The translations under genes and the position numbers were made by a program. From Megasphaera stantonii (GTDB lineage Bacteria > Bacillota > Negativicutes > Veillonellales > Megasphaeraceae), in contig NZ_CP029462.1 of NCBI RefSeq assembly GCF_003367905.1, positions 744,001-808,000 of the forward strand: a stretch of 64,000 nucleotides of DNA. The letters run 5' to 3'. Below, piece after piece: positions 1-64,000 of this stretch. A model generated the notes under the pieces. That model had not been told where the DNA came from, searched no databases, and saw only the letters and a program-made list of their open reading frames with translations. Within the stretch, counting starts at the first letter, position 1; each line of letters opens with the position of its first letter.

Positions 1-933
1 CCCGATAAGGATCACCCCTTCGGCCACGGCCGGTTTGAATATTTAGCGTCCCTGACGATCGGCATGATTATCCTCGTCGTCGGCTACAAGCTGTGCGAAA
101 CGTCGATTGCCAAGTTCTTCGCGCCGGAGCCGATGGAAATTTCCTACTGGAGCATCGGCGTCCTCATCTTGTCTATCGCCGTAAAGGGCTGGATGTACTA
201 CTATAACCGCTACATCGGCAAAAAAATCAACTCCGGCGTCAACGAAGCCACGGCAGCCGACAGCATCAACGACGCCATCGCCACGACAGGCGTCCTGGTC
301 GCGACGATTGCCCAGCAATTTACGACCCTGCCCGTCGACGCCGCCGCCGGGACCCTCATCGGCCTCATGATCATCTACGCCGGATACGGCATCGTAAGAG
401 AAGTCGTCAACATTCTCCTCGGCCAGGCTCCCGATGAACAGCTCGTCAAGGAAATCGTCCAGATGGCCCTGCAGTGCGATTACGTCGTAGGCGTCCACGA
501 CATCAAGATCCACGACTACGGCCCGGGGCGCATGTTCGGCTCTCTTCACGCTGAAATCCCCGACACGGCTGATTTAGTCGAAGTCCACGCGGCTTTAGAC
601 GTACTGGAAGACGAAATCCAGGAAAAATTCCAAATCGAGTTCAGCATCCACATGGACCCCTTGTGTACGGACCAGCAGGTCATCACGCAGACGCGCCGCT
701 TGCTGGATACGTTCATCCAAAAGGAATACCCCCAGTACCATACGGACAACCTCCGCATCACGTCGGGAAAGGTCCGCCTCAACATCATCTGCGACCTCCA
801 TATCCCGCCGCAGGAATACACGAAGAAGCACATCCGCGCCATACGGAAGCACATTTCCGAAGCGATGAAGCAGTACGGAGAACGGTACCACATCGTCCTA
901 GCCCGCATCCTGCCGGAAGGACAAACAAAATAA
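1..933 (+). CDS. Cation diffusion facilitator family transporter, 5' end cut by window
   Basis: Open from the first base of the window, so the start lies outside. The first residues read PDKDHPFGHGRFEYLAS, the His/Asp-rich signature after transmembrane helix 2 of CDF divalent-metal/proton antiporters. Hydrophobic segments follow, with AAADSINDAIAT, which resembles the second metal-site helix (HxxxD type, but with SxxxD here). A soluble C-terminal domain of about 130 residues follows (YVVGVHDIKIHDYGPG), the cytoplasmic dimerisation and metal-sensing domain, and then an extra regulatory-like tail. Expected role: export of Zn, Mn, Fe or Co across the inner membrane; the metal cannot be chosen. 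A strong terminator follows, so it ends its transcription unit. Confidence 0.9.
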   Translation, partial: PDKDHPFGHGRFEYLASLTIGMIILVVGYKLCETSIAKFFAPEPMEISYWSIGVLILSIAVKGWMYYYNRYIGKKINSGVNEATAADSINDAIATTGVLVATIAQQFTTLPVDAAAGTLIGLMIIYAGYGIVREVVNILLGQAPDEQLVKEIVQMALQCDYVVGVHDIKIHDYGPGRMFGSLHAEIPDTADLVEVHAALDVLEDEIQEKFQIEFSIHMDPLCTDQQVITQTRRLLDTFIQKEYPQYHTDNLRITSGKVRLNIICDLHIPPQEYTKKHIRAIRKHISEAMKQYGERYHIVLARILPEGQTK

Positions 934-952
934 TATACAAACATACGACAAA

Positions 953-999
953 ACACGACCTGTCAGCACTTCTATGCCGACGGGTCGTGTCTTTTTTTT
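953..999 (+). terminator. Rho-independent terminator after the CDF gene
   Basis: ACACGACC (953-960) pairs with GGTCGTGT (983-990), followed by eight T at 992-999. It lies 20 bases past the CDF stop. The convergent molybdenum hydroxylase gene ends at 1015, so the hairpin may serve both sides, but only the plus strand has the T run. Confidence 0.85.
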
Positions 1000-1014
1000 A
1001 TGATCGTATTGATT

Positions 1015-3297
1015 TTATTGTTTATGCTTCAAAGTCATATATACTTTTTCCGCCGTAATGGGAAGGTCCGTAAAGCGGACGCCGACGGCATTGTATACAG
1101 CGTCGGCGATGGCCGGAGACGGCGTGTTGATGACGATTTCGCCGATAGATTTTGCACCGAAGGGGCCGTTAGGCTCGTAGCTGGGCGCAAATTCTACGCG
1201 GATGCTGCCTAAATCCATGCGGCTGGGAATGCGGTACTGCATGAACGAATTCTGCTGAATGCGTCCTGTCTCAGTAATCGTCACGTCTTCCATGAGGGCC
1301 ATGCCGATACCCTGGACCAGACCGCCTTCGACCTGCACGCGGGCCAAGGCCGGATTGATGACGGTACCGCAGTCGACGACGGCGGCAAAGTCGACGAGCT
1401 CAATATGGCCCGTCTCGGGGTCTAAGTCGATTTCAGCGGCCCCGGCCATATACGGCGGCGGCGACGTCGGCGAGTAATGGGATTCCGTCGCTTCCAAGGC
1501 GATTTCATTGCCGCACATGGCACCGTTGCCCAAATCCTTGATGGTAATGGCCTTGCCCGAAACGACGTCGACAATCGCTTCGCCCGTAAAGTCCAAATCC
1601 TCTATGGCAGCCGGCTTCAGTACCAAGGCCGCCCGTTCCTTCATGCGCTGAATCAAGGTCTGGCAGGTCTTTTCCACAGCCTTGCCGGTCAAGTACGTCG
1701 TAGACGAGGCATAGGAACCGCTGTCGTACGGCGACGTATCCGTGTCGACGCCGTACGTCACGATGTTGTCGACGGGACATTGCAGGCACTCAGCGGCAAT
1801 CTGGGCCAATATGGTGTCGCACCCCGTACCCATATCCGTCGCGCCGATATTAAGGGAATAGAAGCCGTCGTCGTTGACCTTGATCGTAACGGAGGCTACG
1901 TCGACGTTGGAAATGCTCGAGCCCTGCATGGCCAGCGACAGGCCGACGCTGCGGATATGGCCGTTCGGCAGGACCTTTCTCGGATATTTTTCATCCCAGC
2001 CGATCATATCCTTTACGCGAAGCAGGCACTGGTCCAGCGTACAGCTCAGGGCCGTTTCATCGAAGTAAGCCGGCATCGTTTCGCCCTGGCGGACCATGTT
2101 TTTCAGCCGCAGCTCGACGGGGTCCATCTGCAGGGCCGCCGCCAGTTCGTTGACAGCCGATTCGAGGGCGAAGATGCCCTGCGTCGCGCCGTAGCCCCGG
2201 TATGCTCCGGCGGCAATCGTATTAGTATACACCGCTTCATAGGCAAAGCGGAAGGCTTCAAATTGGTTATACAACGGAATGGATTTGTGCCCCGAAAGGG
2301 TAACCGTCGTCGGGCTATGGTCTCCGTAGGCGCCGGCATTCCACAAGGATTCGACGGAAATGACGCGGATACGCCCGTCCTTAGAGGCGCCGACCTTGAC
2401 GTGAACGGCCGCCTCATGGCGCGGCGACGATACGGTCATCGATTCTTCGCGGGTGTAAATCATCATGGCCGGCTTGCCCGTAATATGGGTAATGACAGCC
2501 GGATACACTTCCATGACGGCGGTCTGCTTCGCGCCGAAGCCGCCGCCGATGCGCGGCTTGATAACCCGGACCTGCGATTTAGGAATTTCCAGGGCCGTCG
2601 CGACGATGCGCCGCACGTGGAAGGGAACCTGCGTCGAGCTGACGATCGTCAGGCGTCCGTACATATCCTTATACGAATAGGCCCGGAAGGTTTCCATCAT
2701 AGACTGCTGCACCTGCTTGGTGTGGTACGTCCGGTCGATGACGATGTCCGACGAAGCCAGCGTCCCTTCGACGTCGCCCCAGTTTTCTTCGGCCTGGGCC
2801 ACGAGGTTGCGCTTGTTGTCGCCGCCGACGTCGACGACGGGATTCCAGTCCTCTTCCGGATGGACGACGATGGGGTTATCCTTCGCTTTCGTAAAATCGA
2901 GAAGAGGCTCTAATACGTCGTATTCGACGCGGATAATCCGCAGCGCCTTGTCGACGGCCTCTTCGGTCACGCCGGCAACGAGGGCCACCGGATCCCCGAC
3001 ATAGCGGATATGCTTATCCAGGATGAGCTTATCGTAGGGGCTCAATTCGGGATAGGTCTGGCCGGCAATGGTAAACCTCGTATGAGGCACGTCGTCGGCC
3101 GTGACGATGCAGGCGATTCCCGGCACCTTTTTCGCCGCGTCAGCCTGCACCGACTTGACCCAGGCGTGGGCATGGGGGCTGCGCAGGGCCTTGACGACCA
3201 GGCAGTCCTTCGGCGCGATGTCCTCCGTATACACCGGCTGGCCCGTAACCAGGCTGACGGCGTCTTTCTTCATAATAGGCTGATTGACTGCTTTCAT
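1015..3297 (-). CDS. Molybdenum hydroxylase large subunit (xanthine dehydrogenase family)
   Basis: A 760-residue protein of the xanthine oxidase family, the molybdopterin-binding catalytic subunit that hydroxylates purines or other N-heterocycles. Visible motifs are RIGGGFGAKQTAVME, the GAYRGYGATQGIFALES loop and, near the C-terminus, GAKSIGEIVINTPSPAI, whose Glu is the usual catalytic base. Its ATG overlaps the stop of the [2Fe-2S] subunit gene (ATGA). With the two upstream genes it forms the standard three-subunit CoxL/CoxS/CoxM-type enzyme. The substrate (xanthine, hypoxanthine, nicotinate or other) cannot be read from the sequence. No maturation gene (XdhC/MocA type) is in the window. Confidence 0.93.
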   Translation of the reverse strand: MKAVNQPIMKKDAVSLVTGQPVYTEDIAPKDCLVVKALRSPHAHAWVKSVQADAAKKVPGIACIVTADDVPHTRFTIAGQTYPELSPYDKLILDKHIRYVGDPVALVAGVTEEAVDKALRIIRVEYDVLEPLLDFTKAKDNPIVVHPEEDWNPVVDVGGDNKRNLVAQAEENWGDVEGTLASSDIVIDRTYHTKQVQQSMMETFRAYSYKDMYGRLTIVSSTQVPFHVRRIVATALEIPKSQVRVIKPRIGGGFGAKQTAVMEVYPAVITHITGKPAMMIYTREESMTVSSPRHEAAVHVKVGASKDGRIRVISVESLWNAGAYGDHSPTTVTLSGHKSIPLYNQFEAFRFAYEAVYTNTIAAGAYRGYGATQGIFALESAVNELAAALQMDPVELRLKNMVRQGETMPAYFDETALSCTLDQCLLRVKDMIGWDEKYPRKVLPNGHIRSVGLSLAMQGSSISNVDVASVTIKVNDDGFYSLNIGATDMGTGCDTILAQIAAECLQCPVDNIVTYGVDTDTSPYDSGSYASSTTYLTGKAVEKTCQTLIQRMKERAALVLKPAAIEDLDFTGEAIVDVVSGKAITIKDLGNGAMCGNEIALEATESHYSPTSPPPYMAGAAEIDLDPETGHIELVDFAAVVDCGTVINPALARVQVEGGLVQGIGMALMEDVTITETGRIQQNSFMQYRIPSRMDLGSIRVEFAPSYEPNGPFGAKSIGEIVINTPSPAIADAVYNAVGVRFTDLPITAEKVYMTLKHKQ

Positions 3298-3764
3298 TCC
3301 TGCACCGCCTTTCCCTTAGCCTGCAAATAATCTCGTATCGCCCGCATGTGGCCGACGTATCCCGTGCATCGGCACAAATTGCCGGCCAGGTACTCCTTGA
3401 TTTCCTCTTCCGTCGGCGCTTCCAGCTCGCGGGCCATAGCCAGGACGTTCATGACGAAGCCGGGATTGCAGAAGCCGCACTGGTCGGCGCCTTCGCGTCC
3501 CATGTACATGGCGAACTCCGTCGCTTCCTCCTGCAGCCCTTCCAGCGTCGTCACCTGCTTGCCGTCGATACGGGCAGCCAGGACGGCGCAGGACAAGACG
3601 GGCTTTTCGTCGATCCACACCGTACACAGGCCACAGTTCGTCGTCTCGCAGCCGCATTTTACGCTGTAGCAGCCTTTGGAGCGCAGGAAATCGAGGAGCA
3701 TTGTGCCGGCTTCGATTTCATCGCTTTGTTTTATTCCGTTAAGCCAATAGGTTATATTCATCAT
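3294..3764 (-). CDS. Molybdenum hydroxylase [2Fe-2S] subunit
   Basis: A 156-residue small iron-sulfur subunit. The N-terminal plant-type ferredoxin cluster is KCGCETTNCGLC followed by a fourth Cys in PVLSC. The C-terminal four-helix cluster is CGFCNPGFVMN and NLCRCTGYVGHMRAIRDYL. It carries electrons between the molybdopterin subunit and the FAD subunit. The start ATG overlaps the stop of the FAD subunit gene and has GGAGG seven bases upstream. Length is normal for the family. Confidence 0.95.
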   Translation of the reverse strand: MMNITYWLNGIKQSDEIEAGTMLLDFLRSKGCYSVKCGCETTNCGLCTVWIDEKPVLSCAVLAARIDGKQVTTLEGLQEEATEFAMYMGREGADQCGFCNPGFVMNVLAMARELEAPTEEEIKEYLAGNLCRCTGYVGHMRAIRDYLQAKGKAVQE

Positions 3765-4543
3765 TTACTCTCCTCCAAGACCTGCTTCAACAGCCGGCGG
3801 CACAAGACCTCGGCCATATCGCGGCGATACTCTGCCGAGCCGCGCGTATTGGACTGGTAGGTCAGCGCGTCGGCCCATTGCCGCGCCGTTTCTTCTGCGC
3901 CGGCCCGTTCCGCTTCGTCCCTCGCTGTACAAAGAACCTTCGCTCTGGCCGGACGAGCGCCGACGGCGCAGCGTACTTCGGCAGCCGTACAGGAAACGGC
4001 GCAGGCAAGAACGGGAAAATCTGTCGCGTTGAGCCGCAGCGACGCATAGGCCGTATGCCGGTTTGTCTTAGGCACGACGACGTGCGTCAGGATATCGCTC
4101 CCCGGCCCGGCTTCGGCAAAATCGGCCAGCTTGATCTCGCCGCCTTTGTACAAGACGACGCTGGCGTCTAAGGCCAGCAGCAGCGTCAGCACGTCGGAAA
4201 AGCCGAAGCGGCCGCACAGGCTGCCGCCAATGGTAGCCAAGTTGCGGAACTGCACGCCTACGATATGGCGCAACGCTTCCTTGGAAGCGCCCTGCGTATA
4301 GGCGGCGAAAGACGGGCAAAGCTCCAGGTCCCGCAGCGAAACCATAGCTCCGATGCGGAATTCTGTTTCCCTTTCCTCTATATCATACAGCGGCAGGGCC
4401 GATATATCGACGGCCTGCCGTATGATGCGCTGCGGCGACAAGCGCAGCCAGCAGCAGCCTCCGAGGACGACGGAGCCCTTTTTCTGATGGAGCTCCCAAG
4501 CCTCAGCCAAGGTCTGCGCTTTCGTGTATTGCGCAATATGCAT
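3761..4543 (-). CDS. Molybdenum hydroxylase FAD-binding subunit
   Basis: FAD_binding_5-type medium subunit of 260 residues. It has the flavin-binding stretch VVLGGCCWLRL near the N-terminus, the second FAD loop FRNLATIGGSLCGR, and a CO dehydrogenase flavoprotein C-terminal domain. The reading frame opens 12 codons earlier, but ATG at 4543 is chosen because AGGAGGAAACT lies just upstream and the protein then begins MHIAQYTKAQTLAEA, the usual family start. It is the first gene of the operon, downstream of a near-consensus promoter. It passes electrons to NAD or another acceptor. Confidence 0.92.
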   Translation of the reverse strand: MHIAQYTKAQTLAEAWELHQKKGSVVLGGCCWLRLSPQRIIRQAVDISALPLYDIEERETEFRIGAMVSLRDLELCPSFAAYTQGASKEALRHIVGVQFRNLATIGGSLCGRFGFSDVLTLLLALDASVVLYKGGEIKLADFAEAGPGSDILTHVVVPKTNRHTAYASLRLNATDFPVLACAVSCTAAEVRCAVGARPARAKVLCTARDEAERAGAEETARQWADALTYQSNTRGSAEYRRDMAEVLCRRLLKQVLEESK

Positions 4544-4577
4544 ATAGTTTCCTCCTAATCTAAAAGCAACGCTTCTC

Positions 4578-4606
4578 ATTATACCTTCTTATATACATTG
4601 TAACAA
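4578..4606 (-). promoter_or_regulatory. Sigma-70 type promoter of the molybdenum hydroxylase operon, with palindrome
   Basis: On the minus strand, TTGTTA (4601-4606) and TATAAT (4578-4583) are 17 bases apart. An 11-bp perfect palindrome, ATTGTTACAAT (4597-4607), covers the -35 box and could be an operator. The -10 lies about 35 bases before the start codon at 4543. Confidence 0.7.
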
Positions 4607-4630
4607 TAGGCACCTCGGCCTTTCAAGTCC

Positions 4631-4690
4631 CAGCAGGGGCAAAAAAACAAAAAACGCGGCTAAACGACGCCGTGTCCGTCATTTAGCCGC
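4631..4690 (-). terminator. Rho-independent terminator after phnX
   Basis: GCGGCTAAA (4656-4664) pairs with TTTAGCCGC (4682-4690), with an inner GACG/CGTC stem. On the minus strand it is followed by a T-rich run (complement of 4641-4654). It sits 11 bases beyond the phnX stop and isolates it from the hydroxylase operon downstream. Confidence 0.85.
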
Positions 4691-4700
4691 TGCCTTTCCC

Positions 4701-5468
4701 TTATTCCGCTATTCTTAATATATCCCGTATATCGTGAAGCACATAATCTGCTCCGGCCTCTTCGTATACGGCGCGCGCCTGCTCGCAGGCCGCCTGCCGT
4801 TCGCCTTCCGTCAGGCTGTCGTACTCTTCCCGGCTCAGCCCCATGACAGAACTGCCGACGATGATGCCCGCCGTCTTGACGCCGGCATGCTTTCCTTCCA
4901 GGATGTCCGTCACCGTGTCGCCGACTTTCAACACCCGGCTCGTCTGCTGCCACTTGAAATGCTCCATATTGCGGAAAATCATATACGGGTAGGGCCGGCC
5001 AAAACCGGATACGCTGTCCGGCGTAATCCAGAAATCCGCTTCATAGCCCTGCGCGGCAGCAGCCTTAACGACGGATTTCATCATAATATTCGTATAACCC
5101 GTCGTACTGCCGATTTGATAGCCCCGGCGTCGCAGCTCGGCTGTCGTGTCAGCCACATACGGTTTGACCTCCGTCCCCCGGGCCAATAGAGCAAGCAGCA
5201 TCGGCTCAAAATCGTCGTACAACGTATCGACGTCCCAGTCCTGCGGCTCGCTACGGAACCGCCGCCGCCATTCGCCGCGGATCCGCGGCATGTCCAGCAT
5301 CGCCTGAATATGATTCCACTTCAGCATGCCCATTGGCCGGCGGATTTCCTCATTTGTCACGGCAATGCCCCGTTTGGCAAAAATTTCCCGAAAGACGACG
5401 ACCGGAGCCATCGACCCGAAATCGACAGTCGTACCGGCCCAATCGAAAATAATTCCTTCCCACTTCAT
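4701..5468 (-). CDS. phnX: Phosphonoacetaldehyde hydrolase (phosphonatase)
   Basis: A HAD-superfamily hydrolase of 255 residues. The nucleophile motif is IIFDWAGTTVDFG near the N-terminus, with the WAGT signature typical of phosphonatases. The cap domain has RRPMGMLKWNHIQAML, carrying the Lys that forms the Schiff base in this family. IGSTTGYT is motif II and VLKVGDTVTDILEGKHAG is the Mg-binding motif. It splits phosphonoacetaldehyde into acetaldehyde and phosphate, the second step of 2-aminoethylphosphonate use. ATG at 5468 is preferred over the earlier frame opening because of AAAGGGGC upstream. No phnW aminotransferase is in the window. It diverges from a DeoR regulator that may control it. 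Confidence 0.92.
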   Translation of the reverse strand: MKWEGIIFDWAGTTVDFGSMAPVVVFREIFAKRGIAVTNEEIRRPMGMLKWNHIQAMLDMPRIRGEWRRRFRSEPQDWDVDTLYDDFEPMLLALLARGTEVKPYVADTTAELRRRGYQIGSTTGYTNIMMKSVVKAAAAQGYEADFWITPDSVSGFGRPYPYMIFRNMEHFKWQQTSRVLKVGDTVTDILEGKHAGVKTAGIIVGSSVMGLSREEYDSLTEGERQAACEQARAVYEEAGADYVLHDIRDILRIAE

Positions 5469-5598
5469 GCGTCTGCCCCTTTCCATTTACCAATATCTGC
5501 CGTAATAGTTTCGGATAGTTCCATTTATATACTTATATTATGACATTTTTTTCTAAATTCTGCAAATAAACGGCAAAATATATGTAAATTACAGCACA

Positions 5599-5632
5599 TT
5601 TTGTAAAATTCTCGCAAAAGGATTTTACAAAA
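5599..5632. promoter_or_regulatory. Perfect inverted repeat in the phnX-deoR divergent gap, candidate operator
   Basis: TTTTGTAAAAT (5599-5609) and its exact reverse complement ATTTTACAAAA (5622-5632) are separated by 12 bases. The pair lies between the divergent phnX and deoR-type genes, just upstream of the likely deoR promoter. DeoR-family proteins bind such repeated AT-rich sites, so an autoregulatory and phnX operator is a fair guess. Confidence 0.55.
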
Positions 5633-5638
5633 CTATCC

Positions 5639-5668
5639 TTGTCGCCGCAAACGGATTTGATATACAAT
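5639..5668 (+). promoter_or_regulatory. Candidate promoter of the DeoR-type regulator
   Basis: TTGTCG (5639-5644) and TACAAT (5663-5668) are 18 bases apart, 36 bases before the start codon at 5705 and immediately after the inverted repeat. The match to sigma-70 consensus is moderate. Confidence 0.45.
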
Positions 5669-5704
5669 AAACTATGACAGAGCAAACGCAAAGGAGCAGC
5701 ATTC

Positions 5705-6463
5705 ATGATTCAGGAAGAACGCAAGCATATTATTTTGCAGGAACTGAGCCGTACCTCCGTCGTCAAGCTAGAAGATTTGTCCCAGCAGCTGAACGTATCG
5801 ATCGATACGGTACGGCGCGACCTGAAGGCCTTAGACCGGGCCGGTTTGGTTCAATATATACGCGGCGGCGCCAAAGCCGTCCACGAGTCTCATCAATTCG
5901 CCCATTTCAACGGCCGCAAGGTCATACACAACGAGCTCAAGCGGGAAGCCGCCCGCAAGGCCGTACAGCTCATTCAGCCCAACGATCTGGTCATGCTCAA
6001 TTCCGGCACGACGACGACGATTTTAGCTGAAGAAATCGCCCAGGTCGACCTTACGTGTTCCATCGTGACCAACAACATCGCCGCAGCCGAGGCCGCCGCA
6101 GCCAATCCGAAATGCCGCATCCACCTTCTCGGCGGCGATTGGGACGGGGCAGAGCAGTCCACCTGGGGAAGCCGCTGCCTTCGCGAAGCGGAAACGTATT
6201 TCCCCGATATCTGCTTTTTGGCCGTCAATTCGCTGGATGTGCAGGCCGGCCTGACAGATTTCCGTTTCCGTGAAATCCCCATCATGCAGGCCATGGCCCG
6301 CAACGCTTGGAAAACCTACGCCGTCATGGATTCTACCAAGCTGGACCGCCTGGCCAAAAAGCAGGTCTTCCCCCTGTCGCAGACGCCTGTCGTCATCATG
6401 GACAGCGATATCGGGACAGACGACCTGCAGCGCTACAAGGACGGCGGCATTGAAATCCAATGA
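5705..6463 (+). CDS. DeoR/GlpR family transcriptional regulator
   Basis: A 252-residue regulator. The N-terminal DeoR helix-turn-helix is KLEDLSQQLNVSIDTVRRDL, followed by the RGGA turn. The C-terminal DeoR sensor domain has the phosphosugar-isomerase-like signatures NSGTTTTILAEEI and IVTNNIAAAEAAA. These proteins usually repress a nearby sugar- or nucleoside-phosphate pathway and respond to a phosphorylated ligand. It is divergent from phnX and followed 80 bases later by a BMP-type binding protein, so either could be its target. AAAGGAGCAGC precedes the ATG. Confidence 0.9.
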   Translation: MIQEERKHIILQELSRTSVVKLEDLSQQLNVSIDTVRRDLKALDRAGLVQYIRGGAKAVHESHQFAHFNGRKVIHNELKREAARKAVQLIQPNDLVMLNSGTTTTILAEEIAQVDLTCSIVTNNIAAAEAAAANPKCRIHLLGGDWDGAEQSTWGSRCLREAETYFPDICFLAVNSLDVQAGLTDFRFREIPIMQAMARNAWKTYAVMDSTKLDRLAKKQVFPLSQTPVVIMDSDIGTDDLQRYKDGGIEIQ

Positions 6464-6545
6464 CGAGGTAAGCTACAGCCATTCGTCCGGCAGCGGGTAT
6501 TCTTCTGCTGCGGACTCATCTATACTACGACAAAGAGGTGTTCCT

Positions 6546-7628
6546 ATGAAAGTATCATTGAAAAAATCCGTACTTCTGTTAGCATGTGCAGCCTGCTTCC
6601 CCGCCTTTGCCCAGGGAGCCGTCGTCGAAACGGCCAGCCCGGAGGCAGCGACGGCTCCGGAAATCACGGTGCTCCTGCCCGGCAAGGCCCACGACAACGG
6701 CTTTATGGAAGCGGGCTACCGCGGCTACGAACGCATTGCCAAGGGCGTCACGGCGAATGTAAAATGCGTCTCCGACGTGTCTGCCACATCCGACGCCGCC
6801 GTCCTGACAGCAGAGCTGCAGAAATTAGCCAAGGAACAGCCGAAGCTGATTATCGGCCACGGCGGGCAGATGAACGGCCCCGTCTCCGCCGTCAGCAAGG
6901 AGTATCCGCAAATCCAGTTCGTCGTCATCCAGGGCAGCGTAAAGGGCGACAACATCAGCAGCTACGTCGTCGACCAGGAACAGTCAGCCTTCTTAGCCGG
7001 CGCGCTGGCCGGCTATATGACAAAGACCGGCAAGGTCGGCCACATTTCCGGTGCCTGGCCCAAACCGGGCCTTCAAGCCCGGGCAGCATTCTACAACGGC
7101 GTAAAGTACGCCAATCCCCACGCCCAGTTCTATTCGACCTTCACGGGCGACCTGGATAATATGAAGGTAAACGCTAAAGCGGCGGAAGCGCAGATCGGAG
7201 AAGGCGTCGACGTCATCTATACGATGCTCAACAGCGGGCGCAGCGCCGTCAACCAGGTCATCGCCAAGACCAACGGACAGGTATTGGAAATCGGCAACGT
7301 CATCGACTGGACGAAAGAATCGCCTATTTTCGTCGGATCAGCCGTCGCTGACTCCAGCGAAGCCCTGTTCAACGCGGCAAAGGATTACAAAGCCGGCGCC
7401 CTGACCCACGATATTACGAAAATCGGCCTGGAAAAGCCGGATATCGTCCGCTTAGCCGTCGCGCCCTTCGTTCCGGCCGAAGCCGTCAACAGGTTACACG
7501 ACCTGCACCAAAAAGTCGTGTCCGGCGAAGTGCAGATCAGCACGACCTACGACGGTCCGGAATTTGATCCGGCAACCAAGACCTTTGTCAGCCAGGATGC
7601 CAAAAACCAGCGCAAAGCTAAGAAATAA
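6546..7628 (+). CDS. BMP family (PnrA-like) substrate-binding protein
   Basis: A 360-residue exported binding protein. The first residues MKVSLKKSVLLLACAACF form a signal peptide. LLAC could be a lipobox, or cleavage may follow AFA. The mature part has the BMP hallmarks NGFMEAGYRGYERI, IIGHGGQMNGPV and AGALAGYMTKTGKVGHISG, which in characterised relatives bind purine nucleosides. ATG at 6546 is chosen over an in-frame opening far upstream that overlaps the regulator. AAAGAGGTG is the ribosome binding site. No BMP permease or ATPase genes follow; a terminator does, so it is an orphan binding protein here. Confidence 0.88.
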   Translation: MKVSLKKSVLLLACAACFPAFAQGAVVETASPEAATAPEITVLLPGKAHDNGFMEAGYRGYERIAKGVTANVKCVSDVSATSDAAVLTAELQKLAKEQPKLIIGHGGQMNGPVSAVSKEYPQIQFVVIQGSVKGDNISSYVVDQEQSAFLAGALAGYMTKTGKVGHISGAWPKPGLQARAAFYNGVKYANPHAQFYSTFTGDLDNMKVNAKAAEAQIGEGVDVIYTMLNSGRSAVNQVIAKTNGQVLEIGNVIDWTKESPIFVGSAVADSSEALFNAAKDYKAGALTHDITKIGLEKPDIVRLAVAPFVPAEAVNRLHDLHQKVVSGEVQISTTYDGPEFDPATKTFVSQDAKNQRKAKK

Positions 7629-7655
7629 GGTTCCTGCCGATTAAAAAACGCAAAC

Positions 7656-7700
7656 AAGCCGTCTCAAAGGAAGCACCCGCTCCCAATGAGACGGCTTTTT
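7656..7700 (+). terminator. Rho-independent terminator after the BMP gene
   Basis: AAGCCGTCTCA (7656-7666) pairs with TGAGACGGCTT (7687-7697), followed by T at 7698-7700. It is convergent with the desulfidase gene ending at 7703, and the stem is also suited to minus-strand transcripts. Confidence 0.85.
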
Positions 7701-7702
7701 GT

Positions 7703-9019
7703 TTAGGACATACGATTTCCCTTCTGCGATTTATCCTTTAAGATATCGATCATCGTCTGCTCCGTTCCGACCATACCCGGCGAAGCAATACAGCCCATGT
7801 AGCGGAACGTGTCCTCCGGCGTCGAACCCAATACGCCGTGAACGGGGTCGACGCCGACGCCCGACAAAGCAAAGCGTACCGAGCGGAACGCCGTATCGAC
7901 AGCGGTGACGCCCTTCATCGTGCAGCCCTGATTTCCGCCGTCGCAGATCATGCCTGTAATGCTGGCCGCCATATTGGCGACAACGCGCTCCATGACGGCT
8001 AAATCGCCGCCCTTCAGCCAGGCCAGGGCGCAGGCCATGCCCGTGCCGGCAGCAATAGCGCAGCCGCAGAACGCTGACAAGCGGCCGGAATATTCCTTGA
8101 TATACATGGTAATCAAATAGCTCAGCGCCGTCGCCCGCAGAAGCCGTTCCTTCGAATATCCCCGTATCTGACTGACGGCATACAGAGGCATCGTGCAGAT
8201 AAGGCCGTGCGCTCCAGAGCCGGTAATGCTCATGGCCGGCTTGTCAAGTCCCAATACACGGGCCTCAATAGCGCCGCTGCACAGCAGCTGGGCCGTCGCC
8301 GCCTCGTCTTTCGAAATAAGCTGACAGCCGTTCAGCTTCCATAACTCCTTGACAAAGGTAGTCCGGCTATGCCGAAGCCCTTCGTGGAATAAGGCCAGAT
8401 TCATGTCATAAGCCTGCTGAATAAAGGCAATCTGCTCTATAGGCACAGCTTGAATAAACTCGCACAGTTCAGCTAAGGTATAATCGTGAATAACAGCGCC
8501 TTCTTCTCCAGCGTCTTCTGTCTCCCGTCCTGCATCCTGCTGAAATACGGCCTGGCCGTTGACAACTATCTGCACAATATTCGTATGAGTGTGGGCAATT
8601 GTCACCGTACAGCAGTCCGATGCCGAGTATACGGAGGCTTCAATATAAATGTCCGATGCAATTGCGCCGACACGGACAGATACGATTCCTGCATCGACCA
8701 TCTTTTGGGCTTCTGCATTCGCACGGTCATCTACATGCGCCAAGGCCTCCAGGCCTAAAGCGGCATCGCCGGCAACAACGCCCAGCGCTGCTGCATATAT
8801 GTTTCCTACAGCTGAGGAATGGGGAATGCCGCATGTAAATGCATTCTTGTACATTCCCGAGTTCAGTATGACCTCAACCTTCGTAACCTCTCCCGAAACG
8901 TACTCCCTGGATTTGGCCGCTGCAAAAGCAATCGCTCCCGGCTCGGTAACGCCTAAAGCCGGCTGCATATCGCTGCGCAGCAGCTGAAGCAGCCGAGTCA
9001 TTGCCGTCTCATTCATCAT
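7703..9019 (-). CDS. L-cysteine desulfidase / UPF0597 family protein (CyuA-like)
   Basis: About 438 residues matching the serine dehydratase alpha-like UPF0597 family (E. coli YhaM/CyuA, archaeal cysteine desulfidase). It shows LGVTEPGAIAFAAAK, SGMYKNAFTCGIPHS, TGSGAHGL, and Cys residues in MICDGGNQGCTMKG suited to an Fe-S cluster. The expected reaction is cysteine to pyruvate, ammonia and sulfide. Two later ATGs are better spaced than the first from AAGGAGG; 9019 is chosen. A terminator separates it from pepT upstream, but all three neighbouring genes on this strand point to amino-acid and peptide use. Confidence 0.85.
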   Translation of the reverse strand: MMNETAMTRLLQLLRSDMQPALGVTEPGAIAFAAAKSREYVSGEVTKVEVILNSGMYKNAFTCGIPHSSAVGNIYAAALGVVAGDAALGLEALAHVDDRANAEAQKMVDAGIVSVRVGAIASDIYIEASVYSASDCCTVTIAHTHTNIVQIVVNGQAVFQQDAGRETEDAGEEGAVIHDYTLAELCEFIQAVPIEQIAFIQQAYDMNLALFHEGLRHSRTTFVKELWKLNGCQLISKDEAATAQLLCSGAIEARVLGLDKPAMSITGSGAHGLICTMPLYAVSQIRGYSKERLLRATALSYLITMYIKEYSGRLSAFCGCAIAAGTGMACALAWLKGGDLAVMERVVANMAASITGMICDGGNQGCTMKGVTAVDTAFRSVRFALSGVGVDPVHGVLGSTPEDTFRYMGCIASPGMVGTEQTMIDILKDKSQKGNRMS

Positions 9020-9056
9020 CTGCATTCCTCCTTGATCGTCCTTCTACTACCTATAT

Positions 9057-9092
9057 AATAAAGCTCCCCTGCCAAAACGGCAAGGAAGCTTT
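9057..9092 (-). terminator. Rho-independent terminator after pepT
   Basis: AAAGCTCCCCTGCC (9060-9073) pairs imperfectly with GGCAAGGAAGCTTT (9079-9092) around AAAAC. On the minus strand the stem ends in TTTATTAT. It lies between pepT and the desulfidase gene, which therefore probably has its own promoter or depends on read-through. Confidence 0.75.
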
Positions 9093-9101
9093 GCCTGCAA
9101 T

Positions 9102-10367
9102 TTATTTTCCTTCATAAATCAGACGGATGATAGTCATCGTCATCTCATAGGATTTCAGCAGAGACGGCACCGGCAGAAATTCAAACCGTGAATGAAAGTT
9201 CATGCCGCCTGTAAAATAATTCGGCGTAAGAATACCTTTGGTAGAAATAAACGAACCGTCTGTGCCGCCGCGCATGGCAATCGTCTTGGGCTCTATAGAA
9301 AGCTGCTTCATGGCTTCATAAATATAGTCGATAGCCTTGCGGTTGTCTGCAGTGACTGCATCGGCAATATTGCCGTATGTATCCGTAATGCGGCATTCGA
9401 CCTTTGCCCTGGGATGAGCCGCCTGAAGAGCCGCTGCATTGTCCCGGATGCGCTGCTTCTTTTCTTCATACTTTTCTTTATTATGGTCGCGTATATTCAG
9501 ATGCACAGCAGCAGTCGACTGATTGGACTGAATGGACTGGCACCATATGTAGCCTTCTTTGCCTTCTGTACATTCCGGCGTTTCCTGCCGGTCAAACATA
9601 TTGACAAAATCAACAGCCAGCAGCGTAGGATTGACAAGAACGCCCTTTGCACTCATCGGATGGGCGCTGACGCCATGAATAATGACTTCAGCACTGCCGG
9701 CATTAAAGGTTTCATATACGACTTCGCCAACATCGCAGGAATCAATGGTATAGGCAAAATCGACGGGGAATTTAGAAAAATCCATATTCTTGGAACCGAA
9801 CAAACCGCATTCTTCATCAGGGACAAAGGCAACATAAATATCACCGTGATATGCTGAATCATCAGATGTCAGTGCCGCCAGCGCTGTCATGACATTGGCT
9901 ATGGCCGCTTTATTATCCGACCCAAGCACGCTTGTTCCGTCTGTGACGATAATATCCTGTCCGACAAAAGAAAGCAGCTCCGGATGCTCCGCTGTTTTCA
10001 TGATAATATGTTGTTCTGCATTCAATACAATATCGCCGCCATCATACTGATGAATCATTTGCGGATGAATTTCCGGCGACAAGCACACATCTACCGTATC
10101 CATGTGCGTACAAAAGCCGACAGACGGCACGGTGTTTTCCATGCCGTCCGGCAAATGAGCCGGAAGCTTTCCTGTCAGAATACATTTATCGCTGATTTCC
10201 AAATCAACCAGGCCTAAGGCTTCACACTCAGTCTTCAGCCGCCGGGCCATATTCCACTGCCCTTCCGTGCTGGGAACCTGCGTACCGCCATTGTCATGAC
10301 TTTGAGATGGAATACTTACATACCGGAAAAACCGTTCTACTAATTCTCTGCCTGTATCATGCATCAT
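9102..10367 (-). CDS. pepT: Peptidase T (tripeptide aminopeptidase)
   Basis: A 421-residue M20-family dinuclear zinc aminopeptidase. Metal and catalytic motifs are GFCTHMDTVD, TSVLGSDNKAAIA, FVPDEECGLFGS and AYTIDSCDVGEV. The C-terminal TFNAG and GGTDGSFIS are typical of PepT rather than PepD or carboxypeptidase relatives. It removes N-terminal residues from tripeptides in the cytoplasm. AAGGAGGGATT precedes two adjacent ATGs; either could start the protein. It is 24 bases downstream of the AbgT transporter gene, so the two are one operon. Confidence 0.95.
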   Translation of the reverse strand: MMHDTGRELVERFFRYVSIPSQSHDNGGTQVPSTEGQWNMARRLKTECEALGLVDLEISDKCILTGKLPAHLPDGMENTVPSVGFCTHMDTVDVCLSPEIHPQMIHQYDGGDIVLNAEQHIIMKTAEHPELLSFVGQDIIVTDGTSVLGSDNKAAIANVMTALAALTSDDSAYHGDIYVAFVPDEECGLFGSKNMDFSKFPVDFAYTIDSCDVGEVVYETFNAGSAEVIIHGVSAHPMSAKGVLVNPTLLAVDFVNMFDRQETPECTEGKEGYIWCQSIQSNQSTAAVHLNIRDHNKEKYEEKKQRIRDNAAALQAAHPRAKVECRITDTYGNIADAVTADNRKAIDYIYEAMKQLSIEPKTIAMRGGTDGSFISTKGILTPNYFTGGMNFHSRFEFLPVPSLLKSYEMTMTIIRLIYEGK

Positions 10368-10390
10368 AATCCCTCCTTATATATTATGAC

Positions 10391-11962
10391 CTAAAACATC
10401 TGCCGCGGATACACATAATCTGCCTGGAATCCCAAGGGAATATTGAAGGCCCAGAATAAATACAGCATGACCGTCAGAACAATAAGCAGCGTAAATGTAT
10501 ACGGAAGCATCAGGCTGCTCAGCGTTCCGACACCAGTCTTTTTATAATACTTCTGACAGTAAATAATAATTAAGGGATAAAAGGCAAACATAGGCGTGCA
10601 GACATTGACAGCTGAGTCGCTGACGCGATACGCAGCCTGCGTCAATTCCGGCGCAATGCCGACAGACATGAGCATGGGCACGAAAATAGGCGCCAAAATC
10701 GACCATTTAGCCGAAGCCGACGTGATAAGCAGATTCAGCAAGGCAACAAATACGATGATGCCGAAAATAGTAATCTGCGGCGGCAGCGCCAAGGATTTCA
10801 AAAATTCCGCACCGGCAATCGCAATGAGCGCCCCCAAATTCGAAGCGCCGAAGGCATACATAAACTGGGCAGCAAAGAAATAAAAGACGATTAACTGAAC
10901 CAGCGTATGCGTAATGTCTTCCATGGATTTCGTAAAATCTTTAGAACTGCGGAAGGTGCCGCTGATCACGCCGTATACTATGCCGGGGATACCGACGAGC
11001 AGAAAGATAATCGCCACGATAGACTGCATAACCGGCGCTTTAAAGCTGGCTATATTGCCGTCGGGATCGCGGAAAATTGAATCTGCCGGCACGAGAGCGG
11101 CAAACAATCCGAGAAGCATTAAGACCAGCACTGCCGACGCAATGTAAAAAGCTTTGTTTTCCTGCGGCGTAATCTCTCCTACACCTTCTTCCGACAAGTC
11201 TAAATCCGCATCAATCGGACAGGCTTTGCGGCACCAAGGCTCAGTAATCTTTTCCGTAACCCACCAGCAGCTGCCAATAACCGCGAACGTCGAACCGAAG
11301 GCGTAAAAATAATTGCACAATACGTTGACTTCATAGGTCGGGTCAATAATCTGCGCAGCCATCTGCGTAAATCCCTGAATTACCGGGTCAATGGCCGATG
11401 GCGTATAGTTGGCCGCAAAGGCTCCGGCAATGCCGGCAAATGACGCTGCCACACCGGCTAACGGGTGTTTTCCTGAAGCATAGAACAAATACGCGGCAAT
11501 GGGAATAATAATCATGTATCCGCTGTCCGGAGCCAAATGACTAAGCATGCCGACGAGGATGACAATAGGCGTAAGCAGGAATTTAGGCGTAATGATAAGA
11601 AGCTTTTTCAATCCCGTACTGATATACCCTGACCCCTGGGCTATGCCGATGCCCAGCGTAGCTACGATGACCATGCTCAAAGGAGGAAAGGATGCAAAGT
11701 TGCTGACCATTTTGGTCATTAATGTCACTAACGACTGCGGAGCCAGCATGTTGGTAACCTTGATTTCTTCTCCTGTCGTCGGATGGATATACCCAAAATG
11801 AATAGTAGAACAAATAGCCGATAAAATGCATGTAATAAAAAATGCACCAATAAACAGCATGGTAATATCGGGAATCTTATTCCCAACACGTTCGATCCAG
11901 CCTAAGAATCCGCCTACGGACTGAACCTGTCCCGTTGGCGCTGGTTGTGGTTGTTTTGACAT
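10391..11962 (-). CDS. AbgT family transporter
   Basis: About 523 residues with many hydrophobic segments, beginning GQVQSVGGFLGWIERVGNKIPDI, the N-terminus typical of the AbgT (p-aminobenzoyl-glutamate) family. Re-entrant-loop signatures are GSGYISTGLKK and ITSASAKWSILAPIFVPM. Characterised members import p-aminobenzoyl-glutamate or export sulfonamides; pairing with pepT suggests a small peptide or acyl-amino acid substrate. Of two close ATGs, 11962 (MSKQ) is better spaced from AAAGGAAG than 11968. Confidence 0.9.
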   Translation of the reverse strand: MSKQPQPAPTGQVQSVGGFLGWIERVGNKIPDITMLFIGAFFITCILSAICSTIHFGYIHPTTGEEIKVTNMLAPQSLVTLMTKMVSNFASFPPLSMVIVATLGIGIAQGSGYISTGLKKLLIITPKFLLTPIVILVGMLSHLAPDSGYMIIIPIAAYLFYASGKHPLAGVAASFAGIAGAFAANYTPSAIDPVIQGFTQMAAQIIDPTYEVNVLCNYFYAFGSTFAVIGSCWWVTEKITEPWCRKACPIDADLDLSEEGVGEITPQENKAFYIASAVLVLMLLGLFAALVPADSIFRDPDGNIASFKAPVMQSIVAIIFLLVGIPGIVYGVISGTFRSSKDFTKSMEDITHTLVQLIVFYFFAAQFMYAFGASNLGALIAIAGAEFLKSLALPPQITIFGIIVFVALLNLLITSASAKWSILAPIFVPMLMSVGIAPELTQAAYRVSDSAVNVCTPMFAFYPLIIIYCQKYYKKTGVGTLSSLMLPYTFTLLIVLTVMLYLFWAFNIPLGFQADYVYPRQMF

Positions 11963-11968
11963 ACTCAT

Positions 11969-12481
11969 ACTTCCTTTCTTATAAATCAGCCACATTAATT
12001 ATAAAAAACTCATAAAGCCACAAAAATAATAGTATCATAGTATAAGGTTCTATGGCAATAATTCATTGCATGCAATTAAACAAATTTCACATATTTCGTA
12101 AAAGATAGCCTTATTTCTGCAGAAACTAATTAAAATATAACCTATATTGTCACGTCCCCATCTATATCAGGCAGCTTGCTGATTGTACCTTCATATACCA
12201 TTTAATGCATTTTTTTCATCGCATCAGATTCCGGCCCTTTCCCCCTTAAAACCGCATATCCTGTATGCCCCCTCATTATTCTGCCATATTTCATTTCTCA
12301 CCATGCTGGGGTTCAGCCTCTGTTATCAGCAAAAATCCATTTGCTATGCAATACCAGTTTCTATAAAACGTATAGACACAGCCCATAAAATTACCCTCTT
12401 TACTGGTTGTCCAGCAAAGAGGGTACATAACATTATGGAAAAATTTTTTCTATTCACATCATGCCCGTCTCAGCAAACTGC
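11969..12481. other. Intergenic region between abgT and the zinc-ribbon genes
   Basis: AT-rich and without a convincing gene. For the abgT-pepT unit a moderate promoter is visible on the minus strand: TTGCCA (complement of 12053-12058) and TACTAT (complement of 12029-12034), 18 bases apart. A perfect 12-bp palindrome, ATTGCATGCAAT, lies at 12065-12076 just upstream and could be an operator. The far side holds the zinc-ribbon operon terminator. Confidence 0.5.
12392..12425 (-). terminator. Strong hairpin downstream of the zinc-ribbon operon
   Basis: TACCCTCTTT (12392-12401) pairs with AAAGAGGGTA (12416-12425), with an inner CTGG/CCAG stem and a four-base loop. On the minus strand it is followed by ATTTTAT, a weak T tract. 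It lies 57 bases past the DUF805 gene stop. Confidence 0.6.
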
Positions 12482-13063
12482 TTACCGGTCTGAAGCATCG
12501 CGGCAAATTACTACATACGGTCCCAGCGGGTCCGCTCCATAAGTATTCGGCCCATCTGTTCCCTTTTTGAACAGCAATAAAAGAGGAATAATAATATTTC
12601 CAATAGGAAGCAGTGCCAGCAGCAAAAACCATCCGGAATGATTTATGTCATGGCATCTTCGAACTGACAGCAAAATATTCGGAATTCCAGCAGCAATATA
12701 CAAGACGATGCCTAACGCCATGAAAAGGCTTTCATCTGCCGCAATAAGCAGCATTGCCACTAAAAGAACGGGAAGCAAGACAAGACTGCGCAGGAAATAC
12801 CGCTTGCGGTTCAGCCGCCCTGCTGCGTTAAAAAACATCTCCTTTATGCCCCTGTCTTCTCGATACCCATTTCGGAAAATATCATTGGGAATACCTCTTT
12901 CCGGTCCTGCCTCTTCATTTGCTGAACCAGAAAGGACAAACGGCTCCGTTATGTCAGCTTTGCCCTGCATCTGACTACCTGGTCTTGCAGGTGCTCCGCA
13001 GGCTGGACAAAACTTTGCGTCTTCTGAAATAGGCTTTCCGCATTGCGGACAAAATTTGCTCAT
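12482..13063 (-). CDS. Zinc-ribbon DUF805 membrane protein
   Basis: A 193-residue protein. It starts with a zinc ribbon, FCPQCGKPISEDAKFCPACGAP, then a linker of about 60 residues, then a DUF805 membrane domain from about residue 80 (NRKRYFLRSLVLLPVLLVAML, then RRCHDINHSGWFLLLALLPIGN). DUF805 proteins are small inner-membrane proteins of unknown biochemical role; the zinc ribbon faces the cytoplasm. AGGAGGAGAGACAT precedes the ATG. It is the last gene of a three-gene unit whose first member also has zinc ribbons. Confidence 0.8.
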   Translation of the reverse strand: MSKFCPQCGKPISEDAKFCPACGAPARPGSQMQGKADITEPFVLSGSANEEAGPERGIPNDIFRNGYREDRGIKEMFFNAAGRLNRKRYFLRSLVLLPVLLVAMLLIAADESLFMALGIVLYIAAGIPNILLSVRRCHDINHSGWFLLLALLPIGNIIIPLLLLFKKGTDGPNTYGADPLGPYVVICRDASDR

Positions 13064-13077
13064 ATGTCTCTCCTCCT

Positions 13078-13680
13078 TCAGCAGGATTCATATCGCTGCC
13101 GAACAGCAGCAGAAACAGGCAGACTGCCGGTATATACGTTCATGATAATCTTCGTTGTCATAATGCCCGCCAGCAGCGCTAAGATTACGAGTGCCAATAC
13201 CATGCTATCTTCATCTCTGTCCCCATCGTCATCGCCGGAAAATACATTGGCAATGCCATCAGATGCCATGTGAAAAGCTGCACCGAAAGAGTGTACAGCA
13301 GAATATACATTATAGGCAGTAGCAAATGTATTCCATCCGGCAATGCCCATAGCCAGCAAGGATTTCTCCCTTGCCGCCTGGATCCATGAATGGATGGTAA
13401 TGATAAACCCCGTGCCTAATAACGGAACAATAAGGAATACATATGCTAAACTCGTCATGAAGTAAAGGCCGTTATTAGATACTATGTTAAACGCATTCGC
13501 AATATATACTAAAATTGTAACATAAATATAAGAAAAACCAACAGCCGACTGAATGGCTGCACACCATGCCAATATGCGAATCCATCCGCCGATTCCCTTT
13601 GACTCAGCCCACACATTTCCGGCAGCCCGGGCATTCATAAAGCTGATAACGCCGTTTACTAATAAAACTAACACGATCAT
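13078..13680 (-). CDS. Integral membrane protein of unknown function
   Basis: A 200-residue hydrophobic protein with about five predicted membrane segments (MIVLVLLVNGVISFM, SYIYVTILVYIANAF, FLIVPLLGTGFIITI and MVLALVILALLAGIM are the clearest). An acidic stretch, SGDDDGDRDEDS, precedes the last segment. I do not recognise the family. The order of segments around WAESKGIGGWIRILAW recalls DUF2569-type small membrane proteins, but this is weak. It lies 15 bases from both neighbours, so it is co-transcribed with the two zinc-ribbon genes. Confidence 0.6.
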   Translation of the reverse strand: MIVLVLLVNGVISFMNARAAGNVWAESKGIGGWIRILAWCAAIQSAVGFSYIYVTILVYIANAFNIVSNNGLYFMTSLAYVFLIVPLLGTGFIITIHSWIQAAREKSLLAMGIAGWNTFATAYNVYSAVHSFGAAFHMASDGIANVFSGDDDGDRDEDSMVLALVILALLAGIMTTKIIMNVYTGSLPVSAAVRQRYESC

Positions 13681-13695
13681 ACACTCACATCCTCA

Positions 13696-14607
13696 TCATC
13701 CATCATACACATAGGTCAGCAAAACGCTCATACCCCACTGATCAGTCGTCACATCCTGATTAACAACGATTTTTGTAACTTCATACCACGTATATTCTTT
13801 TCCTTCTGTAACCGTAAAATACACCTTCCACAACTTTCCGCTGTCTTTATCCCTGCCTTTAAATACAACATAAGTCAGCTCTCCATTTTCTTCAGTGCTC
13901 CATTCTTCATCGACAAATCGTTTTTCAAAAGCCTGTCCGACTGTAACGGTTTTGCTAAAATCATCCAGTGTCATATCCTGAACATTCTGAATGTTCCCTG
14001 TCCCAGAAAATTTAAAAATCAGCACGGCAATTGCAATGACGACTGCCATAACCGACCAAACAGCTTTAAATCGCTTGAACCAATGGCGGCCAGACGCTGC
14101 AGTCCCGGTATCTTGCTGACTCGAAGCCCGTTTGGCTGACTGACCTTCTCCAGCTCCAGGTACATTCAGCTTAACTGCATGCAGAGGCGCTTTCCCTTCA
14201 GGCGGTTCTTCAGGTACATGAGCTGCTGTTCCTGCCGCCTTGTCGTCTGCAGATTCATCACCGCTGGTGCTGTCCGTCTGTGCCGGCATAGTTTCAGCAT
14301 TCTCAGCCATTTGCTCAGCAGGGATGGCTTCCCTTTCTGCCTCGCCTTGTTTTCCTGTTTCCAGATTTTCTTCTCCTTGCTCAGCGTCATTATCAGGCAG
14401 AGTTGGTACATCACTTTCTTCCGTTTTTCTGTACTGCACTGGTACCCCGCAGTTTGTACAAAACGCAGCGCCCCTTTCCAGCAATGCTCCGCAGGACTGG
14501 CAATATCGTTCTGCTGCGCCCACAGTTTCCACAGGCGTTCCGCAATGCTCGCAAAACTTGCTGTTATCACCAATAACAGCCCCGCAATGTTCACAATACT
14601 TACTCAT
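13696..14607 (-). CDS. Double zinc-ribbon protein with one membrane segment
   Basis: A 303-residue protein with two N-terminal zinc ribbons, YCEHCGAVIGDNSKFCEHCG and YCQSCGALLERGAAFCTNCG. A long acidic, low-complexity linker of about 110 residues follows, then one membrane helix (WSVMAVVIAIAVLIFKF near residue 190) and an extracytoplasmic C-terminal domain of about 100 residues rich in Trp and Tyr. The layout suggests a stress- or envelope-sensing membrane protein, but no function is assigned. AGAGGTGAAGATAT precedes the ATG. It is the first gene of a three-gene unit. Confidence 0.65.
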   Translation of the reverse strand: MSKYCEHCGAVIGDNSKFCEHCGTPVETVGAAERYCQSCGALLERGAAFCTNCGVPVQYRKTEESDVPTLPDNDAEQGEENLETGKQGEAEREAIPAEQMAENAETMPAQTDSTSGDESADDKAAGTAAHVPEEPPEGKAPLHAVKLNVPGAGEGQSAKRASSQQDTGTAASGRHWFKRFKAVWSVMAVVIAIAVLIFKFSGTGNIQNVQDMTLDDFSKTVTVGQAFEKRFVDEEWSTEENGELTYVVFKGRDKDSGKLWKVYFTVTEGKEYTWYEVTKIVVNQDVTTDQWGMSVLLTYVYDG

Positions 14608-14899
14608 ATATCTTCACCTCTGTCATGAATATAAAATAATCAGCAATGCTGATTTTAAATATCCCCCTGTATGTATGCTCAGCCAGGGAAATCGCCAAGC
14701 TGCTCCATTCCCCGAACAGCTTCTCTCATCATATTGATTGCTGCCAAGAACAACTAGCAGTACATTATTGACCTTGCAGGCAGCGCTTTTATCCTCTTTC
14801 TAATGGACAAATCCTGCTCTTACTGACATAACGTTTTTCACATTTTGTACTTCCAGTATATCAGCTCACTATGACAATATCTGTCGTTTTCTATAAGTC
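14608..14899. other. Intergenic stretch upstream of the zinc-ribbon operon
   Basis: About 290 bases with no convincing gene, RNA or repeat. The zinc-ribbon operon promoter must lie here, but I see no clear -35/-10 pair. Confidence 0.4.
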
Positions 14900-14946
14900 T
14901 GCACAAAAAACTTCTTCGTGAAAGCATATTTCACAAAGAAGTTTTT
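14900..14946 (-). terminator. Rho-independent terminator after the NERD helicase gene
   Basis: AAAAACTTCTTCGTGAAA (14906-14923) pairs with TTTCACAAAGAAGTTTTT (14929-14946) with one mismatch. On the minus strand the stem runs into a T tract (complement of 14905-14910). It lies 21 bases past the helicase stop. Confidence 0.8.
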
Positions 14947-14966
14947 ATTTTTACACTATAATGCAA

Positions 14967-16682
14967 TTATACAATACGTTCCAATCCCAAAATCTCGAGA
15001 AGGCTCTTTTGATTTCCCTTCATCGGCTCATCGGTCAATGTTTTTATCACTGCGCCGTATTCACTCTTGCTAATGTCTTCAAAAAATGCCAGCTGCAAAT
15101 ACGCCTTTGCCCGGGAACAGCCGACATACAAAAGACGCTTTATCAGCGGGTCTGCTAATTTACTGACCTCAGCATCTATAAGTAAAATAGCCTGTCCTTC
15201 CAGACCTTTAAACTTGCGGACTGATGTAAACCAGATATGCCCTGCCTGCGGTTTGTATGATACGGGAATATTTCCTAACGTCGCAACTGAGTGTAAAATG
15301 CTGTTAGGCACAGAATGAACCGTCAATATAACCATATCTTCCAAGGAAACGCCCTGAGCCAGCATGCGGGACACAAAGGCCTCTGCAATCGCTTTAGCCT
15401 CTGCTTCATTCCGGTAAAAAGCAGCCTGCGGCTGTATGCCATGAATCTGATTGACATAATATTCTTTTTTCAGATTCATGATGCGCCCAATGGCTGAAGC
15501 AATTTCCGCTGTATTCCGGCAGTTCCGGTACAGCACAAGCCGGCATTCTGCATGCTTGTCAATCCATTCCGGCTTATCTTTCCGCATAATATATTGGTTG
15601 CGGTCATAAAAAATATAAAAACAGCCGTCCTGCAGCTCTGTCAAATACGACAGATGATTCAGCAAAGTATCGCTCAGATCCTGTCCTTCGTCAATAACAA
15701 TATTAGGGTATTGCCACGTATCATCATCAAATTCATGCTCAAAAAATGCTTCAAAAAAAGGAATAACCTCATTGATTGCCAAAGAATTATCATCCAATAT
15801 CTCTTCAGCCAGTGAACGGACATTATGAAACGTAATCAGCGGATTGTCATAGTGGCGCCGTAAATGAGCCAGCAAAAATTCATTAAAACATAAATACAAT
15901 ACCTTTTTCCCTTCATCAGCCAGCATCTTTGCTTTTTCTACTGCCATAACCGTTTTTCCTGTCCCTGCCGGCCCATGAATAGCCGCAGTCGGCTGTTCAC
16001 GCAAAAAACGCAGTACGGAAAATTGCTGATTTGTCAGCTGAATATACGCTTCTTCCGTATCACGACCGCAGCTTGATACGGTTTCCGCCAAGTGAAACGA
16101 CGGCATCAATATACGCAGTACCTCCTTGTACTCGGTGCTGTTTAATTCCGCTTTCCGGCGCCCCAAGTTCCGCTGCCAGTATGCATACGCTGTATCCAAC
16201 GCTTTTTCCGGATTTGCCAGCCCCGTTTGATCCAATATAATGTCAGGAACGGCTTCCAGCGGAAGGGGTACCTTATCGGAAACCAATACGGAAGGAAACC
16301 AAGCTGCACGGCCAATCAACGGACACTTAGCATAGGAAAACCGTTTGCGCAATACCCCGTAAATTCTATACTGGCTCTCTGCCGCCTGCCCCAGGGGATC
16401 AATGACCTTTTCACTCTGCGTGCGCCTGTTCGTCTGAATCCACTGCCCGTCGCGATATGATATGCCGCCAGCTTTCACCTCAATAGACAAAATGCCCTTG
16501 CGAGGATGAATAACGATGAAATCGCCTTCTCCCTCGCTTCGCTGCTGCCGTTTCTCGCCGAGCCAGCGGTATGAATGGAACACGGTGTAGTCGTCATTAA
16601 GCTGCTTCAGCGCTTTATATACGACTTTCTCCCCGTCGCTGCCATGAAAATTATCAATTACAGTAGGATAAAATTTCGCCAT
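14967..16682 (-). CDS. NERD nuclease-domain DNA helicase (UvrD/Rep-like)
   Basis: A 571-residue protein. A nuclease-related NERD domain fills about residues 1-120 (EGDFIVIHPRKGILSIEVKAG carries the acidic and Lys residues). A superfamily 1 helicase follows, with Walker A GPAGTGKTVMA near residue 237, Walker B PNIVIDEGQDLSD, YNCR-like motif LYRNCRNTAEIA, and the C-terminal motif VRKFKGLEGQAILLID. It is probably a DNA repair or defence helicase; NERD helicases often occur in mobile or defence islands. It has its own terminator and a GGAG site 6 bases before the ATG, so it is not part of the injection cluster downstream. Confidence 0.88.
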   Translation of the reverse strand: MAKFYPTVIDNFHGSDGEKVVYKALKQLNDDYTVFHSYRWLGEKRQQRSEGEGDFIVIHPRKGILSIEVKAGGISYRDGQWIQTNRRTQSEKVIDPLGQAAESQYRIYGVLRKRFSYAKCPLIGRAAWFPSVLVSDKVPLPLEAVPDIILDQTGLANPEKALDTAYAYWQRNLGRRKAELNSTEYKEVLRILMPSFHLAETVSSCGRDTEEAYIQLTNQQFSVLRFLREQPTAAIHGPAGTGKTVMAVEKAKMLADEGKKVLYLCFNEFLLAHLRRHYDNPLITFHNVRSLAEEILDDNSLAINEVIPFFEAFFEHEFDDDTWQYPNIVIDEGQDLSDTLLNHLSYLTELQDGCFYIFYDRNQYIMRKDKPEWIDKHAECRLVLYRNCRNTAEIASAIGRIMNLKKEYYVNQIHGIQPQAAFYRNEAEAKAIAEAFVSRMLAQGVSLEDMVILTVHSVPNSILHSVATLGNIPVSYKPQAGHIWFTSVRKFKGLEGQAILLIDAEVSKLADPLIKRLLYVGCSRAKAYLQLAFFEDISKSEYGAVIKTLTDEPMKGNQKSLLEILGLERIV

Positions 16683-17149
16683 ACATATCTCCTATTTCAG
16701 ATTAATTACGTTTTCAATAAATTCTTTACTCTTCGACAAACTGAAAATATCAAATATTTCATCAGCATAAAAAAATATTCTGCAGACTATTGATATCTAC
16801 TATCAAAATATTCATGATGATTAATTATCATTTTGGATTTATTCCCACTGAATTTAGTAATAAACCATCTATCCATCAGCTAATTTCAGCATCTTTAAGT
16901 ACAGTGTATAATAAATTCCAAAAGCTTCATCATTGTCAACAGGATTTACTTATTCTGAATCCCCTATAATCTTATTTAATGACAAGATACTACAAATAAT
17001 TTATCTTTTAAGAAAAACCATTTTACACTACTATTTTTATGTTTTTCCGACCTTACAACGATTTAAGAAGCAAAAAGAAATTATATATATAATTACAGTT
17101 CCTCATTGATATTTTGACCCTTTCTATAAATATAACATGGTACATATTA
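16683..17149. other. Intergenic stretch between the helicase gene and the injection cluster
   Basis: About 470 very AT-rich bases with no convincing coding frame. It should contain the promoter of the helicase gene (minus strand, just above 16682), but I see no clear boxes. No repeats of the IS30 ends or tRNA fragments are visible here. It marks the boundary of the AT-rich cluster. Confidence 0.4.
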
Positions 17150-17177
17150 CAAATGCTCTCTGTCAAGAGAGCATTTG
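17150..17177 (-). terminator. Hairpin at the 3' end of the injection cluster
   Basis: CAAATGCTCTC (17150-17160) pairs exactly with GAGAGCATTTG (17167-17177) around a six-base loop, 23 bases past the last cluster gene. There is no T run, so it may act as a 3'-end stabiliser or a factor-dependent terminator. Confidence 0.55.
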
Positions 17178-17199
17178 CCAGTATCTCATTTCGCTTATA

Positions 17200-18006
17200 T
17201 CACCTAATACCTCCAAAAGAATGGACATGTTTTATATCTTCTTTTTTATCAGGAAAACTATGTTTTTTCTCTATTGCCTGTATAAATTCACAAAACAATT
17301 CATTTCTACTCTTTACTTCGTTAACTTGTCCAATATAGTCTAAATATGTTCTCATCGTCTCGACAGCTAATATGGAATTATTTTGCAATTGCAGAAGCAA
17401 ACCCCATTCTATCGTCGATTTATTCTCTTTCTCTTTCAGGTACTTTCGGACTGCCCTGAAAAGGAAAGGATGAAAAGTTCCTTTTTCAGGCATAGCATAA
17501 ACGGTGTCCCTGAAATCAACATATAATGGATTATCAAATTCCCAAAACCGGCTTTTCTTAGTGCTTTTCACCATATCTTCCTGACTTCGTACTGTCGGCA
17601 GTCTCATATCAGTTCCCCAAAAGCGAAATAATAAGAACATATCCGTTTCTGTATCTTCAGAAATATATATTTCCAAAGATTTTTCTGTAATATGATCAGC
17701 ATACTTTTTTTCGGACCTCTGCAAATATAAATTATACTGCTTATCCTGTAAAGACTTTCCTTGCAAATATACAGTCAAGTTTACCGGTTGGAGAAGGAAG
17801 TAATATTCTCCTTGAAACTTGATAATTCCTCGGGTAATGCAAACATTTCCTTCTTGCACTACAAAATCAATGCCCTCTAAAATACCGTCACTATATGAAT
17901 CGTATTTCAATTTTACGAAATCACGAGGATACTGATATAGCTCCCCCAGCATATCTTTGGTCAAGACGGCTCCATGAACAAAAGAAACTGTTTTTTGTAG
18001 TAACAT
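17200..18006 (-). CDS. Cluster protein of unknown function, possible baseplate (TssK-like) component
   Basis: A 268-residue protein, last gene of the cluster, starting 6 bases after the stop of the repeat-bearing Hsp70. The N-terminal 90 residues look beta-rich: SFVHGAVLTKDMLGELYQYP, then ILEGIDFVVQEGNVCITRGI. The C-terminal part is helical. The N-terminal pattern (gain of a Gly-rich turn, then aromatic strands) loosely recalls shell domains of TssK and phage receptor-binding proteins. This is a weak similarity by eye, and I would not assign the function without a profile search. GGGAGG abuts the ATG very closely, so the start is uncertain. Confidence 0.5.
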   Translation of the reverse strand: MLLQKTVSFVHGAVLTKDMLGELYQYPRDFVKLKYDSYSDGILEGIDFVVQEGNVCITRGIIKFQGEYYFLLQPVNLTVYLQGKSLQDKQYNLYLQRSEKKYADHITEKSLEIYISEDTETDMFLLFRFWGTDMRLPTVRSQEDMVKSTKKSRFWEFDNPLYVDFRDTVYAMPEKGTFHPFLFRAVRKYLKEKENKSTIEWGLLLQLQNNSILAVETMRTYLDYIGQVNEVKSRNELFCEFIQAIEKKHSFPDKKEDIKHVHSFGGIR

Positions 18007-18011
18007 CCTCC

Positions 18012-21000
18012 CTACCTCTTTCCATTAAAGAATGTTTCCAACGTTTCGCCTTCAAAGCTTTCAAAAGTACCTTTTTCCTGTAAATAAAATTCTCCCTTAT
18101 GCTTATTGATTTGATAAATATTTACACCATAACCTTGCTTGGCCGGCAAAAGGAAAAGATAAATTAATTCATCTTCATTGCCGCCATATAATGTGCTGAT
18201 AATCTGATCCCATAAACTTTCTTCTTCAATATTTGCCGTTTCTCTTATGCACTGCTCTATATCTGATTTATTGCACTTATTTTCCCAGCTGAGATTCAGT
18301 ACATAAGTAAACTGTTTCTGCAACACGCCATTGCTGTCTTTCACAACAAAATCAACTTTTTTAGCCGTATCAGGTCGTTCAATAAGACGGCAACTGCCAT
18401 CTGCCCCTAAGACCTTTTCTTCACCTGTACTGCCTATGCGATATATATCATAAATTAATTTCGGCACTTGTACGGAAATATTCGGTTTGATTTCTCCAAT
18501 TTCCTTATCACGGATATATTCAATGCTGCCTTTAATACACGCCAATTTAAGATCAGTACTATTTTCTTTTACAACGCCCTTAGCAGCCCTGAGATACTTT
18601 CCAGGAATAAATTCCTTAAACAAATCATGGAATAAACTAATTTTGCAAGACTGCCCTGACAACTTGTAAAAGCTGCAATTCATGAGTTCATCTGGATTTT
18701 GTTTTCCAAATAAAGTATTTAACAAGGCGTAAATATCTGGACATAAGACACGCCGGATTTCATTGATCGTAATATCTATATCTTTCATCGGATTATCATA
18801 CTTGATTAAATCATTACTTGCACCATCATGTATAAACAAATAATATTGTTCATTTTTTTGCGCATAAATCTTCCTATCTTTATCTTTATTAAAGTCGAGG
18901 ACAACTAAATTGATGCGATAAAATTCTATCTTAATTGCTTCGGCCATTTGCCATAAATAATAGTAATTGCGCTTTATTTTACGCTTTTCTTTCATTAATT
19001 TGCTTTCTGCAAATTTTGTAGGAATATATTGTTCAGCCTCATCATAGGCTTTTTCAAATGATTCATAAATGGTTCGTTTAGACTCTCCGCCATCAATACG
19101 TGTCATAATTTCATTTTCATCGTTTTGAATCAGTTCTTGAACAGACAAATTTCTATCCGCATGGGAATGTTCTTTTTTAGATTTAATATAATGTGCCAAT
19201 TTAATTTTTAATATTTGAAGGATTCTATATGTGACGTTGTTGCCACCAAAATTCGAATCGCCGTTTTCAAAACTAGTCACCACATTAATAATTTTATATG
19301 AAGCCGTCGGTACATAATGATACGTACACCGAGCCAAATCAGTTGTTCCGCCGCCGCAATCCAATATCATGATTTTTTCTTCATCTTCAGACATGGAATT
19401 TTCACAAAGCCGCTTGGCAATATGATTATATATAATCGCAACACCTTCATCCAGACTTGATTGTTCGCGCAGTACCGTATATTGCCCTTTAAATAAGTCG
19501 TTCATTTCCTGATTAAACGTTGCTTTTAATTTTACAGGAGCAGAAAAATGCAACGTCTTAAATTTTACCTTAAAATATTGTTCAGCCTTATCGATAACAT
19601 ATTGAATATAGGCCCGAAGAATTTCTTTTCTGGATACATTGCACTTGTTTCCGTTTTCATCAAAAATTTCCTCTTTCTCGTTTATATCAGTAATCCAGCG
19701 CTTAATTTCATAAAATACGCTGGCCTGCGTATCATAATCGGCTTCAATGATTTTTTTCTTGGCTTCATAGCCGCAAATATATTCTATATGTTCAGAATCA
19801 GCGCATGAAGCGACATAAACAATAGTCGGCAGCATTTCCTTAGACTCCACAGCATCTTCTGTTATGTCCAAAAATTTTACCAGTTCTACATCATTCGAAT
19901 AGGGCTCTTTAATGCCATAACTTCCAGCAGTCGTATTGCTAGTGCCAAAATCAATGCACAATGTCTTTTCAGTCGTATCTAACTTTTGATAATCTAAATA
20001 ACATTCTACTTCATATACGTTTCCCTTGTAATTAGAAATGTCAATATTCCTCTGGAAAAAGGAAGCAGCTTCCTGTGGAAAAAGCACTATCTTAAATTTT
20101 CGGTTTGCAATAAAGGAATTATAGACTATATTCTTAGATTTGAAGAGTAAGTGAAGTACATCTTTGTTATATTCCAAATAACCTATAGCAGCTACCTCCC
20201 CAGTATTGCAATTTATGAGACCTACACATCCCATATATAGAGACAGAGTATTTGGAATTTTAATAAAAAAACTATCCTGCAGCGTCACAGGCATTTTTTC
20301 TGTGAACACAAACTCTGCCACATCAATGCTGTCGCTTTTATCGATATGTACAGCCTGAGCATACAAAGAATTCATTTGCTCTGCTGTAATTTCCGGTTCG
20401 GACAAGGAGTCAGTAGCAAGTCGGAATCTGCCTGTATATATTTCGCCATCATATAGATTCATATTACCGCCTTTTTCCAGTAATATCTCTGCTTCTGCAG
20501 GAAAAAATACCAACATAAATGATTTAACCTGCATAAAAGATTCATAATCTATGGTTTCATTATGTAAAAATAATCGCTGCTTATCTCCCTCGCCTTCCAA
20601 ATGGCCTGTTGCAATTACATCCCCTGCATCATCGAATACGCCAAAGCAGGCAGAAGAAACAGACATATCATCGCCTAAAAAGGTAATCTCAATATTTTCC
20701 TTCAATAGGTCATCCATATGCTGCAGCGCAGGCAGCTGCATCTCTCTTTGCTTATCGACTTTAACTGCTCGTTCATATATATTTGCCATTTCCTTCTTGG
20801 TAATCTGTACTGCTGCCGATTTTATACGGCAATGACAAATATATACATCTTCATTATACTGCTGCGACTCAACATTTCCTATAAGCAGGGAAGCGGCTTT
20901 CTGAGGAATAAAGGCCAATATAAAATTTTTCAAATTCTTAATGGCATTATCATCACCTTGAACATCTGGCAAAATCAGCTGCAACTTGCCTTGATTCTCT

Positions 21001-21557
21001 TCTAATTGCCCTACAGCCACGACCTCGCCGCTATCCCGGAGAAGGCCAACGCAGCCGCTATATACAGAAAGCGTATCAGCAATGGAAATATATACTTGAC
21101 TTTTTTCTATTGCATCATCTCCTTCAATTTCATCTATATGTATATCTCCCTGCGCATCTATTTTATTCGCCCGGCTGTAAAGCGCAGCAAATTGCTCCCT
21201 TGTCAGCCTTGTCGGCCAAGCATCATCGTTACCATTCGGAAAAATATTAAACACGGAAAAAAAAATGCCGCAGCGTTCTTCCCGAGTATTTATTTTCCTG
21301 ACAACACTTTCATCAAAGTCTGCATCTATATCTTGGAGAGCTTTAATCAATAGATCTTTGACTTCAAATCCCTTTGTTCTCGTATGCAACAAATACGCTT
21401 TAAATTCCTCTGCCGTTTCAAAGGGACTGTTAGAAGGATCTATATCTAATTCTTCCATATATTCTTTAATTTTTTTTATTTCCAGCCTTTGTTTTCCCAT
21501 TATGCCATTAGGAAAAACCTTGCCCATTATTTCATCAATCTGCAATGCATCGACCAT
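18012..21557 (-). CDS. Hsp70-like ATPase with three N-terminal tandem repeats
   Basis: An 1181-residue protein. Residues 1-115 are a helical lead-in. Three repeats of about 126 residues follow at roughly 121-246, 253-378 and 391-522. Each opens LYxRA..ID-like, has S.YxGCVGL..xxGEVxAxGxLE, then F.xxKxFxLxFFPxxAxxLL and ends Y.GxVY.xxC. The Hsp70 ATPase starts near 534 with CIDFGTSNTTAGSYG (phosphate 1) and has MILDCGGGTTDLARC (phosphate 2). The region after the ATPase is not a normal substrate domain. It lies between the Hsp70-VWA gene (19 bases upstream) and the terminal cluster gene. Role inferred: client binding or assembly of the injection machine. Confidence 0.8.
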   Translation of the reverse strand: MVDALQIDEIMGKVFPNGIMGKQRLEIKKIKEYMEELDIDPSNSPFETAEEFKAYLLHTRTKGFEVKDLLIKALQDIDADFDESVVRKINTREERCGIFFSVFNIFPNGNDDAWPTRLTREQFAALYSRANKIDAQGDIHIDEIEGDDAIEKSQVYISIADTLSVYSGCVGLLRDSGEVVAVGQLEENQGKLQLILPDVQGDDNAIKNLKNFILAFIPQKAASLLIGNVESQQYNEDVYICHCRIKSAAVQITKKEMANIYERAVKVDKQREMQLPALQHMDDLLKENIEITFLGDDMSVSSACFGVFDDAGDVIATGHLEGEGDKQRLFLHNETIDYESFMQVKSFMLVFFPAEAEILLEKGGNMNLYDGEIYTGRFRLATDSLSEPEITAEQMNSLYAQAVHIDKSDSIDVAEFVFTEKMPVTLQDSFFIKIPNTLSLYMGCVGLINCNTGEVAAIGYLEYNKDVLHLLFKSKNIVYNSFIANRKFKIVLFPQEAASFFQRNIDISNYKGNVYEVECYLDYQKLDTTEKTLCIDFGTSNTTAGSYGIKEPYSNDVELVKFLDITEDAVESKEMLPTIVYVASCADSEHIEYICGYEAKKKIIEADYDTQASVFYEIKRWITDINEKEEIFDENGNKCNVSRKEILRAYIQYVIDKAEQYFKVKFKTLHFSAPVKLKATFNQEMNDLFKGQYTVLREQSSLDEGVAIIYNHIAKRLCENSMSEDEEKIMILDCGGGTTDLARCTYHYVPTASYKIINVVTSFENGDSNFGGNNVTYRILQILKIKLAHYIKSKKEHSHADRNLSVQELIQNDENEIMTRIDGGESKRTIYESFEKAYDEAEQYIPTKFAESKLMKEKRKIKRNYYYLWQMAEAIKIEFYRINLVVLDFNKDKDRKIYAQKNEQYYLFIHDGASNDLIKYDNPMKDIDITINEIRRVLCPDIYALLNTLFGKQNPDELMNCSFYKLSGQSCKISLFHDLFKEFIPGKYLRAAKGVVKENSTDLKLACIKGSIEYIRDKEIGEIKPNISVQVPKLIYDIYRIGSTGEEKVLGADGSCRLIERPDTAKKVDFVVKDSNGVLQKQFTYVLNLSWENKCNKSDIEQCIRETANIEEESLWDQIISTLYGGNEDELIYLFLLPAKQGYGVNIYQINKHKGEFYLQEKGTFESFEGETLETFFNGKR

Positions 21558-21576
21558 ATCATACTCATCCTTTCTA

Positions 21577-23646
21577 TTATTTCTCCGTAACGCTTAAAAC
21601 AACTTTTTTAAACGTATCTTTTAATTTCGACATATTATCTAATTTATATACATCTTTTTCAGCAGACATTCTATTTAAGAAATCAAAATTAACGCCTCTT
21701 CCAACACCAATAGATATGACGCGCATATGTGCCCCTTTTAAATTTCCAACATAATCCAACGTACTTTGTGAATTATCTGGCGCACCATCCGTAACGATGA
21801 TAATGACTTTTTCATTTGTACTTTTGCTTAATTCCCCATAAGCCAGCCGCAACGCAGCCGTCATGTTCGTACTACCCCAGGCTTTCATATTCTGTACATA
21901 TTTGACCAATAAATTACTGTTGGCACTTAAGCCGCTGACCATTTCAGCATTGCTGCTAAACGTGACTAAGCCTACACGATGTACCGTAAAATCAATCATT
22001 TCCTCTAACAATGCATAACAAGCTTCTTTGGCTTCTGCTAAAGGAGTTCCATACATACTTCCTGACGTATCAATTAACAGCATAAAATCTACAGGCGATT
22101 GCCTTTTTATTTTTTCGGCCCTTTCCCCCTTTTTTACTTCAATTTCTTTTTCAAATCCACTGTCCAAATCTTTAGCCTGTACAGTAAGGATCTGACTGTT
22201 GTCAAAACTAAACGTAACTTCAATTTGCGGTTCGCCTACTGGTGCTTTTTTTATTCCATCTAATCTAAAGCTGCCTAAAAAATCATGCCTAGCAATGTCA
22301 GCAATATCTTCGCAATCACTGCCAGCTTCATATATATTGATGTCAATAGCCGTTTGGTTATCAGAAATTGTCGTATATATACCGCTCTTTTGGCAAGGAT
22401 AAGTTTCTCCTTTTTTCAGTAATTTTGATAGAGTAGATTTATGCGTCTGAGGATCCGTCACTTCAATGCCCAAAGAATGAGATAAAATATCTTTAAATGG
22501 GTCATCCTCGCCGCCATTATCAAAATTCGCAATAAACCCTGCACCTACAGCAACTAAAGTATCTCGTTCCAATTCCATGCTGGCTAATATATGAAATATA
22601 TTTTCAACGGCATTCTGAATATAAGGAATATAACAGCTTCCACCGACTAGGATGACTTCGCCAATATCCTCTAAGGCAAACTTTTTACTGGAAGCAATGA
22701 AGTTTTCAATACGTCCTATTATTTTGTCGTACAATTCACGGCATAGGCCATTGAACTCATTCCGCGTAAAAGTAATATCAAAATTATAAAATTTACCATT
22801 GTATTTAAATAAATTCGGAATATTGACAATAGTTTCTTCCGTATCACTCAATTCAATTTTAGCAATTTCTGCCGCTTCTCGCACTTGACCAACCATGGCA
22901 TAATACGCTTTATAGTCTAAACCGGAATTTTTCTGATTAGATAAATCAATGCCAAGGTCATCTTCAATAATAGATATAAAATATTCATACACCTTCCTGT
23001 CAAAATCATCTCCGCCCAATTTTTTATCACCGTCAATATCCAAGGCCTTATAAATATGTTTTTCCGGCACTGCTTCTAACACGCTTAAATCAAAAGTACC
23101 GCCGCCAAGATCAACGATAAAAACCTTTTCATTTAAATTCAATTCTTTTACGGCTGCTACTGCCGCTGCCATAGGTTCGGTAATAATACGCTTGACAAAA
23201 AAACCTGCCCTTTCTCCGGCTTTTTTCGTTTCTTCTTTCTGCTTGGAATTAAAATATGCCGGCACTGTAATAATAGCTTCTATTTCAGTATCTTCACTGC
23301 TCTTCATTTTTTTTAGAATTCCTTTTTTTACTTCCTGCAAAACTAATGCCGCTACGTCTGTCGGTGTAAATGTCAAGCCGTTGCAAGTCCATGTCTTTTT
23401 ATCATCGCCCATATACGTTTTAGCTGAGCGAATTTCATTTATTGGATCCAATATGCCCATCTTACGCGCTTTAGAACCAACTATAATATTTTTACTGTCA
23501 TCTTCATCCACATAAATGACAGATGGAATCAATTTCCCGCTTCCTGGAAATTTTATTAAATCAAGTTTTCCTTTTTTATTTAAATAACATGCCAAGGTAT
23601 TGGTTGTTCCCAAATCAATGCCTACTCGAATTGTTTCTCGATCCAT
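21577..23646 (-). CDS. DnaK-like Hsp70 fused to a C-terminal VWA domain
   Basis: A 689-residue protein. Residues 1-about 385 form a well-preserved Hsp70 ATPase: VGIDLGTTNTLACYLNK, FIVDLGGGTFDLSVLE, and VILVGGSCYIPYIQNAV. A substrate-binding-like beta domain spans about 390-510. Residues 516-689 are a von Willebrand A domain with an intact MIDAS: DTSGS (526-530), the Thr of STNMTAAL, and VTDGAPD. VWA domains bind protein ligands through Mg. The Hsp70-VWA fusion is unusual and may tether the chaperone to a structural partner. GTAAGGAGACAGA precedes the ATG. The coiled-coil gene upstream ends 50 bases before. Confidence 0.88.
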   Translation of the reverse strand: MDRETIRVGIDLGTTNTLACYLNKKGKLDLIKFPGSGKLIPSVIYVDEDDSKNIIVGSKARKMGILDPINEIRSAKTYMGDDKKTWTCNGLTFTPTDVAALVLQEVKKGILKKMKSSEDTEIEAIITVPAYFNSKQKEETKKAGERAGFFVKRIITEPMAAAVAAVKELNLNEKVFIVDLGGGTFDLSVLEAVPEKHIYKALDIDGDKKLGGDDFDRKVYEYFISIIEDDLGIDLSNQKNSGLDYKAYYAMVGQVREAAEIAKIELSDTEETIVNIPNLFKYNGKFYNFDITFTRNEFNGLCRELYDKIIGRIENFIASSKKFALEDIGEVILVGGSCYIPYIQNAVENIFHILASMELERDTLVAVGAGFIANFDNGGEDDPFKDILSHSLGIEVTDPQTHKSTLSKLLKKGETYPCQKSGIYTTISDNQTAIDINIYEAGSDCEDIADIARHDFLGSFRLDGIKKAPVGEPQIEVTFSFDNSQILTVQAKDLDSGFEKEIEVKKGERAEKIKRQSPVDFMLLIDTSGSMYGTPLAEAKEACYALLEEMIDFTVHRVGLVTFSSNAEMVSGLSANSNLLVKYVQNMKAWGSTNMTAALRLAYGELSKSTNEKVIIIVTDGAPDNSQSTLDYVGNLKGAHMRVISIGVGRGVNFDFLNRMSAEKDVYKLDNMSKLKDTFKKVVLSVTEK

Positions 23647-23695
23647 TCTGTCTCCTTACTCCTTATATAACTACGAATAACTCAAATATCAAAAA

Positions 23696-24610
23696 CTAAT
23701 TTCTCTCCCATGATGGCGATTCATCATCAGGTGATGCGCTGACATCTTGTTGACTCTCTATAGCGGTCTGAGTATCCTTTGTTGCAGATTCCAGCACCAC
23801 TTTATCAGGTTGCTCTTCATTTTTTATGTTTTTTTCTTTTTCTGCCTTTTTTTTTAATTGATCCAATTTGTTTTCTGCCTGTACAGCTTTTCTTTTTTCG
23901 TCCGCTAACAGCTTTTCAACAACCTTCAATTCATCATTGCGATTTTTCAATTCTGTTTCTAATCTTATAACTTTATCACGTAAACTTTTTTCCTCAGCAC
24001 GCAATGCAGTTGCTTCCCTCGTTGCATTGTCTAATTTCTTAGTAATATTTTGTAAAACCTTATCTTTATTATCCACTTCTTCCTTTATATGGGCTACTTC
24101 CTTTTCCTTCCTTTTTAACTCATCATAAATCTCCTGTTTCTCTATAGCAAAATGCTCTTTTTCCTGTTTAAAATTATTTTTTTCTTCTCTAAAATTACGT
24201 TGTTCTTCTTCCAATTCCCGACGCTCCTTGTCTACCTTTTCTTGTTGTTCTTTGCACGACCTCCTCATATATTGCAAGTCTTCTTCCAGAAAATCCAAAT
24301 GAACTAGCCTATCATTCACTAATTCTTGAATGCTCCGATGCTGTTCATATAAGGCAGCATATTTATCTTGCTCAGCTCTTAGATTTTTTTCTGCCTTAAT
24401 ATCATTAATTTTCATCTGTTCTTCCACTGCCTGCCTGTCATTTTCAGTCTTTTCCAACTTAGTCTTTAAGAGCTTAATTTGTTCTGTCAATCGCAACTGA
24501 TTTTCTTCTAGCGCTTTTATTTCATCACAATACTGATCAGCTATACTCTTCATCTGCGTCAAAATATCATGTAAGTCCCGTATCATATCATATGCGCTTA
24601 TTTTATTCAC
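23696..24610 (-). CDS. Long coiled-coil protein of the Hsp70 cluster
   Basis: A 304-residue protein, almost wholly alpha-helical and charged, with heptad-like Lys/Glu/Leu patterns from about residue 10 to 270, then a disordered acidic tail (NEEQPDKVVLESATKDTQ). The start is GTG, preceded by AGGGGGATTTTACT. It sits between a small coiled-coil gene and the Hsp70-VWA gene. It could be a co-chaperone arm (GrpE has a long N-terminal coiled coil) or a scaffold. No GrpE head domain is visible at its C-terminus, unlike the other partners in this cluster. Confidence 0.65.
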   Translation of the reverse strand: MNKISAYDMIRDLHDILTQMKSIADQYCDEIKALEENQLRLTEQIKLLKTKLEKTENDRQAVEEQMKINDIKAEKNLRAEQDKYAALYEQHRSIQELVNDRLVHLDFLEEDLQYMRRSCKEQQEKVDKERRELEEEQRNFREEKNNFKQEKEHFAIEKQEIYDELKRKEKEVAHIKEEVDNKDKVLQNITKKLDNATREATALRAEEKSLRDKVIRLETELKNRNDELKVVEKLLADEKRKAVQAENKLDQLKKKAEKEKNIKNEEQPDKVVLESATKDTQTAIESQQDVSASPDDESPSWERN

Positions 24611-24627
24611 AGTAAAATCCCCCTTTT

Positions 24628-24831
24628 TTATTGCTCCAGCATTTCTTCTACATTTTTCCGTAATTCTACTATTTTCCGTATATTGTCTTTTAATTGGTCT
24701 GCTTTTACTTGTGCCTCTGTCATCTCTTTGATTTTTCTCTCTCTTTCTTCAAACTCATCATTTAACAATTTAAGAATAGCTGTACCATATCCATATAATT
24801 CGTTCAGTTCTTCCAACCTAATATTATCCAT
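24628..24831 (-). CDS. Small coiled-coil cluster protein
   Basis: About 67 residues, helical, rich in Glu, Lys and Leu (LNDEFEERERKIKEMTEAQV). ATG at 24831 is chosen: GGAGG lies 8 bases upstream, inside the end of the preceding Hsp70-like gene. The next coiled-coil gene starts 18 bases after its stop. No family recognised. The size and position suggest an adaptor of the neighbouring Hsp70-like protein. Confidence 0.55.
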   Translation of the reverse strand: MDNIRLEELNELYGYGTAILKLLNDEFEERERKIKEMTEAQVKADQLKDNIRKIVELRKNVEEMLEQ

Positions 24832-24835
24832 GACT

Positions 24836-26389
24836 TTATCCTCCAATCAACACAACTTTATCTTCAATCAGCACGATATTACAGTCTTGCCCTTCACCCT
24901 GACATTCATAAACCCGTATGTGCAGTTCGCCTTTTTCGTTCATTTTCATCTTAAATAAAACAGCTTCTTTGTCTGTGTACAAGGTTTTATCCAGTTCAAT
25001 CTTCCCCATAAATACAATATCTTCATCATCAATAGGAGCATCGGAAATATCATTGAATGTTTGATAAACTGATATAGTATAATTATTTTTTTCTAAATCA
25101 GCAATGCGCAAGGGATTATAGAACGTTTCAAATCCATAACGTTCATTACGGTTTATATATTTTACAAACCTATTATTTTCATTAATGCCTATATAAAAAG
25201 GAATGATGTTATGAATTTCGATATCATTTTCTTCGTTTTTTAAATAGAAATAATGCGCTGCCCCAGCTGCAATACCTATATAGGCTTCATCCATATCACA
25301 ATCTTCACTGTCGAATACATCATCTCCTACATACTCACTCAGTATCTCCCTAAAATAGGGGATTTTTGAAGTCCCACCAAATGACCATGCCAGTGTAACC
25401 TCATCCTTCGTAATTTCATCAGTACTATCAAACAACTCGTCTAAGCACTGGATAATCCGGTCTTTAATTTTTATATCAGAAAACACAGTATATATTTCAT
25501 CTCGCGTCAGGGCAAAAATATAGTTTTTCTGTATTCCGCGAAAAATATGAGAACATTCAGCATTTTCTTCTTCACTGTCAAAAATCATCTCTTTTAATTC
25601 CTTGACAATAGAAACTAATTCCTGTTCTGCATATCCAGACGTATCTTCAGCAGCAATAATATTCTTTATTTCCGCTTCATACTTAGGCTTAAAACTCCGA
25701 GTATATATATCCCAATCGATGTCAATTCCGCCATAATGCATTCCTTTGGCCGCTAATTCCGTAATGCATACTTCGCCGTCTCCGTCGTTTTCTACGCGCA
25801 GCAAGCTAAGATCCAATGTCGAGCCGCCGAAATCGAAAATCAGGACAACTTGCTCCCCTTCTTCATCAAAAACATTTTCAATAGAAAATGCTGCCGCAAA
25901 TGGCTCTGTAATGACCGCTTCCACATCAATATGGGCAGCAATGGCAGCATCATATATCCGCTGCTTCTGCATCTCTGAAAAGCAAACAGGCATCGTAATA
26001 ACAGCTCGTATTTGCTTCTGCGATAGCGTATTAGATATTGTCTTCTGCAACCAGGAAAATATATCTGTAGCTGCCTCTATAGCCGTTATATCCCGCCCCA
26101 AACTATCTATGTAAGCAGACCAGTGTTCTAATTCCAGTTTTCGTTTGACATAGGTAATCATATTCTTCTTATTCCCCAGCTCTGCCGATCGGAGAGCTGC
26201 TGTTCCTACATCGTAAGCATTACAATCTTTATAATAAATGACATTTGGCGTCTCTGAGCCTTTGCCAATAGATGTATTTAATTTTATTTTTCGCTGCCTG
26301 CCCTGAGCCGTATATGACGCAGCTTTTATGTTGCAAGCGCCGAAATCTATTCCTATAAAATGTTGAGCCACGCTATTCCTCCGTCTCAT
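24836..26389 (-). CDS. Divergent Hsp70-like ATPase with altered phosphate-1 loop
   Basis: A 517-residue protein. The actin/Hsp70 fold is recognisable by FIGIDFGACNIKAASYTA (phosphate 1), LIFDFGGSTLDLSLLRV (phosphate 2) and WSFGGTSKIPYFREIL (adenosine motif). The usual GTTN of phosphate 1 is GACN, so the Thr that contacts the phosphates in DnaK is missing, and GGGT is GGST. ATP turnover may be slow or absent. The C-terminal about 120 residues are beta-rich. It overlaps by four bases the GrpE-like gene upstream (ATGA), which marks them as a translated pair. Confidence 0.78.
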   Translation of the reverse strand: MRRRNSVAQHFIGIDFGACNIKAASYTAQGRQRKIKLNTSIGKGSETPNVIYYKDCNAYDVGTAALRSAELGNKKNMITYVKRKLELEHWSAYIDSLGRDITAIEAATDIFSWLQKTISNTLSQKQIRAVITMPVCFSEMQKQRIYDAAIAAHIDVEAVITEPFAAAFSIENVFDEEGEQVVLIFDFGGSTLDLSLLRVENDGDGEVCITELAAKGMHYGGIDIDWDIYTRSFKPKYEAEIKNIIAAEDTSGYAEQELVSIVKELKEMIFDSEEENAECSHIFRGIQKNYIFALTRDEIYTVFSDIKIKDRIIQCLDELFDSTDEITKDEVTLAWSFGGTSKIPYFREILSEYVGDDVFDSEDCDMDEAYIGIAAGAAHYFYLKNEENDIEIHNIIPFYIGINENNRFVKYINRNERYGFETFYNPLRIADLEKNNYTISVYQTFNDISDAPIDDEDIVFMGKIELDKTLYTDKEAVLFKMKMNEKGELHIRVYECQGEGQDCNIVLIEDKVVLIGG

Positions 26390-27447
26390 TCCTCATATTT
26401 CAAGATAACACATTGCCCTTCATAACACATAGATTCCCGTTCGCCATCTTCATTAAAAAAATCTATGCAGTATGGCAGACGTTCTATTTCTTCGATTTCT
26501 TTATCTTTAGCAATATCTGAAGTCGGCTTTCTAAGTGGTTCCATTTTATCTAAAATAGCGTCAGTATATTTAATGCCTTCTTCTATTTTTTCCGTATATA
26601 TGCAGCAGGAACGCAAATATGTATTAATTAATTCTAAAAGCTGTACATAAAAAGGTCTATCTTTTTCAATATTCATTCCCCTACGTATAGCCACCATCAA
26701 AGTAGATAGCAAATCTTTTTTGATAATCTTAAAGAACGCTTCAGTCACATTTTCAAATACATCATCATCGCTATCAATTACCAATGTATCGATAAATTTT
26801 TCCACATCATTTTTCAGCTTATCAAACATTTTAATATAAATAGCTTTTTGCTCAAAATCAGATTGCTTCAAATAATCCAAAATTGGCTTTATATGCAGTA
26901 CTGGCTGCAACTCGTTTTTAATAGCTTCAGCGTTTCCTGACAAAAGCAAGTTTCTTCTATTCTCTATTTGAAATGCTGTTAACAAAGAATCTTCCTCAGG
27001 CTGCGCCGGCACAGCCTGTTCTGAAACATTAAGTTCTAAGCTTTGATTTTTTTGCGCTTGTTGATTTATCTTTTCTTCCAGTGCCTCAAGTTTTTTATAT
27101 AATTGACAATTTTGCTTTTCATATAAATCAATGCGTTCACTCTGCTTCTTTGCAATATCTTCCAACGCTTTGATACGTTGCTGCAACTGACTCTGCCGTA
27201 TATTTTCTTTGCTCTTTTCCCTTAATTGTATAAGTTCTTTCTGCAAATCAGCAATTTGACCTTCCAGTGCTGCTATCTTTTCCTGTAATGGTTCAGCACT
27301 TTCCCTGGGCTTCTGATTTATGATGACATATACTTTTTCTTCTAACTGATCGTTATATGCAGTATCATTCTCTACAAACCACTGTATATATCTTTTCATA
27401 TCTTGAAAGGCACATGCTCGAATATACTGCCAAATAATTTGTCTCAT
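26386..27447 (-). CDS. GrpE-like coiled-coil partner of the divergent Hsp70
   Basis: A 353-residue protein. A coiled coil covers about residues 40-135 (KIAALEGQIADLQKELIQL and similar heptads). A helical and then beta C-terminal half follows (FYVQLLELINTYLRS, ending ESMCYEGQCVILKYEE). The C-terminal half aligns by eye with the protein at 28538-29329, including the GQCV motif near the end. This coiled coil plus head layout is that of GrpE nucleotide exchange factors, so a role in resetting the adjacent Hsp70 is inferred. AAAGGGGCG precedes the ATG. The IS30 element at 27478 lies only 30 bases upstream and now separates it from the rest of the operon. Confidence 0.65.
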   Translation of the reverse strand: MRQIIWQYIRACAFQDMKRYIQWFVENDTAYNDQLEEKVYVIINQKPRESAEPLQEKIAALEGQIADLQKELIQLREKSKENIRQSQLQQRIKALEDIAKKQSERIDLYEKQNCQLYKKLEALEEKINQQAQKNQSLELNVSEQAVPAQPEEDSLLTAFQIENRRNLLLSGNAEAIKNELQPVLHIKPILDYLKQSDFEQKAIYIKMFDKLKNDVEKFIDTLVIDSDDDVFENVTEAFFKIIKKDLLSTLMVAIRRGMNIEKDRPFYVQLLELINTYLRSCCIYTEKIEEGIKYTDAILDKMEPLRKPTSDIAKDKEIEEIERLPYCIDFFNEDGERESMCYEGQCVILKYEE

Positions 27448-27477
27448 ACTATAATCGCCCCTTTAATTTTTTTTACC

Positions 27478-28574
27478 GGCGAATTTACAATACAAGTGCA
27501 ACACCTATAAAAAATGACACATAGGTTTCTGATATAATAATGCTACCAAACAAAATCTATATCTCGGAGGAAACCTATGTGCCACTATCATCATCTTACT
27601 CTATCTGAACGAGAAAATCTACTCTTTTTTCGCGCGCAGTCCTATTCTATCTCTCGAATTGCGGCGGCCCTCGGCCGAGATAAATCCACGATCTCACGGG
27701 AACTACGCAGAAATACAGTGAACGGCAAGTATCTGCCCATCACCGCACAACAACAGTATGCCCGCCGCCGTAAGGCATGCAAGCCTCACAAGCGGTTAGA
27801 GAATGCCGAGCTATTCGCATTGGTTAAAAATCTCTTCCTGGTGCATCATTGGTCCCCAGAAGAAATTGCCGGACGCTTGCAGCTGGAACATCAGAAGGCA
27901 CTCCTTAGCTATGCAACGATTTACCGCGCCATATATGCCGGTATGTTTGATGAAACGTCGTCCTCCCATGGGTCCCGCGGTGCGGTCCGCCGCTTGCGGC
28001 ATCATGGAAAATCCCGGCATACCCGGCAATATCAGGAACGACGGGGTTCTATTCCCATCTCTCACGATATTTCGGAACGGCCAGCAGGAGCCGCTAACCG
28101 CTCCCGGCGAGGACATTGGGAATGTGATACCATAGCAGGAAAGACAGGAAAAGCCTGTCTGGTTACGTTGGTAGATAGAAAGAGCCTGTATCTGGTAGGA
28201 GGCAAAGCAGCCAAAAAGACAGCACAAGCCGTCAATACGGTATTGCTTCAGGTACTGCAAGGGCAACCTGTAAAAAGCCTTACGCCGGACAGAGGAAAAG
28301 AGTTCGCCCATCATGCCGCTGTCACGGAGGCCTTGAACGGCGTGCCGTTTTATTTCCCGCCGCCGCATCAGCCCTGGCAGCGGGAAGCAACGAAAATACC
28401 AATGGCCTAGTCCGAGAGTATTTCCCGAAAGGGACGGACATCACACTCGTTCCAGAAGCCTATGTGCAAGCTGTTTTTGCAGAACTAAATCGCCGTCCCC
28501 GAAAATGTTTAGGATACAAAACGCCATACGAAGTACATTACTCTAAAAAGTTGCACTTAGCTTGACAATTCGCC
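27478..28574 (+). mobile_element. IS30-family insertion sequence, copy 1 (transposase frameshifted)
   Basis: An element of 1097 bases, nearly identical to copy 2 at 43362-44459. The imperfect 25-bp ends are GGCGAATTTACAATAC and so on at 27478-27502, and the inverted end at 28550-28574. Outer GGCGAATT and inner AAGTGCAAC match exactly. CC on each side is the likely 2-bp target duplication. It differs from copy 2 by T28187 (G in copy 2) and by a G lost from a run of four at 28382-28384. It is inserted against the direction of the injection cluster, between two GrpE-like genes. Confidence 0.93.
27577..28565 (+). pseudogene. IS30 transposase, broken by a one-base deletion
   Basis: The first 269 or so codons match the intact transposase of copy 2. 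Loss of one G in the run at 28382-28384 shifts the frame, and the ribosome stops at 28410 after 277 codons. The catalytic Glu region that follows in copy 2 (NENTNGLVREYF) is thus out of frame. One substitution, Leu for Arg in RKSLYLVG, also differs. It is probably inactive, although its ends can still be moved by the intact copy. Confidence 0.92.
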
Positions 28575-29329
28575 CCCCAAACAACACATTGTCCTTCAAG
28601 AAAAGCCAATTCGCATTCATCATCCCCATCGATATAGGTTACAAAGTGCGGCTGCAATTCTATTTCATCGATTATATTGAACCATTGTTCTTCCTGTGTT
28701 TCTTTCTTCAAAATCTTAAATATTTCTATTAATTCTACTTTCCTATCATCGTTTACTACTTCCATTTCCCGGATCGAACGGCCTTCTCTAACCGGATGAG
28801 CCTTCACATATATCTGCTCTAAATACGCTTCTATAGCCCTGTGAAGCCGCCCATAAAAAGCTCTGCTTTCTTCTTCACTTCCCCTCATACCCCGATAGGC
28901 ACCGATTATAAAATTCACCAAGTACTTTCTAATGAGCCCAAGTATAGTATCTACTACATTTTCTGTTGTTTCTTCATCAAATTCCTTAATCTTGTCAAGT
29001 ACCTTACTCACCCGTTCCCTATAATTCTCGATATATTTAATATACTCTTTTCCCATGGTATTTTCTCTTAAAACCTGCAGTATAGGGTCTATATGCTTTA
29101 CTTTGGCCATATATTCAGCAAAATGCTCTCTATCTCTCAAATCAAGCGGCACGGACTGAACAAAATTATCAGCAGAAACCGGTTGTTTCTTTAAAAGCGG
29201 CACAAGCCCTTCTGGAGCCTTTTTTACTAGAACAGGATATCGTTCTCTCAACCTTTTTAATACAACCGCCCTATTCCATGATTTATAAGCAACATATTGA
29301 TTTCTCAAATGCTCTACTAACAGACTCAC
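28538..29329 (-). CDS. GrpE-like partner of Hsp70, last codons replaced by IS30
   Basis: A 263-residue protein, helical, homologous by eye to the C-terminal half of the protein at 26386-27447 (AFYGRLHRAIEAYLEQ versus FYVQLLELINTYLRS, and FLEGQCVVW versus YEGQCVILK). It starts with GTG overlapping the TGA of the Hsp70 gene upstream, so the two are translationally coupled. The final residues after VVWG are encoded by the IS end. Removing the IS and one CC gives VVWGKKN and a stop, followed by the next gene 16 bases on. Hence only three native residues were lost, and the protein is probably still functional. Role inferred: nucleotide exchange factor. Confidence 0.7.
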   Translation of the reverse strand: MSLLVEHLRNQYVAYKSWNRAVVLKRLRERYPVLVKKAPEGLVPLLKKQPVSADNFVQSVPLDLRDREHFAEYMAKVKHIDPILQVLRENTMGKEYIKYIENYRERVSKVLDKIKEFDEETTENVVDTILGLIRKYLVNFIIGAYRGMRGSEEESRAFYGRLHRAIEAYLEQIYVKAHPVREGRSIREMEVVNDDRKVELIEIFKILKKETQEEQWFNIIDEIELQPHFVTYIDGDDECELAFLEGQCVVWGANCQAKCNFLE

Positions 29330-30918
29330 TCTAAATCACTCTCTTTCTTAACTGACACGCTACCGCTTTGAATCGTATTACCAGTTCCGTCTTTAACAGT
29401 AGCTACAGCAGCCAGCGTGTCATCTTTTTGTATTGTAATCTCTACGTCTATGACTGTATTATCTTTCTGCAATCCTGCCGGCAAATCATCGATAATCAAC
29501 GTATCAATCAGGGTTATGCCGTTGTCATCAATCCGTACAGCTTTGGGAAAATTTTTTACATCACATTCATAAAGGTGTATTTCTAACCGCTGCTGTCCAT
29601 CGTGCATTAACTTAAACCTTCTCGTCTTGCTGCAAGGCAGAGGCTCATTTTCTGGAATAATCGCCTGGAACTTGCCATATTGCACACCTGATGTTACGGC
29701 TATGCCAGTCTGTACATTCGTCTTCCCATCGTGAAGTTCGTCTGCTAGGTCACATTCAGCTAAAATGGTTGCCCCTCGTGAAATCAGCGTCGACACATCA
29801 TCACCATATATGATTTCATCTTTAACGAGTTTATCCTCCAAGGATTTTTTGACGAAAGGTATATTGGAACTGCCGCCGGCCAATACAATAGGACTGATAT
29901 TTTCTACACCCATCTCCCTGGCTTCTTCAATGGTCCGAATCGTAATATCAATAGTTCTCTGCACATCTCTGCTAATATATCGTTCTAATTCATTGCGAGA
30001 AAATTCTGCCTCATACATAGCCGAAGTACCGTCATCTAGCCAAATATTGCATACTTTCCTCGCTTCCGCCGATTCTGATAATTCCTCTTTAATGACATCT
30101 GCTGCTTGCCATATTGCTAACATATTTTGACGATAGTGAATGAGAGGCATTGTATAATATGACTCGTCGAATTCATCTTCCGAAAAAGGTAATTCCATGC
30201 CATACTCATCATTAATCCGATTCAGTAATTCTTCAGCCAGACGATCCGTCAGCGTATTGCCGCCTAAGTTCTTGTCGCCGTTCGTTGCAATTTCCTGAAA
30301 TTTATTTCCTTCTTTGCGAATAATTGACACATCAAAAGTACCGCCGCCAAAATCATAGACCAAAATCGCCTTGTCCTGAATATCCCCCTCGTCCAATCCC
30401 ATATCTTCCTGGCAGGCTACTGCCGCCGCCGTCGGTTCTGCCACTAATTTAGCGGTTTTAAACCCTGCATCTTTAGCTGCCTTCTTAATCGCTGCTTTAT
30501 CAGTTGAATTAAATTTAGCCGGAACAGTAATAACCGTTTTATCGATGCACCCTTCTATCGGACCGAATTCTTTTATCAATTTTTCTTCTATGCCGTGAAC
30601 AATTTCATTTAAAAATAAACGCGCTACTTCACGAGGTCGAATGGAAAATGTGTCCCCATTTTCTGCTGTAACGACAATCTTTTCTTTTTCACCAATTTTA
30701 GGCTTAAAATTCAAAACCCCCGCTTGTTTTTGGTTATCGAATATAATAAGTCTTTTAGCTAAGCTGCCTATGACGTATTCATTTTTACTATAAAAATAGA
30801 TAGCTGAGGGAATAATTTCGTCGCCTTTATATTTTAACTGGCGTAATTTCCCTTTTTTATTAAAATATGAAACGACTGTATTCGTCGTTCCAAAATCAAT
30901 TCCTATTTCCTTTCCCAT
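29326..30918 (-). CDS. Canonical-type Hsp70 (DnaK-like) of the injection cluster
   Basis: A 530-residue DnaK relative with all ATPase signatures intact: IGIDFGTTNTVVSYFNK, VYDFGGGTFDVSIIRKE, and VLAGGSSNIPFVKKSL. A shortened substrate-binding beta domain follows (NEPLPCSKTRRFKLMHDGQQ onwards). The helical lid of housekeeping DnaK (about 640 residues) is missing. The absence of grpE, dnaJ and hrcA nearby also argues against it being the general chaperone. It follows the two putative baseplate genes and is coupled to a GrpE-like gene downstream by a GTGA overlap. Confidence 0.88.
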   Translation of the reverse strand: MGKEIGIDFGTTNTVVSYFNKKGKLRQLKYKGDEIIPSAIYFYSKNEYVIGSLAKRLIIFDNQKQAGVLNFKPKIGEKEKIVVTAENGDTFSIRPREVARLFLNEIVHGIEEKLIKEFGPIEGCIDKTVITVPAKFNSTDKAAIKKAAKDAGFKTAKLVAEPTAAAVACQEDMGLDEGDIQDKAILVYDFGGGTFDVSIIRKEGNKFQEIATNGDKNLGGNTLTDRLAEELLNRINDEYGMELPFSEDEFDESYYTMPLIHYRQNMLAIWQAADVIKEELSESAEARKVCNIWLDDGTSAMYEAEFSRNELERYISRDVQRTIDITIRTIEEAREMGVENISPIVLAGGSSNIPFVKKSLEDKLVKDEIIYGDDVSTLISRGATILAECDLADELHDGKTNVQTGIAVTSGVQYGKFQAIIPENEPLPCSKTRRFKLMHDGQQRLEIHLYECDVKNFPKAVRIDDNGITLIDTLIIDDLPAGLQKDNTVIDVEITIQKDDTLAAVATVKDGTGNTIQSGSVSVKKESDLE

Positions 30919-30934
30919 ACATATAGGCCCTTTC

Positions 30935-31585
30935 TCAATATATAATAACTTGATCTATCTTCATCGTTTGCTCTTGTCCAATGAATCCAATATGCTGATC
31001 CCAAAAGATTTCTATCCCAGCAGTCACGTCAAAAAACAAATCCCGGATTAAATTAAGTTTGTTTTCCATTTCGCTTGTCTTTATATGCGGAATATATAAA
31101 AGAAATTTTCTTTCATAGCCATAATAGTACAATTGCGTATACCCTAGAAAATTCGTTACTGCTTCGCAAAAAAAACTCTTTTTATTCCTCATTATTCTCT
31201 TTTTCCTAAGCAAATTCAAAAGCTGTTTTTTTTCAGTTTCCGTCAGCAGTAAATACATTTTCCTCACATTGATACCCCAATGTCCCTGCAAAATTTCTTG
31301 TTCAATCCCTCTTTCCATGAGCAGGCAAAATCGCATTCCTGCCATGTAATCTAAATAGGCTAAATAATGGTATAATATATTTTCTATCTCTTTTACAACT
31401 TTTTCATCTATTATTTCATCCTGCCACGCCTTAAGCAAAGCAGAAAAAACAGGTTCAAAGCGAAAAAGCGGACTTACCACTACGCAGTTACCATTATCCT
31501 CTTGTACCTCTGAATATGGTTCTGCAAGTTGTTTCGGAACGTTATATCTCTTTGTTTCATCATATACCTGCCATAAATATTTCAT
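30935..31585 (-). CDS. Cluster protein, putative baseplate component
   Basis: About 216 residues starting MKYLWQVYDETKRYNVPKQL. The ATG at 31585 overlaps the stop of the upstream gene (ATGA), so this start is preferred to an earlier opening. The C-terminal part is beta-strand rich (KFLLYIPHIKTSEMENKLNL, then IGFIGQEQTMKIDQVIIY), reminiscent of the small wedge proteins of contractile tails, but I cannot match it to TssE, TssG or gp53 with confidence. Position directly after the spike gene and its partner supports a baseplate role by analogy with T6SS and phage order. Confidence 0.5.
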   Translation of the reverse strand: MKYLWQVYDETKRYNVPKQLAEPYSEVQEDNGNCVVVSPLFRFEPVFSALLKAWQDEIIDEKVVKEIENILYHYLAYLDYMAGMRFCLLMERGIEQEILQGHWGINVRKMYLLLTETEKKQLLNLLRKKRIMRNKKSFFCEAVTNFLGYTQLYYYGYERKFLLYIPHIKTSEMENKLNLIRDLFFDVTAGIEIFWDQHIGFIGQEQTMKIDQVIIY

Positions 31586-32847
31586 ACCTCTTCCCTTTCT
31601 GTAACGCCTATCCAAGTAAATTCAGGATAGTGTTGTTCCATGAAATGCAACACATAATTTGCATAATCTGTTAAAAAAATTCCCTCTCCCTCAAACATAA
31701 CAATACAACAAGGCTTATAGCGCAAATCCGTCAAATACAATTCATTTTGATTGGCAAAGTACCTATGCCCTCTTTTATACCGAAGAATAACTTTACGATT
31801 TTCTCGATTTCTTTTTACTACACAGCAAAATTCACAAGAAAAATTTTTATGCTGAAATCTGGATAATACTTGCGTAATATCGGCTCTAGTCCGCAGAGGT
31901 ATGGCTGTATCAAATCTTTCATTTCGGAACTTATTTTCAAAACATATTTCTTCACCTTTCACATCATGAATGCTAACCTTTTTATACTGAATATCTTCCA
32001 GTTCTTCATGACAAAAAATTTCTATCTTATCTTGTCCCTTGCGAATTTCGTCACAAGGAGCCAAGGGATATATAAATGCAGCAGCGTGAGTATCCTCATA
32101 AAAATATTCATATCCGCCTGTATCCTGGCTTTGATGCAGAGGCGGCAGGCCTGTTTCACTATCTTCTACTTCAATATTCCACATCAGGCAATATTCTGTC
32201 AGCAAAACATTCTTTAATCCATTTTCTTCAAGACGGAAGTTAACCGGCCAATGATGTTGCCATAGGTCTTGTACATCCACATTTTCCAATCGTATATCAA
32301 CAGCATGCCGCGCATACGGCGAATATATGACCGGCTTGGTAATATGATACATATCAGCTAAGAAAAATAATAAATTTTCTTGTTCAATAAATCGATAGTG
32401 AGGCACTAAAGAATATGTAAATTCTCTAGTATCGTTATCACAGCAAATAGTGCCTGTATATGTTCTGCTGCAAATTTCAGATAACTTATCATATGTGCAA
32501 TTTAAGAAAAATTGACATTCCTGCTGATAAAACGCTGCATCATATTCCATAGAATCAGCAATCCCAAAAAGACTATTGCCTACATGAATTTCCTGGAATC
32601 CTCTTTCTGCCATTTTCGCAATATCATTTTTTTTTACCAACACGGTAGTAATGTTCCACACTACGCTCCAATCATTCTGCACTGCGGCAAAAAAATTATT
32701 TACTCTCTTTTCTACACGCTGTAATACAATATCTTCATATATCGATAAAGCAGAAAATGTGCTAGTCAGTATTTTTTTTAATTCGCTATCTTTTATAGTT
32801 GATTTTTCGATAATATCAGTAATCTTACTCTGTAAATTACGTTCCAT
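31582..32847 (-). CDS. Cluster protein, putative large baseplate (TssF/gp6-like) component
   Basis: A 421-residue protein with no recognised family. The N-terminal 90 residues are helical and the rest is mixed and beta-rich, with many aromatic and Cys residues (CEFCCVVKRNRENRK). It is placed 17 bases downstream of the VgrG-like spike gene and coupled to the next gene by an overlap. In T6SS and phage P2 the spike neighbours are wedge proteins, so a baseplate wedge is a reasonable hypothesis based on order alone. AATGGAGAAGTAAAG precedes the ATG. Confidence 0.48.
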   Translation of the reverse strand: MERNLQSKITDIIEKSTIKDSELKKILTSTFSALSIYEDIVLQRVEKRVNNFFAAVQNDWSVVWNITTVLVKKNDIAKMAERGFQEIHVGNSLFGIADSMEYDAAFYQQECQFFLNCTYDKLSEICSRTYTGTICCDNDTREFTYSLVPHYRFIEQENLLFFLADMYHITKPVIYSPYARHAVDIRLENVDVQDLWQHHWPVNFRLEENGLKNVLLTEYCLMWNIEVEDSETGLPPLHQSQDTGGYEYFYEDTHAAAFIYPLAPCDEIRKGQDKIEIFCHEELEDIQYKKVSIHDVKGEEICFENKFRNERFDTAIPLRTRADITQVLSRFQHKNFSCEFCCVVKRNRENRKVILRYKRGHRYFANQNELYLTDLRYKPCCIVMFEGEGIFLTDYANYVLHFMEQHYPEFTWIGVTEREEV

Positions 32848-32863
32848 CTTTACTTCTCCATTA

Positions 32864-34300
32864 TTAAGAAATATGCACAGTCCTGCCCTGCAAATTCAAA
32901 GAACTGTTGCTTTTTACAGTTGCAGAACCGCCAGATTCCATGTGCACCTTGCTATTTCCTTTGATTTGTATCGTCTTAGCCTGCTGATCTACTGTACTAT
33001 CAGCCTGAATTAGAATGCCATTTTTCTGCAAAACTAATTCGTTTTCAGCCGTTTTTAATAATATTTTATCTTCATCTATACAAACCTGGTTGCTGCCTAC
33101 ACATAATTCAATTTTATTTTCATCCATATATATTTTATTTTCAAATGAATGCAGCTCTAAAGAATTATTTTTCCAAAAGATACGCTGCTTCGTATTATTT
33201 CCAATATATTTTTCTTCTACATTGCTGCATTCTTCATCTAAAGCTTCCTGCCGTAATGCCGAATATGCAAAACAAGTTCCATTAGTGAAGAGAATTTCGA
33301 CTACATCTCCTACATCAGGAAGAAAAACAATACCTCCCCGTTTTCCGCCATAGAAAGTACCATAATCAAACCAAGCCCTCTTACTTTCAGTTCGGTCCAT
33401 ATCTTCTACATAGTCATCAATAAATTCAACCTGAATCCGGCCTCTATGTTCCGGATCTTTCACATTAGTAACCCGAGCTTTAAGCTTTATCGTTTTTTCC
33501 AAAGAAAACTTATCCGCCCCTTTAGGTATATCTTTCTTTTTCAATTCTTCAATTTCATATGTAAATTCAGTGCTTTCGTGTACTTTCCTTACAGTAACAG
33601 CTGTAATTACATATTTTGTACTGCTTTTTCCTAATGTTACAATACGCCCTAATTCAATATACTTTTGAAGTTTTATATCTTGACTGTACCATTTCTTCTT
33701 TCCTCTGCACTGCTGTTTGTATTTAGAGGCAATAATCTCCTCATTTTCTATCTTCATTACCCGCTGATTTATATTAACATCATCAATGGCGATAATAACT
33801 TTATCTGCAAATACGTCATTAACCCACAGGTGCGTCTGACAGCACGCAGCTATACGCTGTATAAAAGCGAAATCAGTTTCTTGACTTTGTACTGCAACAG
33901 CTTCATAAATTTCTGTCTTTAATTTGTCTGCCAGACGCAGCTCGCACGCTGATAGTGCGAGCCGCTGTGCTGACAGCAAATCACAAAATTTCTTTTGCGG
34001 ATCTTGAAATATTCTGTTTTTTTCATCTTGATCTAAAAGCACAGAAAGGGATGTCAAGGTTACATCAAGGGATGTAACCGAATACGTTTTTTCAATACTG
34101 ATTTCCTGAATAATGCCATTGAAAACAGGCATGCCATCGTCTAACTGCACTAAAGCTGCAGTTCCTGCCATCGTTGCATACTTATCTGCTGTATCCTCTG
34201 ATATGGCAGCGCTGAAATGACAGCAACTATGGCCGTCTCTCTGCTTGTGCAGTTCAAATTCATCAATATAAAACACGTCGTCAAATCCCTTGATCTTCAT
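32864..34300 (-). CDS. VgrG-like spike protein (gp27-gp5 type)
   Basis: A 478-residue protein. Residues 1-about 230 resemble the gp27-like hub (FYIDEFELHKQRDG; AVQSQETDFAFIQRIAACC is the 'S.FDFIxR' hallmark of VgrG and late control D proteins). From about 250 an OB fold of gp5 type appears: ARVTNVKDPEHRGRIQVEF, then GIVFLPDVGDVVEILF. A repetitive beta tail ends in NSSLNLQGRTVHIS, fitting a short triple-stranded needle. It would form the central trimeric spike at the tip of the tube, carrying the PAAR-like tip protein encoded upstream. AAAGGAGAGCGGCA precedes the ATG. Confidence 0.88.
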   Translation of the reverse strand: MKIKGFDDVFYIDEFELHKQRDGHSCCHFSAAISEDTADKYATMAGTAALVQLDDGMPVFNGIIQEISIEKTYSVTSLDVTLTSLSVLLDQDEKNRIFQDPQKKFCDLLSAQRLALSACELRLADKLKTEIYEAVAVQSQETDFAFIQRIAACCQTHLWVNDVFADKVIIAIDDVNINQRVMKIENEEIIASKYKQQCRGKKKWYSQDIKLQKYIELGRIVTLGKSSTKYVITAVTVRKVHESTEFTYEIEELKKKDIPKGADKFSLEKTIKLKARVTNVKDPEHRGRIQVEFIDDYVEDMDRTESKRAWFDYGTFYGGKRGGIVFLPDVGDVVEILFTNGTCFAYSALRQEALDEECSNVEEKYIGNNTKQRIFWKNNSLELHSFENKIYMDENKIELCVGSNQVCIDEDKILLKTAENELVLQKNGILIQADSTVDQQAKTIQIKGNSKVHMESGGSATVKSNSSLNLQGRTVHIS

Positions 34301-34336
34301 TGCCGCTCTCCTTTGAAAATTACGTATTAAATAATA

Positions 34337-34780
34337 TCAACAAGATGCTGTGTTAATATTGTCTAAATAATTTTCCTTCTGCGTAAGTTCTAGTTCAAAT
34401 GTACATTTTTTATCTTCTTTTTCATAATGTTCTATGTAGTCTACTACAAACATCTTTTCAAATTTATAACTGCGTACAACATTGTTTTCTGAACTCTTAA
34501 TTTCAATTTCTACAGTTCTGTACCATTGATCTTGATTTGGATCTCGAGTCCAGTTAAACACAGCTATCAGCTTGTCCGTTATTTCCGGCTTTATTTCCCC
34601 GCATATTTTCAGCTTTGCTAGCATAGAATTAGATTTTTGCCTTACATCATCATCGGTCGTATCAAAAGAAATATTCACTTCCGTAATGATCTGTTTCTCA
34701 TCCTTGTCACCATCCATCGTCTTGCCAAATTCAATAATGTTTTTGCCGTCGCTTGGAACTATTGTTACTGTGTATAACAT
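34337..34780 (-). CDS. Hcp-like tube protein
   Basis: About 147 residues, all-beta by composition, beginning MLYTVTIVPSDG and ending with FVVDYIEHYEKEDKKCTFEL. The size, the strand pattern and the place between sheath and spike genes fit the tube protein (Hcp or gp19 fold) of contractile machines. Direct family assignment by eye is moderate. ATG at 34780 is preferred because GGGAGAGG lies five bases upstream; the earlier opening would overlap the sheath gene stop. High yield would be expected, as the tube is the most abundant part. Confidence 0.68.
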   Translation of the reverse strand: MLYTVTIVPSDGKNIIEFGKTMDGDKDEKQIITEVNISFDTTDDDVRQKSNSMLAKLKICGEIKPEITDKLIAVFNWTRDPNQDQWYRTVEIEIKSSENNVVRSYKFEKMFVVDYIEHYEKEDKKCTFELELTQKENYLDNINTASC

Positions 34781-34802
34781 AAATACCTCTCCCTTCTTAT
34801 AA

Positions 34803-36989
34803 TTAATCAATATTAATTTCTACAGCAATTTCGTTTTTATTAAACTTTATTTTTAAATTAGCAATATTGCTGTTTTCTTCATCATCATTTTCTTTGATAA
34901 CCTCTTCTCCGTTTTGCAAAATCCGGTTGACAATCTTTTCATTTGTCGAAGCTCTTTTCCATGAAACAACTTCATCCTTTGCAAATTGCTTCAAATTTGC
35001 CAATTTAACTTTCGAACCGCCCCATTTACCGCGCAAATACTGAAGAACGAAATCTTTCATCAGTATCTGATAAATCGGCGTATACTGGCCTTCTGTATTT
35101 TTCTTCAGCGTTCTGGCTAAATAGACATACGTGTTTTTTATTGGCTCATTATTAATATAGATTTTATCACTATTGAATACAAAGCCGAAATTATCTTTTC
35201 CTATCTCTTCGATTATATCCTTATTCCAGCGCATTACTAATTCGCGATTAAATTTGGTAATAAGGTTCTTCTTTATTTCTTCATTTTCCAAGTCCACACG
35301 CACGCATACATTTTCTTTATCGACTTTAAAGCCATGCTTTTCTAAATAATCCGTTTGCTGACTGCCGACAAGAAGCCCTGCTGCCGGATAGGCTGCATCA
35401 ATATACACATCCGGCACAGTAAGCATTAACTTTTCATCTTGTACTTCTTCCGCAACACTTACTTTACGTTCTCTTGTAACAGTAAAATTCGGATATGAAT
35501 ATACAGCATGTCCATAATTTACTTCACTTAATACCTCCCGTTTGTTTCTAATATAGCTGGCAGTAATGCTGCCAAAGCCATTGTCTTTGCCTGCCTTGAA
35601 ATTAAAAATAGTCATGATCCGGTTTTCATCTAACAGCTTCAGCATCATCTTCGCTGTATTGAAGTCCAAATAATCTAAAGACTGTTTCTTTTCCTGCGCA
35701 TCAATATTTATATCGGCAAACGGATCAATATCACTGCTGCTATTATCAGATATTCCTGCTCCATCTACAACAGCAGGCAAAATAGCAAACCAAATTTTTT
35801 CTTCGACTTGGTTAATACCTCTATCTTCAATAAAACGACTGAACTTCTCTTTAACATCTGATACTAATCGGCTTGTCGGACAATTACTTACAATAAGTCC
35901 GCTCTTTAAATAGCCTGTATCGCCGCCGTCGGCAGTTGCATGATCAAAGAATATCTTGACTCCTAATAATTTTTCTAAAACCTGTGTCATTTCATCAATA
36001 AATGATTTCTTGGCTCGGACATAAATTTTTTCATACTTTTCTTTGTTACTCAATAATTCTTCTTTAGATGCTGTCGTAGTCAATGCGGCACTATTATCCA
36101 TGGGGGAATATACATTAGTAATTAATGCTTTTACAAATTCATTAGGCTGAAACTCGTTTTTTTCATAATCTTTTTCCAGTACGTCCGTAATCGTTGCCGG
36201 AAGATTTTGCCTTGGCATCAACATCTTTGTATCGTCATCATTTTCTTGGGCTATTTCTTTTACTTCTTGAACAATCAGTTCGCCTGAATTATCAAAAGCT
36301 AAATATCCGCTAATAGGTCTATTGACAACGTCATCATTGTCAGATTCACTTTTATATTCATCTAATAATTTAATTTTTATATTGATATCTTCTATTGCTA
36401 CAGGCAATAAACCCATTTGAGAATTTTTATACTGTTCGGTAATCCTCTTTCTGTCTTCTATAAATCTCTGAGCATACTCAGAAGGATTTTCTCCTTTTTC
36501 TTTAAGTTCATAATACTTTTCAAGGTTATATTTTAAACTTTTTCGTATATTTCTGGCTTCTTCCACTTCCCGTTTCGGCGTAAGCATTTCTAATATTTTC
36601 TTATCATCAAATTCCAAATTAGAACTGCCGCTGCTTCCCTTTGTATAATAAAAATCAGAAAGCATTTTATAATACACATTGTCTGTAATAGAAGTTTCTC
36701 TATAATTTGTCTTTCTAGCGACGTTAATATCAGTTGTATACATGAACTGAATATTTCCATTTTCATCTTGCTGGCAGATTTCATACACTTTAGGAGCAAA
36801 CTTTTCTAAAAATTCCTTAAATGTATGCACTTCTAATTTTTTTAATTCCAACTGAAACATTTCCGTAGTTGGATCATTATTCTGCAATATTGTAAATAAA
36901 TCAGGGACATTATCATCCCTATTAAATTCCTCAAATAAAATAGTTTTAGAAGTCTGTTTTAAAATTTCCATTGTCGATGCCACTTGCAT
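34803..36989 (-). CDS. Contractile sheath-like protein (possible TssB-TssC fusion)
   Basis: About 728 residues. The N-terminal 90 residues contain LEVHTFKEFLEKFAPKVYEI, similar in pattern to the TssB small sheath subunit. The remainder has a long insertion-rich middle and a C-terminal domain, YQILMKDFVLQYLRGKWGGS to NLKIKFNKNEIAVEINID, that fits the conserved sheath core with a final strand for subunit interlinking. Placement just upstream of the tube gene is the usual order. Start uncertain: ATG 36989, GTG 36983 (better spaced from GGGGAG) or ATG 36971. It overlaps the immunity-like gene by about 40 bases. Confidence 0.65.
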   Translation of the reverse strand: MQVASTMEILKQTSKTILFEEFNRDDNVPDLFTILQNNDPTTEMFQLELKKLEVHTFKEFLEKFAPKVYEICQQDENGNIQFMYTTDINVARKTNYRETSITDNVYYKMLSDFYYTKGSSGSSNLEFDDKKILEMLTPKREVEEARNIRKSLKYNLEKYYELKEKGENPSEYAQRFIEDRKRITEQYKNSQMGLLPVAIEDINIKIKLLDEYKSESDNDDVVNRPISGYLAFDNSGELIVQEVKEIAQENDDDTKMLMPRQNLPATITDVLEKDYEKNEFQPNEFVKALITNVYSPMDNSAALTTTASKEELLSNKEKYEKIYVRAKKSFIDEMTQVLEKLLGVKIFFDHATADGGDTGYLKSGLIVSNCPTSRLVSDVKEKFSRFIEDRGINQVEEKIWFAILPAVVDGAGISDNSSSDIDPFADINIDAQEKKQSLDYLDFNTAKMMLKLLDENRIMTIFNFKAGKDNGFGSITASYIRNKREVLSEVNYGHAVYSYPNFTVTRERKVSVAEEVQDEKLMLTVPDVYIDAAYPAAGLLVGSQQTDYLEKHGFKVDKENVCVRVDLENEEIKKNLITKFNRELVMRWNKDIIEEIGKDNFGFVFNSDKIYINNEPIKNTYVYLARTLKKNTEGQYTPIYQILMKDFVLQYLRGKWGGSKVKLANLKQFAKDEVVSWKRASTNEKIVNRILQNGEEVIKENDDEENSNIANLKIKFNKNEIAVEINID

Positions 36990-37554
36990 TCTCCCCTTCC
37001 ACGTCTTTAAAATATACATTTTTTAAGTTTTCATGTTCTACAGCATGTTTCACTTCCTCGGTAACAATAATCTCTTGATTTACTACATGAGCCAGTTTAA
37101 ATATTTTATAATTTCCTACCGTTGCTGAATTAATACTAATATGCATCACTTCCTGCATCTGTTCCTCGGCAGAAAGGAATTCATTATTCTCCACAGCTAC
37201 GTCGCATTTATCCCAATTTAAACAGTTAATACGCGGCGGCAGAGCCAACCAATACGATTCCTTAATGCCAAATTCTTTAAATGTTAAATTAATAGGCTTA
37301 TAAAATAAATTATCAATATGCAAACTATCAAATATCCTTTTACATCGTTCTGAAACCAGAGGTATGCAGCCAGATATAAGAAAATCAGGAAATTCCATGC
37401 CGCCGTCTTCAGAAACTTCGCTTTCCAGCAATAAATGGTCTAAATATTGAAATTCAGAATTCAAACAACCAGAAAACAACCGTTCTTTCAATGAATCACT
37501 TAATTTTATATATTCCTCTACACAAGTTTCAGCGTACATGATATAAAACTTCAT
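36946..37554 (-). CDS. Imm11-like (DUF1629-type) protein, candidate immunity to the PAAR-AHH effector
   Basis: A 202-residue protein. The pattern FPDFLISGCIPLVSERCKRI, then ESYWLALPPRINCLNWDKC, then YKIFKLAHVVNQEIIVTEEV ending with NVYF follows the Imm11/DUF1629 immunity layout (P.fl....p.vSer, yw.l..p.i..Ld, i....ifrl....  i.vsee). Its ATG overlaps the stop of the nuclease effector gene (ATGA), as toxin-immunity pairs do, and it in turn overlaps the sheath gene. Inferred role: cytoplasmic neutraliser of the AHH nuclease in the producing cell. Family match is by eye. Confidence 0.65.
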   Translation of the reverse strand: MKFYIMYAETCVEEYIKLSDSLKERLFSGCLNSEFQYLDHLLLESEVSEDGGMEFPDFLISGCIPLVSERCKRIFDSLHIDNLFYKPINLTFKEFGIKESYWLALPPRINCLNWDKCDVAVENNEFLSAEEQMQEVMHISINSATVGNYKIFKLAHVVNQEIIVTEEVKHAVEHENLKNVYFKDVEGENASGIDNGNFKTDF

Positions 37555-39335
37555 AGACCAGCCTCACTCAATCGTTCTTTAATTTTTCTCACAGGTGCTG
37601 CATAGGAACTTGTGCTGTTTCGCAGAAAAACCAGTATTTCTGTATCATGGGATTGCAAAATTTTTTCTGTTGATTTTCCTGAACAATCAGGCAACTTCAG
37701 TATATGTTTGGAATCTACCTGAAAAGGCAGTTTATTGACATCTACGCTGCCAATCTCAATAAAGTGTTCAATATTTTCACAAAAGAAAATACAAGCTTTT
37801 CTGCTTACTTCGTCACTAAGTCCAAATTCCTGCGGATTAATTTCTGAAGGATGACAAATTGGATTAAATGCCAAATTGGCATCTTTATTGATAATTGTCT
37901 CTTCAAAACGCTTCACCCTATATTTTTCTAAAACCACATTTTCATCATTGCTTCCTCCTTTGACTACGGCAATTTTTCCTGTTCTTGGCAGTCCAAACGT
38001 ATAGCGGAATGCTTCTAACGATACATAATAGGGATAACTGTGATGAGGTTTTTCTCGGAATGCTGCCAAATATTTTTTTATTTTTGTCGAAAGATTATTC
38101 ATACGTAAGACAAATGCTGCATTTTGGCGCGGCGTATTGCGACAAACTTTTCGCTGGCACAGCGACAACTGAATCTTACTCATCTCATTTTCTACAAGCT
38201 CAGCATAATTTCTTAGTTCCTTAGCTTCTTTTTTAGTAAAAAGCTTAATACGCTGATGAAAAATGGGAATTTCATCTTTAGCAAAAGTATAACTATGCCC
38301 CCCTAAATGCCATTGAATCCCAGTCATGCTCATGGCATCATACGCACTAATATTCTTTTTCACTGCGTCATCGGCCTTTTGACGATATTCCCGATCTTTA
38401 GAAATCAGCATAATACAGTTAGCTGCACCATTTATATCATACCCTTTATAGGTCGTATTGCCGCTATTTTTCATCTCATTGTAGAAATTCGCCAAACGCA
38501 CGATTTCCGGATATTTTTTAAATACCTGATTGCCCGAAATAAGGTGGTGTGCTGCATTAGTCCAATACGATTCATTCTTATTCCCCAAGACAGATTCGTA
38601 GTATATATCATATTCATCTTTTTCGCGTTCAGGCTTATTTTCATAATTTTTCCGTAAGACAGATGAATCATTATGTACTTCTGTCGATGCCTTTGGATAC
38701 AAACAAGTCCTGCATTTTTCCCCTTGGTCCATGTTGCACAGCAAAGGCACTAATACAGGTTCGTCTCGCTCTTCTTCACATCTCTGCCGTATTGCAACTG
38801 GACTTTCCTTATTAACAGTCAACGGCATTCTCGCCTTTGAAGGATTTTCAGCTTCCATCTTGGCAGGATGCTCCTTGCCTGCGACGGCTTCAGGAGACCT
38901 GGAAAATATGGCCTTATCCTCAGCAGGAAGCTCTCCCCTGCTGGCCGAATGAAGCCAATTAACTGCGCTGACATCCAGGTCATTCCCGTCTCCGACTTTA
39001 AAATTCATGCTCGCTTTTACCCGAATGAGGCCTCCGCATACTGTACACACATTAAAGGATTTTTCCGTCAAAAATGGCATACTTTGCCTAAATGTAACAT
39101 TCCGCTTAAAACCGCGCCAGGTTCCCAGAGAACATCGGCACGGCTGCGGAGCGCCCTGTGCCTGTGCAGTCAAGATAGGACAAATGCCCACTTTTACTTG
39201 TGCTTTAGCCCCTGTAGTCAATAAGTTCACGCCATTGTACGTTACCTTTCTATTATTACCTTCTCGGCACCGTATTATTGCAGACGGCGCTAAGCTGCAC
39301 CCAAATACAGTGTTTTCTGTCAAATACGGAATCAT
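37551..39335 (-). CDS. DUF4280 PAAR-like tip protein fused to an AHH nuclease domain
   Basis: A 594-residue protein. Residues 1-117 match DUF4280, a Cys-rich PAAR-like spike tip: LTTGAKAQVKVGICPILTAQ, PQPCRCSLGTW and CTVCGGLIRV. A Pro/Glu linker follows. At 256-350 lies an HNH/endonuclease VII-type AHH domain: NAAHHLISGNQVF (His263, His264), YDINGAANCIML, and HLGGHSYTF (His343, His347). The last 240 residues are of unknown fold. The layout is that of an evolved tip carrying a DNase toxin into a target cell. AATTAGGGTAGAAAGGGAAC precedes the ATG. An Imm11-like gene overlaps its stop. Confidence 0.85.
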   Translation of the reverse strand: MIPYLTENTVFGCSLAPSAIIRCREGNNRKVTYNGVNLLTTGAKAQVKVGICPILTAQAQGAPQPCRCSLGTWRGFKRNVTFRQSMPFLTEKSFNVCTVCGGLIRVKASMNFKVGDGNDLDVSAVNWLHSASRGELPAEDKAIFSRSPEAVAGKEHPAKMEAENPSKARMPLTVNKESPVAIRQRCEEERDEPVLVPLLCNMDQGEKCRTCLYPKASTEVHNDSSVLRKNYENKPEREKDEYDIYYESVLGNKNESYWTNAAHHLISGNQVFKKYPEIVRLANFYNEMKNSGNTTYKGYDINGAANCIMLISKDREYRQKADDAVKKNISAYDAMSMTGIQWHLGGHSYTFAKDEIPIFHQRIKLFTKKEAKELRNYAELVENEMSKIQLSLCQRKVCRNTPRQNAAFVLRMNNLSTKIKKYLAAFREKPHHSYPYYVSLEAFRYTFGLPRTGKIAVVKGGSNDENVVLEKYRVKRFEETIINKDANLAFNPICHPSEINPQEFGLSDEVSRKACIFFCENIEHFIEIGSVDVNKLPFQVDSKHILKLPDCSGKSTEKILQSHDTEILVFLRNSTSSYAAPVRKIKERLSEAGL

Positions 39336-39346
39336 ACGTTCCCTTT

Positions 39347-42300
39347 CTACCCTAATTCAATAGTAAACGGTTCATTCTTCATAGACTCTGCATTTAATTC
39401 ATCTTCGTTTTTAGCGATTGCATATTCCAGAGTATGAGAATTAATAGGCCGAATATACACATAAGCGTCAGGAACAGGCTTATCAAGCGTCACATGAATT
39501 TGTCTGGCTATCGTAACAGGCGCTGTATTTGTAGCTGCAATCGGCATATCTGTATACAGCAAATCAAACGAAGCACTGGCATCAATAAACTTATACCATT
39601 GGTTCATTTTAGTATTTCTGTCTATTACAGTTCTAAATTTTCGTTTTTTATTACGCCCAATATAATACTGGAATTGTACCTTTGTATGGTCAGGCGTTAT
39701 ATCTATGACCTTAATATTCCCGCCCTCGCGGCAACGCAGAAGGCCAAAAGCTACACCCGTCTTTCCAGTCGGTTTTTCCAAATTATCCTTCTGAACAGGC
39801 AAGCCCAATTCTTCCTGTTTTTTATAAGCTTCTTCTGTTCCCAAAGCAGGATATAATACAAATTCAGGCATAGGTTGATCTTTTCCAAATCCCAAAATAG
39901 TTCTAGCCTCTCCGTCTTCTCGAATATACTCATCGAAAATTGCCGTAACGATAGATGATTTAGAAGAATTTCCGGCCAAAAAAACGGCAATTGCATCTAC
40001 GTCAGACAACGCTTTGATCTTGTATGTTTCATCACTGGCACTTTTATCAAAAGCTTCCCGAAGAGCTACAAAAAAGTTATGTATTCCTCTTTCGATTCGC
40101 TTCCGCAATATACTCGTCAAATCAGATGCAGTATTGCCCTCCTTCTGAACTGCTGGCAATACCAGTGCCATATTAGGATACTGCATGCCATCATCAGCAA
40201 AAAGATTTACGTTGATAATACCGCTGTCTATCATTTTCTGCGCGGTTTCTCCTTCCGGTTCCTCCCAAATAGGGCGAAGCTCTTCTATTAAATTGTGCAT
40301 ATTGATATGTGCTTCTTGAGAATCTTTTATAAGGCCTTCACTGCCAGCAAAGTCTTGCTTTTGTGCAGCCCATGTAAAAGGTATTTTATGCTGAGGCCCA
40401 TCTGTATTGCCTGATGGGTTCAGCAGCGTTTCCTTATTAGTTTTGAACACTTCAAATGCCAACAGTTTCAGCAAGTTTTCTCCGCCTAAAGTCCTATCAC
40501 CATTGGCACCAAAATGAATTAATGTATAATCATAACGATCTGATTCCGATTCCCGCAATACGCCGAAATCAAAATCCGTCGTGCCTCCGCCAAAGTCAAA
40601 TACAGAATAATAATTTTCAGCATCACCACAAGGATCAAAGCCAAATTCTTCTAAGGCCGTCATTGCATAGGCTGCCGGTTCGCTGACTCCTTCTTGAACA
40701 ATAAACTGCCGCATAGCTTCTTCATTAGACAATAATGCAGTCGGCAGGGATTTGCGTATGCCCGCCTCAAAACTGCGGCGCATTTTTTCCCTGATTCCCC
40801 GATCATATGTAACAGGAAAAGACATGATGTACTGCAGAAAGATGTGCTTTTCCTGTAGCATATTGTTGATATAAAGGCCTAAATAGTAAGCATATATTTC
40901 TACGGGATTAATATCCTCATCCATCAATTCCAAAAACGGCGGCAAATCTTTTATGACGCCCTTCGCATCTTTAATTTTTACGCGCTGCTTGTCCGTGCCG
41001 CACCACTGCTTGATGCTGTCAAAAAATGAATAATACTTATCACTGCTGCTGTTGCTGAGGTTGTCATAGGCTGTATGGGAAACAGTTACATCATTCCAAC
41101 TCGTATATGGCCGTCCCTTTCTTGCCTTATACGCGTTCATAAAGGATTCAATATCTATGAACTGGACAACTGTGGGATTTTCATAATTCTGCAGCTGCAC
41201 ACCCTGACTGTAATTTCCGCTGCCAACTTGCAGCGGCAAAGTTTGAAGATTTTCATTTTCATAGACGACGACCGTGCTTTTTGTACCAAAATCGATGCCG
41301 ACAATGCCATGATTAATATCCTCAGCCGGATCACGGGCCGTCAAACCTTCTGGCAAGACCAATTCCCCTGCCGTTTCTTCATCTTCATTCCAGTCCCATA
41401 AATCCCAATGTCCCCTATTAGGATCAAATAAAATATTTTCATCGTATACATCTAAGTCGGCCCGTTGCTTGTCACATTGCAGCAAAGAAATTCGCAGTTC
41501 ATCGGCATACAGCTTATCACGTCGTACTTCACGGGACTGTATGACAGCCTGCGCTTCTTCCGGCGTATGGCTTATAAAATCGAATGATGTTCCTGCTACC
41601 AAATCTGCTACAATTTTTTTCTTATCAAGGCCAATTATTTCATCATGAATAATAAAATAATCACTATATTTTTTATATAATGACATAAACAAGTCATATG
41701 CTGTTTCCGTATTAGAAAGCCAATTATCACTTGGCCTAAGTCCATTTTTAGCCCATAAAAGCAAAGTTTCTATCCCCGTGATTGGCTGTGCGTCTATTCC
41801 CTTTAAACGATATATAGGCATAACCCCAATCGTTCGAGTACAAGTACATCTACCAAATTCTCTGTCTTCTCCATCATATAAATTATAGGCCCAAATCGTA
41901 TTTTCCTGCCTATAAGCCAAACCATAACTAAGCATACCATTTAATTGAATATAACCGCCGCTTCGTATCAATGGAATAGCAACACATTTTTTTACTTCTT
42001 CACAACTTGGCAGCGTCCCATCAAATTGGCTAAAGATAAAAATATTTTCTTCCTTGACTCCATATGTATTTGCTATTGTCGAATATACATTTGACGAAGG
42101 AACTGCAGAAGAAACAAAATATCCACAATGATTCACATCAGGAAATAATCCTACAATATCAGGAATATACCATACGCCCTTATTTGACATAAAAACACTT
42201 TTATCATTTATCAATCTATCATTTACATATTTACAAAGATTTTCTAACTGCCTCTCGAGTTCACGGCAGTCTTCATCTATCCACGCGGCAATAGTATTCT

Positions 42301-42358
42301 GATTCCATACATCCAATTCCCCTGCCGTTATAGGCAAGCGGCTCACAATTTTTGTCAT
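39347..42358 (-). CDS. Hsp70-like ATPase with large unknown N-terminal domain
   Basis: About 1003 residues from ATG at 42358 (GGGG lies 8 bases upstream; an earlier TTG overlaps the preceding gene). Residues 1-350 are an unrecognised domain with many Trp and Cys residues (CTCTRTIGVMPIYRLKG). The Hsp70 fold starts near 355 with IVGIDFGTKSTVVVYEN, has VFDFGGGTTDFDFGV near 590, and VAVFLAGNSSKSSIVTAIF as adenosine motif. A beta-rich C-terminal region ends with residues repeating the actin-like tail. It stands first among the machine genes, just upstream of the effector tip gene, so it may be the effector-loading chaperone. Confidence 0.8.
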   Translation of the reverse strand: MTKIVSRLPITAGELDVWNQNTIAAWIDEDCRELERQLENLCKYVNDRLINDKSVFMSNKGVWYIPDIVGLFPDVNHCGYFVSSAVPSSNVYSTIANTYGVKEENIFIFSQFDGTLPSCEEVKKCVAIPLIRSGGYIQLNGMLSYGLAYRQENTIWAYNLYDGEDREFGRCTCTRTIGVMPIYRLKGIDAQPITGIETLLLWAKNGLRPSDNWLSNTETAYDLFMSLYKKYSDYFIIHDEIIGLDKKKIVADLVAGTSFDFISHTPEEAQAVIQSREVRRDKLYADELRISLLQCDKQRADLDVYDENILFDPNRGHWDLWDWNEDEETAGELVLPEGLTARDPAEDINHGIVGIDFGTKSTVVVYENENLQTLPLQVGSGNYSQGVQLQNYENPTVVQFIDIESFMNAYKARKGRPYTSWNDVTVSHTAYDNLSNSSSDKYYSFFDSIKQWCGTDKQRVKIKDAKGVIKDLPPFLELMDEDINPVEIYAYYLGLYINNMLQEKHIFLQYIMSFPVTYDRGIREKMRRSFEAGIRKSLPTALLSNEEAMRQFIVQEGVSEPAAYAMTALEEFGFDPCGDAENYYSVFDFGGGTTDFDFGVLRESESDRYDYTLIHFGANGDRTLGGENLLKLLAFEVFKTNKETLLNPSGNTDGPQHKIPFTWAAQKQDFAGSEGLIKDSQEAHINMHNLIEELRPIWEEPEGETAQKMIDSGIINVNLFADDGMQYPNMALVLPAVQKEGNTASDLTSILRKRIERGIHNFFVALREAFDKSASDETYKIKALSDVDAIAVFLAGNSSKSSIVTAIFDEYIREDGEARTILGFGKDQPMPEFVLYPALGTEEAYKKQEELGLPVQKDNLEKPTGKTGVAFGLLRCREGGNIKVIDITPDHTKVQFQYYIGRNKKRKFRTVIDRNTKMNQWYKFIDASASFDLLYTDMPIAATNTAPVTIARQIHVTLDKPVPDAYVYIRPINSHTLEYAIAKNEDELNAESMKNEPFTIELG

Positions 42359-42359
42359 T

Positions 42360-43238
42360 TCACTGTTCCCCTTTTCCAACCGTGACCAAACTGTACTTTA
42401 CTATTTTGCCGGACACAGCATGCGAATACCCTGACAGCTCGACTGCTTGGACTATACCTAACTGACTGCTATCAGAAGTTTTTCTCATCCAGCGACTATC
42501 AAAAGGTATATTCCTCTGTATGTCCAAACGCTTATACAAAGGATACTGCTGACTGTCATTTACCCGGTCAAAACAAAAATCAAAAATCCGGCAAAGACAT
42601 TGTACCTGCGTCTGTTCTAATTGGCGATTATTAATTTTATTACAGATATAATCCCAAAATTTATCTAACCGATCTTCCTGCAAAGCACAGCAGAAAAATG
42701 ATATCGGCGTATTTGCCCGGCCAAACAACCCCTTAATTTCAGTTCTAACGTCATCGCTTAACGTTTGATATTCCTGATATATTTTTTCTATTTCCCCATA
42801 ACATTTTTCATAATCTGCTAGCTGTTTTTTTATCTCTGCTGCATCTTCAAGCGTCTTTTTTCCTGCTTCGAGAGCTTTTTCTGCCTTTTCTTTTTCTTCT
42901 CTGCAGACATCCAACTCCTGTTTCAGTTCTTTTTGCTGCATCTTCAGCTCATTATAATTCGAACTTCTTTCATCACATTCCTTCGTTTTTTCTTTGAGCC
43001 GTTTTTCTATATTTTGTTTCTCCTTTTCGCAGGCAGCCAAGTTTTGTTCTAATTGTTCCACCTGCTCTTTCTTCTCATCAAAAGCTTGGCATTTTTCATC
43101 ATATTCTTCTTTGCTTACTAACCCATCTATATTAATAAATTTTCTTTTTAACTCGACAAGATGGGTTTCAATATATTCTTCTATACATTTTTCAATGTAC
43201 TTTTTACATTTTTTTTTGCTTTCAATTTTATCACTCAT
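42360..43238 (-). CDS. GrpE-like coiled-coil protein paired with the large Hsp70
   Basis: About 292 residues from ATG at 43238. An earlier opening at 43274 is rejected because it would overlap the 3' tail of the gene that lay here before the IS insertion. Residues 10-150 are a charged coiled coil (EQLEQNLAACEKEKQNIEKR). The C-terminal domain ends LSGYSHAVSGKIVKYSLVTV, which recalls the closing beta motif of GrpE (GY...gkvlrpa.V.V). Its TGA lies two bases from the ATG of the Hsp70 gene, so they are co-translated. Inferred role: nucleotide exchange factor. Confidence 0.65.
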   Translation of the reverse strand: MSDKIESKKKCKKYIEKCIEEYIETHLVELKRKFINIDGLVSKEEYDEKCQAFDEKKEQVEQLEQNLAACEKEKQNIEKRLKEKTKECDERSSNYNELKMQQKELKQELDVCREEKEKAEKALEAGKKTLEDAAEIKKQLADYEKCYGEIEKIYQEYQTLSDDVRTEIKGLFGRANTPISFFCCALQEDRLDKFWDYICNKINNRQLEQTQVQCLCRIFDFCFDRVNDSQQYPLYKRLDIQRNIPFDSRWMRKTSDSSQLGIVQAVELSGYSHAVSGKIVKYSLVTVGKGEQ

Positions 43239-43246
43239 TGACAGAC

Positions 43247-43361
43247 CTACACTTTCATATATGTACGAAACCACTCATAATACTTCAGCCATTCTGCCCA
43301 TTGGGGAAAGTCACGCTTAATTCTTCGCATGCATCTATGGCAAAACATGTCATTGTATATT
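43247..43361 (-). pseudogene. Severed 3' tail of the glycosyltransferase-like gene
   Basis: When the IS30 copy and one TT are removed, the truncated gene at 44428-45174 reads on from RKNK into IYNDMFCHRC and continues for 37 codons to a TAG at 43247-43249, 8 bases before the next start codon. This fragment is therefore the original C-terminus, now cut off and without a start. Confidence 0.8.
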
Positions 43362-44459
43362 GGCGAATTTACAATACAAGTGCAACACCTATAAAAAATG
43401 ACACATAGGTTTCTGATATAATAATGCTACCAAACAAAATCTATATCTCGGAGGAAACCTATGTGCCACTATCATCATCTTACTCTATCTGAACGAGAAA
43501 ATCTACTCTTTTTTCGCGCGCAGTCCTATTCTATCTCTCGAATTGCGGCGGCCCTCGGCCGAGATAAATCCACGATCTCACGGGAACTACGCAGAAATAC
43601 AGTGAACGGCAAGTATCTGCCCATCACCGCACAACAACAGTATGCCCGCCGCCGTAAGGCATGCAAGCCTCACAAGCGGTTAGAGAATGCCGAGCTATTC
43701 GCATTGGTTAAAAATCTCTTCCTGGTGCATCATTGGTCCCCAGAAGAAATTGCCGGACGCTTGCAGCTGGAACATCAGAAGGCACTCCTTAGCTATGCAA
43801 CGATTTACCGCGCCATATATGCCGGTATGTTTGATGAAACGTCGTCCTCCCATGGGTCCCGCGGTGCGGTCCGCCGCTTGCGGCATCATGGAAAATCCCG
43901 GCATACCCGGCAATATCAGGAACGACGGGGTTCTATTCCCATCTCTCACGATATTTCGGAACGGCCAGCAGGAGCCGCTAACCGCTCCCGGCGAGGACAT
44001 TGGGAATGTGATACCATAGCAGGAAAGACAGGAAAAGCCTGTCTGGTTACGTTGGTAGATAGAAAGAGCCGGTATCTGGTAGGAGGCAAAGCAGCCAAAA
44101 AGACAGCACAAGCCGTCAATACGGTATTGCTTCAGGTACTGCAAGGGCAACCTGTAAAAAGCCTTACGCCGGACAGAGGAAAAGAGTTCGCCCATCATGC
44201 CGCTGTCACGGAGGCCTTGAACGGCGTGCCGTTTTATTTCCCGCCGCCGCATCAGCCCTGGCAGCGGGGAAGCAACGAAAATACCAATGGCCTAGTCCGA
44301 GAGTATTTCCCGAAAGGGACGGACATCACACTCGTTCCAGAAGCCTATGTGCAAGCTGTTTTTGCAGAACTAAATCGCCGTCCCCGAAAATGTTTAGGAT
44401 ACAAAACGCCATACGAAGTACATTACTCTAAAAAGTTGCACTTAGCTTGACAATTCGCC
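43362..44459 (+). mobile_element. IS30-family insertion sequence, copy 2 (intact)
   Basis: An element of 1098 bases with imperfect 25-bp terminal inverted repeats (43362-43386 and 44435-44459; outer GGCGAATT and inner AAGTGCAAC identical). TT on each side is the apparent 2-bp target duplication, in keeping with the short duplications of IS30. It is in the same orientation as copy 1, 15.9 kb away, and differs from it by one substitution and one indel. It is inserted within the 3' part of a glycosyltransferase-like gene of the injection cluster. Confidence 0.95.
43461..44450 (+). CDS. IS30-family transposase, intact
   Basis: A 329-residue DDE transposase. The N-terminal helix-turn-helix is YSISRIAAALGRDKSTISRE. 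The catalytic core shows RGHWECDTIAGK (first Asp), LTPDRGKEFAHH (second Asp) and NENTNGLVREYFPKGTD (Glu). The TCTCGGAGGAAACCT ribosome binding site precedes the ATG, and a TTTCTGATATAAT-like promoter lies at about 43407-43423. It should be able to move both copies. Confidence 0.96.
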   Translation: MCHYHHLTLSERENLLFFRAQSYSISRIAAALGRDKSTISRELRRNTVNGKYLPITAQQQYARRRKACKPHKRLENAELFALVKNLFLVHHWSPEEIAGRLQLEHQKALLSYATIYRAIYAGMFDETSSSHGSRGAVRRLRHHGKSRHTRQYQERRGSIPISHDISERPAGAANRSRRGHWECDTIAGKTGKACLVTLVDRKSRYLVGGKAAKKTAQAVNTVLLQVLQGQPVKSLTPDRGKEFAHHAAVTEALNGVPFYFPPPHQPWQRGSNENTNGLVREYFPKGTDITLVPEAYVQAVFAELNRRPRKCLGYKTPYEVHYSKKLHLA

Positions 44460-45174
44460 TTTTATTCTTCCGCAGCGTCTCTTTTTCGCCCCAAATATGG
44501 GTAAATACGTTCTGCCTGCCATCAAATAAATCCCTCAGCTGACAAAAACTATGTATGCGACACTGCAGCATATCTGCACACATGGCCAACAATCGCTGCT
44601 CTGCAAATACCATATAACACAAATAATCGTCCTTTACATCAGCATGGCACATAAACCGTATTGCTTCATCACAATACATCCTGCGCAGCAGTTCATTGCC
44701 AAAAAAAGAAAAGGCTGTATTGCACGGCAAAACCGACCAATTCCAACGAGTATCAAAGGCATAGTCCTTAACATGAAAAAATTCTTTAGGAGGATAGATA
44801 GACATATCAATGGCTTCCCGATGAATAACAGCTACTTCATTCTCATATTTGCTAAAATCCAATGTCTTCCACACAATAAAATCTAAATCCATCATGACAC
44901 AAGGGGCTTTTTGCTGCTGTAAAGCTACTATTTTAGCCCCTGCCCAAAATACATTTTCACGAATTGGCAATTCATTTAATTCATCCAATGATACATCTAT
45001 ACGATTCCATACATTGGCAATTCCATGTTTCTGAACAAAATCTAGTCCCAACTGATCAGTTACCAGCTTTATATTTCCATTATGCTTTCTCCATTCTAAT
45101 GCTGACAAAACCATAACAAAAATTTCAAAGTCGGCAATATATTTCTTTTTCCGTAAAATGTGAATAGCGTCCAT
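44428..45174 (-). CDS. DUF6734-like glycosyltransferase-type protein, truncated by IS30
   Basis: A 248-residue frame whose last nine or so codons come from the IS end. It resembles the DUF6734/GT-A-like family: VLSALEWRKHNGNIKLVTDQ, the acidic MMDLDFIVWK in place of a DxD motif, and AVIHREAIDMSIYP. A nucleotide-sugar-dependent transferase is possible. The native gene was about 276 codons; the missing 37-codon tail survives at 43247-43361. The active-site half is intact, so some function may remain. TTAAGGAACATAAATA precedes the ATG. It is the second gene of the cluster. Confidence 0.68.
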   Translation of the reverse strand: MDAIHILRKKKYIADFEIFVMVLSALEWRKHNGNIKLVTDQLGLDFVQKHGIANVWNRIDVSLDELNELPIRENVFWAGAKIVALQQQKAPCVMMDLDFIVWKTLDFSKYENEVAVIHREAIDMSIYPPKEFFHVKDYAFDTRWNWSVLPCNTAFSFFGNELLRRMYCDEAIRFMCHADVKDDYLCYMVFAEQRLLAMCADMLQCRIHSFCQLRDLFDGRQNVFTHIWGEKETLRKNKRRIVKLSATF

Positions 45175-45186
45175 TATTTATGTTCC

Positions 45187-46239
45187 TTAACGTGCATCAA
45201 TTAATTCCAGCCCATACCCTCCAAAGCCAGAACCGCTATGTATTTTCTCTGCCTTCGGCAGATCACTAAGCAAAACCTCAATGAAACCATATTTACTAAA
45301 ATGAATATGTAATTTTGAAATAAAAATTTTATTGCCATCAGTATTAAATACGGCATATACAGCAAATTTTCTTTGCGTCAAATACACATCTTCAGCCATT
45401 TTGACATCAGCCATGAACCACATGCTGCGATCTAGCCCTACTTTTGCAGCATAATCTATAAATGGCATATCCCAATTTATCTGTATGTAAAACTTTTGCT
45501 CCTCGATATGATAATTATCTTCGTAAAGAAATACTGTGCCGACTTTCACTGGCAATAGATCTTTTACACGTCTGCAAAAATCTCTTTGTGTCTCAAAAGA
45601 ATTTCTCCCTAAAGATAAATTGTAAAATAAATATAAATTTTTTTCTTCATTTTCTTCGTATGGTAAAATATTCACATTTTCCAAATTATCTGCTGCTATA
45701 CATATGTTATGAAGTCGATATATCATAATATTTTTCAACGATATATCATAATCGGCAAAATTAATATTTTCTCTATTAGGCAGCGTCACAACTGCTGCAC
45801 CAGTTCCTATATAATTTCGATGGTTCCAGCCCAGGGGCAGTTTAAAATCTTCATTACATAAGTATATATTATTAGGTGTTTTAGTTATTTTTATGAGCTC
45901 AGCTTGGTTTTCAACAACTTCATACTCTTTAATCCCTAGAATGCTTATATAATCAAATTTTCTTCGTTCGTTAGCAAGCGCTTGAGAAATTTCCTTAATA
46001 GCATCTAAAGTTAATGTATTTTTTTTTATATCAAAAAGATCACAAATTTGTATGATTAAATCAATATCTGTAAAGTTTTCTCGTTGAAAATATTGTTTTA
46101 AAAGATGATTTTCATATTCAAATCCGTGTTCTTCCAACCACTTGCCGAATTCCCCCTTTTTAGCGCTATCTATTAATCCATTCCATCCTACATCTGCTAA
46201 AAGTTCTTCAACAGAATAATATTCTTTTTTTATGATCAT
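45187..46239 (-). CDS. First gene of the injection cluster, unknown function
   Basis: A 350-residue protein with no recognised family. The first 100 residues are helical (KKGEFGKWLEEHGFEYEN; DAIKEISQALANERRKF), the rest mixed with several Trp-rich strands, and the end is Gly-rich (SGSGFGGYGLELIDAR). It has no signal peptide or membrane segment. GAGGATATATC precedes the ATG, and a terminator-like hairpin lies 43 bases upstream. The next gene begins 13 bases after its stop. Its lead position makes a regulator, adaptor or target-facing component all possible. Confidence 0.5.
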   Translation of the reverse strand: MIIKKEYYSVEELLADVGWNGLIDSAKKGEFGKWLEEHGFEYENHLLKQYFQRENFTDIDLIIQICDLFDIKKNTLTLDAIKEISQALANERRKFDYISILGIKEYEVVENQAELIKITKTPNNIYLCNEDFKLPLGWNHRNYIGTGAAVVTLPNRENINFADYDISLKNIMIYRLHNICIAADNLENVNILPYEENEEKNLYLFYNLSLGRNSFETQRDFCRRVKDLLPVKVGTVFLYEDNYHIEEQKFYIQINWDMPFIDYAAKVGLDRSMWFMADVKMAEDVYLTQRKFAVYAVFNTDGNKIFISKLHIHFSKYGFIEVLLSDLPKAEKIHSGSGFGGYGLELIDAR

Positions 46240-46281
46240 GATATATCCTCATATAATTTTCTTAAATCTTGCTGAATACAC

Positions 46282-46303
46282 AAAAAAGGCAGCTTACGCT
46301 GCC
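46282..46303 (-). terminator. Rho-independent hairpin just upstream of the cluster start
   Basis: On the minus strand GGCAGC (46298-46303) pairs with GCTGCC (46288-46293) around GTAA, followed by six T (46282-46287). It either ends transcripts from the FtsK-gamma gene or acts as an attenuator in the leader of the cluster. Confidence 0.8.
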
Positions 46304-46534
46304 CGACTAATTGTATTGAGGCACGCGTTTCCTGCACGTTCATCATTATAATTTTAATGAAACAGATACAGGTTTCTCCACCCCCATATAAATATTACCT
46401 AATGAATATATATGTATTAAACAATAACTAAATTATTACAATTAAATCCAATCATAAACTAAAATTATTCCTTCATGGTTTTTATTATAAATGTATTATT
46501 ACTATAATTCAAGTAACTATTTTAAAACCAAAAA
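46304..46534 (-). promoter_or_regulatory. AT-rich leader region with a second hairpin before the cluster
   Basis: About 230 bases with no gene. On the minus strand a 42-base hairpin (46331-46372) forms from CCTGTA and TGCAGG arms with an inner TTCATTA/TAATGA stem, and lies 27 bases before the terminator. GGGGGTGG precedes it. The pairing suggests a structured leader, but it matches no riboswitch class I can name. Promoter candidates in the AT-rich part above 46390 are too many to choose from. Confidence 0.4.
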
Positions 46535-46762
46535 TCATCTTAAATACTTAAATATTACATCCCCCTCATCCATAATAATCTTCCTTGCTTCATACCCATT
46601 TTTTCCGCTGATAATTCCCATCGTTTCCATATGCTGAATGAGCCGGTGCGCCCGATTATAACCGATATGAAAGCGCCGCTGCAGCATAGTCGTCGAGGCT
46701 TTTTGCTGCCGCAAGACCTCTGATATGGCTTCTTTCATGAGTTCATCTTCAAAAAAGTTCAT
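46535..46762 (-). CDS. Stand-alone FtsK gamma-domain DNA-binding protein
   Basis: A 75-residue winged-helix protein matching the gamma domain at the C-terminus of FtsK/SpoIIIE: DELMKEAISEVLRQQKASTT, then RRFHIGYNRAHRLIQHMETM, then GIISGKNGYEARKI. In FtsK this domain reads KOPS sites; here no motor is attached. AGGAGGAACAAGT precedes the ATG, so it is a true short gene and not an FtsK remnant. It is divergent from two HTH genes. It could be a small regulator, perhaps of the cluster that starts 300 bases downstream. Confidence 0.82.
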   Translation of the reverse strand: MNFFEDELMKEAISEVLRQQKASTTMLQRRFHIGYNRAHRLIQHMETMGIISGKNGYEARKIIMDEGDVIFKYLR

Positions 46763-46825
46763 ACTTGTTCCTCCTCACGGCGCAGTGCCTGCGTTTTTTC
46801 ATAGCCATAGCATACCATACAGCAG

Positions 46826-46840
46826 CGACAGATACTGTCG
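46826..46840. promoter_or_regulatory. 15-bp perfect palindrome CGACAG-ATA-CTGTCG
   Basis: Perfect palindrome in the gap between the divergent FtsK-gamma and HTH genes. A similar site (CGACA...TCGTCG) lies 52 bases further on at 46893-46909. Both are plausible operators of one of the local regulators. Confidence 0.5.
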
Positions 46841-46892
46841 TCATTTGCTGCTATTCCAAAAATTACTGCAAAATGAGGAAAAATTTTTTAAC

Positions 46893-46909
46893 ACGACAAA
46901 TATCGTCGT
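46893..46909. promoter_or_regulatory. Inverted repeat ACGAC-N7-GTCGT, candidate operator
   Basis: Five-base arms with a seven-base spacer, 55 bases before the start codon of the HTH gene at 46964. It shares the CGACA core with the palindrome at 46826-46840. Confidence 0.45.
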
Positions 46910-46963
46910 ACCTATATGCTACTATCTTTGTAAAACATATTATGGAAAGAAAGATGTGAGTGT

Positions 46964-47251
46964 ATGGAAAAAGCCCATCGTGTATTATTGTTATTTTACC
47001 GCCTCCTGAAGGGAGAACGGATTCGCAAGACTAATTTTGCCTTTGAACATCAGGTTACAGAACGGACTGTTGAGCGGGATATCCAAACCATCCGCAATTG
47101 TCTGGAAGAGCAGCATGCAAATATGTCTCTTTTATTTGACCGGACAGATGAAAGCTATTACTTATCATTTCCCAAGCATGGCGTTTCCTATTCATCGCAG
47201 CAACGAATCCTCCACTATTTAAAAGAAAGCAGTACTTCTGACGATATATAG
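46964..47251 (+). CDS. Small HTH protein related to WYL-regulator N-terminal domains
   Basis: A 95-residue protein with a DeoR/HTH_11-like winged helix, MEKAHRVLLLFYRLLKGERI, followed by VTERTVERDIQTIRNCLEE. The layout is that of the N-terminal DNA-binding half of WYL regulators, but no WYL domain follows. It stops normally 77 bases before a full-length WYL protein. GATGTGAGTGT precedes the ATG. It may be a DNA-binding-only regulator or the residue of a shortened WYL gene. Confidence 0.7.
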   Translation: MEKAHRVLLLFYRLLKGERIRKTNFAFEHQVTERTVERDIQTIRNCLEEQHANMSLLFDRTDESYYLSFPKHGVSYSSQQRILHYLKESSTSDDI

Positions 47252-47327
47252 AAAGTTGGCATTTACATCAGAATCAATTATAATGATTTTAATATAGTGC
47301 TGTCTTTTTTTATGTGAGGTATTAGCC

Positions 47328-48305
47328 ATGAGTACATCAAAGTTAGATAGAGAATCGCCAGACAAGATCAGCCGCATCCTCAGCCTGTATACGAAATTGC
47401 GCGACGGCCGCTGTATCCATGCAGCGGAAGAAGCCGCATGCCACAATGTAACCATCCGCAGCATTCAGCGCGACATCAAGGACATTCAGGAATTTCTTCA
47501 GTACCGGCAAGACGAAGAGTTGGAGCCCTTAGCATATACAGTAGTATATGACCGCCGTCAAAAAGGGTATGTATTGAAAAATATCGAAGCGGTTACATTT
47601 TCAAACAGCGAAATCCTGGCAATCTGCAAGATTCTCCTGGACAGCCGCGCATTTACAAAGCCGGAAATGACGGCTATGCTCGATAAATTAGTGACTAACT
47701 GCGTTGCCGCTGAAAATCAGGATATTATACGGGAACTTATAAAGAACGAAGCCTTTCATTACATTGAGCCCCATCATAAAACGGTCTTCATCGATAAATT
47801 ATGGACTATTGGCCAAGCCATCAAAAATCATCAGTGCATTGAAATTACGTACAAGCGCTCAAAGGATAAAAAGTTCGTCACACGAAAGCTTCAGCCTGCG
47901 GCCATTATGTTTTCAGAATATTATTTTTATTTGACAGCCTTCATTGATGACAAGGACCTGCAGCAGCATTTCGATGTTATTAACGACTCATTTCCGACAA
48001 TATACCGCGTTGACCGCATTGCCAGCCTGACGGTTCTGCCAGAAACATTTCGCGTCCTATATGCGGACCGTTTCCAGGAAGGAGAATTCCGCAAGCGAGT
48101 TCAATTCATGTACGGAGGCCGCCTGAAGCGCATTCGGTTTATCTACACCGGCCCGGATGTCGAAGCCATTCTGGACCGCTTGCCTACAGCAATCATTGAA
48201 AAGAAAGATGGCAAGGCGTACACGATTTCAGCAGAAGTATTTGGCGACGGCATCAACATGTGGCTGCGCAGCCAGGGAAAAAATATTCAGCTATTAAATG
48301 AGTAA
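47328..48305 (+). CDS. WYL-domain transcriptional regulator
   Basis: A 325-residue regulator. The N-terminal HTH is HNVTIRSIQRDIKDIQEFL. The middle and C-terminal WYL domain includes KNHQCIEITYKRSKDKKF, PAAIMFSEYYFYLTAFIDD and FPTIYRVDRIASL. WYL domains sense nucleic acid or nucleotide ligands and often control defence or stress genes. TGTGAGGTATTAGCC precedes the ATG. It is next to the cluster start and the FtsK-gamma gene, so a role in cluster control is possible but unproven. Confidence 0.9.
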   Translation: MSTSKLDRESPDKISRILSLYTKLRDGRCIHAAEEAACHNVTIRSIQRDIKDIQEFLQYRQDEELEPLAYTVVYDRRQKGYVLKNIEAVTFSNSEILAICKILLDSRAFTKPEMTAMLDKLVTNCVAAENQDIIRELIKNEAFHYIEPHHKTVFIDKLWTIGQAIKNHQCIEITYKRSKDKKFVTRKLQPAAIMFSEYYFYLTAFIDDKDLQQHFDVINDSFPTIYRVDRIASLTVLPETFRVLYADRFQEGEFRKRVQFMYGGRLKRIRFIYTGPDVEAILDRLPTAIIEKKDGKAYTISAEVFGDGINMWLRSQGKNIQLLNE

Positions 48306-48311
48306 AATTTC

Positions 48312-48340
48312 TTGACATCAGTTACTATTCATAGTATACT
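48312..48340 (+). promoter_or_regulatory. Consensus sigma-70 promoter of tRNA-Ser
   Basis: TTGACA (48312-48317) and TATACT (48335-48340) are 17 bases apart. The tRNA begins 22 bases after the -10. Confidence 0.9.
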
Positions 48341-48361
48341 ATACAAGTCAGCCGATGTTGT

Positions 48362-48452
48362 GGAGTGATACTCAAGAGGCTGAAGAGGACGGTTTGCTAA
48401 ATCGTTAGAGGTCGCAAGGCCTGCGAGAGTTCGAATCTCTCTCACTCCGCCA
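48362..48452 (+). tRNA. tRNA-Ser (anticodon GCU)
   Basis: Acceptor arms GGAGTGA and TCACTCC pair exactly, and discriminator G and encoded CCA follow. The anticodon loop TTTGCTAAA carries GCU, which reads AGC/AGU. The long variable arm, GTCGCAAGGCCTGCGAGA region, is typical of class II tRNA-Ser. The T loop is GTTCGAATC. Confidence 0.95.
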
Positions 48453-48464
48453 AAATATCAGAAA

Positions 48465-48500
48465 AAGAAGCACTTGGAAAATTCCAAGTGCTTCTTTTTT
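48465..48500 (+). terminator. Rho-independent terminator after tRNA-Ser
   Basis: AGAAGCACTTGGAA and TTCCAAGTGCTTCT form a 14-bp stem with a minimal loop, followed by six T. It starts 13 bases after the tRNA. Confidence 0.9.
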
Positions 48501-49111
48501 ATTAAATAATTAAGATAACCGCTTTCCTGTCATTTTGATTATTGAAAATTCTATGTCATTGCAGTAATCAGCAGAATACGCCGCTTGACTTGTAAACGGC
48601 TGAAAAGAAGACCATGTTTCTCATGTGCTGCTCTAAACCAATTTTTTAAAGTATGTATTGTACGCTCACATTTTTCATATCGTCTATTTTTTATCTTTTT
48701 GTGCAGTTCCTATAAAAGTCACCCGGCTCTTTCATCACGCTGCAGCAATAAGTAAGTCTGCAATCCTGTCTTTTGCTTCGTCTGATAAAACTATAATATA
48801 TCAAAGCAGCAAATCTATTCTAAAAAACAACAGGCCTTCATGATTGCTTTTTCTCCTCTGCACAGGCAAAAATACAATAATAGAAAAGGGCATAAATGTG
48901 CCATTTGATTAACAGGCAGTAAAATACTGCCAAAAAATGTTATTCCTTTCTGAATGTTTTTTATCTATGCTTTATTTTTTTGTCCTTTTACAGCAATGCA
49001 GCAAGCAAATCTTTCTCCTAACTACGAGTTTTCCTTTCTTGCTGGTATTTTCCTTTCTTGCTGGTATAAACGACTCTGCGACACACTTATTTATCCAACT
49101 GCATCAGTATA
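48501..49111. other. Gene-poor stretch after tRNA-Ser
   Basis: About 610 AT-rich bases with stop codons in all frames and no convincing gene. The only structure is a 19-base perfect tandem repeat at 49029-49066. No copy of the tRNA 3' end is seen here, so there is no sign of an integrated element. Confidence 0.45.
49029..49066. repeat. 19-bp perfect tandem duplication
   Basis: TTTTCCTTTCTTGCTGGTA occurs twice without a gap (49029-49047 and 49048-49066). It is non-coding and looks like a simple replication slippage product. Confidence 0.9.
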
Positions 49112-49654
49112 TCACTCTCCATTTCTGCACCATTCAGCAAAATTCTCACAGTTATTCCATATAATATTATACTTTTCCTCTCCCAATCGGCTATAAGCTC
49201 TTTGAACAATTTTTTTCCTGGAATATTTCGTCTTATCATTTACTTTTAAAATATTGTCTCCGTCAGAAAAATCTTCCAGCAAGCTGATTTTAATTCTATA
49301 ATCATTATATTCGATGACTTGACCATTGCCTATGTAAATAGCGTGATGACTATAAACCGTTCGATTAGCTTTTATATGATCCCCTTCTTTTAATATGCGC
49401 AGAGCCTCTTCAAGAGGATAACTTAATATATAGTCTGCAAGTCTTTCTGCTGGAGACAGTGCTTTCTCTACATTTTGAATAGATTTTTCTGTATTTGCCA
49501 GTTTTTCTGCTGCTTTAGCAATTTGACTATTAGGAGCAATTTTTTTCAAAATGCGACATGATTCTTCAAAAGTATAAGTTTCAGGATATTTAGGTCGTTC
49601 TGAAATAATAGGAGAAAAGGGTGTATCTTTAAAATTATTGTCAAATAATCCCAT
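49112..49654 (-). CDS. LRAT-fold (NlpC/P60-related) protein
   Basis: A 180-residue protein. The C-terminal half carries the LRAT catalytic pattern: LKEGDHIKANRTVYSHHAIY with the catalytic His, GNGQVIEYND, and NNCENFAEWCRNGE with the catalytic Cys. Such proteins are acyltransferases or thiol hydrolases. The N-terminal half is a helical domain without a signal peptide. It could be a lipid-modifying enzyme or a secreted effector of the nearby machine, but no PAAR, VgrG or immunity gene is adjacent. The ribosome binding site is weak. Confidence 0.75.
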   Translation of the reverse strand: MGLFDNNFKDTPFSPIISERPKYPETYTFEESCRILKKIAPNSQIAKAAEKLANTEKSIQNVEKALSPAERLADYILSYPLEEALRILKEGDHIKANRTVYSHHAIYIGNGQVIEYNDYRIKISLLEDFSDGDNILKVNDKTKYSRKKIVQRAYSRLGEEKYNIIWNNCENFAEWCRNGE

Positions 49655-49793
49655 TTTTTATCTTGTATGATAATTACAGAAGCAAAATCATCATTTTCCT
49701 TTCTTCAAGATTTGCAGTTCAATTTTTCTGCAGCTCCGACCACTTAGCTGAAGTGCATCGCCGCTGCGCTTGTCTGAAGCGGTTATTAGCTGA

Positions 49794-50138
49794 ATGAGGC
49801 GGAGCATACTTCTTATTTCAATCCAATCTGTAAGGATAATCGTCGTCAGGCGCCACGCATCTAACCTGAAAGAAAACGTCTCTACGTGTTATGTTGGTAT
49901 TGACATTGCCAAACGCACCTATGCAGCGGCAGTTGCAGATTCTGCCGGCCCAATGATTCCATGTTCCACTGCTGCAGACGGCTTCTGTAAACTGTTTGCT
50001 GATCTCCCTTCCTGGGAAACAGACAATTTCATCATCAGCATGGAATTTACTGCTCATTATGATTGGAGTATTGTGAAAAAACGGGTACGCATTATTCATA
50101 CAATGCTGACAAAGGATGTAATATTCCAGCTTTCATAA
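49794..50138 (+). pseudogene. IS110-family transposase N-terminal remnant
   Basis: A frame of 114 codons. Only its middle, YVGIDIAKRTYAAAVADSAG to FIISMEFTAHYDWSI (about 49884-50085), matches the start of the RuvC-like domain of IS110 transposases. The catalytic acidic residues further on and the whole C-terminal domain are missing. No recognisable ends. It is a decayed relic and marks this stretch as a site of old insertions. Confidence 0.75.
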
Positions 50139-51058
50139 CACTTACAGAGCTATCTCCTGCAGATTTTAAAAATGCCTGATTAAGTATCTTATCAAAATTA
50201 CCCATTTTTAATTACAAAAAAGAAAAATTTTTGCTAACTTATTATTTATTTTTCGAAACGACTCTCCTTTATTTTAAGCAACTATACTATACCTTACCAA
50301 TAAATTAATATAATAAAATTTTTTTGACTTTCTACTGCTGCACTCTTTTCTATGTGACCCTGTCCGGCAAGGAAAAAGGCAGCACTATGATCTGCATAAC
50401 TATATTTTCAGAAAAATATCCTTTATATCAGCAGTACAGATTCAAAAAACAAGTTATAGCATCTATCTTTCATTTTAAGCAGCTAAATAAAATAGTACAT
50501 CTGTTTTCCGCAACTATCTAACAGGCCACCTCACTGCAGAATCATAAAATTACCTAGTTATAACAGTCATCGTATCCCAACTAAGAATACAGATAGTACC
50601 AATAAATAATTATTTTATTGGACAATAAGAAGCCTTGCTGCATGCAGCAGTAACTACTTTTTTTCGCATACACAAAATTACTTTGCAGAGCTAATGCTAC
50701 TGCTTTGTGCGGACTCAATTCAATTACATATCTGTTTCAATGTTCCTATGCTTCATCATAACTCTAATTTCATGCCATTCATTACAAATGATTTTCTTCA
50801 TCAAAAAAATATTTTGCAATATGATTCAGTTCCTTGCAATCCTCATTATCTATTGAATTCATAATGTATTTCATATCATCTTCATCCAGCAACTCAATAA
50901 ATTACTCTACATTACAAAGCAAATTTTCAAATTATTCGGCAATATTACAAATGCAGCAATTTTTTCCTCAAATGCTTTTTCTTTCTTCAATTCTTGCAGC
51001 CGTTTTGTCTCGAAATATGTCATGGTTCCAACCCTCCTTTACCTGCTCTTATCATACC
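50139..51058. other. Gene-poor AT-rich stretch
   Basis: About 920 bases with only short, unsupported frames. No tRNA, repeat or insertion-sequence ends can be recognised. With the IS110 relic it looks like decayed accessory DNA between the tRNA and the ribosomal region. Confidence 0.45.
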
Positions 51059-51091
51059 AAAATAGGACGACAAAAGCTGTCGTCCTATTTT
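51059..51091 (-). terminator. Bidirectional terminator
   Basis: AAAATAGGACGACA (51059-51072) pairs exactly with TGTCGTCCTATTTT (51078-51091) around a five-base loop, giving T tracts on both strands. It lies 28 bases past the thiamine-binding protein gene. Confidence 0.85.
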
Positions 51092-51118
51092 AATATGCCA
51101 CTTATGAAGTTTTCACAA

Positions 51119-51427
51119 TTATAGCTGTTCCTCGCTTAATATGCGTTCTACAGCCTGGGGCTTATGCTCCATCATATGGGTATGGCCAGGCCGTATATCT
51201 GCCTTCAACACTACTTCCGTCCTCAGTCCTTGTTCAGCCAGGTAAAATGTCGCTTTCTTAACAACAGCCATGACATCATCCCATTCTCCTTCAATTTCCG
51301 TAAACATCGAATTAGTCCGGCTGGTAAGTCCTGATTCCCGGATAATTTTTACAACCTGGGCAACATAGGGCGAATAGGAATCTCCCGTGCCGCAGGGAGC
51401 TATACAAACGGCAATTAACGTATTCAT
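51119..51427 (-). CDS. MTH1187 family thiamine-binding protein
   Basis: A 102-residue ferredoxin-like-fold protein of the MTH1187/YkoF group, recognised by VAQVVKIIRESGLTSRTNSM, TEIEGEWDDVMAVVKKA and LKADIRPGHTHMMEHK. Members bind thiamine or related pyrimidines in the cytoplasm and form tetramers. The length is normal. AAGGAGGCGCAGCGC precedes the ATG. It lies downstream of the Nudix gene, with a hairpin between them. Confidence 0.88.
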   Translation of the reverse strand: MNTLIAVCIAPCGTGDSYSPYVAQVVKIIRESGLTSRTNSMFTEIEGEWDDVMAVVKKATFYLAEQGLRTEVVLKADIRPGHTHMMEHKPQAVERILSEEQL

Positions 51428-51494
51428 GCGCTGCGCCTCCTTTTCATTGTGATTCTATTATAAATCTCCAGCCTGCAAATCTCAATATATATGC

Positions 51495-51525
51495 CAAAAG
51501 CGCTGCTGAAAAATCTCAGCAGCGC
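51495..51525 (-). terminator. Rho-independent terminator after the Nudix gene
   Basis: GCGCTGCTGA (51500-51509) pairs exactly with TCAGCAGCGC (51516-51525). On the minus strand it is followed by TTTT. It sits 9 bases past the Nudix stop. Confidence 0.8.
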
Positions 51526-51533
51526 CTTGCGCA

Positions 51534-52016
51534 TTAATCGGATAAGCTGTCTACATTATGAATATCTATGGAATATACAGTATCATTATCTTCAGCAAAG
51601 GTAACCGTTCCCTTTATTCGTTTTCCTGTTAAGAGCAGGGGAATCCACGTTTTATCGCCTTTCCACATCTGCTCATACGGCAGCGATTCTGCAGAAAACC
51701 ATTTCGGCTCCATTTCTTCCGTCTCCGTAATAATTCCTTCGTACGAGCGGACGAAATACACGTAGCCCAAATGATTCAGCTCCGGAGCAGCAAGAAAGCG
51801 GAAATCCAGCAGGCCGACGAGTTCCAGATCCTCACCCTTCGCCTGAAGGCCTGTTTCTTCCCATAGCTCCCGAACAGCACATTGGCGAAAAGTCTCGCCC
51901 TTTTCCAATTTCCCGCCGAAGCCATTCCATTTTGAAACGCCAAAACCGCGTTTTTTCCGGCCCAGCAGAATACGGCCTGCTGCATCAACTGGAAAGCATA
52001 ATGTCGTATCTCTCAT
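51534..52016 (-). CDS. Nudix hydrolase (MutT/MTH1-like)
   Basis: A 160-residue protein with a full Nudix box: GGKLEKGETFRQCAVRELWE followed by ETGL. The start MRDTTLCFPVDAAGRILLGR and the WNGFGGKLE segment are like MTH1-type enzymes that clear 8-oxo-dGTP and other oxidised purine nucleotides. Its ATG overlaps the stop of the DUF3783 gene (ATGA). The substrate is inferred. Confidence 0.9.
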   Translation of the reverse strand: MRDTTLCFPVDAAGRILLGRKKRGFGVSKWNGFGGKLEKGETFRQCAVRELWEETGLQAKGEDLELVGLLDFRFLAAPELNHLGYVYFVRSYEGIITETEEMEPKWFSAESLPYEQMWKGDKTWIPLLLTGKRIKGTVTFAEDNDTVYSIDIHNVDSLSD

Positions 52017-52447
52017 CGTTTTTTATGGAAATAAGCGTGTTCTTTATCCAATTCCTGCAGAATGGTATGGATAGTCCAGGAAATATTATTAGGCGTTACC
52101 ATTGCTTTTAACGGTACGTTTTTCAACCGGCCGCGGCGGATTCCATCTAGCAGCAAATTGACTGCTTTATTGTCAAAGCCGCAAAGAATAAGCGCTTCTT
52201 TTGTCACAGGAGCTAATGAATCATCTTCTTCAACTGCCTCATGGACATTTGTCTCGCTTGTTTCTGCCTTGTCGGCAGCAATTTCAGCGATTTCTTCATC
52301 GCTCAGTCCCAATAATGCGCCGACTGTTTCTGTCTTTTCTTCTTCTGCTACGACTTTTATCTGAGATTTCGTCAGCAAGCCCAGAAGCTTCAGAAGATCA
52401 ATTCGTTCCGGTGTAAAATTTACAGCTAACATCATTCGATATGCCAT
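52013..52447 (-). CDS. DUF3783 domain protein
   Basis: About 144 residues. The C-terminal half, ILCGFDNKAVNLLLDGIRRG then LKAMVTPNNISWTIHTILQE, matches DUF3783, a small Firmicutes domain of unknown function. The N-terminal half is a helical segment followed by an acidic linker. ATG at 52447 is chosen because AAGGAGATGCACT stands just upstream, whereas the earlier opening lies inside the ribosomal operon terminator. It is coupled to the Nudix gene. Confidence 0.75.
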   Translation of the reverse strand: MAYRMMLAVNFTPERIDLLKLLGLLTKSQIKVVAEEEKTETVGALLGLSDEEIAEIAADKAETSETNVHEAVEEDDSLAPVTKEALILCGFDNKAVNLLLDGIRRGRLKNVPLKAMVTPNNISWTIHTILQELDKEHAYFHKKR

Positions 52448-52462
52448 AGTGCATCTCCTTGT

Positions 52463-52495
52463 AAAAAAACCGCTGCGGCACTGTGCCACAGCGGT
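52463..52495 (-). terminator. Terminator of the alpha ribosomal operon
   Basis: ACCGCTG (52469-52475) pairs with CAGCGGT (52489-52495), with inner GGCAC/GTGCC. Seven T follow on the minus strand (complement of 52463-52469). It lies 12 bases past the rplQ stop. Confidence 0.88.
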
Positions 52496-52506
52496 CTCGC
52501 AAGCTA

Positions 52507-52845
52507 TTAAACTAATTCGATGATTACCATCGGAGCAGCATCGCCCTGACGAACGCCAGTTTTGATAATACGTGTATAACCGCCCTGGCGGTCTTTGTAT
52601 TTCGGCGCAATTTCATCAAACATTTTCTTAACTACGCTTTCATCTCTTACGTAAGCCAATACCTGACGGCGAGCGTGCAAGTCGCCGCGTTTAGCCAAGG
52701 TAAGCATTTTTTCTGCTACTTTGCGGAGTTCTTTTGCCTTTGCTTCCGTCGTTTCGATGCGTTCATGCTGGAATAAAGAGGTAACAATGCTGCGCAGTAA
52801 TGCTTTACGTGCAGAGCTGTCACGTCCCAACTTTCTATAAGCCAT
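52507..52845 (-). CDS. rplQ: Ribosomal protein L17
   Basis: A 112-residue protein, full length for the compact bacterial form. [20 protein letters not shown] and [16 protein letters not shown] are the standard L17 motifs. It is the last gene of the alpha operon, 17 bases after rpoA, and is followed by the operon terminator. CGAGGAGGATGAACG precedes the ATG. Confidence 0.98.
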
Positions 52846-52862
52846 CGTTCATCCTCCTCGAA

Positions 52863-53840
52863 TTATTCTTCGTTGGATTTCAAATCAAATCCATAATCTT
52901 TCAGTTTTTCAATAATTTCATCTACAGACTTTTTGCCCAAGTTGCGAATCTTAGACAAGTCATCTTCCGTCCGTTCAACCAAATCGCCTAACGTGTAGAT
53001 ATTAGCCCGTTTCAAGCAGTTCGACGCGCGAACGGACAAATCCAATACGTCAATTTTAACTTGGCTGAGCTCTGGTCCGTTATCTTCTTCCGGTTCTTCG
53101 CCGTCGGGAGTCGTAAAGGGAGCGGCTGCTTCATTAGCCTTCGGATCAGAAGCGATCTTTTGGAAGTAATCCAAATAGCTGACCATGATAGACGCAGCTT
53201 TAGCCACGGCGTTTTCAGCAGCGATGCTGCCGTTGGTCGTCACTTCAAGCGTCAACGAATCGTAGTCCATTTCGTTGCCGACCCGGATATTGTTAACCTG
53301 GTAGTTCGTCTTTACAATCGGAGAGAAGATCGAATCGATGGGAATTACGCCGATCATATCCGTATCTTTCTTATTTCTTGTAGACGGAACATAGCCCTTG
53401 CCCCGTTCGATATGGCACTGCATATAAATGTGCGCATCCGAGTCGAGGGTTGCAATATGAAGATCCGGGTTTAAAACTTCAATGTCTGTGCTTACGTTCA
53501 AATCTTCTGCAGTAAATTCGCATTCACCAGTGATATCAACCGTGATATCCAATTCATCGACTTCGTCGCGAGTGAATTTCAGACTAAGCTGTTTTAAGTT
53601 CAGGATAATTTCCGAAACGTCTTCCCGAACGCCAGGTATCGTCGAAAATTCATGCAATACTCCATCGATCTTAATGGAGGTAATTGCTACGCCGTCCAGC
53701 GAAGACAAGAGGACGCGCCGTAAGCTATTGCCCAACGTGATTCCGTACCCTCTGTCGAGAGGTTCGCATACGAATTTTCCATAAGTGCCGTCGTCGCTTC
53801 TATCAACGGTCTTAACTTTAAATTTGTTATCATCGATCAT
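52863..53840 (-). CDS. rpoA: DNA-directed RNA polymerase alpha subunit
   Basis: A 325-residue protein. The N-terminal assembly domain shows GYGITLGNSLRRVLLSSLDG. The C-terminal domain shows DLSVRASNCLKRANIYTLGD and LSKIRNLGKKSVDEIIEKLK, which bind UP elements and activators. An acidic linker, GEEPEEDNGPELS, joins them. The gene usually preceding it, rpsD, is absent; rpsK is 49 bases upstream. GGGAGGATTTTCCTG precedes the ATG. Confidence 0.98.
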   Translation of the reverse strand: MIDDNKFKVKTVDRSDDGTYGKFVCEPLDRGYGITLGNSLRRVLLSSLDGVAITSIKIDGVLHEFSTIPGVREDVSEIILNLKQLSLKFTRDEVDELDITVDITGECEFTAEDLNVSTDIEVLNPDLHIATLDSDAHIYMQCHIERGKGYVPSTRNKKDTDMIGVIPIDSIFSPIVKTNYQVNNIRVGNEMDYDSLTLEVTTNGSIAAENAVAKAASIMVSYLDYFQKIASDPKANEAAAPFTTPDGEEPEEDNGPELSQVKIDVLDLSVRASNCLKRANIYTLGDLVERTEDDLSKIRNLGKKSVDEIIEKLKDYGFDLKSNEE

Positions 53841-53889
53841 CAGGAAAATCCTCCCATTCCAGAATCAAAACAACTTGGTTGAATATCTC

Positions 53890-54282
53890 TTATACACGTC
53901 TGCGTTTCGGCGGACGGCAGCCATTATGCGGGATAGGAGTTACGTCTTTAATGGAATTTACTTCCAGGCCTGCTGCCTGCAATGCGCGGATAGCGGCTTC
54001 ACGACCGGAGCCAGGACCTTTTACATATACTTCAACCTGACGAAGGCCGTATTCCATAGCGGCTTTAGCAGCCTGTTCAGCAGCCATCTGAGCGGCGAAC
54101 GGAGTGCTCTTACGGGAACCGCGGAAGCCGAGGCCGCCGGCGCTTGCCCAAGACAAAGCGTTGCCCTTCGTATCGCTGATAGTAACAATCGTATTATTAA
54201 AGGTAGAACGAATATGTGCTGCACCCGATTCTACATGTTTCTTTTCTTTTCTCTTATTGCTTCTTGCGTTATTCTTAGCCAA
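53890..54282 (-). CDS. rpsK: Ribosomal protein S11
   Basis: A 130-residue protein with the conserved [20 protein letters not shown] and the basic end [15 protein letters not shown]. The likely start is TTG, after AAGGAGGGAAACGATT. It lies 28 bases after rpsM. S11 binds the platform of the small subunit. Confidence 0.97.
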
Positions 54283-54310
54283 AATCGTTTCCCTCCTTAC
54301 TTAGAAAATC

Positions 54311-54679
54311 TTATTTCTTCTTACCTGCTACTGCTTTTCTCGGACCTTTACGCGTACGTGCGTTTGTCTTCGTGCGCTGACCGCGAACGGGAAGACCTGC
54401 GCGATGACGTTTGCCCCGGTAAGAGTTAACTTCAATCAGACGTTTAATGTTGAGCGCTGTATCACGGCGAAGGTCGCCTTCTACTTTATAATCAGAACCG
54501 ATTACTTCACGGATTTTCTGAACTTCATCTTCCGTCAAGTCGCGAACGCGCGTGTCCGGATTAACGCCTGTTTTTTTCAAGATTTCCTGGGACGAAGAAA
54601 GACCGATCCCCAAAATATAAGTTAAACCAATTTCAACTCGTTTGTCACGTGGTAAATCCACACCGGCTATACGTGCCAT
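54311..54679 (-). CDS. rpsM: Ribosomal protein S13
   Basis: A 122-residue protein of standard length: [23 protein letters not shown]-like YILGIGLSS, and the basic tail [20 protein letters not shown]. It sits in the head of the small subunit. AGGAGGTGGATGATTAG precedes the ATG. It follows rpmJ by 22 bases. Confidence 0.98.
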
Positions 54680-54701
54680 CTAATCATCCACCTCCTGTCG
54701 A

Positions 54702-54815
54702 TTAACCCTGTTTCTGTTTATGTTTCGGATTTTCGCAAATGACCATAACGCGGCCTTTGCGTTTAATGATTTTGCATTTTTCGCAAATTTTCTTTACTGA
54801 CGGTTTTACCTTCAT
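54702..54815 (-). CDS. rpmJ: Ribosomal protein L36
   Basis: A 37-residue protein beginning [19 protein letters not shown] and ending NPKHKQKQG. It has the zinc-binding CxxC and later Cys and His, so this is the zinc form. AGGAGG lies upstream of the ATG at 54815. It sits between infA and rpsM as usual. Confidence 0.96.
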
Positions 54816-54839
54816 AGTTAACCTCCTGCGTAAACAATC

Positions 54840-55058
54840 TTACTTGAAGCGATACGTAATACGACCGCGATTCAGATCATACGGTGTCAATTCCATCGTA
54901 ACTCTGTCGCCGGGAAGAATACGAATAAAATTCATACGCATTTTTCCGGAAACGTGAGCCAGTACGATGTGTTCGTTTTCCAACTTAACTTTAAACATAG
55001 CGTTTGGCAGTGCTTCTACGACGACGCCTTCTACTTCAATGACATCTTCCTTAGACAT
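54840..55058 (-). CDS. infA: Translation initiation factor IF-1
   Basis: A 72-residue S1/OB-fold protein: [25 protein letters not shown]-like [19 protein letters not shown], and [17 protein letters not shown]. It blocks the A site during initiation. Its ATG lies within the last codons of the KOW gene, an 8-base overlap. Confidence 0.98.
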
Positions 55059-55344
55059 GTGTACCCTCCCTGGTCAATTCCATCTTGGCCCGGTTCAAAA
55101 CGGACCGTATCCATTCATTGCTGATTCTCAGGGGACCAGCGTTTCCTCTGGATACGCTCGTTCCCACTATCTGGAGATGCCGGCAATTTTTTTTCTTCGG
55201 CTTATCCAATTTGTACTTTCGACCGTCAGCAATCCATACATAGGGATAATCCAACTTGCCGACAACGACATACAGGCCCTCTTTATCTCTGCCCGCACAG
55301 CTTTTAACGACTGTGCAGACAGGTATCTCTATCCGCTCCATCAT
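55051..55344 (-). CDS. KOW-domain RNA-binding protein
   Basis: A 97-residue protein of the KOW/L14e-like group that in many Firmicutes stands between map and infA. It shows [35 protein letters not shown] and HLQIVGT. It probably binds ribosomal RNA, though its precise role is unknown. It is coupled to both neighbours by overlaps (ATGA with map, 8 bases with infA). Confidence 0.88.
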
Positions 55345-56090
55345 TCCGGTAAGGTCAGGATTTCCGGACCGTTTTCAGTAATAGCTACTGTATGTTCAAA
55401 ATGGGCTGCCGGCTTCTTATCACAGGTAACGACAGTCCAACCGTTTTTCAACTGCCGGACCTTTTCCGTACCCATGTTGATCATCGGCTCAATGGCCAGA
55501 ACCATACCCGGTTCCAGGAGTTCTCCGTGACCGGCAACGCCATAATTCGGCACTTCCGGTTCTTCATGCATGTCGGTACCGATGCCGTGTCCTACATAAT
55601 CGCGGACAACGCCGTAACCGAATGATTCGGCATAGGATTGAACGGCATGCCCGATGTCGCCCAGGTGGTTGCCAGCTACTGCCTGCTCAATGCCTTTATA
55701 GAGACATTCTTCCGTCACTTTAAGCAACTGAAGAACGGCCGGGTCAACGTGACCGATAGGAATCGTCACCGTCGAGTCTCCATGATAGCCATTTTTGTTT
55801 ACAACTAAGTCAACACTGATTATATCTCCATCTTTTAGCTTGCGCCGGCCCGGAATACCGTGAACGACTTCTTCGTTTACGCTAGCGCAGATAGTCGCCG
55901 GATATCCGTAATAGCCTTTACAGCTCGGAAAGGCGCCGCAGCTGCGGATGTATTCTTCGCAACGCTGATCCAGCTCGCCTGTCGTGACGCCCGGCTTCGC
56001 CAGCTTTTTCATCAGCTGCAATGCGTTGGCAGTAATGCGACCAGCTTCGCGAATATACTCTATTTCCCGTTTAGACTTTAAAATAATCAT
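55341..56090 (-). CDS. map: Methionine aminopeptidase type I
   Basis: A 249-residue M24A peptidase. Metal ligands are visible in ISVDLVVNKNGYHGDSTVT (two Asp), YVGHGIGTDMHEEP (His and Glu region), GMVLAIEPM (Glu) and FEHTVAITENGPE (Glu). It removes initiator Met. The gene lies 2 bases from the adk stop, with a weak own ribosome binding site. Confidence 0.97.
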   Translation of the reverse strand: MIILKSKREIEYIREAGRITANALQLMKKLAKPGVTTGELDQRCEEYIRSCGAFPSCKGYYGYPATICASVNEEVVHGIPGRRKLKDGDIISVDLVVNKNGYHGDSTVTIPIGHVDPAVLQLLKVTEECLYKGIEQAVAGNHLGDIGHAVQSYAESFGYGVVRDYVGHGIGTDMHEEPEVPNYGVAGHGELLEPGMVLAIEPMINMGTEKVRQLKNGWTVVTCDKKPAAHFEHTVAITENGPEILTLPE

Positions 56091-56092
56091 AA

Positions 56093-58022
<1,930 letters not shown>

Positions 58023-58023
58023 C

Positions 58024-58464
58024 TTAGATCACCTCTACCTTACCACCAGCTGCTTCAATTTTTTGCTGCGCCGATTTCGTGAAGCCCTGCGCTACAACGG
58101 TAAGGGATTTTTCCAATTCGCCGTTGCCGAGGATACGAACACCGTCGCATACGTTTTTAAGAATACCTGCTTCTACCAATGCAACAGGATCTACCGTCGT
58201 GCCGTTTTCAAAGCAATTCAGTACAGAAACGTTAACTTCTGCATACTGTTTAGCCCAGATATTTTTGAAACCGCGTTTCGGGAGCAAACGATACAGAGGC
58301 ATCTGGCCGCCTTCAAAGCCCGGGCGTTTACCGCCGCCGCTACGGGAAAGCTGGCCCTTCATGCCTTTGCCGGCCGTCTTGCCGTTGCCGGAGCCAATAC
58401 CGCGGCCTACGCGATTGCGTTTTTTCTTGGAACCAGGAACAATACTCATTTCATGAAGTTTCAA
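58024..58464 (-). CDS. rplO: Ribosomal protein L15
   Basis: A 146-residue protein: [20 protein letters not shown], then the Gly-rich [15 protein letters not shown] and the compact C-terminal domain. The start is TTG after AGGAGGTGCGCTGAA, since it gives the family's usual first residues. It helps late assembly of the large subunit. Confidence 0.97.
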
Positions 58465-58485
58465 TTCAGCGCACCTCCTTCTATC

Positions 58486-58665
58486 TTAGATTTCTTCTAC
58501 TTTGATTAAGTGTTCTACTTTATGAAGCATCCCTTTGATCTGCGGGGTTACTTCTTTTACTACGCTGGAATTCGTCTTGTGAAGACCCAGGGCAACGACA
58601 GTTGCGCGCTGGTCGCCAGGACGGCCTGCGAGACTCTTTACGAGCGTAACTTTTACTTGAGCCAT
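58486..58665 (-). CDS. rpmD: Ribosomal protein L30
   Basis: A 59-residue protein: [40 protein letters not shown] and the end [26 protein letters not shown] precedes the ATG. It stands between rpsE and rplO, the usual place in the spc operon. Confidence 0.96.
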
Positions 58666-58683
58666 CTTGTGTATCCTCCCTTA

Positions 58684-59184
58684 TTAACCGTAAATTTCTT
58701 CTACAGTTTTGCCACGGAGTTCAGCAACTTTGTTGACATCCTTCAAACGGCTCAAGCCTTCGATCGTAGCCTGAACCATGTTGTTCGGGTTGGAAGAACC
58801 GATGGATTTTGTAAGGATGTTGCGGACGCCAGCCAATTCCAATACGGCACGTACAGGACCGCCTGCAATAACTCCAGTACCTTCGGCAGCCGGTTTCAGG
58901 AATACTTTGCCAGCGCCGAAAACACCTGTAATCGGATGGGGAATGGAACCGTTTTTCAAGGAAACAGTTACCAAATGTTTTTTAGCGTCTTCAACACCTT
59001 TGCGGATAGCTTCGGGAACTTCGCCGGCTTTACCTAATCCTGCGCCGACTCTGCCGTTGCCGTCGCCGACAACAACCAACGCACTGAAGGAAAAACGGCG
59101 GCCGCCTTTAACTACCTTAGCAACACGGTTGATGAATACGACATTTTCTTGTAATTCGAGACCTGCATGGTCAACTTTTGCCAT
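58684..59184 (-). CDS. rpsE: Ribosomal protein S5
   Basis: A 166-residue protein with the N-terminal dsRNA-binding fold ([35 protein letters not shown]) and the C-terminal S5 domain ([19 protein letters not shown]). It contributes to decoding fidelity. GAGGAAATAACAC precedes the ATG. Confidence 0.98.
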
Positions 59185-59202
59185 GTGTTATTTCCTCCTT
59201 GA

Positions 59203-59565
59203 TTAGAATTTCAAGCCAGCTTCACGAGCGGCTTCAGCAAGAGCGGCAACACGGCCATGATAAATATAACCGCCGCGGTCGAATACGACCGTCGTGATAC
59301 CTTTTTCAAGAGCACGTTTTGCAACTAATGCGCCAACTAATTTTGCGCCTTCAGCATTGCCACCGCTGACGTTCTGAGCTTTAATTTCCTGATCCAACGA
59401 GCTGGCGGAAACCAAGGTAACGCCCTTCGTATCGTCGATGACCTGAGCATAAATATTGGAAAGGCTGCGGAAAACATTCAGACGAGGACGTTCAGCCGTA
59501 CCGTTGATGTGTTTGCGCAAGCGCCAATGACGTTTCAAGCGAATTGCATTCTTACTGGATTTCAA
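59203..59565 (-). CDS. rplR: Ribosomal protein L18
   Basis: About 120 residues. [38 protein letters not shown] and [20 protein letters not shown] are L18 hallmarks for 5S RNA binding. TTG at 59565 is chosen because AAAGGAG lies 8 bases upstream; an earlier GTG falls in that site. It follows rplF by about 35 bases. Confidence 0.95.
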
Positions 59566-59600
59566 GGAATTCACTCCTTTCTATGATAAGCTTACGTTAA

Positions 59601-60143
59601 TTATTTCTTCGAACCAGCTTTGCCGGCTTTACGACGTACATGTTCGCCAGCATAGCGAATACCTTTTCCTTTGTACGGTTCAGGCAGGCGATAGCCGCGG
59701 ATTTTAGCAGCGAATTCGCCGACAGTTTCATTATTAGCGCCGGATACGACGATCGTCGTTGCCGTCGGGCATTCGACCGTAACGCCTTCCGGAGCGTCTA
59801 ATTCGAGGGGATGGGAGAAGCCGAGAGTCAAGGCCAGTTTCTTGCCTTTCATCTGTGCTCTGTAACCAACGCCGACGATTTCCAATTCTTTCTTAAAGCC
59901 TGTCGTAACGCCTGTTACCATGTTGGCAACGAGAGCGCGGGTCAAGCCGTGCAGGGCACGATGTTCTTTTTCGTCAGACGGACGTTCTACAGTAATGACG
60001 TTGTCAGCAACTGTAATTTTCATATCCGGGTGAAGCGTACGAGTGAGTTCGCCTTTCGGGCCTTTGACGGTAATCACGTGGCCATCGAGGTTGACATTTA
60101 CGCCTGCCGGGATATCAATAGGCATTCTACCTACTCGGGACAT
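59601..60143 (-). CDS. rplF: Ribosomal protein L6
   Basis: A 180-residue protein with the two L6 repeats: [37 protein letters not shown] and the C-terminal signature [19 protein letters not shown]. It lies near the sarcin-ricin loop. TTTGGAGGTGTCAAT precedes the ATG. Confidence 0.98.
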
Positions 60144-60160
60144 ATTGACACCTCCAAATA

Positions 60161-60553
60161 TTACCAGACGTAAGCGATAACTTCGCCGCCCAAGCCGAGT
60201 TTACGAGCTTTTTTGTCGCTCATAACGCCCTGGGACGTAGAAATAACAGCGATTCCCAAACCACCGAGAACGCGGGGCAGTTCTTCTTTGCCGGCGTATA
60301 CGCGCAGGCCCGGTTTAGAAATTCTCTTGATGCCGGTAATTACTTTTTCTCTATTGGAACCATATTTTAACGTAACTTTCAGCGTTTTGCCTTCGTTTAC
60401 GGATTCATAATTCTTAACAAAGCCTTCTTCTTTCAAGATTTCGAGGACAGCGGCCTTCATCTTGGAAGCGGGCATTTCTACTTTTTCATGATAAGCCGAA
60501 TTGGCATTACGGATTCTGGTGAGCATATCCGCAATCGGATCGGTCATTGCCAT
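60161..60553 (-). CDS. rpsH: Ribosomal protein S8
   Basis: A 130-residue protein: [20 protein letters not shown] and the C-terminal SPS-like signature [21 protein letters not shown]8 binds central-domain 16S RNA and often represses the spc operon. AAGGGAGGTTTTTAGACA precedes the ATG. Confidence 0.98.
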
Positions 60554-60582
60554 TGTCTAAAAACCTCCCTTCGTGAAATACA

Positions 60583-60852
60583 TTACCAGCTGGCTTTTTT
60601 AACGCCAGGAATCTGTCCTTTGTAAGCCAGTTCACGGAATGTAATGCGGCAGATGCCGAACTTACGCATATAACCGTGAGGACGGCCGGTTACTTTGCAA
60701 CGGTTGTGCAGGCGTACCGGGGACGAGTTGGCCGGCAGCTTAGAAAGCGCTTCATAGTCGCCCTTAGCTTTCAGTTCAGCACGGAGCTTTGCATAGCGGG
60801 CAACCATTTTTTCACGTTTCTTTTCACGTTCAAGCATAGATTTCTTTGCCAT
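60583..60852 (-). CDS. rpsN: Ribosomal protein S14, zinc-free form
   Basis: An 89-residue protein, [20 protein letters not shown], ending with [20 protein letters not shown]. It lacks the CxxC pairs of the 61-residue zinc form found in many Firmicutes, so this is the long, zinc-free (C-) type. AAGGAGGATAACATAC precedes the ATG. Confidence 0.97.
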
Positions 60853-60870
60853 GTATGTTATCCTCCTTAA

Positions 60871-61410
60871 TTACTTTTCAAACGGCATACCCATCATCGT
60901 CAGCATATCGCGGCCTTCTTCGTCCGTCGTAGCTGTGGTGACGATGGTGATGTCCATACCGCGGGCTTTATCGACCTTATCATATTCGATTTCCGGGAAT
61001 ATGAGCTGTTCCTTTAAGCCCAAGGTGTAGTTGCCACGGCCGTCAAATCCCTTTGCGCTTACGCCATGGAAGTCGCGGACACGAGGCAGAGCCAAATTCA
61101 TCAATTTATCGAGGAATTCATACATCCGTTCGCCGCGGAGCGTTACTTTGCAGCCCAGGTTCATGCCTTCGCGGATTTTAAAGGCCGCGATGGATTTCTT
61201 GGCTTTCGTAATGATCGGCTTCTGACCGGAAATGATCGTCATATCGTTTACAGCAGCGTCCAAAGCTTTGGAGTTGGTAACAGCTTCGCCAACAGCCATG
61301 TTGATGACAACTTTTGTAACCTTCGGAATCTGCATTACATTTTTATAATTGTATTTTTCCTGCAAGCCTTTAGTGACTTCGGAAAGATATTTATCTTTTA
61401 ATCTGGACAC
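60871..61410 (-). CDS. rplE: Ribosomal protein L5
   Basis: A 179-residue 5S RNA-binding protein: [40 protein letters not shown] and the C-terminal [21 protein letters not shown] start after AAGGGAGGCCCTTGAGAA. It follows rplX by 23 bases. Confidence 0.98.
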
Positions 61411-61433
61411 TTCTCAAGGGCCTCCCTTCTCAA

Positions 61434-61751
61434 TTAGATGTTCTTGCCGCTCTTAACGGCAACGCGTACTTTCGTACCGTCGGCCTGCTGAACCGTTCTG
61501 ACGCGGGTCGGCTTGCCGCTTTCAGGATCTACGAGCATAACGTTGGAAACGTGGATAGCTGCTTCCTTCGTGATAATGCCGCCTTGAGGATTGTTCTGAC
61601 TCGGTTTCGTATGGCGCTTAACCAGATTAAGGCCTTCTACTACAACGCGGTCCTTTTTCGGATATGCTGCAATGATTTTGCCTTTTTTGCCTTTTTCTTT
61701 GCCGGCGATGACGATAACCGTATCGCCTGTCTTAACGTGCATTTTTCCCAT
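61434..61751 (-). CDS. rplX: Ribosomal protein L24
   Basis: A 105-residue KOW protein: [40 protein letters not shown] and the end [11 protein letters not shown] at 61751 is chosen over an upstream GTG because GGAGGAGGTGTTCTCG gives correct spacing. It starts assembly of the large subunit. Confidence 0.97.
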
Positions 61752-61769
61752 CGAGAACACCTCCTCCGA

Positions 61770-62138
61770 TTATAATACTTCCGGAGCCAGGGAGATGATC
61801 TTCATGAAATCTTTTTCACGCAGTTCTCTGGCAACCGGCCCAAAAATACGAGTGCCTTTAGGGCTTTTATCATTATTGATTACGACAGCTGCATTTTCGT
61901 CGAAACGGATGTACGAACCGTCTACGCGGCGCAATCCTTTTTTAGAACGAACGATAACAGCCTTTACTACGTCGCCTTTCTTGACAACGCCACCGGGTGA
62001 TGCATCTTTAACAGACGCTGTAATGATATCGCCAATGTTGCCATATTTACGATATGAGCCACCCATGACCTGGATGCACAAAAGTTTCTTGGCACCGGTG
62101 TTATCGGCAACATTCAACATAGTTTCTTGCTGAATCAT
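61770..62138 (-). CDS. rplN: Ribosomal protein L14
   Basis: A 122-residue protein of exact family length: [40 protein letters not shown] and [20 protein letters not shown]. It contacts the small subunit at bridge B8. TAGGAGGTTAAGCC precedes the ATG. Confidence 0.98.
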
Positions 62139-62164
62139 GGCTTAACCTCCTAGTTAATTCAAGC

Positions 62165-62419
62165 TTATTTAGCTGCTTCTACGATCGTCACAACTCTCCA
62201 GTGTTTCTGCTTGGACAGGGGACGGGTTTCTTCGATGCGTACGATATCGCCGATATGGCATTCGTTGTTTTCATCATGCGCTTTGAATTTTACAGTCGAA
62301 ATAATCGGTTTTTTGTACAGCTTATGCTGCGTCTTATATTCTACAGCAACAACAACGGTTTTGTCCATTTTATCGCTGACAACTTTACCTACGCGGATTT
62401 TCCGTTCGTTTCTTTCCAT
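62165..62419 (-). CDS. rpsQ: Ribosomal protein S17
   Basis: An 84-residue OB-fold protein, [20 protein letters not shown], then [23 protein letters not shown] at 62419 gives the usual family N-terminus; AAGGAGG lies 12 bases upstream, a rather long gap, and the frame opens ten codons earlier at a TTG that precedes that site. Confidence 0.95.
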
Positions 62420-62463
62420 CTGTGCTTGTAACCTCCTTTTAGATTCCAATCGAGTACGTTATC

Positions 62464-62664
62464 TTACGCCTGCGCTTTCAATTCTGCTTCACGCTGTACC
62501 GTTTTGATGCGGGCGATAGTCTTTTTAACTTCGCGGATACGCATTGGATTTTCTAATTGGCCGGTCGCATGTTGAAAACGGAGGTTAAACAATTCTTCTT
62601 TAAGGCTAACCACCTTTTCATCCATTTCGGCAGCGCTCAGAGCACGGATTTCTTTAACCTTCAT
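62464..62664 (-). CDS. rpmC: Ribosomal protein L29
   Basis: A 66-residue helical hairpin protein: [20 protein letters not shown] and [23 protein letters not shown] at 62664 has TAGGTGG eight bases upstream. The rplP stop at 62666 is two bases before this ATG. It sits at the peptide exit and contacts trigger factor and SRP. Confidence 0.96.
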
Positions 62665-62665
62665 T

Positions 62666-63091
62666 TTATTCACCACCTAATTCCTGACCTCTAACAACAA
62701 ACTTCGTTTTAATCGGCAGTTTATGGCTTGCAAGACGCATAGCTTCGCGAGCTACTTCTTCGCTTACACCGCCCATTTCAAAAAGTACGCGGCCCGGTTT
62801 AGCAACGGCTACCCAGTATTCGGGAGCGCCTTTACCGGAACCCATACGAGTGCCAGCCGGTTTAGCCGTAATCGGCTTATCCGGGAAAATTTTAATCCAA
62901 ACTTTACCGCCACGTTTGATATAACGAGTCATAGCAATACGGGCAGCTTCGATCTGACGGTTTGTAATCCAAGACGGTTCTGCTGCTACCAAACCGAAAT
63001 CGCCGTGAGCGACTTTATTGCCGCGCTGAGCCTGACCTTTCATGCGGCCGCGGAACTGTTTACGATATTTAACACGTTTTGGAATTAACAT
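62666..63091 (-). CDS. rplP: Ribosomal protein L16
   Basis: A 141-residue protein: [40 protein letters not shown] and [20 protein letters not shown]. It positions A-site tRNA. Its ATG overlaps the rpsC stop (TAATG). Confidence 0.98.
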
Positions 63092-63762
63092 TATGCTTCA
63101 CTCCCTTCGTGTTTTTTCTGCGGAGCTTTTTTAGCTTCCGGCAGGATTTCACCTTTGTAAATCCAGCATTTTACGCCGATGCAGCCGTATGTCGTATGAG
63201 CTTCGGCAAAGCCGTAGTCGATATCGGCACGGAGCGTATGCAGAGGAATGGAGCCGTCGCGAACGCTTTCGCTGCGAGCGATTTCAGCGCCGCCTAAACG
63301 GCCGGAGCACATAATTTTAACGCCTTTAGCGCCCATGCGCATCGTACGGCCTACGCACTGTTTCATAGCGCGGCGGAAGCCGATACGGCGTTCGAGCTGG
63401 CTGGCTACGTTTTCAGCAACGAGGGTTGCGTCCATTTCAGCCTGTTTGATTTCGGCGATGTTAACGTCGACAGTTTTCGTCGTGAAAGCTTTCAGCGCTT
63501 TCTTAATATCTTCAATGCCTGCGCCGCCGCGGCCGATAACCATGCCCGGTTTAGCAGTATGGATAATCAATTTGATACGTTTTGCAGAACGTTCGATTTC
63601 AATACGAGAAACGCCTGCGATGAACAACTGTTTCTTTAAGAATTCACGGATTTTTACGTCTTCATTCAGAAGTGTTGCATAATCCTTTTCAGCATACCAT
63701 TTCGCATCCCAGGGTTTTACAACGCCAACACGAAATCCATGGGCATTAACTTTTTGACCCAC
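63091..63762 (-). CDS. rpsC: Ribosomal protein S3
   Basis: A 223-residue protein with the KH domain ([18 protein letters not shown]) and the C-terminal S3 domain ([20 protein letters not shown]). It forms the mRNA entry and helicase site. GTG start after AAGGAGGGAAACGTA. It overlaps rplP by one base. Confidence 0.98.
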
Positions 63763-63775
63763 TACGTTTCCCTCC

Positions 63776-64000
63776 TTATGCTCTTTCTTTTACGACAACA
63801 GTCAAATGACTGGAATGTTTCAAAATCTTGAAAGCCTGTCCACGGCTGCGCGGGTGAATACGTTTCATCGTGGAGTCCTGGTCGACAAAAATTTCCGAAA
63901 CATACAATTTATCTACATTCATGTCGTTGTTGTGTTCCGCGTTCGCTACGGCGGAGCGCAGTGCTTTTTCAACTACGCGGGAACCGACTTTCGGCGTAAA
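63776..64000 (-). CDS. rplV: Ribosomal protein L22, 5' end cut by window
   Basis: The last 74 codons of L22, read on the minus strand from the window edge. [20 protein letters not shown] and the end [16 protein letters not shown] are the L22 C-terminal half that lines the exit tunnel. The stop is at 63776-63778, 14 bases before rpsC. The rest of the S10 operon lies beyond the window. Confidence 0.95.

Follow-up and report, generated by a model that had tools for sequence, protein, structure and literature searches.

A lidless Hsp70 fused to a VWA domain, a probable dedicated chaperone of a predicted contractile injection system in Megasphaera stantonii

To our knowledge, energy-driven handling in contractile machines falls to AAA+ proteins or to none. 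Hsp70 and/or vWA proteins have been described as chaperone parts of multi-gene predicted conflict systems, in which MoxR AAA+ proteins or GTPases are central (PMC7159879). Separately, an "unknown phage-like translocation system" was inferred in Gram-positive Firmicutes from Phage_GPD genes located beside DUF4280 (PAAR_H2) genes (PMC8651086). Searches of the open-licence literature, with its partial coverage, turned up neither an Hsp70-VWA fusion nor an Hsp70 in a contractile injection system (CIS). Here we analyze such a fusion encoded in a 64,000-nucleotide stretch of the M. stantonii chromosome (NZ_CP029462.1, positions 744,001 to 808,000), hereafter the window.

The fusion is encoded by a minus-strand operon within a low-GC stretch (GC 37%, compared with 48-56% in the flanks). 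The genes, named by their first coordinate in the window, are listed in operon order from 5′ to 3′:

42360..43274, minus strand, coiled coil with a GrpE-like head, possibly a dedicated nucleotide exchange factor (AF model, PDB fold matches)
39347..42379, minus strand, 1010-aa Hsp70/actin-fold ATPase-like protein of the window's CIS subtype, IDFGTKST and DFGGGTTD invariant (motifs, synteny)
37551..39335, minus strand, possible effector with PAAR-like (DUF4280) N-terminus and AHH-nuclease-like domain (weak Pfam matches, 9.3e-4 and 5.9e-4, below cut-off)
36946..37554, minus strand, Imm11-family immunity protein (4.8e-12)
34803..37019, minus strand, contractile-sheath-like protein (AF model, modest fold scores)
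34337..34810, minus strand, Hcp/TssD-like tube protein (TssD 0.0031; Hcp1 6bdc 0.0088 by profile)
32864..34300, minus strand, VgrG-like spike (Phage_base_V 4.3e-10, Phage_GPD 2.9e-6)
31582..32847, minus strand, conserved CIS core protein, probably baseplate judging from its position (conservation)
30935..31615, minus strand, conserved CIS core protein (conservation)
29326..30918, minus strand, Hsp70, first of a triad (Pfam HSP70 9.9e-56; syntenic)
28538..29329, minus strand, paralogous to the C-terminal domain of 26386 (99.7% by hhalign); last ~12 codons within an IS30 copy
26386..27447, minus strand, coiled-coil partner of the Hsp70 triad, ending in a conserved domain (synteny)
24836..26389, minus strand, divergent Hsp70, second of the triad (Pfam HSP70 2.7e-32; syntenic)
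23696..24610, minus strand, coiled-coil protein; among relatives whose gene context was read, most have a coiled-coil gene in this place upstream of Hsp70-VWA
21577..23646, minus strand, Hsp70 (NBD and SBD-beta) with a VWA domain replacing the lid (Pfam, alignment, motif check)
18012..21557, minus strand, actin/Hsp70-fold ATPase-like core protein, IDFGTSNT and DCGGGTTD invariant, common to every related CIS locus that it retrieved
17200..18006, minus strand, conserved CIS core protein adjoining 18012 (conservation)

Hsp70-VWA is one of five Hsp70/actin-fold ATPases encoded in this operon. The core proteins 18012, 17200, 30935, and 31582 have no Pfam match, and sequence searches of the sheath-like protein, 17200, and 39347 against solved structures returned nothing usable. 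Two IS30-type copies in the window (27478-28574 and 43362-44459) are 99.8% identical, and the transposase ORF of the first is frameshifted (277 vs 329 aa). Since this first copy cuts into 28538 at its 3′ end and divides the Hsp70 operon in two, the window's version of the system may be impaired. Elsewhere in the window, a WYL-domain regulator (47328-48305) lies close to a tRNA-Ser at 48362 and has relatives near the CIS in G344 and G574, making it a candidate CIS regulator, and an LRAT-domain protein (49112-49654, 2.1e-23) is located at the edge of the low-GC stretch.

The Hsp70-VWA gene encodes 689 aa in one unbroken frame, with Pfam assigning HSP70 to residues 8-512 (E 1e-91) and VWA to residues 520-680 (E 1.3e-21), both far past the cut-off. 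The phosphate-1, phosphate-2, and adenosine motifs of the actin-fold ATPase domain are present, the NBD motifs are intact (GIDLGTTNT at 9, AKTYMG at 75, EPMAAA at 157, VDLGGGTFD at 178, and VGGSCYIP at 334), and K76 is the equivalent of DnaK K70. The MIDAS is complete (D526, S528, and S530 in DTSGS, T593 in GSTNM, and D620 in VTDG), and its DxSxS, T, and D residues recur in 21/21 Hsp70-VWA copies checked. An earlier note on this DNA, made from the sequence alone, had read the protein as an Hsp70 ATPase and beta domain running into a VWA domain with an intact MIDAS, which the Pfam, motif, and residue data bear out. That note had also named two ways in which its reading could fail, namely a frameshift or misassembly joining two genes and homologues in which the two parts are always separate. 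The first is ruled out by the occurrence of the same fusion in many independent genomes, and the second by some 20 full-length fused homologues.

Hsp70-VWA is 37% identical to the DnaK of its own genome and shares with it the ATPase motifs and, by alignment and by the extent of the Pfam HSP70 match, SBD-beta. In contrast to DnaK, it lacks the SBD-alpha lid, with SBD-beta running straight into the C-terminal VWA domain, it carries DPFK in place of the hydrophobic linker VLLL, and its gene has a fixed place in a CIS operon. The genuine DnaK and GrpE of this genome are encoded elsewhere on the 2.65-Mb chromosome. Because it has neither the lid nor the linker of DnaK, the protein is not considered a DnaK orthologue; judged by sequence, it is a lidless member of the Hsp70 superfamily joined to a MIDAS-bearing VWA domain. 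The altered linker may change the coupling between ATPase activity and substrate binding.

Classification of the locus as a CIS relies on tube and spike, the VgrG-like spike being clear and the tube weak but consistent. The sheath-like protein 34803 has no sequence match to sheath proteins and is assigned by modest fold scores: a model built from a 16-sequence alignment (pLDDT 78) gave confident matches only to baseplate-complex chains of the Streptomyces coelicolor CIS and to a phage tail sheath (E 3e-3 to 7e-3, two libraries). Tube, VgrG-like spike, sheath-like protein, and PAAR-like effector with immunity protein liken the locus to T6SS and eCIS, from which it differs in that its ATPases are of the Hsp70/actin fold and four of its core proteins are without Pfam match. 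Among the operon proteins, Pfam detected neither the ClpV AAA+ protein nor the TssJLM membrane complex, and the locus is therefore not filed as a T6SS. The earlier note had remarked that VWA domains often accompany MoxR-type AAA+ proteins. Such a pairing gains no support here, as Pfam found no AAA+ gene in the CIS operon and the nearest P-loop matches belong to a NERD-UvrD helicase downstream. The helicase (14967-16682, just downstream of the CIS operon) strongly matches RTasNERD-Hel in PADLOC (2.7e-64), and a relative is also found near the CIS in G633. Other origins for the fusion were rejected. No relative in viral contigs and no useful PHROG match pointed to phage, plasmid relatives matched only at the level of an ordinary DnaK (31% identity over 87% coverage for the best), and known defence systems yielded a single weak PADLOC match, to the Hsp70 part.

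Scanning 84,980 species with a profile of 18012 retrieved 80 loci. Most of these, from Paenibacillus, Brevibacillus, Clostridium, Lachnospiraceae, and others, contain a DnaJ-FHA-FHA-PP2C-PP2C/TPR block instead of the Hsp70 block. Hsp70-VWA occurs in 5/80, namely L119 and L120 (Selenomonadaceae; these repeat G614 and G630), L122 and L131 (Ruminococcus MAGs), and L124 (Lachnospiraceae). The loci fit the Phage_GPD/DUF4280 neighbourhood reported previously (PMC8651086); whereas that system was only inferred, the present analysis adds a sheath-like protein, a tube, an Hsp70-like core, the DnaJ/FHA/PP2C block, and the Hsp70-VWA variant. The DnaJ-bearing block of the basal Bacillota relatives suggests that chaperone involvement is probably general in this CIS family, which has been little characterized. 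Three CIS (G344, L143, and L155) carry neither the Hsp70 triad nor the DnaJ/FHA/PP2C block, and the triad is thus not essential to the machine. The basal type was also seen in a Methanovirga (archaeal) MAG, which may be a binning error, and in Leptotrichia (L150, L151).

The absence of an AAA+ gene from the CIS operon, as judged by Pfam, is what would be expected if the Hsp70 set replaced the T6SS AAA+ protein ClpV and dismantled sheaths after contraction, VWA serving to grip the sheath or 18012. Hsp70-fold ATPases or their cofactors do occur family-wide (18012 everywhere, the J-domain protein in the basal type, and the GrpE-like protein in the window type), but the disassembly role is itself presumed, general cellular ClpX or ClpB could act instead, and CIS loci without the triad exist; sheath recycling is, on balance, unlikely. 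Another proposal takes the Hsp70/VWA block as a regulatory switch that controls firing in place of the basal FHA-FHA-PP2C block. Although the window type has the Hsp70 block and lacks the other, which most of the 80 loci carry, the two occupy different operon positions and G344, L143, and L155 manage with neither, so that we hold control of firing to be rather improbable.

The roughly 20 full-length Hsp70-VWA homologues are at 40-56% identity and come from Selenomonadaceae, Lachnospiraceae, and Ruminococcus-type MAGs. Within the class, 29/381 genomes have a match at E < 1e-85, with about 20 full-length Hsp70-VWA proteins, mostly from one Selenomonadaceae genus. Many relatives are MAGs, and ORF calls in relatives are mechanical. 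The operon order from 42360 to 17200 recurs in some nine long contigs in addition to the window. Only one of the 17 genomes of the window's own family, M. stantonii itself, has the sheath-like gene, which suggests that the locus was probably acquired by transfer; no empty site for the island could be located, its flanking genes being ~208 kb apart in G001. Variants on the fusion include tandem Hsp70-Hsp70-VWA proteins of 1061-1063 aa (L088/L090, from G669 and G605) and, in G608, an extra Hsp70 encoded by a separate gene directly upstream of Hsp70-VWA.

Retention of VWA tracks the CIS. In 19 of the 20 copies with readable downstream context, 18012 follows directly after Hsp70-VWA (in one case with two small ORFs between); two further copies, G613b and G661, end at contig ends and fall outside this count. 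The sole exception (G613c, L098:1977-3980) lies outside any CIS; its neighbours are flagellar genes and a gene for a 453-aa protein that has no Pfam match. Conversely, 11 close homologues end where VWA would start, and 0/11 are followed by 18012, all being located outside a CIS and several adjoining the housekeeping genes trmD/hypF or frr/pyrH. The association of VWA with 18012 gives a Fisher P of 4e-7, calculated with 10 of the 11 VWA-less copies and without kinship correction. Seven of the 11 genomes holding VWA-less copies, several of them incomplete MAGs, lack 18012 altogether. At least three gains or losses of VWA are needed to explain the tree, in which two clades without VWA fall inside groups that carry it and are linked to the CIS. 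With the root uncertain, this reads as one old fusion from which VWA was repeatedly lost once the triad had left the CIS.

Being kept almost only where a CIS is present, Hsp70-VWA appears to be a chaperone that serves this machine specifically, in its construction or upkeep. VWA-less Hsp70 triads that persist without a CIS, beside housekeeping genes, indicate that not all of the Hsp70 function is tied to the CIS. The earlier note had proposed a chaperone tied to a specific structural client. Its tie to one machine gains support from the conserved CIS operon and from the retention of VWA; the structural client is presumed. Triads standing alone in other genomes, together with the membership of Hsp70 and vWA proteins in predicted conflict systems (PMC7159879), could alternatively mean that a separate conflict or stress system of the GTPase/HSP70 or MoxR-vWA ternary kind merely travels with the CIS. 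Unlike in those systems, Hsp70 and VWA are here fused and placed strictly inside a CIS operon, VWA is absent away from the CIS, Pfam detected no MoxR, GTPase, or STAND gene among the operon proteins of the Hsp70 block, and the PADLOC match is weak; a travelling conflict system therefore strikes us as very unlikely.

Effector and immunity genes share the operon, and the Hsp70 substrate cleft domain is retained, as would suit a chaperone that keeps the nuclease effector or the PAAR/VgrG tip unfolded until loading. The effector region is, however, variable (497-594 aa, scores 75-370, or in G645, G669, and G665 just PAAR-like stubs of ~105-114 aa), whereas Hsp70-VWA is constant across loci and adjoins 18012 rather than the effector. 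Effector or spike loading is accordingly a poor prospect in our estimation.

An Hsp70-type cycle in the CIS family is supported by the J-domain gene of the basal loci and by GrpE-like 42360. An AF model of 42360 (pLDDT 88) returned GrpE or GrpEL1 as all of its top nine PDB fold matches (E 2.5e-3 to 4.3e-2, prob 0.47-0.97). TM-scores over the whole chain are just ~0.3, so that topology and head agree without a rigid match. GrpE was matched by 5/8 members of the 42360 group (best 0.0032), and hhalign of 42360 against GrpE, preceding the fold search, was suggestive only; 26386 and 28538 gave no match to GrpE by hhalign. From these models, 42360 is a candidate dedicated nucleotide exchange factor for the operon Hsp70s.

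We consider it probable that Hsp70-VWA is a lidless chaperone which works specifically for the CIS and docks through its VWA domain. It would act within the co-encoded Hsp70 triad, alongside coiled-coil partners and the GrpE-like exchange factor of the same operon. The Hsp70 half, a predicted ATPase, would use an ATP-driven cycle to bind and then release some exposed segment of a client belonging to the CIS, presumably at some step in the building or servicing of the machine. Through its MIDAS, and presumably in a Mg-dependent manner, VWA would dock the chaperone on a fixed CIS partner, either 18012 or a sheath/baseplate component; 18012 seems the most likely because it is the constant downstream neighbour.

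More tentatively, and doubtful as a general statement, these loci may represent a widespread Bacillota family of injection machines, sparsely described so far, that depend on ATPases of the Hsp70 type and not on AAA+ proteins. The basal type would use a J-domain protein and 18012. In the Negativicutes, a set of five Hsp70s, one of them VWA-tethered, would work with a GrpE-like factor of their own, and the role would be that of ClpV in T6SS. That one CIS operon encodes several ATPases of the Hsp70 fold, including a VWA-tethered Hsp70, together with a GrpE-like factor suggests that a nanomachine is chaperoned by Hsp70, and the presence or absence of VWA alongside the CIS provides a clean test of the tie between chaperone and machine. 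The phage-like system of translocation previously only inferred in Gram-positive Firmicutes (PMC8651086) now has genes and coordinates.
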